Of a DNA stretch of 64,000 nucleotides, positions 1 through 64,000 are shown in pieces. Position numbers and translations under genes: made by a program. The stretch is from Diphasiastrum complanatum (taxonomy: Eukaryota > Streptophyta > Lycopodiopsida > Lycopodiales > Lycopodiaceae), in contig CM055112.1 in assembly GCA_029204225.1 (NCBI GenBank), forward strand, positions 25,433,922 through 25,497,921, in the 5' to 3' direction. Under the pieces are notes generated by a model. It saw only the letters and a program-made list of their open reading frames with translations, was not told the origin of the DNA and did not search any database. Each line of letters begins with the position of its first letter. The stretch's first letter is position 1.

Positions 1-74
1 AGTGAAATCTCGGATTGAGATAAAGCACTATTGTGTTTTGATTGTCACAATAGATTGTTGTAGGAAGTGTTTGT

Positions 75-880
75 GTAAGAATGAGGTCTGTAGGATGTTG
101 CCTTAGCCAGATCGCCTCTTTGGTTGCATTTGTGGCAGCTATGTATTCGGATTCTATTGATGATAATGCAATTGAGGTCCGGCTATTCCATGAGATTGGT
201 CCTTGGTTGTATAAAACTACAAATCCAGAAGTTGATTTTTTGGCGTTGACATCTTCTGCCCAATCTGCATCTGTGTAGGCTTCAAGGATGCTGGTAGTTT
301 GGCTGTCTCCGTAGCAGATTGGATGTACTTCATGACCTTTGTCAGCACTTTCCAATGAGTTACGCCTGGATTTGACAAGAACTGGCTGAGTGTACTGATC
401 GAATATTAAGCTCTAGTCGTGTGCAGATCATTGTGTACATCAATGAGTCGATGATGGATTGAAACGAGTAGCGCTTCATCTCCTCCTTTTCTACCTCAGT
501 TTGAGGAGACTCTTCCTTTGATAGCTTTAGTCCAGGGTTGAGTGAAAAGAGACTGGATTTGCAGTTGGCCATTCCATACTTTTTCAACACGTTGTTGAGA
601 TATCGTTGCTGACTGATAAAGATCAGTCTGCTGGGTCAATCTCATTGAATTTGGATTCCAAGACAATAGTGGGTTGGTCAGTCATCTTGTATTTCTGGGC
701 CAGCATGGGTTTTGTATCGTTCATCAGATTCAGATTTTTATTGAATAAGAGTGTATCATTAATGTAGAGAGTGATGTCGGATGAATTATTTTGATACATA
801 CTTAAAGTATACATTCGAGTCTGTTGAGTTTGGAATAAAACCATTCTCTATCAAAAATATGTTGATCTTATGGAACCAGG
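75..880 (-). pseudogene. Ty1/copia RT-RNase H fragment, degenerate
   Basis: Read on the minus strand, 844-623 gives the RT active-site neighbourhood with YINDT where YVDD is usual. 590-360 gives the RT thumb/connection (LKKYGM, then SLMYTMICTRLEL). 278-81 gives RNase H with YTDADWAEDVN, KKSTSGF and LSSIESEYIAATNATKEAIWLR. The pieces lie in order but in different frames, so there are frameshifts near 620 and 300. The second catalytic Asp region of RT is altered (ND for DD). This is a dead copia pol fragment; the rest of the element is not visible upstream. Confidence 0.85.
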
Positions 881-928
881 CTCTGGGTGACTATTTCAGT
901 CCATAGAGCGCTCTGCAAATCATTTACC

Positions 929-1030
929 AAAGATGGTAAATTAAGTGGATTGAAATCGCATGATTGGCATAAGATGTTGCAATTCATACGTCCACTTCCT
1001 ATTCGAGGTCTCTTCAACAATGACGTATGA
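929..1030 (+). pseudogene. CACTA (En/Spm) transposase remnant, DUF4218-like
   Basis: A short open stretch reads KDGKLSGLKSHDWHKMLQ then FIRPLPIRGLFNNDV and a stop. The GLKSHD-H-LLQ-LP-IRGL pattern is typical of the DUF4218 region downstream of the plant CACTA transposase (TNP2 type) core. Only 33 codons remain and nothing else of a CACTA element is recognisable on either side. It lies between the minus-strand copia fragment and a plus-strand LTR fragment. The identification rests on motif memory alone. Confidence 0.55.
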
Positions 1031-1179
1031 AATACACTTTACAATTTGTCATCGATGATTAGGTTGGTATATTTTTGTAAGCACTTGTATAAATATGTGT
1101 TATTTCAATATTTTTGTGTTAAACAACCTAATGCACTATCAATCTTGTAGGTGGAATTCCTCAAAAGAAATAAAAAATA

Positions 1180-1455
1180 GTGAATCGGATTCCTCTGGAT
1201 GACTAGGCACTCTTCACATGTGTGAAGGCTTGCTGGACAGTACACAGCTAGTGGATGTACTTGATCTATAAAGAGATCAACCAAATCAATGAGAAGTTGA
1301 TGTGACATTGCCAAATTTTAGTCTTGCTTGTATTTTCACATTTGTCTTGAGTTTTAATGATTGAAATGCATTTGTAAGATAGAGTACTTTACTCTCTGTA
1401 AACAGGTCGTACTAATACTGTCCTCCACACGTGTGAGGCCGCTCATCCATGTTTT
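1180..1455 (+). repeat. LTR fragment, inverted relative to 4930-5210
   Basis: This stretch matches the reverse complement of about 4930-5210 with moderate divergence. Shared landmarks are a CTTCACATGTGTGAAG palindrome, a TATA-like GATCTATAAAG, and TGTCCTCCACACGTGTGAGG. Here it is in plus orientation with no clear gag downstream, so it is an orphan LTR or leader piece. The flanks 1031-1179 and 1456-1607 show no other recognisable content. Confidence 0.65.
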
Positions 1456-1607
1456 TAATCAATTGATCCATTGCTCTTGCTTAAATCATAGTGTAAAGCA
1501 TCTAGATCAAGATCTAACACCTAGAACTTGATAGATATTTGGATTAAGCAATCAATAACTCTTAATGACTGATAAGTACAATCATAATTGTCCTTTTTCT
1601 TTGAAAA

Positions 1608-1973
1608 TTGACACTATCTTCTACAGAATCAGAGTATATTGCAGCCTCACAAGCTATTAAGAAAGCAATTTGGTTAAGAAACTTACTTTCAAATATCAGT
1701 CTGAGTCAATATGCTCCGACATTATCATTTTGTGATAATCAAAGTGCCAATGCTTTGTTAGCCAACCCTAGATTTCATTCTAGGAGTAAGCACATTGAGC
1801 CTAAGTATCACTGTGTTAGAAGCAAAGTTCTCAACAAAGAGGTCAGATTGGAGTACTGTCGAACGCAAGATATGATATCGGATATTTTTACTAAAGCATT
1901 AAGCTTGGATGCACACGTGAACTTTTGTGCAGAACTAAGTTTAAAGGTCAAGGCATTCATGGATTCAGATTAA
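1608..1973 (+). pseudogene. copia RNase H C-terminal fragment
   Basis: The 121-codon frame reads LSSTESEYIAASQAIKKAIWLRNLL, then FCDNQSANALLANP, HSRSKHIEPKYHCVR and DIFTKAL. These are the second half of copia RNase H, with the E of STESEY and the D of CDNQSA present. The N-terminal RNase H Asp and all RT are missing upstream, so it is a 5'-truncated element end. It is followed directly by a polypurine tract and an LTR start, as expected for a copia 3' end. The apparent ATG is just an internal codon. Confidence 0.9.
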
Positions 1974-2034
1974 GGGGGACTATTGGATTATTCTCCCACT
2001 AATCGACTAATCGACATTTTAATCTTCGTCCAAC
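1974..2034 (+). repeat. polypurine tract and truncated 3' LTR start
   Basis: AAGGGGGAC directly after the RNase H stop is a polypurine tract. The next about 50 bases (TTGGATTATTCTCCCACTAA onward) match the start of the LTR at 38418-39330. Homology stops near 2034, where minus-strand protease sequence of another element begins. The usual TG at the LTR edge is TA here. Confidence 0.7.
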
Positions 2035-2039
2035 AAAGA

Positions 2040-2370
2040 TAGCTGCTTCTTCTTCCATAGGCTAGAACCTTCTGGGATTTGTCAAGGATGTGTAGCCTTT
2101 TGTATTGAATTCGACCCTCCGACCTGAATCGGTGATTCTGCTAACTCAGGGCAGATTCTTGGTCAAATCTGGAATGAGGAGGATGTTGGACAACTTGACC
2201 TCACCTCTCTTGACTTAAACTCTGATTGTTCCTTCACCTTTGATTGAATGTGATGAGTTGTCTCCAAGTTGAACAACTCAGGAGTAGGTGAATCGCTTAT
2301 AGTCTTTGAACCAGTCGCGATGGTGAGTCATGTGTTGAGTTGCTCCAGAATCTAGATACCAGGAGTCGAT
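2040..2370 (-). pseudogene. copia protease / pre-integrase fragment
   Basis: On the minus strand this reads DSWYLDSGATQHMTHHRDWF, the aspartic protease DSGAT motif. After a stop it continues VQLGDNSSHSIKGEGTI and LSNILLIPDLTKNL, the standard linker between copia protease and integrase. The sequence type (HHRDWF, LGDNSSH) differs from the family at 2371-4582, so this is a different element. It is fused in frame to the RT/RNase H fragment at 2371, which makes an artificial 231-codon open frame. Confidence 0.75.
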
Positions 2371-3549
2371 ATCATGTCTTCTATCCATCTTGTCCCCTAC
2401 AAAATCTGAATTCAAAAATGCTCTCAAGTACAAGTTAGATCCTTGATAGAGAATGCCAAAAAATCTAGTAGAAGAAACATATCTAAGCACTCTCTTGGCA
2501 CTTTTCCAATGATGCATCAAAGGACCTTGCATATATTGACTTAACTTGCTTACACTATAACTCAAATCTGGTCTAGTGATTTTTGAATAGATTAAGGAGC
2601 CTATTAGCTTCCTAAAGAGCATGATGTACTCAAAGGATGCTTCATCACAATCATTAGTAACTTTACAAACTTGTTCCATAGGGGTGTCAATCCCCTTACA
2701 ATCTTTCATGCCAAATATTTCAAGAATGGAAGTAGCATACTTCGATTGACTTATAGAAGTAAAATCACTACCTCTAGTAACTTCTATTCCAAGTATTAAC
2801 TTAAGAAGTCCTAGATCTACCATCCTGAATTCACTAGACAAAGAAATTGTAACATTTCTTATGCCTTCTCCATCATTTTCTGTCAATATGATATCATCAA
2901 CATAAAGTACTAAAATGATGATCTTTCCATCATTACATTTGATGTACAAAAAAGGCTCATAAGAGCTAATCACAAAGCCAAGAGACTAGAGAAAATCATG
3001 CAACCTAGAGTACCAAGCTCTAGGTGCTTTCTTCAAGTCATATAGGCTCTTCCTTAAGTGGCAAACCTTGTCCTCCTCACCATCCTTGATGAAGCCCTCA
3101 GGTTGCAACATGTATATTTCCTCCTCCAAGTAGCCATTCAAGAAAGCATTTGTTACATCCATTTGATAGAGATTTCACTTGAATATAGTAGCAATACAAA
3201 TGATCAATCTAATGGTTACAAGCTTTGCTACAGGATCAAATATTTCTTCATAATCTATGCCTTTAGTTTGAAGAAACTCCTTAGCAACCAATCTAGCTTT
3301 GTACTTACTTATAGATCCATTTTGATTGTACTTTAATATATAGATCCACTTACACGCAAGTGGCTTCTTCCCATATGGAAGGTGTACAAGATTCCAAGTT
3401 TGATTATATATCAAGGCATCAAACTCTACTTGCATTGCATCTCTCCAAACTTGTGATCTACTTGCATCTTCATAACATGATGGCTCTTCAAGCATTGTGG
3501 TTAGAAAAGAGTAAGAGGTAGAAGGAGTTGTGTCTTCCCTTTGCTTCAC
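2371..3549 (-). pseudogene. copia reverse transcriptase, truncated before RNase H
   Basis: Minus-strand frames cover RT from WRDAMQVEFDAL and NQTWNLVHLP, through YKARLVAKEFLQTKGIDYEE, the region of the first catalytic Asp and LKKAPRAWY, to the active site LYVDDIILTEN. They end in LNSDFVGDKMDRR at the RNase H start. At least one stop interrupts the frame near 2980. RNase H is cut off at 2371, where a foreign protease fragment joins. The gag and protease of the same element lie immediately upstream on the minus strand. Confidence 0.88.
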
Positions 3550-3554
3550 TTTCT

Positions 3555-3800
3555 CAAAGTATGTGAGATCCTATGCCATCTATCTTAGATTCTTGATCAC
3601 TAGCTATGAGGATTGACTTATTAGAACCATTACAAGAAAGTAGAGTAGAAAAATAATGCTTGTTGAATGACATGTGGGAACTAGCCCCATTATCTATCCA
3701 CCATGTCTCTTGGCTTGATCTTGGTGTCAAGGATGTGTTGAAGCCATCATCTTCCTCCTCCCCTTGTGCAAGATTGTCTTGATCTTCACTCCCTTGTACA
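3555..3800 (-). pseudogene. copia protease remnant; integrase deleted
   Basis: The minus strand reads WWIDNGASSHMSFNKHYF, matching the copia protease motif with DNG where DSG is usual. About 30 codons later the sequence passes directly to the pre-RT region at 3549. The whole integrase (zinc-binding and D,D,E core) is therefore missing, an internal deletion of roughly 1.3 kb judged against the complete element at 43546-49406. I see no repeat at the join. Confidence 0.72.
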
Positions 3801-4582
3801 TTATTCTTCTTATAGCATTCGGAAGCAAAGTGTCATTTCTTCCTACAAAAGAAACACTTTAGCTTGGCTTTGGAGATAGATCCTCCATCATTTTCCTCGG
3901 ACTCCTTGCCTTGGATCTTCTTGAAAGGATGATTTTTCTTTTTGCCTTTAAATGTGAAGTTTGCTTTCTCATCACCATTATGTAGTGATAAGGATCCCAT
4001 TCTTGTTTTGAGGTGTAGAAGCCTACTCTCGCCACAAGAACATTCTGCAATTTCTCAATTGATGGAAGTTGGTCTTGAATAACAAAAGATTGAACTAGAT
4101 TAGAGAACTCATCCCCTAATCCATTCAAAATTACTTGTACTAATTCATTGTCTCTTGGATCTTCTCTCCTATAGATCCCAATTCTTTATTCAAAGATTTT
4201 ATCCTTAGGACATACTCTTGTCCATTTTCTCCACTTCCCCTCATGCTTTGCAAGACCAGGTTTCTTAGAATAAGCACTATTGAAGTGTTATTGGATTCAT
4301 AGATGCTCTTTAGTGAATCCCAAGCCTCTTTTGATGTGGTACAAGAGGCCACCTCCTTCAAGAGGTCATTGCTTACAACTTTAAGCAATGTAGGGCTAAT
4401 CTAATCCTCTTCTTGTATTTTAGTTGTTCTTGGGCAGCTTGAGACTCTTCCTCAACTTCTAAAACAATATCAAAGAGGTCATGAACCAGTAGTAGTGATT
4501 CCATCCTTACTTTCCAAATGGAATAGTTTGTGGAAGTTAGTTTCTCACTAGATTCTAACATATATCCACCCATGGATGTCAT
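3801..4582 (-). pseudogene. copia gag (UBN2-type) with zinc knuckle, broken
   Basis: The start at 4582 gives MTSMGGYMLESSEKLTSTNY, then SIWKVRMESLL, the same gag type as the intact protein at 44808. Downstream segments 4388-4140 and 4128-3859 carry KEAWDSLKSIYESN, YVLRIKSLNKEL and FSNLVQSFVIQDQLPS. The zinc knuckle near 3850-3805 keeps CX2C, H and C but has a stop where Gly is expected. Several stops and frame changes make the gag non-functional. Confidence 0.85.
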
Positions 4583-4839
4583 TGTGAATGAAAGCCTATG
4601 AGATACACAAAGATCTCTTGATAAAGAGTGATCTAAGATAGATTTCTAGCTTTTAAAAAGCTTCTAATCTCGGCCCAATCAATCCTAGTTCAACTTGGAT
4701 GATGGTATAATAGATCTACTACAAATATCCTAGCAAATCACTACTCCAAAAAATTGATTCTAGTTCAATTTTGTTTGATATTTCACACACACTTAAGATC
4801 TGAACAAATCAGCCTTATAGATATGACATAATGCTTCAA

Positions 4840-5772
4840 AATGAATTGCTTCAATGACACATATCACTATTTGATCATTAGCATTCAATAGATTGAACCT
4901 AGATCTAGACAATGCACTAAAGACCTTCAATTTTGGACTAATATGAGCGGCCTCACGCATGTGGAGGACAGTACCAGTATGGCCTGTTTACAGTGAGTAA
5001 ATAACTTTAGCTTACAAATTCCTTTCAATCACAAAATCTCAAGACAAATATGGAAAATGCAAGCAAGACTAGAATTTGCCAATGTCACATTAACTTCTCA
5101 ATGATTTGGTTGATCCCTTTATAGATCAAGTACATCCACGAGCTATGTATTGTCTAGCAAGCCTTCACACATGTGAAGAGTGCCTAGTCATCCAAATCCA
5201 CCAATGGGAGCCATATGTGCTCATTTCCCAAAGTTGACTATTCTTTTTGGCTAGAAAACAAAAAGCTAGTCTTCCACATTTATAGGAATATTCCCTATAA
5301 AATAGGATCTAATGGAATATTCTTATCTTATCATCTAGAAGATTATCCATACGTGTGAATGGTATCTTGACATGTGTGAGTAATAACTCATTCACATGGA
5401 GGTCCAATCTATTTACATAAAGTTTGACCATTGGACCATTTTCAAGATTCTACTCAAAGGTCAATTTCACACAAGCTAAAATCAATATAACTTTATAATG
5501 ACTTATGTACATTCTTTCACATGTAGGAACAGACTCCACACGTGTGAGATCCTATCAAGATCAATTAACTTGAGATCTACAAGGTACATTAAGTTGGAAG
5601 TGATATCTTTAACAGATAGAGCTATCGAAGATTGCTTGTGACTGTTAAATCTGAGGGAGGCTACAAGCACTCTACTAAGGTTCATTAGAGAGGCATAGAA
5701 GCTTCTAACAGGTCCAGCAAGCAATCATAAGCTCAGATCATGCAAAAAATGCACTTTTTGCCTCCTTCAACA
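4840..5772 (-). repeat. probable LTR/leader of the minus-strand copia at 2371-4582
   Basis: Minus-strand upstream sequence of the gag. It contains TATA-like GATCTATAAAGG near 5110, palindromes CTTCACACATGTGAAG (near 5165) and CCACACGTGTGAG (near 5537), and a candidate edge at 5772 where the minus strand reads TGTTGAAGGAGGC. Part of it (4930-5210) is repeated inverted at 1180-1455. I could not find a matching primer-binding site between it and the gag, so the inner boundary is a guess. 4583-4839 is leader without recognisable genes. Confidence 0.45.
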
Positions 5773-6621
5773 AGCAAAACTTCAACATGATGGTGTCTAA
5801 TGCTCACCTATCCAAATTGGATGCATGATGGCTCAAAATAGACAAATCCTCATATCTTTAAGCTTGTTATGAAAACCAACAGGTTCAGACCCCCAATTTA
5901 GAGGTATTCATGCTAAAAAATCATCAAAAATACACTTATTTTTGGTGTTTTGAGCCCTCTAATGGTGTCTAATCCCTTCCAAACTTCATGACAGCTCAGA
6001 GACAACTTCATTACATCTCTGAAAACGTTCATTCCAAGTCTTGTGTGAGAATTTTGAGATCTACCCCAGAATTAGTCCAAAAAACATCAAAAAACCTTGG
6101 TTTTTGACCACTTTTGACCAATTTTGACCAAAATTTGTGGGAAATATCCACAAATTCGTGCAATCAGGTCCAACTCCCTGTAAATCAATTTGCATGCAAC
6201 TAGTCAAACATGGTTTCTATAGCCCATTTATGGTCCAAAAACCCCAATTTTTGGTCCAAAATCATTATCTAATCCACCTTTTGACTATTCCAACATCATG
6301 CAATCATTAGATCCAATCAATAATAACTGTAAAACAGCAAGTACAATCTGGAAAACATACTACACCACTACCTATGATCAATTTCAAGCAAAAAACTTCA
6401 ATTCTAGGTGAAAATCCACTAAAATCATCAAAAAACCTTTGATTTCCACCAAAAACTAAAACCCCATAATTATGATCTTTAGGCTGAAACTACACCAAAT
6501 TCAGAGAAGCCACCTACTTGGAGATCAATTCCACCACCTAGAAGTAACGTGCAAGGAGAAATCCACAAAAACTGAGAAAATACAAGAAGTAGCTCCACCT
6601 TCTGATTGATGCAAATCCATA
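5773..6621 (-). other. untranslated leader, no gene seen
   Basis: AT-rich sequence between the 4.8-5.8 kb LTR-like block and the primer-binding site at 6622. It contains short poly-A-like runs and repeats of TTTTGACCA near 6100-6135, but no gag homology on either strand. It is most simply the leader of the minus-strand element whose primer-binding site is at 6622-6633. Confidence 0.4.
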
Positions 6622-6633
6622 GCTCTGATACCA
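6622..6633 (-). other. primer-binding site (initiator tRNA-Met type)
   Basis: On the minus strand this is TGGTATCAGAGC, complementary to the 3' end of plant initiator tRNA-Met and the standard copia primer site. It follows an LTR-type end (minus strand ...TCTTTCA plus one spacer base). Confidence 0.88.
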
Positions 6634-6634
6634 C

Positions 6635-7124
6635 TGAAAGAATGACTAAATGAAGATCTAACTAGATCATGTTGCAAAACAACCAAAAGGACACCTGTGG
6701 AGCAAAACCACCCATCCAAACCTAGATCCCTCCTGGAGTTTCCTCCTGAACCTAGCCCCCAAGCCATAGTGAAGAACCTAAGAGAGAGGAGGAGAGACAG
6801 GCTCAACAAACTGAATTTCCAATAGGAGGATGGGCAAGTTTCCAATGGACATATTCTCTTCATGAGAGAGAGAATATTCTCCCAAGGATCCCCATGCAAC
6901 CTATATTGAGCTATTGGCCTCCTATTCTTGCATTAAAGCAGTCATTCACTATGCATGTGCTCCTATGTCCAATTATAGGTCTGGGCCCTCATATGATTGT
7001 TAATTACTTTACAAGCTAGGCCCGTAATGACGAGGCATAACCAACAACCATATACACCTAGAGTGACCGGCTATCCACGTCAGGACTTATTCCGATTCCC
7101 TTATACAGGACATGGATGTAACAT
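6635..7124 (-). repeat. LTR adjoining the primer-binding site
   Basis: The inner edge is fixed by the primer-binding site (minus strand ends TTCTTTCA). A plausible outer edge is near 7124, where the minus strand begins TGTTACATCC. No second copy of this LTR is present in the window, so the outer edge is not confirmed. No coding potential is seen. Confidence 0.45.
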
Positions 7125-7538
7125 CGAGGGTCTACAATAAATCAAATTCGGATTTTTGCCTACAGTTTAAGCTTGGAATTTGGTTTTTCAGAGCAGGCAG
7201 TTCAGTGAGCAGGGGCCTTCTCAAATTCAAATTTGGTACATCTATTTTTTGACTCCAATCTAGGAAAATTTCATCTACCCGAGTTGTTAGCCTGACACCG
7301 AGGGTAGGAGCAAGGGAAATCAGAGATTCACTTGCATCTTGGCATCCTGGTTCCTGATTTTTTCGGAAAGCAGGTCTGAAAGTAGTTGAGGAAGAGCTGA
7401 GAAGGCTTTTCTAGATTCTCTCTATGGAAGTACAGTCTTCAGAAAGAGCTAATTTTTCTTTCCTTTCTTTGTATAGTTGTAAATTAGTCTTTCTGACCTT
7501 TTTTCAGAAGTTAAGGTACCTCTCTTTCAGTTCTAAAA
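7125..7538 (+). other. gypsy-type leader upstream of gag
   Basis: No coding potential. The stretch directly precedes a plus-strand Ty3/gypsy gag start and is most simply its untranslated leader. No LTR or primer-binding site is recognisable in it. Confidence 0.35.
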
Positions 7539-8290
7539 ATGACCACTGCTCAGGGACCTGATCTTGAAACAGAAGCCTTGGCTTATAGTAAAGGGAAAAA
7601 ACCTATGGAAATGGAAGAACATGAATAGTTTGCCGAAGAACTCGACAAATTGGTTACCAAGGAGCAGTTTCTCCACTTGGTAACAGAAGTGCATGAACTG
7701 AAGTTGGCATTAGCCAATTTTAAGTCCAGTGTGGATGACTCGTTCGCTGAACTCAAAGGTTTGATTTTGAGTTCCGCGAAAGAAAGCCTTCCCTCCACTT
7801 CTCAGTTATCCCTTTCTCCACTTCCATGAGTTTCAGGTGAGACTTTGCGGTCTCACCCCAGTGGTTTTAAAGATTTAAAGCTTCCTACTTTTATTGGGGA
7901 AGAGAAGGATAGAAACACGGGTATTCTACAAACCTTCCTCAACAAATGGAAGAACATTCATGCTCTTAAATAGACCCCTGACCATTTGCAAGCAATTGAG
8001 GCCAATCTTTCCTTAGGGCCCATGGCCTATAAGTGGTGGTTTAATCTCCAGGAGACTGGGCAGACTCTCCAATAATGGAAGGCTTTTGAAGAAGCCTTCC
8101 TACAGAAAATGAACTTGATAGAGTCTGGGAAGCTTGGGAAAGAACAGTAATGGACAAGTCCCTCATCCAATATATCTCGCAGTACCGATAAGCAATTTTT
8201 AAAATTAAGAATATGGATGATTATCGAAAAATTAGGGAATTTGTCTTAGGCCTCTCAAAAAGAAAGTGAGTAATAGCTAGGGGTAATTGC
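7539..8290 (+). pseudogene. Ty3/gypsy-type gag, degenerate
   Basis: One frame from the ATG at 7539 reads MTTAQGPDLETEALAYSKGK. It continues through a coiled, acidic N-terminus (LVTKEQFLHLVTEVHELKLA) to KLPTFIGEEKDRNTGILQTF and AYKWWFNLQETG, the retrotransposon gag fold. Four stops interrupt it (TAG at 7626, then TGA, TAG and TAA). A frameshift near 8110 leads to VWEAWERTVMDKSLIQYISQ and IREFVLGLSKRK. It ends at a join with an opposite-strand gag near 8290. Confidence 0.75.
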
Positions 8291-8981
8291 ACCATGGCAT
8301 CTACCTGCCGTGTTAATTCAGTCAATCTACGATGATATTGACGAACTGTTTCACCTTCACCTTGTTGAAGTGAGCTGATTGTAAACAACAGACCATCGGG
8401 GGTGCGACATGGAGCATACTCAAGTAGAAATAGTCTAAGAAATTCTTCAGTGGTCTCAATAATCTCCTAGGCAAGCTATAATACCATTTCCTCGCTGATC
8501 CAATCAGGGTAAGTGTGAAAAACATCATTTTGTGGTGGGGATCAGTGATTTGATTAATGACACATGCGGTCCAAAATGCATTAATGTGAAACTCAACATC
8601 TTCATATGGGGCTCCATGATACTCAGAAATCGCTCCTTTGAGCTTGCGTAACTCTCCTACGATGACAGGGATTACTAGCGGCTCAATCGGTCTTCCTGCC
8701 ATGCTTATAGGTTTTACCTCAGAGGCTGCTCATGGAGGGGCTTCTGGTGTAATATCTAAAAATATATACAACTGTTTCTGGGGCGAGTCCCCTTCTTCTC
8801 TCTCATCTCTTGGATCATTTATCTCATCTTCAGATAGGGTTTTAGTCTCTACTATCTCAAGGTGAGGCCAAGGCTTCCTAAGTCCTGTCGCCTTAGGAGT
8901 CAGCAAAATACTCAGAGATGGTGGTCGTATTTCTTCATCCAAGTGCTTCCACGGTAGTGACCCTATGGTGACTGATCCCAC
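8291..8981 (-). pseudogene. Ty3/gypsy-type gag fragment
   Basis: Minus strand: 8981-8730 holds an acidic N-terminal part (DEEIRPPSLSILLTP, SEDEINDPRDEREEGDSPQK). After a stop, 8702-8322 reads MAGRPIEPLVIPVIVGELRK, EDVEFHINAFWTACVI and GSARKWYYSLPRR, a Retrotrans_gag pattern. It lies downstream, in minus orientation, of the LTR at 10046-10307 and its leader, so it is probably the gag of that element. It is cut off at 8290 against the plus-strand gag. Confidence 0.72.
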
Positions 8982-9755
8982 GTAGTATTTTTCTACCGGA
9001 TAATACTCAATTGTTGTTGTTTACGCGACTCATGGTCTAATCTTCACTCGTTGTTTTATGGAAAATGTCATATTGTACCATCTTGTGAAGTTTAGATTTC
9101 ACCTAAGATCTTAAGGTAGCCAGTGCATTGGGTATGTTTATGGTATCTCAACAAGACGTGGTAACTTCTCTCATCTCATTAGTAAGATATATGGTGGGTA
9201 TCTCAAAAAAAAAAAATCAATCAACAAATAGGACAATTCCTTTTTGGTGTGTCGTTGACGATTTAAACAACAGAATCATTCATAACACATGAAATTTGTG
9301 TACCATTGGTATTGTTACTTCCATCTATCTTCAAGGCAATTGTCTCTCTACTAACTGTAATAGAGCCCTCAAAGGACATTTCCTAACTTGGATGTGAGGT
9401 GTTGCACTCCAGCTTTAACACATCGCGCTCAGAGGCTCCTAGGCTTGTCAACTGGTTTTGTGGAAAGACAATAAGCACCTAACAACACAAAGTTTTTCTT
9501 CTAGCCTTGGAGCCTATTTCAGAGCTAATAGGAGTAATTGACTTGCATCTCAGCTCATCGGTACAATGAAGAAAGATCTTCCCCAATGGATAATTCCTCA
9601 AAATGGTCTATCTTAAAGCAGTATGGTGTTTCTAGACAATCCAAATCACTTCTCACAACAATAGATAATGATTTTATTTCTTAGAGAGACAACAACCTTT
9701 CAAGCAGTCAATGACCACTTCCAAGTAGCTACCGACAGATGCACCAAAAATGTTA
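8982..9755 (-). other. gypsy-type leader between gag and LTR
   Basis: Non-coding. The part 9160-9755 is repeated in inverted orientation at about 61852-62455, where it follows the same LTR type. That supports its role as the 5' leader of one gypsy family. Minus-strand GGTGCATCTG next to the LTR edge TAACA marks the primer-binding region. Confidence 0.6.
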
Positions 9756-10050
9756 GGTGTGCATCTAACGATTTAAACAACAAAATCATTCTCAACACTT
9801 GTGATCTCAGACACATGAAATTTGTAGACCGTTGATAGTATGACTACCCTTCAAGCAATATTCCCTTATCAAGCCACTCCCAGCAGATGCACCAGAAATG
9901 TTACGTGTGCGGCTGACGGTCTAAACAACAAAATCATTCTCAACCCTTGCAATCCAGACACATGAAATTTGTAGACCATTGATAGTATGACTACCCTTCA
10001 AGCAATATTCCCTTATCATGCCACTCCTGGTAGACACACCAAAAATGTTA
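9756..10050. repeat. two tandem copies of a 147-148 bp leader/LTR-edge unit
   Basis: TGTTA occurs at 9751, 9899 and 10046, and the intervening 148- and 147-bp segments are clearly alike. Shared parts are TTTAAACAACAAAATCATTC-like sequence, ACACATGAAATTTGTAGACC and CCTTCAAGCAATATTCCCTT. Each unit ends in a primer-binding-like GCACCA(A/G)AAATGTTA. A longer, more diverged version lies at about 9240-9750. Confidence 0.8.
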
Positions 10051-10307
10051 TGACATTTTCCACTCAAGGGATCAAAGCTAAGGGGAAAACAACATAACAT
10101 GATACATCACCACTATGTGTTCAGTGTCGTGCTGTTATGAGAATGGCCGTACACTTCCCAAACACAAAGCTAACTAGGGAATCCTTGACATGTTCTATCG
10201 ACCAAGTCGTACCTCTATAGCTAATAGAGGTTTTATATGACTCTAGAGACATAGCCTATAAAGGGTTATACTCACTTCCTCAGTCTTCTTGAAACTCACA
10301 ACTTGCA
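10046..10307 (-). repeat. 262-bp gypsy-type LTR
   Basis: Minus orientation TGCAAGTTGTGAG ... CATAACA. It matches 11946-12207 (+, also 262 bp) and 61566-61851 (+, 286 bp including an AT-dinucleotide insertion). The three copies have the same ends although their outer flanks differ. It contains CTTTATAGGC and a CTCTATTAGCTATAGAG inverted repeat. The minus-strand leader and gag follow at 10045-8291. Confidence 0.75.
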
Positions 10308-11260
10308 CTACCTTTAAAAGGTTTTCATTTGTAAGTGCATTGTTTGGTTCAAGATGCAAAGATAGATGTCACTTTCATTATATCACTTGGATTTATTTGA
10401 TGTCCTTGGAAAGCATTTTGTGAACTTTGGATAAGTTAAAAGTTATTGTTATGATCAAAGAAAAACCAAGCTTAAGGAGGAGAAATCACAAAATGAAAAT
10501 AGTTCCATTTATGAAGAACTATTTTTCTTTGAAGAGATTTTTGTATCTCAAAGGTGGATTAAGACAATACTAGTTGATTGTAATTCCTTAATAGATAGCA
10601 AAGCATGTTTTCCTTGTAATCTTACATTAAATATAAAGTCAAGGAAATGGAGATGTCTTCATAATGTGTTTTCTTTTGGTTTCAATAAGATCAAGAATGA
10701 TGTGTTCATTCACTGATGTTGAAAATTGTAAATTTTCAATCTTGGAGGCATGTTGTAAACTTCTTATGAGAATAAGTGAGGCATCCAAAATGGACACTTA
10801 TATCCATAATCAAGTAGTTAGCCTCATTGAGATGGAAATAATCTTTGATTTCAATATTAGAAAAATCATGCCAAGTTGTGGTGATTTTGGAATTATGTTT
10901 CTAGCATAAGCAGTATTGATGATCATAGAAAGTGCACATTGTATGGTTATGTTTGTTGTGATCATTATGAGACATGGAGGTCTTGGTTTTCCATCAAGGA
11001 GGAGCATGCACATGAAGAAGGAGAATGCCTCAAGGTCAAGCATCTATATGAAATTTGAAAGGAATCAATTTTGGAGGTGCTAGGATGGTACAAAAAGCAC
11101 TCAAGTTCATCAAAGAAGTCAACATCAAGGAGACACTATCACGGATAAAGTGATCTCTGATCTTCATCAAACTCATCGACTGATCTTCACACCTATGAAC
11201 CTGCAATGATCGGCCTTAAGTGTTGTAAATAGATGTACCATAGATGTATCAAGCTAAACA
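10308..11260 (+). pseudogene. 3' internal region of a non-autonomous copia (relative of 16334-21408)
   Basis: Within 10664-10909 the plus strand reads ACCKLLMRISEASKMDTYIH and VSLIEMEIIFDFNIRKIM. This aligns with NCKLLLRLSEASKVDTYILE and IKIVFDIKIRSIM in the unassigned C-terminal part of the 857-codon protein of the element at 16334-21408. Near 11078-11150 it has KALKFIKEVNIKETLSRI, matching that protein's end (EISTKEILSWIW). Stops and frame changes separate the conserved pieces. A polypurine tract and LTR start follow, so its position in the element is the same. Confidence 0.65.
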
Positions 11261-11814
11261 TTGAGGAGGATGTTAGATTTTGGTCCTCGTCTGTAAAAAG
11301 GCTCATTGAGCAATGAAAATTGACCAATATCACATTTAGTACATTTAGATTGCTCGAGTTTCAACCTCTTATCGATAGAATTGATTTCTACCACACGAGA
11401 TATCCCAAATTTGATGTCACTTGAGATCACTCAATTTTGGCCTTTATCACTCGAGATGGTCCGTTGAGTATAAAAACATGGCTCATTGAGTATAAAAAAA
11501 ACTAATATTACATATAAAACACTAAGTCTGCTCGAGTTTGATAGTAGCTCATCATTAGAATTGGCATCTATCACTTGAGATAACTCAAACTAATGTCTAT
11601 CACTTGATATAGCATAAACTTGATGTCTATCACTTGAGATAGGTCAATCTTAATCTTGTAACTCAAGATTATCCATTGAATGATCAGATTGCGAGAATTT
11701 ATAAGTTGCAACATTCAAATTGCTTGAATTTGACCTCTTATAAGTGAATTTGTCCGCTAACACACAATATAGCTCAAAGTTGATGTCTACTATCAATTGA
11801 GATAGAGGGATTTT
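11261..11814 (+). repeat. polypurine tract and LTR with internal short repeats
   Basis: TTGAGGAGGA at 11261-11270 is a polypurine tract, and TGTTAGATTTTGG at 11271 starts the LTR. The body repeats a theme of about 35-50 bp, CTATCACTTGAGATA followed by CTCAA and TTGATGT, several times between 11385 and 11810. The right end is lost at 11815, where gypsy-related sequence begins. No second copy is in the window. Confidence 0.55.
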
Positions 11815-11945
11815 GGAATTGCGTCTAGGGCTTCACGATCCATTGCCAGAGTATGTGTTAGAGAACTTAAATGATATCATCAAGGATTCTAGAAGAGGAG
11901 AAAGAGGTAGTTCTGGAACTTCGCAAGCAAGCAAGATATCATTTG
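11815..11945 (+). pseudogene. end of an internal ORF preceding the 262-bp LTR
   Basis: The plus strand reads ELRLGLHDPLPEYVLENLND then IIKDSRRGERGSSGTSQ. The same segment (RLGLPDPLPEYVLENLND) occurs at 61421-61500 before the other plus-strand LTR. This is a conserved 3' internal segment of the gypsy family; the protein region is not one I recognise. Homology to the second copy starts sharply at 11815. Confidence 0.55.
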
Positions 11946-12207
11946 TGCAAGTCGTGAGTTTCAAGGAGATTGAGGAAGTGAGTATAACCCTTTATAGGCT
12001 ATGTCTCTAGAGGCCTGGAAAGCCTCTATTAGCTATAGAGGTACGGCTTGGTCGATAGAACATGTCAGGGATCCCCTAGTTAGCTTTGTGTTTGGGACGT
12101 GTACGGCCATTCTCGTAACAGCACGACACTGAACACGTAGTGGTGATGTACCCTGTTATGTTGTTTTTCCCTTAGCTTTGATCCCCTGAGTGGAAAATGC
12201 CATAACA
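11946..12207 (+). repeat. 262-bp gypsy-type LTR
   Basis: TGCAAGTCGTGAG ... CCATAACA, the same length as the inverted copy at 10046-10307. It is preceded by 3' internal sequence (11815-11945), so it is a 3' LTR. Downstream, at 12208, begins the dispersed repeat described next, not an element leader. Confidence 0.75.
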
Positions 12208-13590
12208 AACTAAATGCACAAGAATGGACACAATTTGTGCAATTACAAATATCGTGATTCAGTATTCACTAATTTCATAATTTGATTTAATCTATAAAAT
12301 TCATATTCTATATCAATAAAAGTCAGGATTTATTATTTATGATTTAAATTTCATAACTTGGGTAATTAGAAAAGTCGTTGTTCATTATTTACAATTGCAC
12401 TATAAAAAATGTCAAGATTCAGTATCCATAGTTTGACAATTGCACTATACAAAAGTCATGATTGACTACTCACAATTTTGCAATTTTATATTGACAAAGG
12501 CAGTTCACAATAATGGTATTCATCATTTAAGTATACTTGTAATTTTATAATCATTTTTCATAATGATGATATTCACAATTAACATATAGATGATTGAAAA
12601 TGAACATTCATAGTCAAAGTTTTCAAACTTTTTCAAAGATTTATGATCATTATTCAGAATATCACGATAAGTATTCACAACATCACGACCAATATTCACA
12701 ATTTTACGATCAGTATTAACAGTTTCGTGACAAGCTCTACCAACAAATAATAAACCATGAGAAAGGAGTGTTTTAACAAAAGTATGTTGAGAACGTATTT
12801 CTTAAGTGCTTCTAGCTCAATGAGGGTTGAATTACGTAATGCAAAAGTAAAGTGGGTTGGATACCATCTGAGAAAGAGAGACAGAGATAGGGGGGGGGTT
12901 GCCCATGTAGCATTTGAAGTAGATACCAAAGGAGGATTAATTTCATCCCCGAGGACTTCAACTATCATGCTATCATGTGAAACTGTGGTAATGACCATTT
13001 GAACATTATGAGGTACCTTCCTTTAACAACTCTACATACACTTGACGAATTTCATTTTATTCTAGGAGATTGTTCTGGATGCCATCAAGATTGACCTAAA
13101 TTTACTTGCATGGAAATCAAACTGTGAAAAAAAATGTTATGAGAAGTAGATGTCAACCTCAATGCATGGAGTATCAAAGGGTACAATGTCATACATTGTA
13201 GTGGAACATCGCATGGACGTTCTGGAACACTAATTTTTTAAAACTGAAAATTTTATTAAGAAAACCCTTAATACATTAAAAAACACCTGATTAGTAGTAA
13301 CAAGAAAATATACATACTACCTAAAAGAATTTAGAATAAAAACGTTAAAAAATAAAAACAGAATAAATCGTGTTTTTTATTCAAAAATTTCGAAAAAATG
13401 CACATTCCAAAAAACCCCAATGCTGTTTTCAAAAATGCGTTCCAGAACAAGGCCTTGCAATTATTGTGTACATCTATAACTACACAAGTTTGATGATGAA
13501 ATGGATCATGTAGAGTTTGTATGTGAGATGAAGATCCTTTTGATGCTCATACATTGCACTCAAGGCATCAATCTTTTATAGGCCTCTTGT
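12208..13590 (+). repeat. dispersed AT-rich repeat, copy 1
   Basis: Closely matches 59351-60724 from AACTAAATGCACAA to CCTCTTGTACCTGCACG. The part 13010-13390 also matches 36243-36620. The first half is made of short TCACAAT/TTCATAATTTG-like phrases. It includes a G run (12889-12898; 14 Gs in the second copy). No conserved reading frame is evident between copies. The element class is unknown. Confidence 0.8.
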
Positions 13591-14202
13591 ACCTGCACGA
13601 TCAACAATTGCAAGCTCACTAATCACGTGCTTCATTGCTTTCGAAAGAATTATTGAGGGCTCCAATCTAAAGGGGTCAACCAGAGACTTTAGGTCTGCCA
13701 CATGGTCACCCCAATTGAGGGCTAAAGACGTGGTGGCCACAACTATAAAAGGCGGAAACCCTCAAACACATAATTAGTCATCAATTGTGATATGAGATGG
13801 AGCATAGCCGAAGGAATGCGTCATCTATGATACCTGCTCATTGAGCCATTGCAGGAAGGTTTCAGTTTTCTCCTGCTCGCGATTTTCTGTTTTTGCCTTG
13901 TTGTATATCTGCTGTGTCTTGAAAGCTATGGCTATAATGCACCTTCTGTCAATGCTTTGGTAAATATTAAGCATAAATCAAGTTGCAGTTCGTTTCCTTC
14001 AAATTTGTCTACTGTCAAAGATCTTGTTGCAATAAACCTTGCCCTTGTTCGCAGTGCATTGTGTATTCACGTCCAGGAAGACACGTAATTAGCGGTGCCA
14101 GCAAACCTTTTGTTGCTAGGTCCGCGTACACGCCTTCAAAGCGGAACAAGTACCTGTGAAGCAGATGGCTCCCGGAGGGTTGTGTAATTAAGGCGCAATT
14201 AA
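13591..14202 (+). promoter_or_regulatory. promoter and 5' leader of the A20/AN1 gene
   Basis: Only about 150 bp separate the upstream repeat from a TATA box, TATAAAAG at 13744-13751. Genes of this family commonly have an intron in the 5' UTR. A plausible one here is a GT donor near 13858 (GGAAG/GTTTCAG) and an AG acceptor near 14162 (GAAGCAG/ATGG), but this is inference. An open frame at 13849-14088 would fall inside that intron and I do not treat it as a gene. Confidence 0.45.
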
Positions 14203-14751
14203 ATGTCTGGGGAAAGTTGGAAGCATGACAATGATGCAAGGTACCACCAGGCTCCTGAAAGGCCTGTTCTTTGTGCGAATAATTGTGGGATTTTTGGGAG
14301 TAAGGACACAATGAACTTGTGCTCAAAGTGTTACACATCCAATTCTGTCATCAGGCGAGACATCAACTTCACTGGAACGAGTTTTGAGGGAACTACCACG
14401 ACGTTAGAAACACCAAACTCCGAATTGACATCCTCCCGGCCGGTTGATTTACCGAGGGAAGGTAGAGACGTAGCTACATTTGCATCACATACTGAGCTTG
14501 CTGACATTGGAAAACCTGCCGCTGGTGTTTCGACAGAAGCTACCGCATCTCACGATCCTAGTCGATGCTTTTCCTCTAGCAAACGCGTTCCATTGTATGG
14601 GCTAATTAAATGTCGATACGAAAATGTATTTTGCTCATTGCACCGATACGCTGAAACGCATCAGTGTACAACTGATTACAAAGCGATTGGGCACGATGCC
14701 ATCACAAAGGCAAATCTTGTAGTCAAGGCTAAAAAGTTAGAGAGAATTTAA
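14203..14751 (+). CDS. stress-associated protein with A20 and AN1 zinc fingers, AN1 degenerate
   Basis: 182 codons, intronless, ATG at 14203. The N-terminal A20 finger is complete: C24, C28, C40 and C43 in LCANNCGIFGSKDTMNLCSKC. The C-terminal AN1 finger runs from residue 122 to 155. It keeps C122, C137, C144, H147, H153 and C155 but has Ser at 125 and Tyr at 139 where Cys ligands are expected. The family-typical tail DYKAIGHDAITKAN is present. Members are small cytosolic/nuclear stress-response proteins, and A20 can bind ubiquitin (family knowledge). Length is normal for the family (about 130-190 residues). The two lost ligands suggest an AN1 finger that no longer folds around one zinc, so this is either a young pseudogene or a divergent paralogue. 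It is the only host-type gene in the window, with retroelements on both sides. Confidence 0.82.
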   Translation: MSGESWKHDNDARYHQAPERPVLCANNCGIFGSKDTMNLCSKCYTSNSVIRRDINFTGTSFEGTTTTLETPNSELTSSRPVDLPREGRDVATFASHTELADIGKPAAGVSTEATASHDPSRCFSSSKRVPLYGLIKCRYENVFCSLHRYAETHQCTTDYKAIGHDAITKANLVVKAKKLERI

Positions 14752-14870
14752 ATGATTGACAGTCGAATATTGCTTAAACAACTTCCTTATTCTACTGAGT
14801 CTTGAGCAATATCTATAGCGGAAATTTTTGGTCACAGATTATCGTATCTCCTCATTGCATTGATGATTTT
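14752..14870 (+). other. 3' flank of the A20/AN1 gene
   Basis: Short spacer between the stop codon and the first copy of the gag-only unit, which begins near GGTCACAAGTG at 14872. No clear polyadenylation signal stands out. Confidence 0.3.
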
Positions 14871-16333
<1,463 letters not shown>

Positions 16334-16335
<2 letters not shown>

Positions 16336-17142
16336 TTGAATTTCACACGTGTGGACTGTCCACTACATGTACTTGTGATCTCCTAAGGTGTGTAGATGCA
16401 CCAAGATCAAGACTAGATTGAGATTCAAGATCTATCTTTGATTCTATAGCAAAAACACACTACTACATGCATTCAATCACTTCCAACTCTCACTCACACG
16501 TGTGTGAAGTGTTCCAAAAGTATTCTAAGTAAAAACAAGCTGCTCTCCTCGGGTAGAGAGAGAAAAACCATCAAGAGCTCTCGGGTAGAGAGAGAAAGCT
16601 AGAAATTCAATGACACTCAAAATCCACTCAATCTCAAAATCAATTAGATCCAAAAGGAGGAGTACAATGATACTAATAGATTCATGAGCTACCACTATGC
16701 TTAACTATGATTGGATCACACTTTGCCACCTCTTAATCCTATTGGACCATTGATCCATGCACCTCTAAATTCTATTGGACTATATTCAAGCACACCTCAA
16801 TTTTCTATTGGACCTCACAAGGTTCCACCTCTAAATCCTATTGGACCTCTTAAGCTTCATCAAACAAAAGCATGACACTTGTCTACACTCTAATTGGCAC
16901 AAGTTTGGCTCAATATTGGCATTACAAGTGGAAATGGATAATGTGCCATCTATGCCAAATTTGACCCTATCAACATCCTACACCTAAATGCTTGACTATG
17001 AAATTCTATGAGACCCCTATATCAAACATTTTGATTTACTTTACAATTCTCCACACGTGGGAACATCCTCCACACATGTGAGATTCACTTACAAACTTCT
17101 ATCATAAAAAATACCAAGCTAGATTTTTGCCAATTTCTCACA
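16334..17142 (-). repeat. 3' LTR (809 bp)
   Basis: Minus orientation TGTGAGAAATTGGC ... GAAATTCAACA. CACACGTGTG sits at 16344-16353, a second CACACGTGTGTG lies near 16497, and related CCACACGTGG and CCACACATGTG lie near 17055-17080. On the plus strand it contains several CTATTGGAC repeats, near 16740-16850. Confidence 0.95.
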
Positions 17143-17155
17143 CTCCTCCTCAAAA
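17143..17155 (-). other. polypurine tract
   Basis: The minus strand reads TTTTGAGGAGGAG directly before the LTR TGTGAG. This is the expected start site of plus-strand DNA synthesis. Confidence 0.85.
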
Positions 17156-17268
17156 AATAGCTTGGAAAGGTACTAGATCACTTGAGAAGTTTGTAAATCT
17201 TTTTGAGTGGATCCTTTGGTATGCATAAGAAGTGAAGATCAGCCAAGGGATCCATCATAGCAGCACCC

Positions 17269-19842
17269 TCACCATATCCATGATAAGATCTCTTTGGTAG
17301 AGATCTCTTGCCAATGCCTTTGAAGAGTGCTCCACCAATATGCCATTATTATCATGGGCTTCCTCCATGCTTGATGATGATTTTTGCCTTGAAAGTTCCA
17401 CTTGCATGATGGATGCACCATAAATAGAGAAATCTGAGGCTTCCAAGCCTCATAAGGATCATGGAGATCAAGATCATAAGATGTGAAACAATGATGATTA
17501 TCAAGATTATGCTTTCTAGCTTGACTAGTCCACATACAATGAACTATATCCATGATGGACCTAATCTTGATATCAAAGACTATCTTGATCTTTTCTAGGC
17601 TAGTTACTCTCTCAAGGATGTAAGTGTCCACTTTGGATGCTTCACTTAATCTCAAGAGGAGTTTACAATTTGCCTCAAAACATGTGAAAACATGATTTTC
17701 AAAAAAGTGAGTACCAAGCTCAATCTTGTTCTTACTAGAACCAAGAGTATACTTTTGACAATACAATATCTTGCTTTCAAAAAGTATTGGAAACACATCT
17801 AAGTCAATAATGACAAGAAACATGTCCATACCATAAGCATCATACATAACTAGTATAGCTTTTCTTGAACTTTGAGATCCAAAAAATTCAATGAAGCAGG
17901 ATAGCATTTCAAGCAAAGGAAGAGAAGCATATATGAATGTGTTGTAGTAGATACAACATGAAAGATGCCCCTCTTTGCCATGTAAGGTGAGCCATAAAGA
18001 CTCAGCCATGCATCTTGAAGATCTTCTTGAAGTCATATGAAGAAGAAACTCCTCCTCACACATTGGCCCCATCATAACTTGAATACCTTCAAAAAGGATA
18101 ACTTGTGATGCTTCTTGAGAAGCCTTGATCTCGGCCACTTCCAAGATTGAATCTTCATGCAATATGACATCTCTATTCACCATCACATTTGAAATAGAGA
18201 GTGTAAAGACACTAAAGGCCTCCTTGATGGATGAGTATCCAATCATGATCCATGAGCTTGGATCATCCTTCCTTCTTGTTTCCAAGGGAATATATGCAAA
18301 GCAAGCACTACCAAGTTCACTAAGGTGATCAACCTTAGGCTTCATCTTGAATAAAACTTCATATGGTGCTATTCCTTCAAGAGCTCCAATACTCCTCAAA
18401 GCTTTGATCTTCAATGAGAATTTCTTCTCAACATATGCTTTGAATAATAAGGAATAATCATACACCATAATACTTGAAGAGAGAAAATATGTGCATCTTG
18501 TGTGATCATACTCCTTTGAAATATTGGACATATAAGAAACATCAAGAGAGTTTGCACTCTCACTTGGATCAAATTTGTAGATCCCTTCAAATCTTGATCC
18601 ATATGCAAGGATCTCACCATCCTTCTTAATCACACAATTGTCAATATTGAAATTGACATCAAAGCCACTATCAAGAAGTTGGCCAACACTTAAGATGTTC
18701 TTTGTAAGCTTTGGGACAAAAAGAACATTGTTGAGAAAGAGATCTTTAGAAGATGCAAGCTTCAAGGGAATAATCCCTACTCCTTCAATATTGCACTCAT
18801 GCTTACTTGCAAAGTATATGGTCTTCTTGACTCCATCATAAGGCATAATAGATGAAAAAAAGTGCTTGGAGCCACACATATGTGAAGATGCTCCACTATC
18901 AATATACCATGAGTCATCCTTGTTGAAGGTGGAAGAGGAGAAGCTTGATGCCAAAAGAGAGCCTTCTCCATCACTTGCAATATAGTCTTCTTTCTCATTG
19001 GTGATGTTGGCTTGATTGAGTTGATTCTTCTTCTTGAAGCAATTGGTGGCATAATGGCCTTTCTTGCCACAATAAAAGCACTTGATCATCTTCTTCTTGA
19101 GATTTGAATTAGAAGCATGAGAGGTGTCCTCCTCCTCTCCATCTTGGTCTTTAGCTTTGTCATTAGAGAAATGATGGTGTTGCTTCTTACTCCTCTCTTT
19201 GTGCTTGGCAAATAGAACTTTGCCATCATCATGATTGAGTGATAGCTTGTCCATCCTCAAGAGTTTGTACTCTTGTCTTGATTCTTCAGAAATAAGCACA
19301 CTTTGAAGGGCCTCCAAACTTGGTAGCTCCTCCTTAATAGCATAGGATTGGACAAGGTTGTCATATTCATCTCTCAAGCCATTGAGAATGACTTGGACTA
19401 GCTCACTTTGATTGATTGAGTCACCAATACATGCAAGCTCTCTATGAATATCCTTGACTCTCAAAACATAATTAGATGCACTCTCATCACTCTTTTGACT
19501 ACTTTGGAATATTTGATTTCTAAGAGTGAGGAGCCTAGAGGTGTTCTTAGCCTCATAGATGGACTTGAGACAATCCCAAGCTTCCTTGGATGTAGAACAA
19601 TCACCAATCTCCCTCAATATCTCATTAGAGACATTCATCTTAATGTAGTGGAGAGCCATCCTAGCTCTCTTCTTGTATTTTTGTACTTCTTGAAGGACTT
19701 GAGGCTCCTCCTCAATCCCAAGTACAATGTCCATCACATCTTGGAGTATCAAGATGGACTCCATCCTCAACTTCCATATTGAATAATTGGAAGTAGACAA
19801 TCTCTCACTTGGTTGCAACAAGTATGAACTCATTGAAGTCAT
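17269..19842 (-). CDS. gag-protease protein with unassigned C-terminal region (857 codons)
   Basis: The ATG at 19842 starts MTSMSSYLLQPSERLSTSNY. Residues 1-250 are UBN2-type gag. The zinc knuckle is C255, C258, H263, C268, and the protease motif DSGAS is at D315. Residues about 350-425 are the usual linker. About 449-483 is a scrap of integrase (FKAYVEKKFSLKIKALRS), followed directly by the integrase C-terminal region (APYEVLFKMKPKVDHL ... IPLETRRKDDPSS). The zinc-binding HHCC and the D,D,E residues are gone. The usual pre-RT hinge (TSRRSSR, about 604-610) leads into roughly 245 residues with no RT or RNase H motif that I recognise. Two parts of this tail (CKLLLRLSEASKVDTYI near 700 and EISTKEILSWIW at the end) recur at 10664-11150 and 36811-37041. 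The frame is uninterrupted and the element young, so the protein may be made; the function of the tail is unknown. Confidence 0.8.
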   Translation of the reverse strand: MTSMSSYLLQPSERLSTSNYSIWKLRMESILILQDVMDIVLGIEEEPQVLQEVQKYKKRARMALHYIKMNVSNEILREIGDCSTSKEAWDCLKSIYEAKNTSRLLTLRNQIFQSSQKSDESASNYVLRVKDIHRELACIGDSINQSELVQVILNGLRDEYDNLVQSYAIKEELPSLEALQSVLISEESRQEYKLLRMDKLSLNHDDGKVLFAKHKERSKKQHHHFSNDKAKDQDGEEEDTSHASNSNLKKKMIKCFYCGKKGHYATNCFKKKNQLNQANITNEKEDYIASDGEGSLLASSFSSSTFNKDDSWYIDSGASSHMCGSKHFFSSIMPYDGVKKTIYFASKHECNIEGVGIIPLKLASSKDLFLNNVLFVPKLTKNILSVGQLLDSGFDVNFNIDNCVIKKDGEILAYGSRFEGIYKFDPSESANSLDVSYMSNISKEYDHTRCTYFLSSSIMVYDYSLLFKAYVEKKFSLKIKALRSIGALEGIAPYEVLFKMKPKVDHLSELGSACFAYIPLETRRKDDPSSWIMIGYSSIKEAFSVFTLSISNVMVNRDVILHEDSILEVAEIKASQEASQVILFEGIQVMMGPMCEEEFLLHMTSRRSSRCMAESLWLTLHGKEGHLSCCIYYNTFIYASLPLLEMLSCFIEFFGSQSSRKAILVMYDAYGMDMFLVIIDLDVFPILFESKILYCQKYTLGSSKNKIELGTHFFENHVFTCFEANCKLLLRLSEASKVDTYILERVTSLEKIKIVFDIKIRSIMDIVHCMWTSQARKHNLDNHHCFTSYDLDLHDPYEAWKPQISLFMVHPSCKWNFQGKNHHQAWRKPMIIMAYWWSTLQRHWQEISTKEILSWIW

Positions 19843-20587
19843 GTAAAGTGGAGATAAATAAAAGTGATGAACAAAAAATGTTGCTTCTCTCTCACTATAG
19901 GATCCAATAATGGTGTGCTACCATCTCCTATGCAAGATCTTGCAACAAACTGTGAGATGATTCTCACTAGCTATCTCAATCTCTCCAAAACTAGATCTAC
20001 TTCACATCAAATGATGGAGTATGGGCAAAGTTAGGATCAAACACTCTTAGCACGTGTGAAATACACTAAGAAACCAAATTTGACTCAAATACAATGATAT
20101 TGCATGAAACAAAATGGCTAAGATCTCAAAACAATGCCTAGATCACATATAGATGAGATTGGTAAGCATTCAACTGTGATTTTGGATCAAACAAGCAATC
20201 TTTTGACCAAACCAAATGTGTCCACCCAGGTCTAGGTGCCCTACCTAACCCTCTTCAAAAGCTTATAACTTTTGATTGGCTCAACCAAATGGAATGAAAC
20301 TGATTGCATCAGAAACTAGACAAAAATAGCTTCAAAACAAGCTATCTAGCAAGATTTTTGGATCAAACATGAAAGAGAACTCCCAAACTGAAATTGGATG
20401 TTCCTCACACGTGTCTGAGCACCTGATTCCGTACAGTACCAGGTCAGACCCAATCAATGTCCTTTTGATCTCTTTTGATCCAAAATTGAACAAGATAGCT
20501 AGGAAAATGGGCCTTGACAATTTCTAGCTCAAGATTGATGAATAGTTTTCACTCAAATGGATCAAAATGCATGGTAATCTTAGGTAG

Positions 20588-20599
20588 GCTCTGATACCA
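20588..20599 (-). other. primer-binding site (initiator tRNA-Met type)
   Basis: The minus strand reads TGGTATCAGAGC immediately after the 5' LTR end (...TTCAACA). The leader runs from here to the ATG at 19842, about 745 nt, and holds no other gene. Confidence 0.95.
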
Positions 20600-21408
20600 T
20601 GTTGAATTTCACACGTGTGGACTGTCCACTACATGTACTTGTGATCTCCTAAGGTGTGTAGATGCACCAAGATCAAGACTAGATTGAGATTCAAGATCTA
20701 TCTTTGATTCTATAGCAAAAACACACTACTACATGCATTCAATCACTTCCAACTCTCACTCACACGTGTGTGAAGTGTTCCAAAAGTATTCTAAGTAAAA
20801 ACAAGCTGCTCTCCTCGGGTAGAGAGAGAAAAACCATCAAGAGCTCTCGGGTAGAGAGAGAAAGCTAGAAATTCAATGACACTCAAAATCCACTCAATCT
20901 CAAAATCAATTAGATCCAAAAGGAGGAGTACAATGATACTAATAGATTCATGAGCTACCACTATGCTTAACTATGATTGGATCACACTTTGCCACCTCTT
21001 AATCCTATTGGACCATTGATCCATGCACCTCTAAATTCTATTGGACTATATTCAAGCACACCTCAATTTTCTATTGGACCTCACAAGGTTCCACCTCTAA
21101 ATCCTATTGGACCTCTTAAGCTTCATCAAACAAAAGCATGACACTTGTCTACACTCTAATTGGCACAAGTTTGGCTCAATATTGGCATTACAAGTGGAAA
21201 TGGATAATGTGCCATCTATGCCAAATTTGACCCTATCAACATCCTACACCTAAATGCTTGACTATGAAATTCTATGAGACCCCTATATCAAACATTTTGA
21301 TTTACTTTACAATTCTCCACACGTGGGAACATCCTCCACACATGTGAGATTCACTTACAAACTTCTATCATAAAAAATACCAAGCTAGATTTTTGCCAAT
21401 TTCTCACA
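20600..21408 (-). repeat. 5' LTR (809 bp)
   Basis: Same length as and apparently identical to 16334-17142. It drives minus-strand transcription of the element. One palindrome, CACACGTGTG (20610-20619), lies about 10 nt from the primer-binding site, and another near 20763 lies about 160 nt from it. Confidence 0.95.
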
Positions 21409-23445
21409 AGAGAGAGAGGGTATCTTTCTTCTCTTCTGATCTTAAATCTCATTCACTCAAGGTTCATAAGGTGGTTCTTTCGGGAGATTGCTTTGGAATG
21501 TGCCATTTTCCACACTCCCTATGATCATGTGTATAACAAGGTATCTATGTAGTGTGTCCATGGCAAGTAAAAAACATTCTCAATGCATGATCGATCCTGT
21601 ATGTGACTTCCTCTTGAGATTTAACTTCTCTAATAGTTATTGAGTCATGAGAGGTGGCTTCTATTGATTGAAGTCGGCCAAGGAGGCTTGGGACACATTA
21701 GCCTCAACATATGAGACTAAAAGAGTCACTAATCGTTTGTACCTACGCAAGAAGCTGATCACCATGAAAATGGCAGAGGGTGACACGATGTCTATTCATT
21801 TCACAAAGCCACAAGTGCTTATTGAATAGTTTGTTGCGGTTGGATCGGTGGTGAGTGATGAAGAAGCATTCATGATGCTTCTTAACTGCCTTCCAAAGTC
21901 ATTTGATCACTCAACATTAATATTTGGTAGTGTAACACACTAGATGGATCCGTAGTCCATTAGTGTGTTTCTTCTTCTGGAGGAGTTGCATCGCAAGTTT
22001 GGTGATGTAGAACATGCCCTCTTTATAGGTGGCAAGCAAAAATTTCACAAGAAGAAACCGTGGATTATAGTAACGCTAGAGAAAGTTCGAGAAGTATTGA
22101 ATCTTAAAATAGGCAATCTAAGCAGATCATGAAGAAAAGTTTAAGGTGTTATTGTTGCAATGCAAAAGGCCATCGAGCATTTAATTGCAGGAAACGTGTA
22201 GCTGACCTACTGGAAATGGAGAAGATCTTGATGTCGATGGACTTATAAATAAAAAATCAACAAATACTGCTACTATTGAAGAATACACAAAAGACTATTT
22301 TCATTAGTTGCTATGATTACTATGATAATAAGCTTAAATATACATTAAGGAGGAGTGATAAAAATAATGTAATGTAAACAACTAATGTGCTGATCTATGA
22401 ACACCACAAAATATATCTAGTTATTCTGTGAGTCCCAAACCGTTTTGACTCTTCATGTAGCCCGTCCGAACTCATCTATGTAGAGTTCAAGATGATAGGA
22501 TACTCCATCTCTTTCTCCTTGGAACTTGGTCACAAGTGATAAGAACACTAATGTGCGCATTCACACATGACTAAATAACTAGTTAAAGTCAGAGGTCCCA
22601 AATGTCACATGACGGTTTATGTATGTGCAATTCGCTCTTCTCTCATTAATCAGTTAATAAGAATGTAGTTAGTTACATCTCTGTCACTCTCTCTCCCTCT
22701 ATCCGCTATGCTCTCTCTTTTCCGTGCGATGCTACATGATTTCTCCGAAGGTATAAATTGTTTGATCTCAATATATGTTTTTTATACCTCGTAATTGAAT
22801 CTTAGCAAAATAAAAAATGATGTGTGGGTAATAGGCCTTGGCAACTAGATAGCAACATCGGTGCAAATTTGTGACTCGCTTGCTATGATACTCTAGTTTA
22901 TAGATTAGCCTTAATCTATTTTCATTTAATTCAAGTATAACAGTGCATGGACTTCGTATCCATATGTCACTATGTTGTATTTCAGGGAAAGTACATATAC
23001 ACTCATATCGAGCAAACTTTCACAATATAGAGTTGATTGTTCGGTCATAGAGTTAGTTAGTCTTTCTATTTAATGGAACTTACGTGTAGTAGGAAGGGGC
23101 ATACAAGGTGCATGATTCATGGGGCATACACTTGCATGATTCATTCTTATATATATGAGATAAGAGAGTACCAATTTCTTTTACTTATATTTTAGAATAG
23201 TTTGGAGAAAGCTATGTTTTGGATTAATGTATGCAATATTTATTGAATGATTTCACCTTTGAAATACATAACAAGCCTGAAGGCAAGATCTTTTGCTCAC
23301 TTTTTTTTTAGTAGGTACTATTTCACTACCCACTTAATTTGTGAACTAGTATGTGCTTGTGAAGAATTCAAGTGGGTGTGGTCTAATGTCGAGGCTCACA
23401 AAGAACATTCTTATTCAATTTTAGTACAAATGGCATAGTTCTTTT
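21409..23445 (+). repeat. gag-only retroelement unit 1 of a tandem array
   Basis: About 2.04 kb, repeated next to itself at 23446-25479. Order: GA tract and leader (21409-21656), copia gag remnant (21657-22330), polypurine tract (AAGGAGGAG) and an LTR-like start TGATAAAAATAATG at 22356, then about 1.1 kb of LTR-like sequence with TATA-like motifs and a pyrimidine-rich CTCTCTCCCTCT stretch. No protease, integrase or RT is present. I found no standard primer-binding site. Confidence 0.85.
21657..22330 (+). pseudogene. copia gag remnant with zinc knuckle (unit 1)
   Basis: Reads EAWDTLASTYETKRVTNRLY, then LRKKLITMKMAEGDTMSIHF, a stop (TAG 21827-21829), SDEEAFMMLLNCLPKSFDHS and LEELHRKFGDVEHALF. 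It ends in a knuckle CYCCNAKGHRAFNC (22147-22191, CX2CX4HX4C intact). The N-terminal part of gag is missing. It begins abruptly after GGCTTCTATTG, the same left edge as in the copies at 23690 and 33004. Further stops lie around MDP. Confidence 0.82.
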
Positions 23446-25479
23446 GAGAGAGAAGAGAGAGGCAGGGTATCTTTCTTCTCTTCTGATCTCAAATCTCTTT
23501 CACTCAAGGTTCATAAGTTGGTCCTTGTGCCATTTTTCACACTCCCTATGATCATGTGTATAACAAGGTATCTATGTAGTGTGTCCATGGCAAGTAAAAA
23601 ACATTCTCAATGCATGATCGATCCTATATGTGACTTCCTCTTGAGATTTACCTTCTCCAATAGTTATTGAGTCATGAGAGGTGGCTTCTATTGATTGAAT
23701 TCGGCAAAGGAGGCTTGGGACACATTAGCCTCAACATATGAGACTAAAAGAGTCACTAATCGTTTGTACCTACGCAAGAAGCTGATCACCATGAAAATGG
23801 CAGAGGGTGACACGATGTCTGTTTATTTCACAAAGTTGTAGGTGCTTATTGAATAGTTCGCTATGGTTGGATTGGTGGTGAGTGATGAAGAAGCATTCAT
23901 GATGCTTCTTAACAACCTTCCATAGTCATTTGAACACTTGACATCAATATTTGGTAGTGGTACTCAATAGATGGATCCGCTGTCCATTATTGTGATTCTT
24001 CTTTAGGCAGAGTTGCATCGAAAGTTTGGTGATGTAGAACATGCCCTCTTTATAGGTGGCAAGCAAAAATTTCACAAGAAGAAACCGTGGAGTATAGTAA
24101 CGCTAGAGAAAGTTCGAGAAGTATTGAATCTTAAGATAGGCAATCTAAGCAGATCATGAAGAAAAGTTTAAGGTGTTATTGTTGCAATGCGAAAGGCCAT
24201 CGAGCATTTAATTGCAGGAAACGTGTAGCTGACCTACTGAAAATGGAGAAGATCTTGATGATGATGGACTTGTAAATAAAAAATCAACAAATACTGCTAC
24301 TATTGAACAATACACAAAAAACTATCTTCATTAGTTGCTATGATTACTATGATAATAAGCTTAAATATACATTAAGGAGGAGTGATAAAAATAATGTAAT
24401 GTAAACAACTAATGTGCTGATCTGTGAACACCACAAAATATATCTAGTTATTCTATGAGTCCCAAAACATTTTGACTCTTCATGTATCCCGTCCGAACTC
24501 ATCTATGTAGAGTTCAAGACGATAGGATACTCCATCTCTTTCTCCTTGGAACTTGGTCACAAGTGATAAGAACACTAATGTGCGCATTCACACGTGACTA
24601 AATAACTACTTAAAGTCAGAGGTCCCAAATGTCACATGACAGTTTATGTATGTGCAATTGGCTTTTCTCTCATTAATCAGTTAATAAGAATGTAGTTAGT
24701 TACATCTCTGTCACTCTCTCCCCCTCTATCCGCTATGCTATCTCTCTTTTCCGTGCGATGCTACATGAATTCTCTGAAGGTATAAATTGTTTGATCTCAA
24801 TATATGTTTTTTATACCTCCTCGTAATTGAATCTTAGCAAAATAAAAAATGATGTGTGGGTAATAGGCCTTGGAAACTAGATAGCAACATCGGTGCAAAT
24901 TTGTGACTCGCTTGCTATGATACTCTAGTTTATAGATTAGCCTTAATCTATTTTCATTTAATTCGAGTATAACAGTGCATGGACTTCGTATCCATATGTC
25001 GCTATGTTGTGTTTCAGAGAAAGTATGTATACGCTCATATCGAGCAAACTTTCACAATATAGAGTTGATTGTTCGGTAATAGATTAGTTAGTCTTTCTAT
25101 TTAATGGAACTTACGTGCAGTAGAAAGGGGCATACAAGGTGCATGATTCATGGGGCATACACTTGCATGATTCATTCTTATATATATGAGGTAAGGGGGT
25201 ACCAATTTCTTTTACTTATATTTTAGAATAGTTTGGAGAAAGCTATGTTTTGGATTAATGTATGCAATATTTATTGAATGATTTCACCTTTAAAATACAT
25301 AAACAAGGCTGAAGGCAAGTTCTTTTGCTCACTTTTTTTTTTTAGTAGGTACTATTTTACTACCCACAGAATTTGTGAATTAGTATGTGCTTGTGAAGAA
25401 TTCAAGTGGGTGTGGTCTAATGTCGAGGCTCACAAAGAACATTCTTATTCAATTTTAGTAAAAAAGGCATAGTTCTTTT
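23446..25479 (+). repeat. gag-only retroelement unit 2 of a tandem array
   Basis: Near-identical second copy of unit 1 in the same orientation, with period about 2034-2046 bp. The polypurine tract is followed by LTR-like TGATAAAAATAATG at 24383. Small indels and substitutions distinguish it from unit 1. The GA tract at its start is short. Confidence 0.85.
23690..24355 (+). pseudogene. copia gag remnant with zinc knuckle (unit 2)
   Basis: Same content as the unit 1 gag, with the intact knuckle at 24173-24217. It shares the TAG within LIE-stop-F (24854 minus 1000, that is 23854-23856) and adds another stop seven codons earlier, where unit 1 and the 33-kb copy have a sense codon. It is not translatable. 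Confidence 0.82.
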
Positions 25480-25878
25480 GAGAGAGAAGAGAGAGGCAGG
25501 GTATCTTTCTTCTCTTCTAATCTTAAATCTCATTCACTCAATGTTCATAAGTTGGTTCTTGTGCCATTTTCCACACTCCCTATGATCATATGTATAACAA
25601 GGTATCTATGAGGTGTCGATGGCAAGTAAAAAACATTCTCAATGCATGATCGATTCTATATGTGATTTCCTCTTGAAATTTACCTTCTCCAATAGTTATT
25701 GAGTCATGAGAGGTGGCTTTGTTAGCGGATTTCAGAGAATCCCCAGATGCCGAGCCAAGCTGAAGACACAGAGAATCTCTCCCCCATGACCGAGGAGGTC
25801 TCAGAAGGAGGCGAGCAGAAGAGGCTGAGAGTTGAGCATGAGAGCTGAGGATTACTAGCTAGGATGACAATTATTTTC
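25480..25878 (+). repeat. partial gag-only unit (unit 3), cut by the copia at 25879
   Basis: Starts like units 1 and 2 (GA tract, GGGTATCTTTCTTCTCTTC, ATAACAAGGTATC). After GAGAGGTGGCTT it switches to TGTTAGCGGATTTCAGAGAA as unit 0 does. The short frame there reads MPSQAEDTENLSPMTEEVSE and stops 13 residues later; its origin is unknown. The sequence resumes at 32026 beyond the inserted element. Confidence 0.7.
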
Positions 25879-26560
25879 TGTAAAAATTACAGCAAATAAG
25901 GATCCTAAAACACTTGAAATGATGAGGGAAACAATAGATTATGATTTCATAAGATTAGCACAAGTTTAACCATCAAAATCCATCAAAAATCTATGCTTGA
26001 ACCTCACTAAATGGCCCAAATCCTTGAAGAAGGCTTCACACGTGTGAAAGTACGGCCTCCCACAGTCTGAGTACTGTACACCAGACCTACATTCAATCCT
26101 ATGATCATTAGTAATCACAAGTACTCAAACAATTATGAACATAGAGAGCAATTGCACCATTATGAGAGAAAAAACATGAAATTGCTTGATTGATTTTGGT
26201 GAGATATCATCATCTATATATACATGATCCATCACGGTTTTGGGCAGGTATGAGTAGCCCTAAACCTATCCCTAATGCTAATTTTGGTGGATCTTTCATC
26301 CCTACCAAGTTAGGGTTGGAATCTTGGAGATCCCTCAACAATGCAAAAATTACCAAAAATAGCTCCTATTTTTTCTCCCTTGTATCTAAGCATAATTTGG
26401 ACTCATTCCAAAGGTTCTAACACTTAGGTCTACTTGAGAACATCCTTATGAATGGAATCCTATGCTATTTGGCACGTGTGACAAGCAACATCATGACCAT
26501 CTAACTATTTACAAGTCATATGACCAAAACTAGTCAAGCTAGAATTGTGAACTTTTAACA
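25879..26560 (-). repeat. 3' LTR (682 bp)
   Basis: Minus orientation TGTTAAAAGTTCAC ... AATTTTTACA. TTCACACGTGTGAA lies at 26035-26048. TATA-like TATATATAG lies on the minus strand near 26222, about 180 nt upstream of the palindrome. The minus-strand polypurine tract AGGAGGAG precedes it at 26561-26568. Confidence 0.95.
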
Positions 26561-26574
26561 CTCCTCCTCACTAT

Positions 26575-28206
26575 CTAGCTTGGTTCAATCATTGCTTTAC
26601 TAATCACTCCAAGTGATGATCTGAACTTCATAAAAGGTGTCTTTTGAAGTGGTTTAGTAATTAGATCAGCTACACATTCATTTCTTGGAACATGCTCCAA
26701 AGCAATCTCCTTGGCTTGCACCATTTCTCTCACAAAGTGATGGCATATCTCAATGTGCTTAGATCTTGCATGGAAGATTGGGTTAGATGCAAGGTGTTGG
26801 GCTGATATATTGTCATTGTAGATGATTGGTGCCTCCTCTGAATCCATGATCTTTAGCTCCACCAATAATCTCTTGATCCAAAGTACCTCCTTTGTAGTGG
26901 TTGTCAAAGCTTTGTACTCGGCCTCGGTTGAAGATAGAGATATAGTTTCTTGCTTTTTTGAAAGCCATGAAACCACACCTTCTCCTATGAAAGTTGAATA
27001 GGCACTTGTTGATTTCCTATCCCTCTTGTCCCTTGCAAAATCTGAATCACTAAATGCATGAAGGTTAATCACATCTCCTCTATATAGAATCCCAAAATCC
27101 AATGTACCCGAGATGTATCTTAGAATCCTCTTAGCCTTTTTCCAATGGATATTCAATGGCTTTTGCATGGATTGGCTCATCCTACATACACTAAAGCTAA
27201 GATCTGGTCTAGTTATAGTGATCCACATTAAGGAACCTATAAGTTGTCTAAACAAAGTGATGTCCATGAAGGATCTTTCATCATCTTCATTTGGCACTTT
27301 TACATCTTGCTCCATTGGTGTGTCAACACTTTTGCATACTTCCATCTTAAACTTCTTCAAAAGACTTTGAGCATAGTTTACTTGACTTATAAAGATAAAA
27401 TCAGACCCTCTAAGTACTTCTATGCCTAAGATGACGTGAAGACACCCTAGATCTACCATCTTGAACTCTAAGGATAGATCTATCTTGATTTTTTCAGTAC
27501 CATCAACACTATTTCCACTAATGATGATGTCATCTACATAAATGAGTAAAAGTACAATACCAACATCATCAAACTTAATGTAAAGAGTGGGATCATATTC
27601 ACTTTGAACAAAAGAAAGTGAAATAAGATAGCAATGTAGTCTTGAATTCCAAGATCTTGAGGCTTGCTTCAAGCCATAGATGCTTCTTTGGAGATGGCAT
27701 ACTTTGTTCTCCATTCCATGCTTGATGAACCCTTGTGGCTGGTCCATATAGATATCCTCTTCCAAAAAACCATTCAAGAAAGCATTAGAGACATCCATTT
27801 GACATAGAATCCATCCAAAATGTGATGCAAGTGCAATGATTAGCCTTATTGTGACCATCTTGGCCACGGGTGCAAAAGTTTCCTCATAGTCTATCCCTCT
27901 CTCTTGAGCATAACCTTTTGCAACTAATCTTGCTTTATGTTTGTTAACACTCCCATTTGCATTCAACTTAAGCTTGAAGACCCACTTGCATCCTATTACA
28001 TTCCTTTGAGGTCTCTCAACAAGCAACCAAGTTTCATTCTCAATCAAGGCATCATACTCATCCAACATAGCTTTATACCATTCTTTGGAGTTCAATGCAT
28101 CTTCAACATTAGATGGTTCTTCAAAACTAGATAAAGCATAAGAAGTGGATGAGATATCCTCAACTTGCTGTCCTTTGCCTTGATATGTGAGCCTTGATGG
28201 CTCCAC
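26575..28206 (-). pseudogene. copia RT-RNase H part of gag-pol
   Basis: 543 open codons (the frame entry at 28206 is a GTG inside the polyprotein, not a start). Reads EPSRLTYQGKGQQVED, KARLVAKGYAQERGIDYEET, MDVSNAFLNGFLEEDIYMDQ, SIYGLKQASRSWNSRLH and the active site LIYVDDIIISG. RNase H follows with FSDSDFARDKRDRKSTSAY, SLSSTEAEYKALTTTTKEVL, YNDNISAQHLASNP and a C-terminal LITKPL. Catalytic residues look intact. It is separated from the integrase by a frameshift near 28200. Confidence 0.9.
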
Positions 28207-29510
28207 TTTTGCCTTGAAGATCTCCTTGGTGTGATAGGTGGGTTTGGTGCTTGCTCCTCCATGAGCTCCTCCTCAAAACCAAGATCTTGCTCCTCGGCCA
28301 TCTTCTTCTTGATTGTTGGAGCTCTTGAGCCTTCTTCAAGCATATGCATATGATGTTCATCAAAGATGACATCCCTTGAAACAACAAATTTGTTCAAGGA
28401 TGGGAGATAGACTTTGTAGCCCTTGCTTGAGCTTGCATATCCAAGCATGATCCCTCTTGTGGAAGATGGATCCTCCTTGGTTCTTGTTTCCAATGGCACA
28501 TGCACATAACATATACACCCAAAAACTTTCAAGTGATTAAGATTGGGTTTCTTTCCATACAACATCTCATAAGGAGTTTTGCCTTCAATTGCTTTGCAAG
28601 ACACCCTATTCATCAAGTAGTTTGCACATACAAGAGACTCACCCCAAAAGGATTTGGGCAAACAAGCATCTAATCTTAAAGCCTTAGAACATTCACATAA
28701 TGTTCTATTCCTTCTTTCAGCAACTCCATTTTGTTGAGGAGTGTAAGGACAAGAAGTCTCTTTCTTGATCCCTTCCTCCTCACAAAAGGCCTTGAACTCA
28801 TTGGAGATGAATTCTCCACCATTGTCACTTCTAAGAATCTTGATGCTATGATTATGATGCTTTTCCACAAACAACTTGAATTTTACAAAAGTATCAAATA
28901 CTTGAGACTTGAAGGAAAGTAAGAACACCCAACAATATCTTGAGTAGTCATCAATGAAGGTTAAAAACATGGATGAACCTCCATTAGATTTGGTGCTAGC
29001 AATGTGCACATCCGAGTGTATGACTTCAAGAGGATGAGATGACTTTGTGATGGAGTTAGGAAACACCTTCTTATGTGCCTTGGATAAGGCACAAGCTTCA
29101 CAAACCTTGTCCTCCTTCCCAATAGACCTTGGTAGGCCTAAAGCATACTCCTCCTTGATCATAGCCTCCATGGAACCCGAGTTGACATGTCCAAGTCTTT
29201 TGTGCCATAAAGTAAAGGTAGATATCTTGTTCTTCTCGACCAACATGACAACATTAGTATCCACAAATGCATCCAACTTATAAAGTTTGGCAAGTCTAGT
29301 GCCCTTAGCCACTATCTTACCCTTCTTCTTGATGAAACATTCATTTGAAGCAAAGTCAACATTGAAACCATTGTCTACCATTTGGCCAACACTTAGTAGA
29401 TTCTTTGTTATTGTAGGAATGTACAAAACACCTTCTATGTTGATCTTTTTGGAAGATCCTAAGCAAAGGGGAATGCTACCAACTCCTTTCAATCTTACAA
29501 GCTTCATCAT
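28092..29510 (-). pseudogene. copia integrase part of gag-pol
   Basis: 472 open codons. The linker (IEGVLYIPTITKNLLSVGQM) is followed by the integrase zinc-binding motif (LWHKRLGHVN ... VCEACALSK). The catalytic core follows, with D in IHSDVH, D in LRSDNGGEF and E in GVAERRNRT. The C-terminal region runs KTPYEMLYGKKPNLNHLKVF ... LETRTKEDPSSTRG, then the hinge TPRRSSRQK. The frame differs from the gag upstream (frameshift near 29500) and from RT downstream. Confidence 0.9.
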
Positions 29511-30543
29511 TTGCTGTATAGATAGACTTTATAGGTCCATCATAAGATAAGAGAGAAGAGAAAAACTCCCTTTTACTAGTCATGTGTGAACTAGCACCCG
29601 AGTCAATCCACCAAGGATCTTCTCCTTTGAAGCTTGTTGAAGAAAATATGGACATCATGAGAGAGTCCTCATGTGAACTCTCCTCCTCCTCCTCTTTGCT
29701 CATGTTGGCTTGGCTTTGATCTTGCTTCCTCTTGAAGCATTCCGAGGCATAATGCCCCATCTTGCTACAATAGTAGCACTTCACCTTTGATTTGTCCTTC
29801 TTGACTTTGGTGGTTGATGGAGATGCCTTTGAGGGTCCTTCTTGATCCTCAAACTTTGTAGACTTCTTGAATGTTGATACTTTGCCTTTGGACTTGCCTT
29901 TGCCTTTGGTGAAGAGAGCTTGGTCATCTCCACCTTGGATGGAAAGCCTATCCATCCTCTCTTGCATTTGGCTCCTTCTTGATTCCTCGGCCATGAGTGT
30001 GCCTTGGAGTTCTTCAAGTATGGGTAGCTTACCCATAATTGCATATCCCTGAACCAAATTGTCAAATTCAAAGCTTAGTCCATTCAATATGAGTTGAACA
30101 AGCTCGTCATCCTTGATAGGGTCACCTATAAAGGCTAGCTCTTTGTTCAATTCCTTTACTCTTAGGACAAAAGTATGTGCACTCTCTCCTTTCTTTTGAT
30201 AGCTTCTATGGATTTGATTCTTCAAAGCTAACATTCTAGTTTGGTTCTTGGATTCATAGACCTTTTGCAAAGTCTCCCAATCATCTTGAGCTGAAGTGCA
30301 ATCTCCTACCTCTCTTAAGAGTTCATTTGCAACATTTATTTTTATGCAATGTAGTGCAACATTGCACCTCTTGATGTATTTGGCTTTTTCTTGAGGATGA
30401 ATAGGTTCACCCTCCTTACCATTTACAATTTCCATCAGATCTTGCATGATCATGATAGATTCCATTCTAACTTTCCATATGGAATAGTTAGTTTTGTTGA
30501 GCCTTTCATTAGTATCCAAAAGATATGCATTTATAGATGCCAT
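29476..30543 (-). pseudogene. copia gag-protease part of gag-pol
   Basis: 355 codons from an ATG at 30543 (MASINAYLLDTNERLNKTNY). UBN2-type gag is followed by a basic Lys/Ser-rich stretch, the zinc knuckle CYYCSKMGHYASEC and an acidic stretch. The protease motif is WWIDSGASSHMTSKREFF. The frame runs out at 29476, just after YTANDEACKI, where a frameshift separates it from the integrase frame. Confidence 0.9.
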
Positions 30544-31331
30544 CTAGTCTCCTATTCAAGGACTTGACACAAATGAAGGTTACTTCTATTGATTTAATTG
30601 AAGGTCTACCTTATCCCACTTCTTAGGGACCTGAAAAGATCAGTAATAGACTTCCTATAAAGATCTAAGAATGATCTCTAACAAAATCAAACCATAGAAT
30701 ACTAGAAACAATGCACTTGCTTGATTGAAGTAGACAATACTAGTAGAATTGCCCCTCTTTCTATAAAGAACATTAAAGCTTCCAAATGATCTGATCAAGA
30801 GTAAATTTCAGAAACCTAATATACTTTCAAAATCACTTGTAAAAGATCTAAATGGAACTTAATGAGGATGCAACACAATCTACTATCCAATCACAAGCAA
30901 AAAATGATCAAAATTGATCTCATTTGGTGCATAAGTCAAACAATGGTTGGACTGAACCTAAATCACTTTAGGAGGTGTCTACTACACCTTAGAACAGCCT
31001 TGAAGAGTCCCCAAAACTCTGATCTTCCCTCTCCTTGAATGCTAGAAAGCCTCCTCTATGAAATCACCTCCAAAACTTGCTTAGAAATCAATGCTTGGAG
31101 CAAGCAAAACTTGCTATCTTGGTAATGTGAATTGAATTCAACTTTGCCTTTGGTTTTAGACACCTAAACACCTGCAAATGAAGTCACACAACACCAATCT
31201 CCAATGTATTTGACTCACTTTGAGTTCTAGAATCAATACTAGATGCTAAGATCCAATCTACACAAGATTTAGATCAAAAATTGTGATCAAATTGAATGAA
31301 AACCAAGGATTTAGCTCATTTCAGCCTTTAG

Positions 31332-31343
31332 GCTCTGATACCA
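31332..31343 (-). other. primer-binding site (initiator tRNA-Met type)
   Basis: The minus strand reads TGGTATCAGAGC directly after the 5' LTR. The 788-nt leader to the gag ATG (30544-31331) carries no other gene. Confidence 0.95.
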
Positions 31344-32025
31344 TGTAAAAATTACAGCAAATAAGGATCCTAAAACACTTGAAATGATGAGGGAAACAAT
31401 AGATTATGATTTCATAAGATTAGCACAAGTTGAACCATTAAAATCCATCAAAACTCTATGCTTGAACCTCACTAAATGGCCCAAATCCTTGAAGAAGGCT
31501 TCACACGTGTGAAAGTACGGCCTCCCACTGTCTGAGTACTGTACACCAGACCTACATTCAATCCTATAATCAATATTAATCACAAGTACTCAAACAATTA
31601 TGAACATAGAGAGCAATTGCACCATTATGAGAGAAAAAACATGAAATTGCTTGATTGATTTTGGTGAGATATCATCATCTATATATAAATGATCCATCAC
31701 GGTTTTGGGCAGGTATGAGTAGCCCTAAACCTATCCCTAATGCTAATTTTGGTGGATCTTTCATCCCTACCAAGTTAGGGTTGGAATCTTGGAGATCCCT
31801 CAACAATGCAAAAATTACCAAAAATAGCTCCTATTTTTTCTCCCTTGTATCTAAGCATAATTTGGACTCATTCCAAAGGTTCTAAAACTTAGGTCTACTT
31901 GAGAAAATCCTTATGAATGGAATCCTATTCTATTTGGCACGTGTGACAAGCCACATCATGACCATCTAACTATTTACAAGTCATATGACCAAAACTAGTC
32001 AAGCTAGAATTGTGAACTTTTAACA
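31344..32025 (-). repeat. 5' LTR (682 bp)
   Basis: Pairs with 25879-26560. TTCACACGTGTGAA lies at 31500-31513, about 155 nt upstream of the primer-binding site in the element's direction. Confidence 0.95.
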
Positions 32026-33003
32026 TTTTCTATGTGAGCCTACATGGTGTGTCCCAGAGAAGGAATGACCATGTAAGAGCTAGGAATGTTTCCTAGGCAT
32101 TGTAAATAAGTGTAGACCCCCTTAAATAATTTAGAGTGAGCCACCTTTTGATGGTGAGCACTAGTGGAAGGTCTATTTCCACAAGTAGTTTCTAAATTAG
32201 TTAAATTGCCACTTGAGCTCCACATGGGCAGCCCTCTTGCTTATTTAAGGACCCCCCTCTCTTGTGAGGGACCTTTTGATTGTATTGTCATTTCTCTTGA
32301 CAAGCTCCTTGTTCCGGGCTATCTTCTTGAGTGAGATTCCTATGAGCATGTTCTGATTTCTTTGTGTGATTGTGGATTAATTAAATTTCTTGCTTACTTT
32401 CTTGCTTTGTGGAATGTAGATGTGGATTAATTTTCTTGTTTCTTGATTTTGTAGTTTCAGCATGCAGGTAAACTATAGAGTCTGAGATTGTGGATCTGAT
32501 TTTGCATATTCATTAACAATCCTGTCCTTGATTGTTCTTGGGTATTCCAAGCATCAAGAAATGGGTGTTTCTTGATTCTTGGGCTGCTAGAATGCTATTA
32601 GGAAGCTAGCTTTCTTGATTCTTGTTTCTTGTTGAGTAGCTTAATCTTGTTATTGTATTATTCCCTGATTTCCTAAGATAGTTTGGTAGTTAGATTGTAC
32701 ATTTTCTCTCTGTTCAAAACGTTAATCTATGCATGAGCAAGGAATTGGTTGCATGGCTTGAAAATGCAGGTAGCCGAGTGAACGTACTCGTTTCATCCCA
32801 CTGACAAGCCGGGAATACACGTTGCAAACTGAGAAATACTTCTGTCTGGAAACCATTCTAAACAAGAGGGCTTAATTGTAAATAACTGGCTGCTGAAAAC
32901 GGGCAGGAACACCCGATTTCCAGAGTGGTAACCACCTGAAGTAACAAAGAAGAGAAGTAAAATGAAAAAAACCGTGTTCACAGATTCGGGTGGAATCTGT
33001 GTA
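32026..33003 (+). other. LTR-like and leader sequence, no gene
   Basis: Continuation of the sequence interrupted at 25878. It has LTR-like features: a TATA-like TTATTTAAGG near 32239, followed by CTTGTGAGGGACC and T-rich repeats built on TTTCTTGATTCTTG. It leads directly to a gag remnant at 33004. No paired copy is in the window, so element limits are unknown. Confidence 0.4.
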
Positions 33004-33373
33004 CAGGCTTCTATTGATTGAAGTCGGCAAAGGAGGCTTGAGACACATTAGCCTCAACATATGAGACAAAAAGTGTCATTAATCGTTTGTACCTATGCAA
33101 GAAGCTGATCACCATGAAAATGGCAGAGGGTGACACAATGTTTGTTCATTTCACAAAGCTGCAGGTGCTTATTGAATAGTTTGCTGTGGTTGGATTGGTG
33201 GTGAGTGATGAAGAAGCAGTCATGATGCTTCTTAAGTGCCTTCGAGAGTCATTTGATCACTTGACATTAATATTTGGTACTGTTACTCAATAGATGGATC
33301 CGTAGTCCATTGCTATGACTCTTCCTCAAGAGGAGTTGCATCGCAAGTCTGGTGATGTAGAACATGCCCTCTT
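33004..33373 (+). pseudogene. copia gag remnant, third copy
   Basis: Same module as in units 1 and 2, starting at the same point (GGCTTCTATTGATTGAAGTC). It reads ETKSVINRLYLCKKLITMKM, then MAEGDTMFVHFTKLQVLIE and a shared TAG at 33177-33179. It ends inside DVEHALF, where the LTR at 33374 interrupts it. The upstream flank is unrelated to that of the 2-kb units. Confidence 0.8.
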
Positions 33374-34828
33374 TGATGGGCCAAGGGAGATAGGAAGAAC
33401 GAGAATGGAGAAGAGAGCAGGAATATTGCGGAAAAACTCTCCCGTTCTAATCGGCTACTAGGTACAAAAATAGTCTAATAGACAACTTATGCTAAAAGAT
33501 AGTCACAACTTTATGCATTCTGATTGCCCAACATGATTTTAAAAATTAATTCATACTCCAAAACAAGAGTACAGTCCACCGAAGAGATTAGGGAAGGTTT
33601 GTGTGTGGTACTACTAAAATCAGATTCAATGTGAAGCATAGTTTTGAAATAAATGGTAGAGCAGTATGATATCCTGAGTTCTTCAGGCATCAAAGACATC
33701 CATCGTTTGATCAGAAACTGATGAGTCGTAGACGTTCGTGTTCTACTCATAGTGAGTATACAAGCACGGTCAAACAACAATGAAACTGCATTCAATCACA
33801 ACAAGCATTCATCTACGTTGTACACAGATAAAAACGTGCTACTGATATATTACACTGAAGAACAATAAAATAACAATTACAACAAAAAATGATGGTGTAA
33901 TTGGGAGGCTCAAATAATATGTCTCATGGATGGAGCAACTCAAATAATCTATGCTTGAATGATCTATTTATAGATTTCATCCATGTATTAACTACATGGA
34001 ATGTTTGTCACCTACTTAGGTAAGCCATTGTACTTGGAAGTATATGGCTTTTGTGAAAACTATACATAGATTGTTGACGTGGACAAGGACGTCGCAAATT
34101 CTATCACTTCACATTTTACGTGAAGCGGTTTTCTCTCACTTCACAAATTTTGAAAAGTGGTTGGGAACGTTCCTCGTTGAAACATAGACGACCTTCGTCA
34201 TTTTCTCTCTCTTCGAGATTTTGCTAAAAAGCCGAAGGTGTCCTAAAACAGTTCAAGTCTTGAAGTACATGAGTTTTGGGAATTTTCTCTCTCTTCACCT
34301 TTTTTCCAAAAGCCGAAGGTGTTGAAAAATAGTTGAACTTTGAACTATTGCAAAATAGTTTAAATTGTTGAAATATGCTAGTTTTGCATTTCGAAGAAAT
34401 GCGAAAACGACGACACTGTTGAAAACATAGTTCACTTATGCAGATTGTCGCGACACTTAGAGTATTTTTGCAGACTCTCACGAAAGTTATGTATTTCTGC
34501 ATTCTTGTTCTGAATGCTAATTTCGTGGAAGTTCCTAAAGATGGCCAAGTCTTCAATGACTTCAAGTTATTGAACTTAACATCCAAACTTGAAATTATGA
34601 TAGGATTGGTTACCCTTTGCTGGAGATCAGCCGAAACCCCATTGTACACGTTCTTCAAATAAATTGGCTGTCTAAGTTTGTGATTCCTGTAGGTATCAGA
34701 TGAGCATATGTAGAACCAAAGTTGGTTTCACCTGACCCTAGATCAAAGATCAATAAACATGTAGGAATAATCATGAAATATAAATTAATCATTCACCAAG
34801 GAGACAACTATGGGCTTAATTTCCAAAA
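33374..34828 (-). repeat. 3' LTR of a minus-strand copia
   Basis: The minus strand starts TTTTGGAAATTAAGCCC (normally TGTTGG...) right after the polypurine tract AAGGGGGAC. It ends ...TTGGCCCATCA at 33374, inside the gag remnant. A TATA-like CTATAAATAG lies near 33965 on the minus strand. It contains repeats of CACCTTCGGCTTTT and AGAGAGAGAAAAT. The left edge is inferred from the break in the gag copy; length about 1.45 kb. Confidence 0.55.
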
Positions 34829-34841
34829 GTCCCCCTTAAGG

Positions 34842-35078
34842 TCACGATTGGTGCCTTGGCATCTTCGTCAGGTTCAGCATGTTGAAGAACTTCTGATTCT
34901 TAATCCTGGAAAGCGCTTTGGTGAAGATGTCTACGACCATTTTTGTCGTGGAGCAGTATGTGCTTGGATTTCTGTCGTGGATTTTTATGTGCTTGGATTT
35001 GTCATGAAATCTGGGATTCAGTGACAATGAAATACAGCTCAAGTTGTCACACAGAAGGGCATTCCGTTCAAATCTCAC
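34842..35078 (-). pseudogene. copia RNase H C-terminal fragment
   Basis: Minus strand LLCDNLSCISLSLNPRFHDK then SKHIKIH, and after an altered stretch VVDIFTKALSRIKNQKFFNM. This matches the copia RNase H end with the D of CDN retained. It directly precedes the polypurine tract and LTR at 34828. Upstream it passes into the minisatellite at about 35080. Confidence 0.8.
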
Positions 35079-35079
35079 C

Positions 35080-35510
35080 CGAAGCAGCCTGTCAAATCTT
35101 GACTGGAGACAACCTGTCAGATCTCGAGTGGAGGCTTTCTCTCAAATCTCGACTGAAGCTTTCTATACGAGCTCAACCGGAGGCTTTCCGTTAAATCTCA
35201 ACTGGAGCCTTCCGTCCTGATCTCGACTAAACGTTCTATTGAATCTCAACCAGAGCCTTCCTTCCTGATCTCGACCGTACGCATTTTGTTAGATCGCGAT
35301 CGAAGCATTCTGTTGGATCTCGACCGAAGCACTCTATTAGATCTTGACCGAAGCACTCTATTAGATCTCGACCAAAGTACTCTATCTGATCTCGACTGAA
35401 GCCATTCACTCAACTCTTGACCGCACCTTTCTATCAGCTCTCAACCGGACCTTTCTATCAATTCTCAACTGAGAATTTCCTATCAACTCTCAACTGAGAG
35501 CTTTGACTTC
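35080..35510. repeat. minisatellite, about 24-27 bp unit
   Basis: Around 17 units of the theme GATCTCGACCGAAGCACTCTATTA, best preserved at 35300-35395 where three successive units are 24 bp. Outer units are more diverged (AAATCTCAACTGGAGCCTTC...). No reading frame is maintained. 35511-35853 after it is non-coding and probably the gypsy leader. Confidence 0.85.
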
Positions 35511-35853
35511 CAACCTGAACCAAGTCAACTTCAAAACGACATCTAGTGACTAGGTCTTAGTGTTTGCCAAATACCATAGTTCTTTCCAACTTTATTGCAA
35601 AATCTTAGCACCAAAAAATAGAACAACTATGCCATTTGGACACCACCGCTTTATTCATCTCTGACTAATATTTAAAAAAAATAAATAAAAAAAGAGTCAA
35701 GCTACCAAAGAGTCCAAGAGACCTACTTGCCCAATCTTAAGGTACTCTAGATTTGTTATGTATTGTCCTTACGGTCTGAATTCCATAGAGGACTATCCAC
35801 CAGAGATGGTCTCTCCATCTACCAAATAGGCTCGATTCAATAGATATTCTGGG

Positions 35854-36255
35854 ATGAAATCCCAAGTCAAAGAGCCATCAACAAACCCATTAGACAGATG
35901 GGAACCCATGCCTTTTGAAGCTCCATATGATCGACCACACTTTCATGTTGCAGAATCTTCACATGCACGAGCTCATTTAAACGATGCTTTTGCAAATAAT
36001 GTTCCACGTACTGAAAAACGAACTCCCAAGTTAGATTTATCTAAGTACGACGACAACACTGACCCTCAAAGATTTCTTCATGTCTTTGAGAACACATGCG
36101 ATGTCTATGGCGAGACATCACCAGAAGCCATGGTTCAGATCTTCTCAATGACCATGATCGATCGAACACGAGAATGGTTTTTTAACCTTGATCGTGAAGA
36201 TAAACGAGACTGGTCACTCTTGAAGGAAACCTTCATCAAACGTACCTTTCCTTAA
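35854..36255 (+). pseudogene. Ty3/gypsy gag N-terminal fragment
   Basis: 133 open codons: a Pro-rich N-terminus, then PKLDLSKYDDNTDPQRFLHV, FENTCDVYGETSPEAMVQIF and TREWFFNLDREDKRDWSLLK, ending ETFIKRTFP. This is the Retrotrans_gag pattern. It is cut at about 36243 where the dispersed repeat (third copy) joins at CGTACCTTTCCTTAACAACT. The frame itself is undamaged, so truncation rather than decay inactivated it. Confidence 0.85.
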
Positions 36256-36620
36256 CAACTCTACATACACTTGACAAATTTCATCTTATTCTAGAAGATT
36301 ATTATGAATGCCATCAAGATTGACGTAAATTTCCTAGCATGGAAATCAAACTGTGAAAATAAATGTTGTGAGAAGTAGATGTCAACCTCAATGCTTGGAG
36401 TATGAAAGGGTACAATGTCGTATATTGTAGTGGAACATCGCATGGACGTTCTAAAACACTAATTTTAAAAAAAAAAATCTCTGAAAATTTTATTTAGAAA
36501 ACCCTTAATACAATAAGAAACACCTGATTAGCACTAACAAGAAAATATACATACTGCGTAAAAGAATATATACTAAAACTTTAAAAATAAAAACAGGATA
36601 AATCATGTGTTTTATTCAAA
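36243..36620 (+). repeat. dispersed AT-rich repeat, partial copy
   Basis: Matches 13010-13390 and 60150-60510 (CTTCC(T)TTAACAACTCTACATA, GATGCCATCAAGATTGAC, GTGGAACATCGCATGGACG). It begins inside a gypsy gag and ends at TTTTATTCAAAA, where a different sequence takes over. Confidence 0.8.
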
Positions 36621-36843
36621 ACATCCGATGTCGGAATCCGACATCCACGTGGACCCGGCCAGCTTCCACCGAGACTTGATGTTTTGAATTTCGGCAAGTT
36701 ATGGATGTCGTATTCCGACGTGTAATATAAATGTTAGATTTCGACGACGTCATTGCGATGTGTTTTTTCGACATCCGCGACGAATTAAGAAAAAATTAAA
36801 CTCGTGATTCATGTCGCAAATCGCAGCGGCGCGTGTTGTAGTG
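36621..36843. mobile_element. possible CACTA-type transposon end
   Basis: Read from 36843 leftwards on the minus strand it begins CACTACAACACGCGCC. This resembles the terminal inverted repeats of plant CACTA elements. Inside it are repeated, partly palindromic GATGTCGGAATCCGACATC and GGATGTCGTATTCCGACG motifs, comparable to subterminal repeats. The GC and CpG content is much higher than the surroundings. I did not find the partner terminus. Confidence 0.4.
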
Positions 36844-37175
36844 TGTGATTTTCACAAGATATGGAGACATCAGATTTTCTTCAAAACGAAGCATCAAGAT
36901 CAAAGAGGAGCAAGTTTCAAGTTCATGCATCTTCACTTAACATGGAAGAAATCAAGTACAAAGGTGCAAGGAAGAATCAAGACTCTTCAATTCATCTTGG
37001 AGGAGATCGAGATCAAAGAAGCTCTATCTTGGATATGGTGATAGATCATGTCATCATCTTTAGGGGTCATTAGTCATTTTCTAGACCTGAATTTGATTCA
37101 TTTCTAATGTTAAGATCGGGTCTTAGAATTGTGTATAGATACATTATTGTTTCCAAGGCTAGATTTGAGGAGGAG
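36844..37175 (+). pseudogene. 3' internal end of a non-autonomous copia, with polypurine tract
   Basis: Contains FMHLHLTWKKSS then LQFILEEIEIKEALSWIW and a stop at 37041, matching the end of the 857-codon protein (EISTKEILSWIW). An overlapping frame (METSDF ... SSLNMEEI ... ILDMV) resembles the alternate frame of the same region at 17255-17446. TTGAGGAGGAG at 37165-37175 is the polypurine tract. The left part is replaced by the CACTA-like sequence. Confidence 0.6.
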
Positions 37176-37820
37176 TGTGAAAAATAGCCTATTTTGGCAA
37201 ATCTAGCCATGTAGAACTTTGTAAATATTGTGTATATATAATTGGGTTACATACATGGAAGGCCAAGATGCCACATGGCAACCCACTCCTAATGTAGGTT
37301 AGTTCAAGTCAAGAGAGTTGGTCATGTCTATTTGGTGGTCATCCCTACTTTATAGGACCTACACCTAAGTTTAAGGTGAAAATTTGGCCAACTAGCTACC
37401 TACCAAGCATAACTCTAGGATCTAGGCTAGGGTTTCATTTTATGTCAAGGAGAGTGAGTTAACTTCCTTATTACATTCTGAAAATCCACCTAACTTCAAG
37501 AAGGAAGTCAAATTTGCTATGTAGAATTTTTTTGGAGCTCATTGGCAATCTCAAGCTAGTTCACTATGTACATTGAGCTTTTGTAATCCGAATGCAACCA
37601 AATCAATTTCTACTTGTTTCTCGGTTTGAAGTCCGTACTAAAGCCTGTAGTACACACATGTGGTCTCGGATTTTGATGTTGATCAATGCTTTTGATTTTT
37701 AATGCTTGTTGTTTGTCAAATTGCCAATCTAGATCAACTTTTTTGTGTCTAATCTTTTGATAGATTGTTAAGCAGGCATCCAATCAATCTTCTGGATCTT
37801 TTGTAGATCCATTTATGGTC
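37176..37820 (+). repeat. LTR following the polypurine tract
   Basis: Starts TGTGAAAAATAGCC, close to the TGTGA start of the LTRs at 43546 and (minus) 17142. CACACATGTG lies near 37656, close to a TCCGTACTAAAG. The right boundary is uncertain: it gives way to RT sequence by 37840. Confidence 0.5.
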
Positions 37821-37839
37821 CCAAAATATATTACTTTTA

Positions 37840-38417
37840 CAATGGAAAGCTCGACTAGTTATCAAAGATTGCAAACAAACCTATGGGATTGACTACATTG
37901 AGACATACAGTCCAGTCATAAAACTTTAGTGAATTCAATCTTTATTCACCTTCGCAGCTGCCGAAGATTTGGAAGTACACCAGATGGAAGTTCAGGCAGC
38001 CTTTCTGAATGGATACATACAAGAAGACATTTACATCTATCAACCTGAAGGTTACATCCTTCAAGGCCAAGAACATAAGGTATGTAAGATGTGAGCTATC
38101 TACGGGCTAAAACAAGCTCCAAGGGCCTGGTTTGATAGAATCAATTGATTCTTGTTGCAGCATGACTCCATTCCTAACTCTGCTGACTCTAATGTTTATC
38201 TCAAACATAGAGGCTCAAGCTATGTCATAATAGCTCTATGTTGATGACTCATTGATCATCAACAATATGAATCAGTTGCTCCATGAGACGAAGACACTTT
38301 TGTCGAAGGAATTCAAAATGACCGATTCAGGCCTTGTGCACTACCTTCTCAAAATCGAGATAACTAGAGATAGAGCAAAGAGAAGTATCACGTTAAGTCA
38401 AGAAAGGTATCTAAATA
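37840..38417 (+). pseudogene. copia reverse transcriptase fragment
   Basis: Reads [48 protein letters not shown], a stop in place of the usual L(R/K) near VCKM, and YGLKQAPRAWFDRIN. The active-site region is damaged (ALC followed by stops where YVDD is expected). Later frames include NDRFRPCALPSQNRDN-like shifts of the usual MTDSGLVHYLL. Cut at 38417 by the LTR. Confidence 0.8.
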
Positions 38418-39330
38418 TGTTGGATTATTCTCCTACTAATCGACTAATCGACCTTTTTAATCTTTATCCAACTTTTATCCAGACCTGTTCATGTTTTTAC
38501 ACAATTTGCATAACTACTCGTAAACAGCTCACAGTGTCGGCATTCTTGGGATTTTCATCTTTTGGGATTTTCTCTTACTTCGGCTTTTTCGCAAAATGTC
38601 AGATGCATCAAATGCTAAGAAATGACGTTCAAGACCTTTGCATTTTTCACATGACAATTTACGTTCAATTTTGTAGAGTTACAATTTACGTTTAAATCTA
38701 TAGACAGACTGCTTATGACCAAAGCCACCAACTTGCATTAATTCATCAACAAGTAATTTTTGAGAAGTCCTAACTGGATGGATGCCAGCACATCACAGCC
38801 AACTGGATGATGCATTTGATGTCCTAATTGCTTAGTATAAATAGCTGTTCATATTCCTACATCACAAGCATTGAAGCATGAAGATCAATCACCAAGTATT
38901 GAATAGTTAGTGTTCTCTCTCTCAAGCCTACGAGCTTGAACACTCTTGAGCATTCTAGCTCACTTCTTTAGAGTTGATTAGAGATAGCTATTGCGTTTAC
39001 TGCTTATCAGCATTGTGGTTAATTCAGACTTATTTAGTCGCTCAAAGATAGCTTAGAGTACACGACTTTGATCCGCAACTTGTTGTACTCATTTACAACT
39101 GTTTCATTTTTCATACTGAATCAATACTATCTTCTTATTGCATTCAAGTTCATCTCATAATGTTGCATTTTTGTAGTTCTTTGCGATTGATTATTTGTCT
39201 GATAATTCAATGCTTAATGTTTGGTTACGTAATCATTGTAGTACTAATGATCTCAAAGTTAGTTACTATAAGATCGAACATGTTTTTTATCACTATTGTT
39301 TTGTTCGAAATTGATAGGCATAGTCATGCA
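38418..39330 (+). repeat. LTR, 913 bp
   Basis: TGTTGGATTATTCTCC ... ATAGTCATGCA. The start is shared with the truncated LTR at 1983-2034. The remainder matches the minus-strand LTR at 57729-58352 to its end TGCATGG. It contains CTTACTTCGGCTTTTTCGC and GTATAAATAGC near 38837. Flanks are two different copia RT fragments and no TSD is seen. Confidence 0.75.
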
Positions 39331-39339
39331 TACAGAAAG

Positions 39340-40584
39340 AGAAAGTTGCTTTAGCTTCACATTTTGGTTGGCCTTTGCATCAGATGGATGTGAAATCTGC
39401 TTTTATAAATGGTGAGTTAGAAGAAGAGGTGTTCATCGATCAACCTGAAGGCTTTGTAGCGAAAGGACAGGAGAATAAAGTATGTCGCTTGAAGAAAGCA
39501 CTTTATGGTCTTAAACAGGCACCACATGCGTGGTACAGCAGGATTGATGCCTACTTTCGTTCTAAGAGGATGGTGAGAACAAATTCTGATCCAAATCTTT
39601 ATGTCTTATGCTTTGATGGTATGGTTGCTTTGATCGATCTTTATCTTGATGACTTGATTATCACGAAAAATAATCAAGAGATGATAGACATGATCAAGAA
39701 AGACCTCATGGAACAATTTGAGATGACAAATTTCAGCCTAATGCATTATTGCCTTGGATTTGAGGTGTGGCAAAAAGGACACGAAATGGGTTTAACACAG
39801 GTGAAGTATGTCAGAGAGTTGCTGCACAAGTTCAGGTTGCAAGATTGCAAGCTAGTGAACACTCCTATTGAACCATGTAAAAAGCTTTCTAAGCTTGATG
39901 AGTCACAGCCATTTGATGTTACATTGTATAGGCAGTTAGTAGAGAGCTTGATTTACGTTACCATGACTAGACCAGATATATGCTATGTTGTTGGCATTGT
40001 AAGTCAGTTTATGGCAGCACCTACGGAAACACATTGGAAGGAAGCTAAGCACATTTTGCGATATGTCAAAGGCACTTTCAATTATGGCTTGGTTTACGTG
40101 AGGGTTTACCTGAGTTATGTGTCTATGTGGATGCGGATTGGGGAGGTGACTATGACGATCGTAGATCCACCATAGGGTATGTATTCTAGCTTTGTGATAG
40201 TTGCTTTTCCTGGTCTAGTAAAAAGCAAAGTACAGTTGCTTTATCTACAACAGAAGCAGAGTATAAGACAATGTGTAGTGCAGCACATGAAGCTATATGG
40301 TTGAGGAAAATCTTGGATGAAGTTGGCATGAAACAAAAAAATTCCACGACTATATATAGCGACAATCAGAGTGGCATTCAGCTAGCAAAGAATTTAGTGT
40401 TCCATGCGAGAACCAAACACATTGAGATTTAGTATCACTTTATACGTGAGAGGCTGTTGAGTCATGAAATTAATGTTGTTCATTGTAGTACGGACAAACA
40501 ACTAGCTGATATTTGCACTAGGCCACTTGTTAGAGAAAAGTTTGATAAGTTTAGATCAAAGCTTTCTGTACTTAAATTTTATTG
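39340..40584 (+). pseudogene. copia RT-RNase H fragment
   Basis: From ALASHFGWPLHQMDVKSAFI, NGELEEEVFIDQPEGFVAKG, ALYGLKQAPHAWYSRIDAYF and active site LYLDDLIITKN (YLDD for YVDD) to YVKGTFNYGLVY. A frameshift near 40095 and stops follow, then YVDADWGGDYDDRRSTIGYV, LSTTEAEYKTMCSAAHEAIW, YSDNQSGIQLAKN, ARTKHIEI and LADICTRPL. The 266-codon open part is 39375-40175. It starts inside RT, next to the LTR end, so it is 5'-truncated. Confidence 0.88.
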
Positions 40585-40966
40585 ACTTTAAAGCTATGTA
40601 TATGACTATATAAAAAGTAGACTCTACTTTAAGAGAGAGTTAGAATTAAAGTAGAATCACTGTGTTACTGTACCGTGGGTCCTATCAATAGATGAGGATC
40701 AGTTGGCCTCGCCATGAGGCGAGTCGATGGGACAGGCATCCCGTCAACGACAACCTGGGCCATGCATGGGTTGCCTGAGTGAAGAACCATATGTACAGTG
40801 TATTTTCATTTTGAGAAATACAGCTGCTATGTGAGCTTGCTGTGGAGATTGTTTTCTATTTGTGTTACTGTGTAGTTGATCTGTGTTCCTGTTTGAAGCA
40901 ACTTCTAAGTGTAAGCTGACGTGCTAAGTAAAACAACTAAAAAAAAAATTTACAACATTTAAATAT
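40585..40966 (+). other. 3' untranslated sequence, no gene
   Basis: Follows the RNase H stop. It holds CCTCGCCATGAGGCGAG (inverted repeat, 40708-40724) and GTGTTACTGT repeated at 40660 and 40862. No LTR start could be fixed. Confidence 0.3.
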
Positions 40967-41093
40967 AGCAGGCCGGCGTGCAATATGAAATCAGAATTTC
41001 TTTTTGCTTACAGCCAAGATAGTACGCCGGTGTGCTATATGAATTGAGAAAAAAAATGGTTTCCCAGTGTGTCGCTTAGCACGCCGGCGTGCT
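40967..41093. repeat. three spaced copies of a GCACGCCGGCGTGC palindrome
   Basis: AGCAGGCCGGCGTGCAATAT (40967), AGTACGCCGGTGTGCTATAT (41021) and AGCACGCCGGCGTGCTATCT (41078). Their centres are 54 and 57 bp apart, separated by AT-rich spacers. The third contains a perfect 16-bp palindrome. Confidence 0.85.
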
Positions 41094-41100
41094 ATCTGAG

Positions 41101-41869
41101 TTGGCTGCATAAAATAAAATTTAATTTGAACACTTTTTACTTAGTGGGATCTTTAACTGTGTATCCAAACCACATTCTTAAAAATATACATTTAAGTAGT
41201 ACCATGAAAAGGGTGGCACACCATGTGATATCTTTTTGTTGAATGATGGCAAGAAAGAAACTTGCAAAATGCCAAGGCTCGCCGCTAGAGACAATCTTAT
41301 CTGCATTAGGGCGCCCCTCCATATTGCTTTATAGCTCAAAAAACAACTTTGACTTGCAATTTTTTTTGGATTTCTCAATTCCAAACCCTAGTCCAAAGTC
41401 TCCACAATATTCTAAACACACAACAAGCTTTACACAATATTTTACCATGCAAATTCTCTTGCTTTGAGGTTGCCCTGCAATAGGCAAAGGGGTACAACAA
41501 TCTGACAATTGGTGGCATTGAGTGCACACCAACCAAAAGCACTTGCTCCAAAGGATTGCCATTCACAGAAAGCCCACCATGCTCAAATGTTGAGCATGAT
41601 TTTACATTCTTCAATATAGTGACATGCTCTCACTTGCCTAAGAGTAATTCTCTGAATCTTCAGTTGTCCAATTTTATTTACCACAACTTCCAAAGGGCAA
41701 TAATCAACATGTATTAATATGACGGTTACTTTTCAAATTTGATGAAGCCTTCAATTGCTATTAATTAGGCTCACTTGTACTTGCATTATATAAAACTTGA
41801 AAGTAGTGTGAATATATAGTTGGTTGGTGTGTGAGCTCTTGTGTTTCTTGTCTTACCACCAATCCATTG
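41101..41869. other. unassigned sequence
   Basis: Short open frames exist on the minus strand (for example 41614-41375 reading CSTFEHGGLSVNGNPLEQVL), but none matches a family I recognise. They could be an eroded gene fragment. No LTR edge or primer-binding site is visible before the gag remnant at 41870. Confidence 0.3.
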
Positions 41870-42096
41870 TTTGTAATATTCTTGAAGTCAAGATTAAACA
41901 CCATCAAGATGGAGGACAATAAAACTATGGAATCTTTCTTCATGATGATCAAGGAATTGAGAGACCAACTTAGTTGGCATTGGGAAACCCACAAGGATGT
42001 CGAATTGATTCACACAACAATGAGCAGCATGGCGGATAGCTTGCAAGTTTTGTGAGCAGTATCACATCAACAAAGAGATTGTCACTTTTGAGGACC
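41870..42096 (+). pseudogene. copia gag fragment, left of the solo LTR
   Basis: Reads FLKSRLNTIKMEDNKTMESF then FMMIKELRDQLS and LIHTTMSSMADSLQVL. A frameshift follows, then CEQYHINKEIVTFED. This is UBN2-type gag. The sequence resumes at 43081 after an inserted LTR. Confidence 0.82.
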
Positions 42097-43080
42097 TGTC
42101 AGATTTATCTCCTCTACCTTCCTAAATCTCGTGTTAATCTATCTCCATTCATATCAGTGCAGTTCTACTCACATGTTTGCACAGTCTATAAAAATACAAA
42201 GAAAGTTGATGATAGTATTTTTTTGACTTTCCCAACATATAAACTTACTCGAAGTGTCCCGACAGTCTGCGCATTTTTCATGAACCTTTGACTTTTTTGC
42301 ATTCTTTGGCTTCTTTGGCTTTTCCGCATTTTTTGCAAAAATGACTGAAGCCATTTCTTGATAGCCGAATGTTGGATTTCATGCTCGTTCCTATACTATG
42401 CAAACTAAGTTGACAATGACAACATCTACCTATGATATCCTCCAAACAGCACAACGGCCTCACGCCATCTTCAGTGCCTTTCATCTGCACAAATATAAAT
42501 TGTATATAGCTGATCAAACGTATTGTACAAGTGTGTGATGTAGTAATACTAGATGCGATAAGCTGATTACCTATATGCTCAAGTGAGCATTAACGATGTG
42601 AGACGCCAGCTTATCGGAGGCAAATACCATAGATGCTTTCATGCATCGATTCTTTTCTTTTTCAGACAGATTGTTAGTATAAGCTCATAGTTGTTACAGA
42701 TTGTAGTTAGCTTTATGAGCATGCGGTTTTTCTTGCTATAGTCTTGTGCTCGCCTACATTATCTGATTTGTATTTCATTATACTCAATTTGAATAAATTA
42801 TCTTTTGGCTCTGCGTTCAGATTTTATGTCAATATTGCATGCTTTCCACTTTCTGTTTGACTTTTTGATTGCCTTGTCTGATTGTCTGCTCTTTGCTTCC
42901 ACAACCACCGCGCAATCAAGCTCTTAATTTATTCTTGTGTTGGCCTACTTAGTTATCGATAGTGCACGCACCAAGGGAACTTGTCGAACCCTACCTTCGA
43001 GCAGTAGTAGGATCATCCCGATCCGATTTGTTCGACACGTCCGACTTCTGTCATCGTGGGGTCATCCAACTTTCCCAGCA
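42097..43080 (+). mobile_element. solo LTR, 984 bp
   Basis: TGTCAGATTTATC ... TTTCCCAGCA, bounded by GGACC at 42092-42096 and 43081-43085. Removing it together with one GGACC makes the interrupted gag frame continuous (FEDL then GIMMQQEQKQKVV), so both edges are firm. It has no internal coding region. It contains TTTGGCTTCTTTGGCTTTTCC, like the LTR at 33374-34828. Orientation is not certain. Confidence 0.88.
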
Positions 43081-43531
43081 GGACCTTCATGGGATCATGA
43101 TGCAACAAGAGCAAAAACAAAAAGTGGTCAAATCAAAACATATCACTTAAGAGGATCAGACATTGGTGGCCAAAGGCAAGCATAAGGCTTGGAAACACAT
43201 TCCAAAAAGGGCAAGCATGATGAGGATGAGAGAGAGTCATCATCAACTTGCCAAAGAATAAGGAAGGTAAGTGTTACTATTGCTACAAGCCAAAGTATTA
43301 TAGAAAGAAAACGAACATCAAACAAGGGAAAGTAAAGCAACAAGGCAACATTGTCGAGGCTAATGGAGAACATGACTAGACCAACATCTTCTTATCAACA
43401 TGGGCATCCTCGGTTGACGATGCTAGATAGTTCATTGATTCTATCCCACTAGACAAATGACTGGGAAGCGTGATTGGTTTGAGAACTTCTCACCAATCTA
43501 TGATGGGGAGAAAGTCACACAAGCCAATGGG
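43081..43531 (+). pseudogene. copia gag end and protease remnant
   Basis: MMQQEQKQKVVKSKHITEED is followed by VAKGKHKAWKHIPKR, a knuckle-like CYYCYKPKYYRK (CX2C kept, His and last Cys altered) and an acidic linker. A damaged protease region reads FIDSIPLDK, DWFENFSPIYDGEKVTQANG-like over frame shifts. It stops at 43531, where an LTR start TGTTGGGCAC appears. Confidence 0.75.
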
Positions 43532-43545
43532 TGTTGGGCACTTAG
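43532..43545 (+). repeat. start of an older LTR split by the intact copia
   Basis: TGTTGGGCACTTAG reads as an LTR start and continues at 49407 (CTTAGTGGGCCCTACCACTA) after the inserted element. Its last five bases are the left TSD of that element. Confidence 0.5.
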
Positions 43546-44198
43546 TGTGAAAAATTGTCAACTAGTAGTATTTTCCTAACTTGAGATTTTGTAGGCCTAT
43601 GGCCAAATAAAAGTTAGAGATAGGTTCATACATGTATGTAGAGGCCCAAAGTATGTGTACACTACTTTTGAGGTCACATTAATTAGAGGAGGTCGAGTGT
43701 GGAGCTCTTCTATTGGCTCATAATTTGGTGCATTCCTATTTGACCAAATTTCTAGGTATATGGGTGAATCCTATTGGACCCCAATTTTAGCCTATCATAA
43801 GACAAGTGGCCAAGAGGCACTATGGCTGCTATAAATAGCCATCTCCACGAGTATGTACATATCTCATTTTCATTCTATTGAATGAATGTTATGCTCTTTG
43901 AAGATCCATCTTCTTCTCTCTCACTTTTTTGTTCATATCTTGCATTCTAGCCACTAGAATTGTGATTTCTTTGTTGCTATGGCTTCACACGTGTGAAATG
44001 CAGGTTGTAGGCTCTGAAGTACGGACAGGGACAGCAAGTTTCTGTTTGTGGAAGCTTATGATCAGATTTTGATGTTTAGTTGATGTTTAGTATGCTTAAC
44101 ATCACAATTTCTATCATTTTTTCAATCTAGATGTGCATAACTTCCATGGCCAAGATCTTTATGAAACTTTAGCATCTTTTGGATCTGAGTTTTTCACA
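43546..44198 (+). repeat. 5' LTR (653 bp)
   Basis: TATA box TATAAATA at 43830-43837. Palindrome TTCACACGTGTGAA at 43984-43997, about 150 nt downstream of the TATA box and 200 nt upstream of the primer-binding site. CCAAATAAAAG and CTATTGGACC lie upstream. It drives element transcription. Confidence 0.96.
43830..43837 (+). promoter_or_regulatory. TATA box of the LTR promoter
   Basis: TATAAATA in GCTATAAATAGCC, itself a short palindromic context. Transcription would start roughly 30 nt downstream. The same box lies in the 3' LTR at 49038-49045. Confidence 0.75.
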
Positions 44199-44210
44199 TG
44201 GTATCAGAGC
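44199..44210 (+). other. primer-binding site (initiator tRNA-Met type)
   Basis: TGGTATCAGAGC immediately follows the LTR without a spacer. The leader 44211-44807 (about 600 nt) carries no other ORF of note. Confidence 0.96.
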
Positions 44211-44807
44211 ATTAGGCGGCCAAATGTGCAGGTTTTGCCAGATTTAGAAGAGATTTGTGGGCGAGTTTGCTTTTGTAGCATTCCAATCAAGTTTCTAGCT
44301 AAAAATCTTGTTGATTTATGTGTAGAAATTGGATCTTTGTGATCAAAACATCATTTGTATGCTTTTCAATTGAAGTAGGGCGAATTCCCTCTGTACTTAT
44401 CAGAATAAGGAGACAAAAATTGTTTTGGAAAGAGGGAGATGCAAGATCCAACAAGATCCTATTAGTTTTCCATTCTAGCATATAGTTTTTTGATTCAATT
44501 TCTTGCTTCTTCATGTCAAAAACTTCAAAATTGATGTAACCCTCTGATTTTCAGTTTGCTGAATGATTCAAGAGTGTATTTCAATCTTAGGAGTGAGGGA
44601 AAAGCAAGTATATTGAGGTTTGGTCTTGGTTTGATCAAGAAATCATAAAACTAGTGGCTAAAATTAAGGAAAAAGTGAGGAAAAGAGAGAAAAAGTAAGG
44701 TTTTAGGTTCCAAATCTTTGTGATTTCTTCTTGTGTTTCATTTGTTGATTCAAGAGAGTGCTTAGTGCATTGGAACAGGTCAAAGATCAGAGATCAATCA
44801 TTGCAAC

Positions 44808-47800
44808 ATGGCTACAAATGGAGGCTACATGTTGGAAAGCAATGATAGGCTTACCTCCCTCAACTATTCTACTTGGAAAGTAAGGATGGAGTCTTTGCTT
44901 GAGATGAATGAGTTGATGGATATTGTTGTAGGTGTGGAGGAGAGACCTTTGGCACCTCAAGAACAATTGAGGTATGACAAGAGGGCAAAGAAAGCCCTTC
45001 ACATGATCAAGATGAATGTGACAAATGAGCTTATCAAAGAGGTTGGTAAGTGCACATCATCTAGTGAAGCTTGGGAAGCCTTGAAGAAGGTTTATGAATC
45101 CAAGTCTACTTCTAGAGTGTTGACTTTAAGAAGGCAAATCTTTTCTTGTATGCAAAAGAAGAGTGAGAATGGACATGCTTTTGTTTTGAGAGTTAAAGCA
45201 TTGAATGATGAGTTAGCATGCATTAATGATGGCATAAATAATGAGGAGCTTGTTCAAGTGATTCTCAATGGCTTGTTGGATGATCATGCTAATCTTGTTC
45301 AAAGTTATGCTATCCAAAAATGTTTACCAAGTGTTGGAGACTTGCAAGAGGTCTTGTTGGCTGAAGAATTCAGGTTGCAAGCAAGAGTGGGAGCATCTTC
45401 TACATCTCAAGGAGGAGAAGAGGAGGCAATGTTCTCTAAAGGCAAGTTCAAGGGCAAAGGTAAAAGCAATTGGTCTAAAGGGCAAGACCAAGGTGAGCAC
45501 TCTACTTTTGGCAAAAAGAAGGATAGATCTAAGCTAAAATGTTTCTATTGTGGAGTCAAAGGGCATTTTGCTAGTGATTGTTTTAAGAAAAAGAGGGATC
45601 AAGGGGAAAAGCAAACCAATCTAACTATTGATGAGGGTGGGGATGAGCTTCTTTCAAATGATGCTTTTGTTATGTCATCTTGCTTGTTGGCTAATCATGG
45701 AGACATTGATCCTTGGTGGATTGATAGTGGAGCCACTTCTCATATGACATATCATAAAGAGTATTTTTCATCTTTAATGGCATTTGATGGTGATAGGAAG
45801 GTAATCTATACCGCAAATGATGGTGAGTGTGCAATCAAGGGGATTGGCACAATTCCTATTTCACTTTCTACAAATAGGAATATAGAATTGAAAGATGTTT
45901 TGCTCATTCCATCCATTACCAAGAACTTACTTAGTGTAAGCCAAATGCTTGACAAAGGATTCAAAGTTGAGTTTGATGGTGATGCTTGCTTGATCAAAAA
46001 GGGGTGTAGTATCATTGCAAAAGGGAAAAGGCAAGGGAAATTGTTCAAGCTTGATGCATGTGTTGTTGCTAACCAAGTTGGATGCATGGCAAATGAACAA
46101 ATGTCAATTCAAGAGGTATGGCATAAAAGGATGGGACATCTCAACTACAAGGCCTTGGAGGTAATAGCCAAAAAGGAGGTAGTAAGGGGACTTCCCAAGT
46201 CTCTTACTTGCTTGAATCATGTTTGTGAAGAATGTGCTTTGTCTAAATCACATAGATTGCCATATACTAGATCTATATCTAGATCTAAGATGCCTTTTTC
46301 TCTCTTGCATTCGGATATTCATGGTGTTACTACAATTAGCAATGGAGGTGCTAAGATGTATGTAACTTTCATTGATGATTTTAGTAGATTTTGTTGGGTT
46401 TATCTACTAAAGAGCAAGGATGAGGTGTTTGATGTGTTTGTCAAGTTCAAAGTTGCTATTGAGACTCAATTTACAACCAAAATCAAATGCTTGAGGAGCG
46501 ACAATGGTGGTGAATACATTTCTAACAAATTCAAAGCCTTTTGCGATGAGCATGGGATCAAGAGGGAGTACACATGTCCAAGAACACCACAACAAAATGG
46601 AGTGGCCGAGAGGAAGAATAGAACCTTGTGTGAGAGTGCAAAGGCAATGAGATTGAATGCTAATCTTCCTAAACCTTTTTGGAGTGATGCTTTGTTGTGT
46701 GCAAATTTCCTATGCAATAGATGGCCAAGTGTTGTATTGGAAGGAAAAACCCCTTTTGAAGCTTTGTTTGGTACGAAGCCTAATGTCAAGTTTCTAAGAA
46801 CTTTTGGATGCATTTGCTACTTCAACATTACTCTTGATGATAGAACTAAGGAGGATCCATCTTCAAGAAAGGGCATTTTTGTTGGTTATAGTGAAGTAAG
46901 CAAAGCATATAGGATTTATGTTCCTTCAATCAAGAAAGTGTTCACAAGTAGGGATGTCATTTTTGATGAAAGTAACATTCCAAAAGTTGTTTCAAGTGAT
47001 GATGGTGTTGTTGCAACTAATGTGCTTGATGACAATGGAGTTGATGACACATTGGATGTGGATGTTGAAGAAGCCTCTTCAAGTCAAATTCCAAGGAGAA
47101 CTCCAAGGCATAAAGTGAAACCCTCAAGGCTCACTTATGATGGCAAAGGTAAGCAAGTGGTGGATGGATCCAACTATGCTTTCCTAACTTCTTTTGATGT
47201 ACCTTCATGTGTAGATGAAGCAAGGCAAAAAGAGGAATGGATCCAAGCAATGGATCTTGAGTTTGAAGCACTTATGAAGAACAACACATGGAGATTGGTG
47301 GAGCTTCCAAAGGGCAAAAGTGCAATTGGATGCAAATGGATCTTCAAGGTAAAGACAAATCAAGATGGATCTATCAACAAGTTGAAGGCAAGGTTGGTGG
47401 CTAAAGGTTATGCTCAAGAGCATGGCATTGACTATGAGGAAACCTTTGCACCCGTGGCAAAGATGGTGAGCATAAGAGTAATCATTTCCCTTGCAACTCT
47501 TTATGGATGGGATCTTTGGCAATTAGACATTTCTAATGCTTTCTTGAATGGTGATCTTGAAGAGGAAGTCTACATGGAGCAACCCGAGAGCTATGTTTCT
47601 CATAGCAAGCCTAATCATGTGTGTTTTCTACAAAAAAGTTTGTATGGTCTTAAGCAAGCACCAAGGAGTTGGTATGCTAGGCTTAACTCTTTTCTACTTT
47701 CTCAAAACTTCACTATGAGTGAGTATGATCATTCACTTTACTTTAGAATTAGTGCTAATGATGTTACAATCCTTCTAATTTATGTGGATGACATTATTTT

Positions 47801-48758
47801 AAGTGGAGGGAACAAGGAAGATATAGAAGATATCAAGAAAGCACTAAAAAAGGAATTTGAAGTGCATGATCTTGGTCTTTTGAGCTATATCTTAGGAATA
47901 GAAGTAATTAGAACTTCTCAAATCACTTTTATTTCACAAGAGAAGTATGCTATTTCTATTCTCAATAGATTTCATATGGTAGATGCAAATCCTATTGATA
48001 CACCTATGGAATCACATGTAAAGCTAACTATAAGAGGTAATGAAAGATCCTTCGAGGACATTACTCTCTATAGGAAGCTAATAGGTTCTCTTATATATCT
48101 AACCATCACAAGACCTGATTTATCTTATTGTGTTGGTAGATTAAGCCAATTCATGCAAGATCCTAGCATAGAACATTGGAAACTAGGAAAGAGGATCTTG
48201 AGATACATCTCGGGAACAAAAGATTTTGGCATTGTTTATAGAGGCTCATCACCTAACTTATTTGGTTTTTCAGATTCAGATTTTGCAGGAGACCTTATGG
48301 ATAGAAAATCCATAAATGCACATGCTATTTTCATAGGTGATGGAGCTATCTCATGGATGTCGAAGAAACAAGCAACTATATCACTTTCTTCTAGTGAGGC
48401 CGAGTACAAAGCTTTGACATCATGCACAAAGGAGATGGTGTGGATCAAGAGGATGATTATGGAGCTTCATTTGCTGGATTTTTCAGAGAGTCCAATCATC
48501 TTTTGTGACAACCTTTCAGCCCAAAGTCTAGCAAGCAATCCGGTTTTCCATGCAAGGAGCAAACATATCGAGGTGGCTTACCATTTTGTGAGAGAACAAG
48601 TGTTGGCAAAAGAGATCAAGCTTGAACATGTCCCATCAAAGGAATGTGTGGCTGATATCTTTACCAAAGCATTGGGAAAGGACTTATTTTTCAAGCATAG
48701 AACAAGTCTTGGTGTACTTTCTAAATCTATGCTAAAACTAGTTGAAGAGGGAGTGTGA
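44808..48758 (+). CDS. gag-pol polyprotein, Ty1/copia, 1316 codons
   Basis: ATG at 44808. Gag (UBN2 type) spans residues 1-240 and the zinc knuckle is C245, C248, H253, C258. The aspartic protease motif is DSGAT at D306. The integrase zinc site is H439, H444, C473, C476, and the catalytic core is D503, D565, E601 (35 residues between the last two). RT has D907 in QLDISNAFLNG and YVDD at 992-995. RNase H has D1156, E1197 and D1234. Gag and pol are in one frame with no shift or stop, as usual for copia, and the length is normal. The protein makes virus-like particles in the cytoplasm and copies and integrates the element. The stop codon (48756-48758) lies inside the first five bases of the 3' LTR. 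Confidence 0.97.
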   Translation: MATNGGYMLESNDRLTSLNYSTWKVRMESLLEMNELMDIVVGVEERPLAPQEQLRYDKRAKKALHMIKMNVTNELIKEVGKCTSSSEAWEALKKVYESKSTSRVLTLRRQIFSCMQKKSENGHAFVLRVKALNDELACINDGINNEELVQVILNGLLDDHANLVQSYAIQKCLPSVGDLQEVLLAEEFRLQARVGASSTSQGGEEEAMFSKGKFKGKGKSNWSKGQDQGEHSTFGKKKDRSKLKCFYCGVKGHFASDCFKKKRDQGEKQTNLTIDEGGDELLSNDAFVMSSCLLANHGDIDPWWIDSGATSHMTYHKEYFSSLMAFDGDRKVIYTANDGECAIKGIGTIPISLSTNRNIELKDVLLIPSITKNLLSVSQMLDKGFKVEFDGDACLIKKGCSIIAKGKRQGKLFKLDACVVANQVGCMANEQMSIQEVWHKRMGHLNYKALEVIAKKEVVRGLPKSLTCLNHVCEECALSKSHRLPYTRSISRSKMPFSLLHSDIHGVTTISNGGAKMYVTFIDDFSRFCWVYLLKSKDEVFDVFVKFKVAIETQFTTKIKCLRSDNGGEYISNKFKAFCDEHGIKREYTCPRTPQQNGVAERKNRTLCESAKAMRLNANLPKPFWSDALLCANFLCNRWPSVVLEGKTPFEALFGTKPNVKFLRTFGCICYFNITLDDRTKEDPSSRKGIFVGYSEVSKAYRIYVPSIKKVFTSRDVIFDESNIPKVVSSDDGVVATNVLDDNGVDDTLDVDVEEASSSQIPRRTPRHKVKPSRLTYDGKGKQVVDGSNYAFLTSFDVPSCVDEARQKEEWIQAMDLEFEALMKNNTWRLVELPKGKSAIGCKWIFKVKTNQDGSINKLKARLVAKGYAQEHGIDYEETFAPVAKMVSIRVIISLATLYGWDLWQLDISNAFLNGDLEEEVYMEQPESYVSHSKPNHVCFLQKSLYGLKQAPRSWYARLNSFLLSQNFTMSEYDHSLYFRISANDVTILLIYVDDIILSGGNKEDIEDIKKALKKEFEVHDLGLLSYILGIEVIRTSQITFISQEKYAISILNRFHMVDANPIDTPMESHVKLTIRGNERSFEDITLYRKLIGSLIYLTITRPDLSYCVGRLSQFMQDPSIEHWKLGKRILRYISGTKDFGIVYRGSSPNLFGFSDSDFAGDLMDRKSINAHAIFIGDGAISWMSKKQATISLSSSEAEYKALTSCTKEMVWIKRMIMELHLLDFSESPIIFCDNLSAQSLASNPVFHARSKHIEVAYHFVREQVLAKEIKLEHVPSKECVADIFTKALGKDLFFKHRTSLGVLSKSMLKLVEEGV
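48744..48753 (+). other. polypurine tract
   Basis: GAAGAGGGAG immediately before the 3' LTR, inside the last codons of the ORF. Confidence 0.8.
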
Positions 48759-49406
48759 AAAATTGTCAACTAGTAGTATTTTCCTAACTTGAGATTTTGT
48801 AGGCCTATGGCCAAATAAAAGTTAGAGATAGGTTCATACATGTATGTAGAGGCCCAAAGTATGTGTACACTACTTTTGAGGTCACATTAATTAGAGGAGG
48901 TCGAGTGTGGAGCTCTTCTATTGGCTCATAATTTGGTGCATTCCTATTTGACCAAATTTCTAGGTATATGGGTGAATCCTATTGGACCCCAATTTTAGCC
49001 TATCATAAGACAAGTGGCCAAGAGGCACTATGGCTGCTATAAATAGCCATCTCCACGAGTATGTACATATCTCATTTTCATTCTATTGAATGAATGTTAT
49101 GCTCTTTGAAGATCCATCTTCTTCTCTCTCACTTTTTTGTTCATATCTTGCATTCTAGCCACTAGAATTGTGATTTCTTTGTTGCTATGGCTTCACACGT
49201 GTGAAATGCAGGTTGTAGGCTCTGAAGTACGGACAGGGACAGCAAGTTTCTGTTTGTGGAAGCTTATGATCAGATTTTGATGTTTAGTTGATGTTTAGTA
49301 TGCTTAACATCACAATTTCTATCATTTTTTCAATCTAGATGTGCATAACTTCCATGGCCAAGATCTTTATGAAACTTTAGCATCTTTTGGATCTGAGTTT
49401 TTCACA
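48754..49406 (+). repeat. 3' LTR (653 bp)
   Basis: Same length and sequence as the 5' LTR as far as I can read. The palindrome is at 49192-49205. Its first bases supply the stop codon of the polyprotein. Confidence 0.96.
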
Positions 49407-50316
49407 CTTAGTGGGCCCTACCACTAAGGTTCTATTGGCTAAGCTTACCAAGTGGGCCCCACCACAATACATTGTACAAGTAGAATAATAAGTGCAAGGT
49501 CCGCTGGCTCCCTGCCTGTGATAAGCCCAATCCAATGAGAATGCAAATTAGTCTTGTAGAACTTGTAGAATTAGGAATAAACTACTAGGGGCTTAAAACT
49601 CTAAAATGACATTAGAGGTCCTAAGTCAAGTTGTTATTAAAAAAGCTAAAAGGGCCCAAATTACAGCTCACAGGAATCATGTGAGTGCCCTTGTGCTTTC
49701 TTAGAACCACTAGATTCATTTTGTGTTAGTTTAAATGGCTTGGGTTAGAATCCTTGCTATTGTAATTAACCAATAGGAGAAAGAGACAAGGGCCTTTCCA
49801 ATCCATACAAAAGCACCTTCTATACCATATTTCCATGTTCAATAGGAGGAGGAGATTATGCCCAAATGTGGTTCTAACATCCTTGTTTTCTTCTCACTCT
49901 CCCTCTCACGTTTTTGTAGTTGATATTGCTTTCCATTTGCTTCTTCTTTCTATTTGCATGTTGTTAATGATTTATGAGAGAGTAGAGAGGATAGGATGTA
50001 AGCACTTCCCCCATTGTAATCTATTCTTCCTTCTTCTTGCTTGTGGTTAAAGTAGGGTGGTTAGTTAGATGTAGTTAATCTAGGTGTGGTTAGGTAGGAA
50101 GGTGGAGAGTTTGCAAGCTAAATTCGCAAGGGAAGCTATTCTCTTGCGAACAAATCTACTCGTGATAGATGAACCAAGGCCGCTACAATATTTTGGTCCA
50201 TTTCCGGGGAATAGATTAGCATTTTCTTGTTTTTTTAAGCTTGCATTGCATTCATCTTGTGTTTCTTACTTTTGTTTTGTGGAATGGATGCGTGGGGAGT
50301 AGTTTAGTGTGGAGTA
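49407..50316 (+). repeat. remainder of an older LTR or leader
   Basis: Continues the TGTTGGGCAC LTR start of 43532 after the intact element. It contains CCCAATCCAATGAG, CCAATAGGAG, a short AGGAGGAGGAG tract near 49849 and pyrimidine-rich TTCTTCTCACTCTCCCTCTC. No gene is seen. Its right end is hidden because another element begins at 50317. Confidence 0.4.
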
Positions 50317-50672
50317 TGTTGAAAATAAAAATCATCTATCTTGACTTTAGGCTTGCTACAAAGTCTTATCAATGTAAGTTTGTTGTTTCATAAATGTAAA
50401 TGCCAGATTTGGCCTTGATGGAACTCGAGCTATATGGGTTTCACAAATCTAGTTGATAGAATACAACTTGCATATAGATTGTAGACTTAGAAATGACATT
50501 AATATGCTTGTAGAAACTCATGGCCTATCAGATGCATTTATTGTAAGTGGTCCATAGTGACATGCAAGACATGCACAAAGTGCAATGGACACATGCATAA
50601 TGATTTGTACAATTCTAGATAGAAAATCCCACTTGGTAAAAGTAAATAGATATGCATGCATGAGATTTGACA
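50317..50672 (+). repeat. 5' LTR, truncated, fused to a primer-site remnant
   Basis: Matches the first half of the 3' LTR (TGTTGAAAATAAAAATCATC to GCATGCATGAGAT). It then jumps to ATCAGAGCC, the inner part of the tRNA-Met primer site, so about 360 bp of LTR and the first bases of the primer site are deleted. 50673-51429 is leader with the LTR-like motif CTCACGTGTGAA near 50855. Confidence 0.75.
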
Positions 50673-51429
50673 ATCAGAGCCAAATTAACCTTTGCATACT
50701 AAAATCTCTGATTGTTCAAGAATTTGAGAGCTAGTTCAAGCAAAAAAGCAGTTAATCACTTTTCTTTACCTTTTTCTGAAAAGTGTTTGGATCAAAGTGG
50801 ATGAAAACTGATTTTTCAGGTCAGATCAATGATTGTACGGAATTCTAAAATTCCTCACGTGTGAAAATCATAGTTTTTCAGTGCCTTCTATTTCCTTGTT
50901 ATTTGATCCAAAGATAGTGCTGTAATAGCTTGATGGAAAGCTTATTCCATAGAAATTGATCCCAAATCAATCTGATGTGTCTATCAAGAGTTATAAGCTC
51001 TTAAAGAGGGTAGGGAGAGGTCCAAAATCCGAGTGACCACTTTTTGATTTAATTCAATCTTGCTTGATTCTGAATCCATTGTTTTGAGTATCCTACACAA
51101 GAAACTGAAGATCAAAACTAAGTTTAATGTTATTGAACAGCTTTGAGCCTTCTGAGTATCACTAGTGTTTTCTTTTGAAGTATCTAACATGTGCCAAAAG
51201 TAGGATTCAAACTTGTCTAAGTACCTCAATCCACTTTGAGTGACTGATCTAGAAAATCTTGTTTTGTAGAATATTTGAGATCCATCTCAAATACAGTTGC
51301 AAGTTTTTTCACATAGGAAGGTAGCACATCCTTGAAAATACCTATAGTAAATGAGAGTAGCAATATTAAGTCTGATTGGAACAAGCTCAAACATATAATT
51401 GTCCAATAATTAAGAAGTCTTCACAATAT

Positions 51430-52362
51430 GGCATCTGTGGGAGGATATCTCCTAGAAGCAGGTGAAAGACTAAGTACCTCTAATTACTCAATTTGGAAGG
51501 TTAGAATGAAGTCCATTTTTATACTCTAGGATGTTATGGACATAGTACTTGGTATTGAGGAGGAGCCTCAAGCACACATTGAAATACCAAAGTACAAGAA
51601 GAGAGCTAGAATGTCTCTACATTTCATTAAGATGAATGTATCTAATGAAATTTTGAGAGAAATAGGATCTTGCACCATTGCCAAAGATGCTTGGGATGCA
51701 CTTAAGTCCATCTATGAAGCTAAGAATAATTCTAGAATACTCACTCTTAGGAATCAGATTTTTTCCAAAGAAGTGAGGAGAGTGCATCAAACTATGTTCT
51801 GAGAGTTAAAGATCTTCATAGGGAGCTTTCTTGTGTTGGTGTTACAATTAACCAAGATGAGCTAGTACAAGTCATTTTAAATGGCTTGAAAGATGACTAT
51901 GATAATCTTGTTCAATCCTTTGCCATTAAGGAGGAGTTGCCTAATTTAGAAACTCTCGAAGGAGTTCTCATCTCTGAAGAAGCTATGCAAAATTATAAAC
52001 GTTCTAGGATGAACAAACTCGAGCATATTGCAAGTGACAAAGCTCTCTTTATCAAAGACAAGCATAAAGGAAGGAACAAAAACCAGTTTTCTCAAGCTTT
52101 CAACAAAGACAATGCCAAGGAGAAAGACAAAGATGGTGAAGAGGATGACTCATCTCATCCTTCTACTTCCAACAAGAAGAAGAAATTCAAGTGTTTCTTT
52201 TGTGGCAAGAAGGGGCACTATGCCTCCAATTGCTTCAAAAAGAAAAACCAACTCAAGCAAGCAAATCTCTCCAAAGAGATTGAAGAAGGCTTTATTGCAA
52301 GTGATGGAGAAGGATCACTCATGGTGTCAAGTTTTTCTTCATCACTTTTCAAGGAAGATTGA
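51430..52362 (+). pseudogene. copia gag with zinc knuckle, broken
   Basis: The ATG at 51430 reads MASVGGYLLEAGERLSTSNY, then a stop in FIL-stop-DVMDIVL near 51528. 51536-51802 carries IEEEPQAHIEIPKYKKRARM and KDAWDALKSIYEAKNNSRIL, followed by a frameshift. 51886-52362 carries YDNLVQSFAIKEELPNLETL, a Lys/Asp-rich stretch and the intact knuckle CFFCGKKGHYASNC. Protease (52363-52600) is WYVDSGAFSHI after a stop, with a further stop near 52441. Confidence 0.85.
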
Positions 52363-52609
52363 GCTTGGTACGTAGATAGTGGAGCTTTTTCACATATTTG
52401 CCGGTCCAAGGAGTCATTTGATTTTATTGAACCTTATAAATGACTCAAAAGATCTATTTATACTACAAATGATCATGAGTGCTCTATTGATGGAATTGGC
52501 AACATTCCACTGAAACTTGCTTCTTCTAAAGTTCTATCACTTTCCAATGTTCTTTTTGTTCCTAAGCTTACAAAGAACTTGATTAGTGTTGGAAAATTGC
52601 TTGATATGA

Positions 52610-52862
52610 CATTTGCTCCAGTGGCTAAGTGGACTACGCTATGCCCTATCATTGCCCTAGCATCTCATTTTGGGTGGAAGATCCATCAAATGGATATGAA
52701 GTCCGCATTTTTGAATGGTGCCTTAGAGGAAGAAGTTTACATGGTCCAACTGCAGGGCTTTATGGCACAAGGACGAGAACAGAAGGTATGTAAGCTACAC
52801 AAAGCACTTTATGGCCTTAAGCAAGCGCCACGTGCATGGTATGGACACATTGACAATTACTT
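52610..52862 (+). pseudogene. RT fragment lodged between protease and integrase
   Basis: After the pre-integrase linker (SVGKLLDM) the sequence switches to TFAPVAKWTTLCPIIALASH, FGWKIHQMDMKSAFLNGALE and ALYGLKQAPRAWYGHIDNYF, which is RT. At about 52863 it returns to the linker (FIKKNDEILANGSRYSEI in frame +2). The inserted RT type resembles the copia at 39340-40584 rather than this element. Confidence 0.8.
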
Positions 52863-52879
52863 TATACTTGCTTTATCAA

Positions 52880-53755
52880 GAAAAATGATGAGATTCTAGC
52901 TAATGGATCTAGATATAGTGAAATTTTCAAGTTGAATTCTTTTGAGAATGCAAACTTTTGTGAAGTTGCTCTTTTCTCTAAGGAGGAGTTATGGCATAGA
53001 AGGTTGGGGCATCCTAACTTTAAGTCTATGATTTCTATGATCAAGAGAGATAAGGCTATTGGCCTTCCAAGATCACTCTCCAAGGATTTCAAGCATTGTG
53101 AGGCTTGTGCTATTGCAAAATCACATAGAAGACCATATCAAAAGTCTTTCATTAAGACTTCTCATTCTTTGGAGCTAATACAATCGGATGTTCATTTTTC
53201 TTCTACTAAAAGTATTGGTGGTGCAGCATGTTTTGTCACCTTTATTGATGACTTTACAAGATATACCTGGTTGTATCTACTTATGGTATTTGATCACTTC
53301 CTAATCTTCAAAGCTTATGTTGAGAAACAGTTTTATTTCAAAGTTAAAGCTTTAAGATGTGATGGAGGAGGTGAATATATCTCCAACAAGTTCTTTGATT
53401 ATTGTGAGAGTGAAGGGATTAAGAGAGAGTTTTCTTGTGCTTATTCTCCATCTCAAAATGGAGTTGCTGAGAGAAAAAATTAATTTTTATGTGAATGTGC
53501 TAAATCAATCCGAGTTGAAGCTTCTTTGCCTATTAAATATTGGGGAGAAGCAATTAATTGTTCAAACTATTTGTGCAATAGATTACCTCACAATGCACTT
53601 GCTAGAAGATCACTATATGAAGTCTTATTTTAGAAGAAACCTAAGGTAGATCACCTTAGAGTTTTTGGATGTGCTTGCTTTGTTCATGTACCCTTGGAAA
53701 CAAGAAAAAAAGATGATCCTAATTCTATTAAAGAGATCATGGTTGGATGTTCATC
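52880..53755 (+). pseudogene. copia integrase, broken
   Basis: The zinc site is WHRRLGHPNFKSM ... HCEACAIAKSH. Catalytic D is in IQSDVHFSS and the second D is in ALRCDGGGEY; the E is in GVAERKN, followed at once by a stop near 53481. A short deletion sits at LYLLMVFDHF. The integrase C-terminal region continues in other frames (IKYWGEAINCSNYLCNRLPH, VFGCACFVHVPLETRKKDDP). RT proper is then absent. Confidence 0.85.
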
Positions 53756-53913
53756 CAAAAAGAAGGCTCATTGGAGGAGAAATCTACCTGGAGCACTTCG
53801 ACACATCATCTTGTATTGCAAATTTGCTCACCAAACCTTTGAGCAAAAATTCCTTCATCAAGCATAGAGCCAAACTTGGAATAATACCAAGATCCATGTT
53901 CAAGTCAACATAG
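53756..53913 (+). pseudogene. RNase H C-terminal scrap
   Basis: LEHFDTSSCIANLLTKPLSK then NSFIKHRAKLGIIPRSM, the last 40 residues or so of copia RNase H, joined directly to integrase sequence. All of RT and most of RNase H are deleted between them. It ends just before the polypurine tract (AGGATGAG) and the 3' LTR. Confidence 0.8.
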
Positions 53914-53930
53914 ATTGTTTTTAGGATGAG

Positions 53931-54646
53931 TGTTGAAAATAAAAATCATCTATCTTGACTTTAGGCATGCTACAAAGTCTTATCAATGTAAGTTTGTTGT
54001 TTCATAAATGTAAATGCCAAATTTGGCCTTGATGGAACTCGAGCTATAAGGGTTTCACAAGTCTAGTTGGTAGAATACAACTTGCATATAGATTGTAGAC
54101 CTAGAAATGGCATTAATATGCTTGTAGAAACTTGTGGCATATCACATGCATTTATTGTAAGTGATCCATAGTGACATACAAGGCATGCACAAAGTGAAAT
54201 GGACACATGCATGATGATTTGTACAATTCTAGATAGAAAAATGCCATTTGGTAAAAGTAGCTAGATATGCATGCATGAGATGTGACAAATGTCACTTAGA
54301 CTCTAGTTTTCACTTTAGATGTGATTGAAAGGTGGATGGATGAGGTTCTACATCAAACAACCTCAAACTCCATAAACATGTGTAGCTATTCTCATAATCT
54401 TTGACGAAGAACCAAGCTTGTGTTGAGGCTTATGCTCATACACTAAATTCTTGTACTTTTACTTTCTTGAAATCAAAGCTATCATTCTCTGATTCTTAGC
54501 ATGCTAGATTGTGGTTAAGCCATTAATTTCTATACTAGATCTTGCTAATCAATCTAGAATGAGTTTGTGTGCTAATCATAAAGCTCAATAAGATCAATCA
54601 CATTAGTCATTCCCCACACGTGTGAACTTGCTGAAAAATTTTGTCA
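53931..54646 (+). repeat. 3' LTR (716 bp)
   Basis: TGTTGAAAATAAAAATC ... AATTTTGTCA. CCACACGTGTG lies at 54614-54624, about 30 nt from its end. The edge is set by the GAGTA TSD. Confidence 0.85.
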
Positions 54647-54651
54647 GAGTA

Positions 54652-55079
54652 GAGGTTAGATTTGTTGTTTTTTCATGATTTGTTGTTTGTATGATCTGTG
54701 GAGAGAGATTGAGAGGTGAAAAAAATCTGATCCCAGCATCCTATCCCTTCCATAGATCTTGAAAATCAGAAAAATTAGAAAAACTATGTACTTTTGACAA
54801 ATTGTCCAAAAAAAGAGCCAAAAAACACCTATCAGACCTGGGATCTCTCCGTTTTGATCAAACAGACCTTCGTCCACCTGGCAGTACGTTCTGCCACATC
54901 ATCAGTATTTACAGTTACGTAGACGAAGGCTAGTTCCCAGCCAGTTTGCCAAAATTGCCAAAAAAAATAGCCAAAAAAATGAAAAAACCCATGTAAAAAA
55001 ATGTCCAAAATCTCATAGTATCCCAAAACACCCCCATACAACGTTCACTCACTAGCTTCATTTTCAGCATCAGAGCCAT
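54652..55079. other. non-coding sequence with CCTTCGTC/GACGAAGG inverted pair
   Basis: ACCTTCGTCCACCTGG near 54868 and GTAGACGAAGGC near 54917 can pair around a short loop. A-rich runs follow. No gene is recognised. Confidence 0.4.
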
Positions 55080-55740
55080 CTTCTTGAGTGTAAGATCTTT
55101 GGCGAAGGTTCTTGTTCACCAAGAATAGGAATTTGCAAATTACAACCCTTGCCAACTTAAATATTTGCGAAAGTACTTACTACCAACCTTCACCAGTTTG
55201 CTAGTAGCTACTTTTCCATGTTTTCTAGCATCAATGAAGTCGGCAAAGGTTATTATTGAGAAAAAGTGGTTAGGCGAACGTTCCTAGTGCTCAGAGTAAA
55301 ATCTAAGTCCTTAGAACCCTTGCCAACATTTATAAACCCTCGCCTGTGTATCATCAATCTTCGTCGAGCTCAAAATAGTCATAAAACATTGTTCAAAAAT
55401 ATATATGAAGTAGGCGAAGGTTAATACTATCTATAACTAGTCCGACGAATGTTTCCAGCTCTCAAAAGTGTCAACTTATCTTTTGAACCCTCGCCAAACT
55501 ATCTCTTGCCAATGAGAATCTTCGCCTAGCCCTCTGATCATCTTTTTGTACTTCCTTGCAAGTCGACGAAGGATAGTCTCTATTCGAAGGACAGTGGCAA
55601 AGATTTCCATTCCTAATCACGTCCAAATTGCTTTCAAAACCCTCGTCCAACCATCCTTCGCCAACAAGAACCCTCGCCGAGCTCCCTAAAGTGGTAATAA
55701 ACTGTGAGAAATCACATATTGGTCAGGCGAAGGTTCATTT
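55080..55740. repeat. diverged tandem repeat with GGCGAAGGTT and AACCCTCGCC blocks
   Basis: GGCGAAGGTT occurs at 55101, 55413 and 55726, with variants near 55273, 55441 and 55563. AACCCTCGCC occurs at 55335, 55486 and 55669, with a variant near 55144. They alternate, giving about four to five units of 140-170 bp. No reading frame persists. Confidence 0.75.
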
Positions 55741-56059
55741 CAAGAAAATATTTAAAAATCCAAAAAAATTGTCGCAACCACTAGTAACCTGACCCCACCC
55801 ACATTGGCACCATCATCGCCACCTATTAGTCATTGTTGTTATCAACTATACCATTACATCACCCATTTTTTGTCGCCATTTCCATTCAAATCTGTGCCAC
55901 CATCCATCCATCTCTCAATAATCATTTCAATTGTTGTCCAGTAAAATTTGTTAGTTATTCATGTTTCTTCCATCCCTTCATAATATCAATCATTGATCAT
56001 CACCCGAACAAGATCCACTATTGTTAAAAGCTTCTAATCTATGTTAAATCTGCACTGTG
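55741..56059 (+). other. probable gypsy leader, no gene
   Basis: Pyrimidine-rich, with many CCATC and CATC phrases. It precedes a gag remnant. No LTR edge is found. Confidence 0.3.
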
Positions 56060-56420
56060 AATGAGATTGAGATCTGATAGAATATTACCTATAGAAAATC
56101 CAGAGCTACATCAAGCAGCAACGGAAGAGATCTGGCCAAATCAGCCAAATCCAATGGATCAAGATATTCCTATGCCAGCGGTACGTCTACAAGCAATCAC
56201 AAGATCTCCCAAATTGTAATTGCCCAAATATAATGGATCCACCGATTCTATCAGATCCTTGTAGATCTATGGAAAAGCATGTGAAATCTATGGTGAAACT
56301 AGCACCCCAGTAGAAAAATTGAAGTTGTTTTCAATGTCCTTGACAAAACGGCTTTAGACGGGTTTTTCAATCAGACGACACAAGAATGAACAGACTGGGA
56401 AGTGTGAAAAACAACGAATG
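56060..56420 (+). pseudogene. Ty3/gypsy gag remnant
   Basis: Reads QDIPMPAVRLQAITRSPKL, then LPKYNGSTDSIRSL, a stop, IYGKACEIYGETSTPVEKLK and LFSMSLTKRL. It aligns with the gag at 35854 (SKYDDNTDPQRFLHVFENTCDVYGETS). Stops and a shift interrupt it. It breaks off near 56420 against the minus-strand ORF. Confidence 0.65.
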
Positions 56421-56448
56421 TTGCTACATAAAGGTTTGAATATGGTCC

Positions 56449-57582
56449 TCAATGGTGATCGGCTTTTGAAATATCTGGCCCGTGAGGATGGACCTGCTTC
56501 TTTGGCCTATCTTCAATATTGGCATCTCCTCCTTGATCCAAACCTATATCCACTTGTTCATCAGTTTGATGTGCTAGTGAGAATTGTGGGCTAACCAGTA
56601 TTGGAATCTGGGGATTCAACTCTAAAACTTGAGCGACCGCCTTTTCATAATCTTTGATAATGAACTTCGCCTTGGCCAACTCTATTGATCCCGTACATTT
56701 GAACTTATCGAAGCGGACTTGAAACTCTACCAACGAAGTTCGATAGGTTTCAACCTTCTTGAAAAAATGATTGATCTCCGTTGATGAGAAAGAACGATCA
56801 GGTACTTGAGTTTGTAGGTACGTTCTCTTCTAAGGGTGATTGCATCGAATTCACCTTGAAGGCACTCTTGATCAAGCACAGCCTTGTCCAGTTGCCCCTG
56901 TAGTACCCACACTTGTTGTTTGGCATCTTGGACAGCCTTGTCCACTTGATCTTGCTCGATCGTGAGTGTATTCTGAAGAGTTGCCACATAGCCCTCCAAT
57001 GTTTCGGCTAATTGTTGGGCTTTCTTCATGTCAGCTTCAAACTTTGCTTTGTGTTGTTTGGCGACCTTGAGCTCTCGATTCAGCTGAAGCACCTTTTGGA
57101 AGATGAGAGTATTCTTAGGTCCCAATTAGGATATTCTTTTGTTGATGTCTTTTTTCTCATCCAACATGGTCTGGATCACTCGCGCAAGGTTAGTCACTAA
57201 ACCAAGAGCGTCACTAGAGTCCACGGGTGTTGCAGTTGTGGCAATAGCAAAAGCAGGAACAGTAACTGCAGGTGCAATGGTTGTTTGGCATTGAGATCCT
57301 ACATGTGGCTCTTCTACCTCCAAGAAGTCTTCTTCTTCATATCTGTCAAGCACCTTGGCATCGAACTACTTTGGTGATTCAATTGCATGAATGACCTGAA
57401 TAGTATCTGGTGCTTGTTAAGCTTGATCTTGTTGGCTTGTCTGAAAAGGTGAATAAAAAACAGTAGTGGTATCATGAAATTGTTTGAATCTTTTTCTAGG
57501 AAATTGAGGTTCAACGGGTCTTGTGCTATGCGGGATCCAAAAAAGTTCATTTGCTCCCAAAGGATTCGAATCATTGAACATA
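56449..57582 (-). pseudogene. unknown coiled-coil protein gene, broken
   Basis: The minus strand starts MFNDSNPLGANELFWIPHST near 57582 and stays in one frame to 56727 apart from three stops (near 57419, near 57367, and TAA at 57126-57128). The middle part (KVLQLNRELKVAKQHKAKFE ... AVQDAKQQVWVLQGQLDKAV) has strong coiled-coil spacing and is rich in Gln, Lys and Glu. After a frameshift, 56733-56449 adds RFDKFKCTGSIELAKAKFII. I do not recognise the family. It may be an accessory ORF of a gypsy element, since it is surrounded by gypsy gag and LTR pieces. Confidence 0.5.
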
Positions 57583-57728
57583 TCCGTGAAGGTCTTTATA
57601 TTGTTGGAAAGAGGTGTTTAAAAGATAGGCCGAACTTGAAAAGAAAAGAATTCAAATAAAAAAAATTCGAACGACAAGAAAGAAAACTTATCGTGTGCAT
57701 CAGAATAAACTATCTTCCTCTTTTTTTA

Positions 57729-58352
57729 TGCATGGCTACGCCTATCAATCTTGAACAAAACAATAGTGATAGAAAACACATTCAAAATCATTAGTAGTTA
57801 CAGTGATTACATAGCCAAACATTAAGCATCGAAACATCAGACAAATGATTTGTCACGAAATATTAGACAAATAATTAGTTGCGAAGAACTACAACAACGC
57901 ATACGTTCTGAAATGAGACTGAATGCAATAAGAAGATAGTATTGGTTCAGTATGGAAGAGAAACAGATGTAAATGAGTACAACAAGCTGCAGATCGGAGC
58001 CGCATACTCTAAGCTATCTCTAAGCGGCTAAAATGTAAGTCTAAATTAAGCGCAACTACTGATAAGCAGTAAGTGCAATAACAATCTCTAATCAACTCTA
58101 AAGAATTGAGCTAGAATGCTCAAAAGTGTACAAGCTCATAGGCTTGAGAGAGAGAGAGCTAACTATTCGATACTTGAACTGAGAATCGTCATCATGATCC
58201 TCTTCTTAATCACAAGATGTTGAAATATGAATAACGATTTATACTAAGCAATTAGGTCTTCAAAAGTGTTATCCAGTTCAGCCATTTCGAGTAGTTATGC
58301 ACACTGTGTAAAAACACAAAGAAAACTGCAAGTCTGGATAAAAGTCAAACTC
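57729..58352 (-). repeat. truncated LTR, same family as 38418-39330
   Basis: In plus view it starts TGCATGGCTACGCC, the reverse complement of the LTR end at 39330. It matches through the TACTGAACCAATACTATCTT-type and AGCTCATAGGCTTGAGAG-type segments. It loses about 50 bp at the LTR start near 58352. 57583-57728 before it is non-coding. Confidence 0.75.
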
Positions 58353-58379
58353 AGCCATTGCTATTCTTCTAACAGTGAA

Positions 58380-58545
58380 GCTCTTCACATAGCCACTTCT
58401 GAATCAACTGATATGCGGTGGCATTTCAAACTTGGCCATGTTAACTACAACAGTATTCAACAAAAATGTTAGCTCAGAGTCTAGTACAAGATTTGTCTTT
58501 AGTCAGCAAGCCAACTTTTACATGCGAAAGTTGTATTAGACTAAC
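58380..58545 (+). pseudogene. copia pre-integrase / integrase zinc-site fragment
   Basis: HIATSESTDMRWHFKLGHVN then YNSIQQKC, a stop, and a continuation ending near TCESCIRLT-like sequence in another frame. W-H-x4-GH-N is the start of the integrase HHCC region. It adjoins an LTR in opposite orientation, so the two do not belong to one intact element. Confidence 0.65.
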
Positions 58546-59350
58546 AAGTACCATAACCTATGTTTTGAATGAAAAAAAAATTGAAAAAATGTTAAATTAA
58601 AATAATAAAACAATAAAATGTATATAAAACATGGGACTTTTTTCCATTCACCAAATCTCTTTTGCTATTTTCTATTTTACATGCATACATGATTAGAAAT
58701 GCCAAGAACTTTGTTAAAACCTTATTATGGGCCATTGAAAGAATGTATCAAATCTTGGAGCCAAATTAATTAATTTTAAAATGTTAAATAAAACAAGAAT
58801 GATGTGGCATACCACAAAGGCCTTGCCATTAATGTGTTGTTTTAATATTTGTTAATATTTGACATCATTTTCTAACTTTACACTGTTGTTTAGTGATTGA
58901 AATGTTTTTGTTTTTCATTTTGGATTTCAATATTGACTATTTTGTGATTTGAATAATGTCAATTTTGACTTAATTCAACATTTATAATTTCACTACTGAC
59001 TATATAATATGAATAATATTAGATTTTCAGCAATTGTAGTCTTCATTTCACAATTATAATTATTATCTTTATATTTGAGTATGTTCCATGTCACAATCTC
59101 ACAATCTATAATCATAAAATTATTCACAATCTTACAATTAGTTTTCACAAAAGTAATGACAAATTTTATTATTAAGTATTTGTAGTTTTATAGCTCACTA
59201 TAAAAATTTTAGATTAATGTTTATAATAGTCATTGTAAATTATATGATGTAATTTTATGATGCACATTCGCTTTCAGAAAATTAATATTATAATTTATTC
59301 TTCATGATGTGATGAAAATAGTCATAAATTTTGTAGTTTTTGATTTCACA
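58546..59350. other. very AT-rich sequence with short repeated phrases
   Basis: Dense in TTCACAAT, TTTATAAT and TGACTATT phrases and without coding potential. It continues in character into the dispersed repeat at 59351, so it may be the left part of that element missing from the other copies. Confidence 0.45.
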
Positions 59351-60724
59351 ACTAAATGCACAACAATAAATACAATTTGTGCAATTCCAAATATCGTGAC
59401 TCAGTATTCACTAATTTCATAATTTGATATAATCTATAAAATTTACATTCAATATCAAGAAAAGTCAGGATTTATTATTTATGATTTAAATTTCATAACT
59501 TGGGTAGTTAGAAAAGGTTGTTGTTCATTATTTACAATTGCACTATAAAAAATATCAAGATTTAGTATCCATAGTTTGACAATCTACAAAAGTCATGATT
59601 GACTACTCACAATTTTGCAATTTGATATTGACAAAGGCAAATCACAATAATGGTACTCGTCATTTAAATATACTTGTAATTTTATAATCATTTTTTATAA
59701 TGATGATGTCCACAATTAACATGTAGATGATTGACAATGAACATTCATAGTCAAAGTTTTCAAACTTTTTCAAAGAATTATGATCAATATTCAAAATATC
59801 ACGATAAGTATTCACAGCTTCACGACCAATATTCACAATTTTACGATCAGTAGTCACAGTTTCATGACAAGCTCTGCCAACAAATAATAAACCATGAGAA
59901 AGGAGTGTTTTAACAAAAGTATGTTGAGAATGTATTTCTTAAGTGCTTCTAACTCAATGAGGGTCGAATTACGTAATGTCAAAATCAAGTGGGTTGGATA
60001 CATCTGAGAAAGAGAGATAGAGGGGGGGGGGGGGGGTTACCCATGTAGCATTAAAAGTAGATACCAAAGGAGGACTAATTTCAACCCCGAGGACTTCAAC
60101 TATCAAAATATCATGTGAAACTGTGGTAACGACCATGTGAACATTATGAGGTACCTTCCTTTTACAACTCTACATAACTTGACGAATTTCATCTTATTCT
60201 AGAAGATTGTTATGGATGCCATCAAGATTGACCTAAATTTATTTGCATGTAAATCAAACTGTGAAAAGAAATGTTGTGAGAAGTAGTATCAACGGGTACA
60301 ATGTCATACATTGTAGTGGAACACAACATGGACATTCTGGAACACTATTTTTTATAACAAAACTCTGAAAATTTTATTAAGAAAACCCTTAATACATTAA
60401 GAAACTCGAAATTAACAATAACAAGAAAATATACATACTGCCTAAAAGAATTTAAACTAAAAAAGTTGAAAAATAAAAACAGGCTAAATCATGTTTTCTA
60501 TTCAAAAATTTCGAAAAAAAAATTGAAGTGCACATTCCAAAAAACCTCAATGCTTTTTTTCTAAAATGCGTTCCGGAACAAGGCCTTGCAATTATTGTGT
60601 ACATCTATAACTACACAAGTTTGATGATGAAATGGATCAAGTTTGTGTGTGAGATGAAGATCCTTTTGATGCTCATACATTGCACTCAAGGCATCAATCT
60701 TTTATAGGCCTCTTGTACCTGCAC
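59351..60724 (+). repeat. dispersed AT-rich repeat, copy 2
   Basis: Matches 12208-13590 nearly end to end. It has a run of 14 Gs at 60023-60036 where copy 1 has ten. The last shared bases are CCTCTTGTACCTGCACG, after which the two loci differ completely. Confidence 0.82.
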
Positions 60725-61420
60725 GGGATGAAGGACGCCGACGACTTCTTACTTCTTGACAACGATTAAGTGTGGATACTAGGATTAGTTAGATAATAAA
60801 AGGAGATAGTTTGATGTTTTTCGTTGAACGTTTTTCATCTTAGGTAGAATGTACTGCAGTTCGCAGTTCTGATCACTGTTCCTTTGGATCAATACTCATA
60901 TGTACTGTCAACTTTTGAACTTAATATATCCCTTTGCTAAGAGATCAATCGTGTGTTGCATACTCCCTGTTTCATTGCATGCTTACATAATTCCCACATA
61001 GAATCGTTGTAAGTTCTAACACACCATTGGATTTGTAAGGCCTAGAGATTTAGCCATTGAAGTTGAGAATGAGGGATTTAGAGTCAAAACATCCATGTAC
61101 ATCAGAATGAACGACTCATGGGTCTTGGTAGCAACACGTTCCATAGAACTTCAAAGTGCTATTAGGACGAGATCTGGGCCTGGATTGTTATGACTGGGTT
61201 AAATTTGCGAGAGATACCTCTACCAAGTGACTTCTGCCAGTTGAGTAGAAATGAAAGGGTTTATCATTATTTCTATTCCAGGGATTTCCATAGACATCTC
61301 CTAGTTGGAGATAGATTGTTTAGAGTTAGACATAATGCTGACTGTATTTCCCGTAGTGTATGAGTTGAGTGAAGATTCTACGTGGAAAGAGTTAGGAGGA
61401 TCCTTTACCCAATATACTGA
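60725..61420 (+). other. unassigned retroelement-like sequence
   Basis: Starts GGATGAAGGACGCCGACGAC and includes a segment ending ...GTTGTAAGTTCTAACA (61005-61020) that looks like an LTR end. A frame from about 61301 reads LDIMLTVFPVVYELSEDSTW and KELGGSFTQYT and runs into the conserved segment at 61421. The protein is not recognised. Confidence 0.35.
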
Positions 61421-61565
61421 ATTGCGTCTAGGGCTTCCCGATCCATTGCCAGAGTATGTGTTAGAGAACTTAAATGATATTATCAAGGATTCTTGAAGAG
61501 ATCCTCGAGAAGAATACGAGAAGAAGGTAGCTCTGGAACTTTGTAAGCGAGCAAGATATCATTAG
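61421..61565 (+). pseudogene. conserved 3' internal segment before the gypsy LTR
   Basis: ELRLGLPDPLPEYVLENLND then IIKDS and a stop, matching 11815-11945. It has a small insertion relative to copy 1 (ATCCTCGAGAAGAATAC). Confidence 0.55.
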
Positions 61566-61851
61566 TGCAAGTCGTGAGTTTCAAGAAGACTGAGGAAGTG
61601 AGTATAACATTTTATAGGCTATGTCTCTAGAGGCCTGAAAAACCTCTATTAGCTATAGAGGTACGGCTTGGTCGATAGAACATGTTAGGAATCCCCTATA
61701 TATATATATATATATATAATTAATTAGCTTTGTGTTTGGGACGTGTACGGCCATTCTCGTAACGACACGACACTGAACACATAGTGGTGCTATATCCTGT
61801 TGTGTTGTTTTCCCCTTAGCTTTGATTCCCTAAGTGGAAAATGCCATAACA
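61566..61851 (+). repeat. gypsy-type LTR, 286 bp with AT insertion
   Basis: TGCAAGTCGTGAG ... CCATAACA, the third copy of the 262-bp LTR, lengthened by a (TA)n tract at about 61697-61718. Unlike the other two it has internal sequence on both sides: 3' internal sequence before it and 5' leader after it. Confidence 0.78.
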
Positions 61852-62455
61852 TTTTTGGTGCATCTGCCGAGAGCTACTTGGAAGTGGTCATTGATTGTTT
61901 GAAAGGTTGTTGTCTCTCTATGAAATGAAATCATTATCTATTGTTGTGAGAAGTGATTTGGATTGTCTAGAAACACCATACTACTTTAGGATAGACCATT
62001 TTGAGGAATTATCCATTGGGGAAGATAAACCAAGAAGCATTGTACTGATGAACTGAGATAGATTGAAAGATGCGAGTCAAATACTCCTACTAGCTCTGAA
62101 ATAGGCTCCAAGACTAGAAGAAAAATTGTGTGTTGTTAGGTGCTTATTGTCTTTCCACTAAACCAGTCGACAAGCCTAGGAGCCTCTGAGTGCGCTGTGT
62201 TAAACCTGGAATGCAACACCTCACATCCAACTTAGGAAATATCCTCTGAGGGCTCTATTACAGTTAGTGGAGAGACAATTCCCTTGAACATAGATGGAAG
62301 TAACAATACCAATCATACGCAAATTTCATGAGTTAAGAATGATTCTGTTGTTTAAACCGTCAACTACACACCAAAAAGGAATTGTCCTATTGAGTTAACT
62401 GATTTCATTTTTGAGATACCCAACCTATATCTTACTAATGAGATGAGAGAACGGT
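61852..62455 (+). other. gypsy leader with primer-binding region
   Basis: TTTTTGGTGCATCTGCC directly follows the LTR. The stretch is the inverted counterpart of about 9160-9755. It breaks off near 62455 (GATGAGAGAACG) before any gag. Confidence 0.65.
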
Positions 62456-64000
62456 CCCAGTCCACCCAAAATGGACTACCGAGAGGTTTGATAAATAAAT
62501 CAGCCTTAGAAATGGCTGTGTAATATCTATTTTCATCCATGATCTTATCGAATTTTTGGTGGATTGCCAATTTAACGGAATTTTATATTAATATAATATG
62601 ATATTTGAGTTTTTTTTTTTTAGGTTCTCCTTTCATCCAGCCTATGTGGAAATCAGAGACTGACCATTATTTTTTAGCACCTGGATATTTGGAAAATGTC
62701 AAGAATTTTCGACAAAGACCAACATTTTTCTCCAAGCAATCTTTTTGGACCAAAAACGTCAATTAAAAGTTGAATGAGAAATACCATCACCAGAAAATTG
62801 GGCACCACAAGTATCAAATATCACACTAAGACAATAGGCCATGGGACCAAAATGGTCAAAACATTCATACTTAAGGAAGTACCTAATGCATAAGGGCCAC
62901 CCAAAGATCAATTATCAAGAAGGACCGGAAAAATGTCAAAGATTGTATGAATTTAAGAGGATGCCGACGAAATGTGAAGGGCATAAGACCTTGACTCATG
63001 TTGTCAAATAGGACATTTCTATTGGATGAGAACATTGACCCACATGGGCCATGTACTTTGGCATGGATGCCCATGTGGCCCTATCCACACTCTTCAATGC
63101 CATTTAAGAGTCCACATGGCACAAAGCCAAAAAGTCTAAATCAACCCTTGGAAATTAAGTATTGAATGCTCAAAGGGCAAAAGGGAATGAAGAGTTGAAA
63201 GGGTGGGCCTTCAACCATTGGAGGATAAGTATACTTGACCAATCATTGCTCATCATCATTCCATGACTTTCACGACTTTATATTGGACGCTTTGGTTATC
63301 GAAAGTGTGAGTGTGTAAATCACATGATTGTTGAGATCCTCCTTTATGTGCATTGATCAGAAAAATCGCTTTGTATGGGGAGCGTAGGTTTATCACGCCA
63401 ATTCGGCCTTCACACCTCTGAGATTACGTAACTTTCCATGCCTACAATGGAGCTATGCAGGTCTCCAATTGAGAATCCAGTTGTTAGGAACTTGATCTGA
63501 GTGCTACCTATCTGAGTTATCATAAAAATGATGTGTGAGTATCTGTCACTTAGTGAGCATTTCTTCCTATGTATCGTTTGAACTTGAGCGATTGGGTCTG
63601 AGCACAGCCAATGAGTATTGCCTTTGAGAACAGCTATAGTCTGAGTGTAACTGTGATCCAAGTGCCAACATTGAGTGATACCCTCTATGGCCCGAGTGAT
63701 GCCGAACAATTTTCTAGAGTTTCTAATAACAATCCACATTGAATTGTTCTTGGCTGGAGCGTGATTTTGTATAACAAATTCTTTGGAGGGCCTTTTTCCA
63801 TGGCTACGTTTGTTGGAGCTACAACGTGAGCATCATTGTGTGGAGGAGCCGCATGAATGTCTCCTTACATTCACGTATTCCCAAGATTCATTGCTATGAG
63901 TGCTACCAAAGATACGATGTTCATGGAGCTATCTTTGAAGGTCCAACGATTGTACTGGTGAAAGTATTGCAGTTGACTATTGATTCCTACCCTTCCAGAT
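62456..64000. other. no recognisable gene
   Basis: Short open frames on both strands match no family I know. 63490-63720 repeats a loose TGAGTG(C/T)TACC / GAGTGAT theme. TTTATATTGGACGC near 63276 could be a TATA element, so part of this may be an unpaired LTR. Confidence 0.3.

What the first reader, a model, noticed from the sequence alone, without database searches (positions are those of the whole stretch)
17269..19842. Young non-autonomous copia whose RT/RNase H is replaced by an unassigned ~245-residue tail shared by three loci
Seen: an 857-codon uninterrupted ORF with gag and protease, the integrase active site deleted, and after the usual TSRRSSR hinge no RT. The tail recurs at 10664-11150 (CKLLMRISEASKMDTYI; IKETLSRI) and 36811-37041 (IKEALSWIW), each just before a polypurine tract and an LTR. 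Reading-frame similarity across diverged loci suggests a coding accessory region or captured gene rather than random filler. Identical LTRs show this copy moved recently, so it is mobilised in trans. Inference: a lineage of gag-donating, enzyme-lacking elements with its own extra domain. An overlapping frame (17255-17446 against 36861-37073) also shows similarity, so which frame is real is open.
Basis: partly seen in the sequence, partly recalled or inferred. Interest (0 to 1): 0.72.

Follow-up and report, generated by a model that had tools for sequence, protein, structure and literature searches.

The report
Gag-only jumping gene with borrowed tail
This is one copy of a young plant jumping-gene family that keeps its own coat-protein gene but lacks its main enzymes, and the puzzling end of its protein looks like leftover enzyme sequence taken over from another crippled family rather than a captured gene with a job of its own.

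Summary
An 857-codon ORF (17269-19842, minus strand) carries gag, CCHC and protease, lacks the integrase core and RT/RNase H, and ends in a tail that recurs at about 10525-11150 and 36844-37041. The element is young and multicopy: 53 copies were scored in the window's own 1.74 Gb genome; of 36 with both LTRs complete, 31 have 5-bp target duplications and 15 have identical LTRs.

The tail is better explained as borrowed pol-derived sequence than as a captured gene. In less diverged relatives (L049, L050) its first ~50 residues match the copia hinge/RT N-terminus (18.8 and 22.2 bits, 0 of 2000 shuffles each); about 165 residues stay unassigned. Its home is a larger non-autonomous family with a 433-codon ORF (97 copies scored). 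The focal element looks recombinant: 5' side like one copia family, 3' end like that other family.

Selection fits a passenger. Within the focal family only gag shows constraint (omega 0.22, shared variants); the tail does not (0.88-1.18; 1.07 against L052), with flat codon-position differences. Yet its frame stays open across about 43% nucleotide divergence, which I explain only weakly. Closest known kind: TR-GAG elements.

The parts
16334..17142 (-). 3' LTR, 809 nt, TGTGAGAA...TTCAACA
   Evidence: 100% identical to the 5' LTR
17143..17151 (-). polypurine tract GAGGAGGAG
   Evidence: sequence; same position in the other copies shown
17269..19842 (-). 857-codon ORF: gag, CCHC, protease, integrase remnant, SH3, hinge, tail
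19270..19764 (-). gag domain (residues 27-191); gag is the only part with detectable purifying selection
   Evidence: PF14223 3e-28; omega 0.53 all, 0.22 shared variants over residues 1-250
19036..19086 (-). CCHC zinc knuckle (residues 253-269)
   Evidence: PF00098, 20.6 bits against a cut-off of 20.8
18661..18909 (-). protease region with DSGA (residues 312-394)
   Evidence: PF22936 9e-24; omega about 1 within the family
18385..18519 (-). integrase remnant; catalytic core not recognisable
   Evidence: short tblastn pieces only; no rve hit
18148..18348 (-). integrase C-terminal SH3 domain (residues 499-565)
   Evidence: PF25597 3e-11
17955..18067 (-). hinge; probable recombination zone
   Evidence: 82/112 to the L052 hinge; similarity to the autonomous relative L051 ends at about 18048
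17773..17943 (-). first part of the tail: relic of the copia RT N-terminus (bounds approximate)
   Evidence: through relatives L049/L050 and profile-profile comparison; the focal tail alone is not significant against the profile (144 of 2000 shuffles)
17272..17772 (-). rest of the tail, unassigned, shared with the 433-codon family
   Evidence: 35% over 226 aa to L049 for the whole tail, E 9e-30; no Pfam or convincing PDB match
20587..20599 (-). primer-binding site TGGTATCAGAGCC (initiator Met tRNA type, recalled)
   Evidence: sequence; same or nearly same in 36 of 36 copies shown
20600..21408 (-). 5' LTR
10525..11150 (+). related tail, broken by frameshifts, before a polypurine tract
36844..37041 (+). 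end of a related tail (KEALSWIW), before a polypurine tract and LTR
50317..54288 (+). sibling T2 of the 5' half: gag-PR-IN-SH3, then an RNase H end and LTR, no tail

Best explanation
The element belongs to a young non-autonomous Ty1/copia family that works like TR-GAG elements. Shown: many copies with intact ends and target duplications, constraint on gag, integrase core and RT/RNase H missing. Inferred: it is transcribed from its LTR, primed by a tRNA, makes particles with its own Gag, and takes RT and integrase from autonomous copia elements in trans. The tail came in with the 3' end of a second, larger non-autonomous family (L052 type) whose 433-codon ORF contains copia polyprotein relics, including the hinge and the first ~50 residues of the RT region, plus unassigned sequence. 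A recombination near the hinge joined a T2-lineage 5' half to that 3' end (inferred from mosaic similarity). The tail is now a C-terminal extension without measurable sequence-specific constraint.
For: RT N-terminus in the home lineage: L049 18.8 and L050 22.2 bits, 0 of 2000 shuffles each; 37% over 51 aa and 41% over 58 aa to a neighbouring copia; profile-profile probability 92.7%, E 4e-7. Mosaic: focal 5' UTR 384/551 to T2 (score 291, null max 95); focal 3' end 104/130 to L049 (191, null max 72); first ~100 nt of the LTR like L049 and L050 (0 of 150 shuffles each). L051, a full-length relative of the 5' half, has RT and RNase H up to its LTR and no tail. Neutral tail; home family amino-acid identity 95.40% against 95.10% expected under neutrality, 30 copies. 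Gag constrained.
Against: The frame is kept: no stop in 221 aligned codons of F and L052, whereas simulated drift leaves none open in at most 10 of 3000 runs; a passenger should decay. Unweighted omega against L049 was 0.68 (0.47-0.98). In L052 the hinge lies downstream of the RT-like part, so the exact donor was not seen. The focal 3' end also scores above all shuffles against L051 (39/47, polypurine tract and LTR start) and 1 of 150 against T2; the focal 5' UTR gives 1 of 150 against L050. The tail part after the RT relic matches nothing. One copy each of L049, L050, L051 and L052 was read.
Confidence: 0.6

Rival explanations
1. The tail is a fast-evolving accessory protein domain that helps the element (or the shared helper machinery), built on an RT fragment or captured from elsewhere.
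For: Open for 257 codons in the focal copy, no stop in the tail of 48 copies (ranked by protein score), long open frames in the home family, frame retention at high divergence, omega 0.68 (0.47-0.98) against L049 and 0.32 (0.09-1.14) L052 against L049, shared by elements with different LTRs.
Against: Omega 0.88 and 1.18 within the family, 1.07 against L052; flat codon positions; home family at neutral expectation; no codon-usage signal specific to the frame; no Pfam or convincing PDB match.
Confidence: 0.17
2. The tail is simply the decayed RT/RNase H of the element's own lineage, shortened by deletions, without recombination.
For: Hinge, RT-like start and polypurine tract are in copia order in the focal element; RT N-terminus relic.
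Against: 3' end and LTR start resemble L049/L050, while the 5' UTR resembles T2; the later tail and the sequence after the stop show no convincing RT or RNase H similarity (best 49 of 4000 shuffles).
Confidence: 0.13
3. The region is kept for a cis-acting RNA role (packaging or dimerisation) needed by elements mobilised in trans; the open frame is secondary.
For: Flat codon-position pattern; a strongly conserved block near 17600-17670; shared by elements with different LTRs and by L049, in which no gag match was found.
Against: No folding signal (z -1.0), no Rfam family at gathering threshold, no lower variant density in the tail among 48 copies (0.128 against 0.126 per site); does not explain the open frame.
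Confidence: 0.1

Closest known systems
[quoted passage not shown]
   Same: Two LTRs, one ORF with gag, no RT or integrase core, mobilised in trans; passages of PMC8704663 report transposition of one in Arabidopsis ddm1 and PMC9784723 describes them in sunflower. The defining paper (Chaparro 2015) is not held.
   Different: The ORF also keeps protease and SH3 and ends in a tail from another family.
pol-less Athila families of Arabidopsis (Ty3/gypsy)
   Same: Passages of PMC2410132: non-autonomous families with intact gag ORFs under purifying selection, and lineages made by recombination between families
   Different: Gypsy, not copia; gag or gag+env, no such tail described in the passages seen
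LARD/TRIM-type elements (recalled)
   Same: Relatives such as L049: LTR and primer site, long internal part without a gag match
   Different: They carry a pol-derived open frame
Retand elements with extra ORFs between pol and 3' LTR
   Same: Extra coding region before the 3' LTR (PMC11963269, abstract)
   Different: Gypsy lineage, antisense ORFs

Membership tests
Ty1/copia LTR retrotransposon | copia-type gag, PR and integrase C-terminal domain | tested here: met
Ty1/copia LTR retrotransposon | LTRs with TG..CA, primer site, polypurine tract, 5-bp target duplication | tested here: met
   31 of 36 copies with perfect 5-bp duplications; 40 of 48 loci were tested, 36 had both LTRs complete
TR-GAG | two LTRs and a single ORF with a gag domain | tested here: met
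TR-GAG | gag is the only encoded element protein | tested here: not met
   protease and SH3 regions remain, though without detectable constraint; so it works like a TR-GAG rather than being a strict one
TR-GAG | transposes with enzymes of other elements | not testable with these tools
   inferred from young copies without RT or integrase core
Copia RT/RNase H (decayed) | similarity to the RT N-terminus at the start of the tail | tested here: met
   relatives L049 and L050, 0 of 2000 shuffles each; hhalign 92.7%; focal tail alone 144 of 2000
Copia RT/RNase H (decayed) | similarity to RT or RNase H over the rest of the tail | tested here: inconclusive
   none found: 1166 of 2000 and 668 of 2000 shuffles reach the score; sequence after the stop best 49 of 4000
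captured host gene | match to a known protein family | tested here: inconclusive
   no Pfam match (a weak zinc knuckle in one L050 piece), no convincing PDB match; plant proteomes could not be searched

The most novel reading that the evidence does not exclude
Several non-autonomous copia families share a C-terminal region whose reading frame is kept open over long times while its amino-acid sequence drifts at the neutral rate: either an ORF kept because being open matters (for instance to keep the stop codon near the 3' end of the RNA), or a very fast-evolving accessory protein built on an RT N-terminal fragment and passed between families by recombination.
Probability: 0.2. Interest if true: 0.65.

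Novelty: new variant of a known kind. Interest (0 to 1): 0.4.

Why it matters
Within one amplifying element it separates a part that selection keeps (Gag) from parts where no constraint is seen (protease, integrase remnant, tail). That bears on whether elements mobilised in trans must supply their own Gag. It also suggests that crippled families exchange 3' ends and so make new mosaic families, and that an unassigned ORF segment in an LTR element need not be a captured gene.

Tried and rejected
Rejected or unsupported: (a) Tail as ordinary 3' sequence of related full-length elements: the intact element at 43.5-49.4 kb and the 25.9-32 kb element end their ORFs at the LTR, and T2 and L051 have an RNase H end shortly before it. 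(b) An RNase H end read in another frame after the stop: best 49 of 4000 shuffles, the others not significant. (c) Structured RNA: z -1.0, no Rfam hit. (d) Structure of the tail: pLDDT 34.9, so no fold search was made. (e) Relatives in viral contigs, genome contigs, plasmids, phages: none confirmed. (f) Codon usage: frame 0 of the tail is no better than the other minus frames (0.106 against 0.092 and 0.119), though above a Markov null (max 0.089).

Weak points in my own tests. One search prints an excess of stop-free home-family copies (18 of 30 against 7.9 expected), but the query L052 is itself open, so only about half of the divergence can create stops; with the 1% row the expectation is about 16 of 30, so I claim no excess. 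The 53 copies and the 48 examined were ranked by protein score, which favours intact frames. Counts of stops are by hand. One search used a frame shifted by one base and is replaced; misplaces one fragment. and weigh all changes alike, weigh transitions. Comparisons with A and L050 include decay after insertion, which pushes omega to 1. Searches made several tests at once; the RT link rests. The frame-retention simulation has no indels, and F was noticed, and L052 picked, as open frames.

Full report
What is there. The ORF at 17269-19842 (minus strand) is as described: 857 codons without a stop. It lies between LTRs identical over 810 of 810 nt, with a primer site TGGTATCAGAGCC and a GAGGAGGAG polypurine tract. 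Pfam sees copia gag, the protease region, the integrase SH3 domain and a zinc knuckle just below its cut-off, but no integrase core and no reverse transcriptase. Against the complete copia at 44.8-48.8 kb the integrase part aligns only in short pieces.

The tail is shared. It matches 10673-10860 (72.6% over 190 columns; 58% over 50 aa, E 5e-13) and 36847-37038 (33% over 64 aa, E 1e-4); all three pairwise scores exceed 200 shuffles each (399, 113, 196 against null maxima 95, 88, 102). The three loci end at corresponding stop codons ahead of a polypurine tract, but their LTRs are not detectably related. The focal tail frame is open for 257 codons where shuffles average 16.7 stops.

The element is a young family. 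In the window's own genome (1.74 Gb, unnamed plant) 53 copies of the whole protein were scored, 51 without a stop. I examined 48: 46 align over all 2574 nt of the ORF and two over 2572; two carry one three-base insertion each, and two carry stops, before the tail. Of 40 loci tested for ends, 36 had both LTRs complete; 31 of these have perfect 5-bp target duplications and 15 have identical LTRs. The copies were ranked by protein score, so intact frames are over-represented.

Selection within the family. Counting variants among 48 copies and weighting transitions, gag has omega 0.53 (all variants; 54 of 89 nonsynonymous, p 0.005) and 0.22 (variants shared by at least two copies; 7 of 18, p 0.0016). 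NC-protease gives 1.02 and integrase remnant plus SH3 0.96. The tail gives 0.88 (66 of 90, p 0.62) and 1.18 for shared variants (11 of 14). Gag and tail differ at p 0.036 for shared variants and p 0.08 for all. No stop falls in the tail, where about four would be expected from the ratio of sites, but the ranking favours that.

Where the tail comes from. A DNA query with the 10.7 kb locus scored 40 places, 87-100% identical, many matching to the end of the query and many only to about base 690. Two were fetched. L049 has an LTR end with primer site and then about 1.95 kb without a gag match, holding the tail region (193-codon open frame), polypurine tract and LTR. L050 has MASIGG, a zinc knuckle and integrase-like fragments before the tail. 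The focal tail matches L049 at 35% over 226 columns, E 9e-30. In these relatives the start of the tail is recognisably the copia hinge and RT N-terminus: 37% over 51 aa (L049) and 41% over 58 aa (L050) against the 25.9-32 kb element; 18.8 and 22.2 bits against a three-sequence profile, 0 of 2000 shuffles each; profile-profile probability 92.7%, E 4e-7. The match covers profile positions about 10-58 only. What follows matches nothing, and the focal tail on its own is not significant against the profile (144 of 2000).

The home family. A protein query with the L049 tail scored 150 places, 91-100% identical, in open frames from 193 to 3710 codons, often near 468; by hand count 21 of 150 contain a stop. 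One was fetched, L052. Its 433-codon ORF begins MASIGG and contains zinc-knuckle-like and integrase-like stretches, the RT-like stretch, the unassigned part, a hinge and the common end KEALSWIW. It has no Pfam hit and no convincing PDB match (best E 1.4). A query with the whole ORF gave 98 rows from 97 scored candidates, 92-100% identical; by hand count 41 of 98 rows carry a stop.

A mosaic. The focal 5' UTR resembles the sibling T2 (384/551, score 291, null max 95) and not L049 or L052; L050 gives 1 of 150 shuffles and the 25.9-32 kb element 8 of 150. The focal sequence after the stop, with polypurine tract and LTR start, resembles L049 (104/130, score 191, null max 72) and L050 (42/47, 138, null max 60); L051 (39/47, 102, null max 73) and T2 (77, 1 of 150) match mainly around the polypurine tract. 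The first ~100 nt of the focal LTR resemble L049 and L050 (0 of 150 each), T2 11 of 150, L051 3 of 150 in another part of the LTR. Gag-PR is 74% identical to T2. L051, a full-length relative of the 5' half, matches the focal SH3-linker (70.9% over 351 columns) up to about 18048 and continues with RT and RNase H to its LTR, with no tail. The focal hinge (17955-18067) matches the L052 hinge at 82/112. I read this as a recombination near the hinge. In L052 the hinge lies downstream of the RT-like part, so the donor was a relative with another order; this is inferred.

Is the tail coding. Between the two open frames F and L052, omega is 1.07 (0.76-1.47) and differences fall evenly on codon positions (92/88/94); the same method on gag against two other copia gives 0.35 and 0.36, with 104/82/173 and 110/86/173. 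F against the 10.7 kb locus is equally flat. Across 30 frame-keeping home-family copies amino-acid identity averages 95.40% against a neutral expectation of 95.10%; 9 of 39 DNA-ranked copies have a frame-changing length. Against this, an unweighted estimate for F against L049 is 0.68 (0.47-0.98) and L052 against L049 gives 0.32 (0.09-1.14, 15 changes). Frame retention is the strongest sign of use: substitutions alone at this divergence give 5-8 stops in 220 codons and leave at most 10 of 3000 simulated frames open. Part of that is choice, because F was noticed for its open frame and L052 was picked as open.

Verdict. A TR-GAG-like element with an acquired, partly pol-derived, near-neutral tail. 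TR-GAG elements and their movement are described (PMC8704663 and PMC9784723, passages), and pol-less families with selected gag and recombinant origins are known in Athila (PMC2410132, passages).

Noticed in passing
50317-54288, RT piece at 52609-52866: The sibling element T2 carries a copia RT fragment between its protease and integrase, out of the usual order, and its own RT is missing before the RNase H end; the fragment is 72% identical to 39346-39535 over 190 nt.
   Followed up: partly
43544-49406: A copia element with identical 655-nt LTRs and one 1316-aa ORF with gag, protease, integrase and RT domains; its LTR also lies in L050, 99.7-99.8% identical.
   Followed up: no
10046-10308 and 11945-12207: Inverted arms of 263 nt, 93% complementary, flank the broken related tail at 10.5-11.2 kb; pieces on both sides recur rearranged at 59350-62451.
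   Followed up: no
14203-14751: ORF of 182 aa with an A20 zinc finger and an AN1 finger just under its cut-off, the make-up of plant stress-associated proteins (recalled).
   Followed up: no
G000:C7:34201161-34201724: One home-family tail lies in an open frame of 3710 codons, far longer than the others listed.
   Followed up: no
G000:C1679: This short contig holds near-identical copies of at least two stretches of the window (100% and 99%), perhaps the other haplotype.
   Followed up: no
17600-17670 (minus): A block of the tail (GCAA.TTGTAAACT...TAAGTGA.GCATCCAAA.TGGACACTTA) is much better conserved than the rest among five sequences, at all codon positions.
   Followed up: partly
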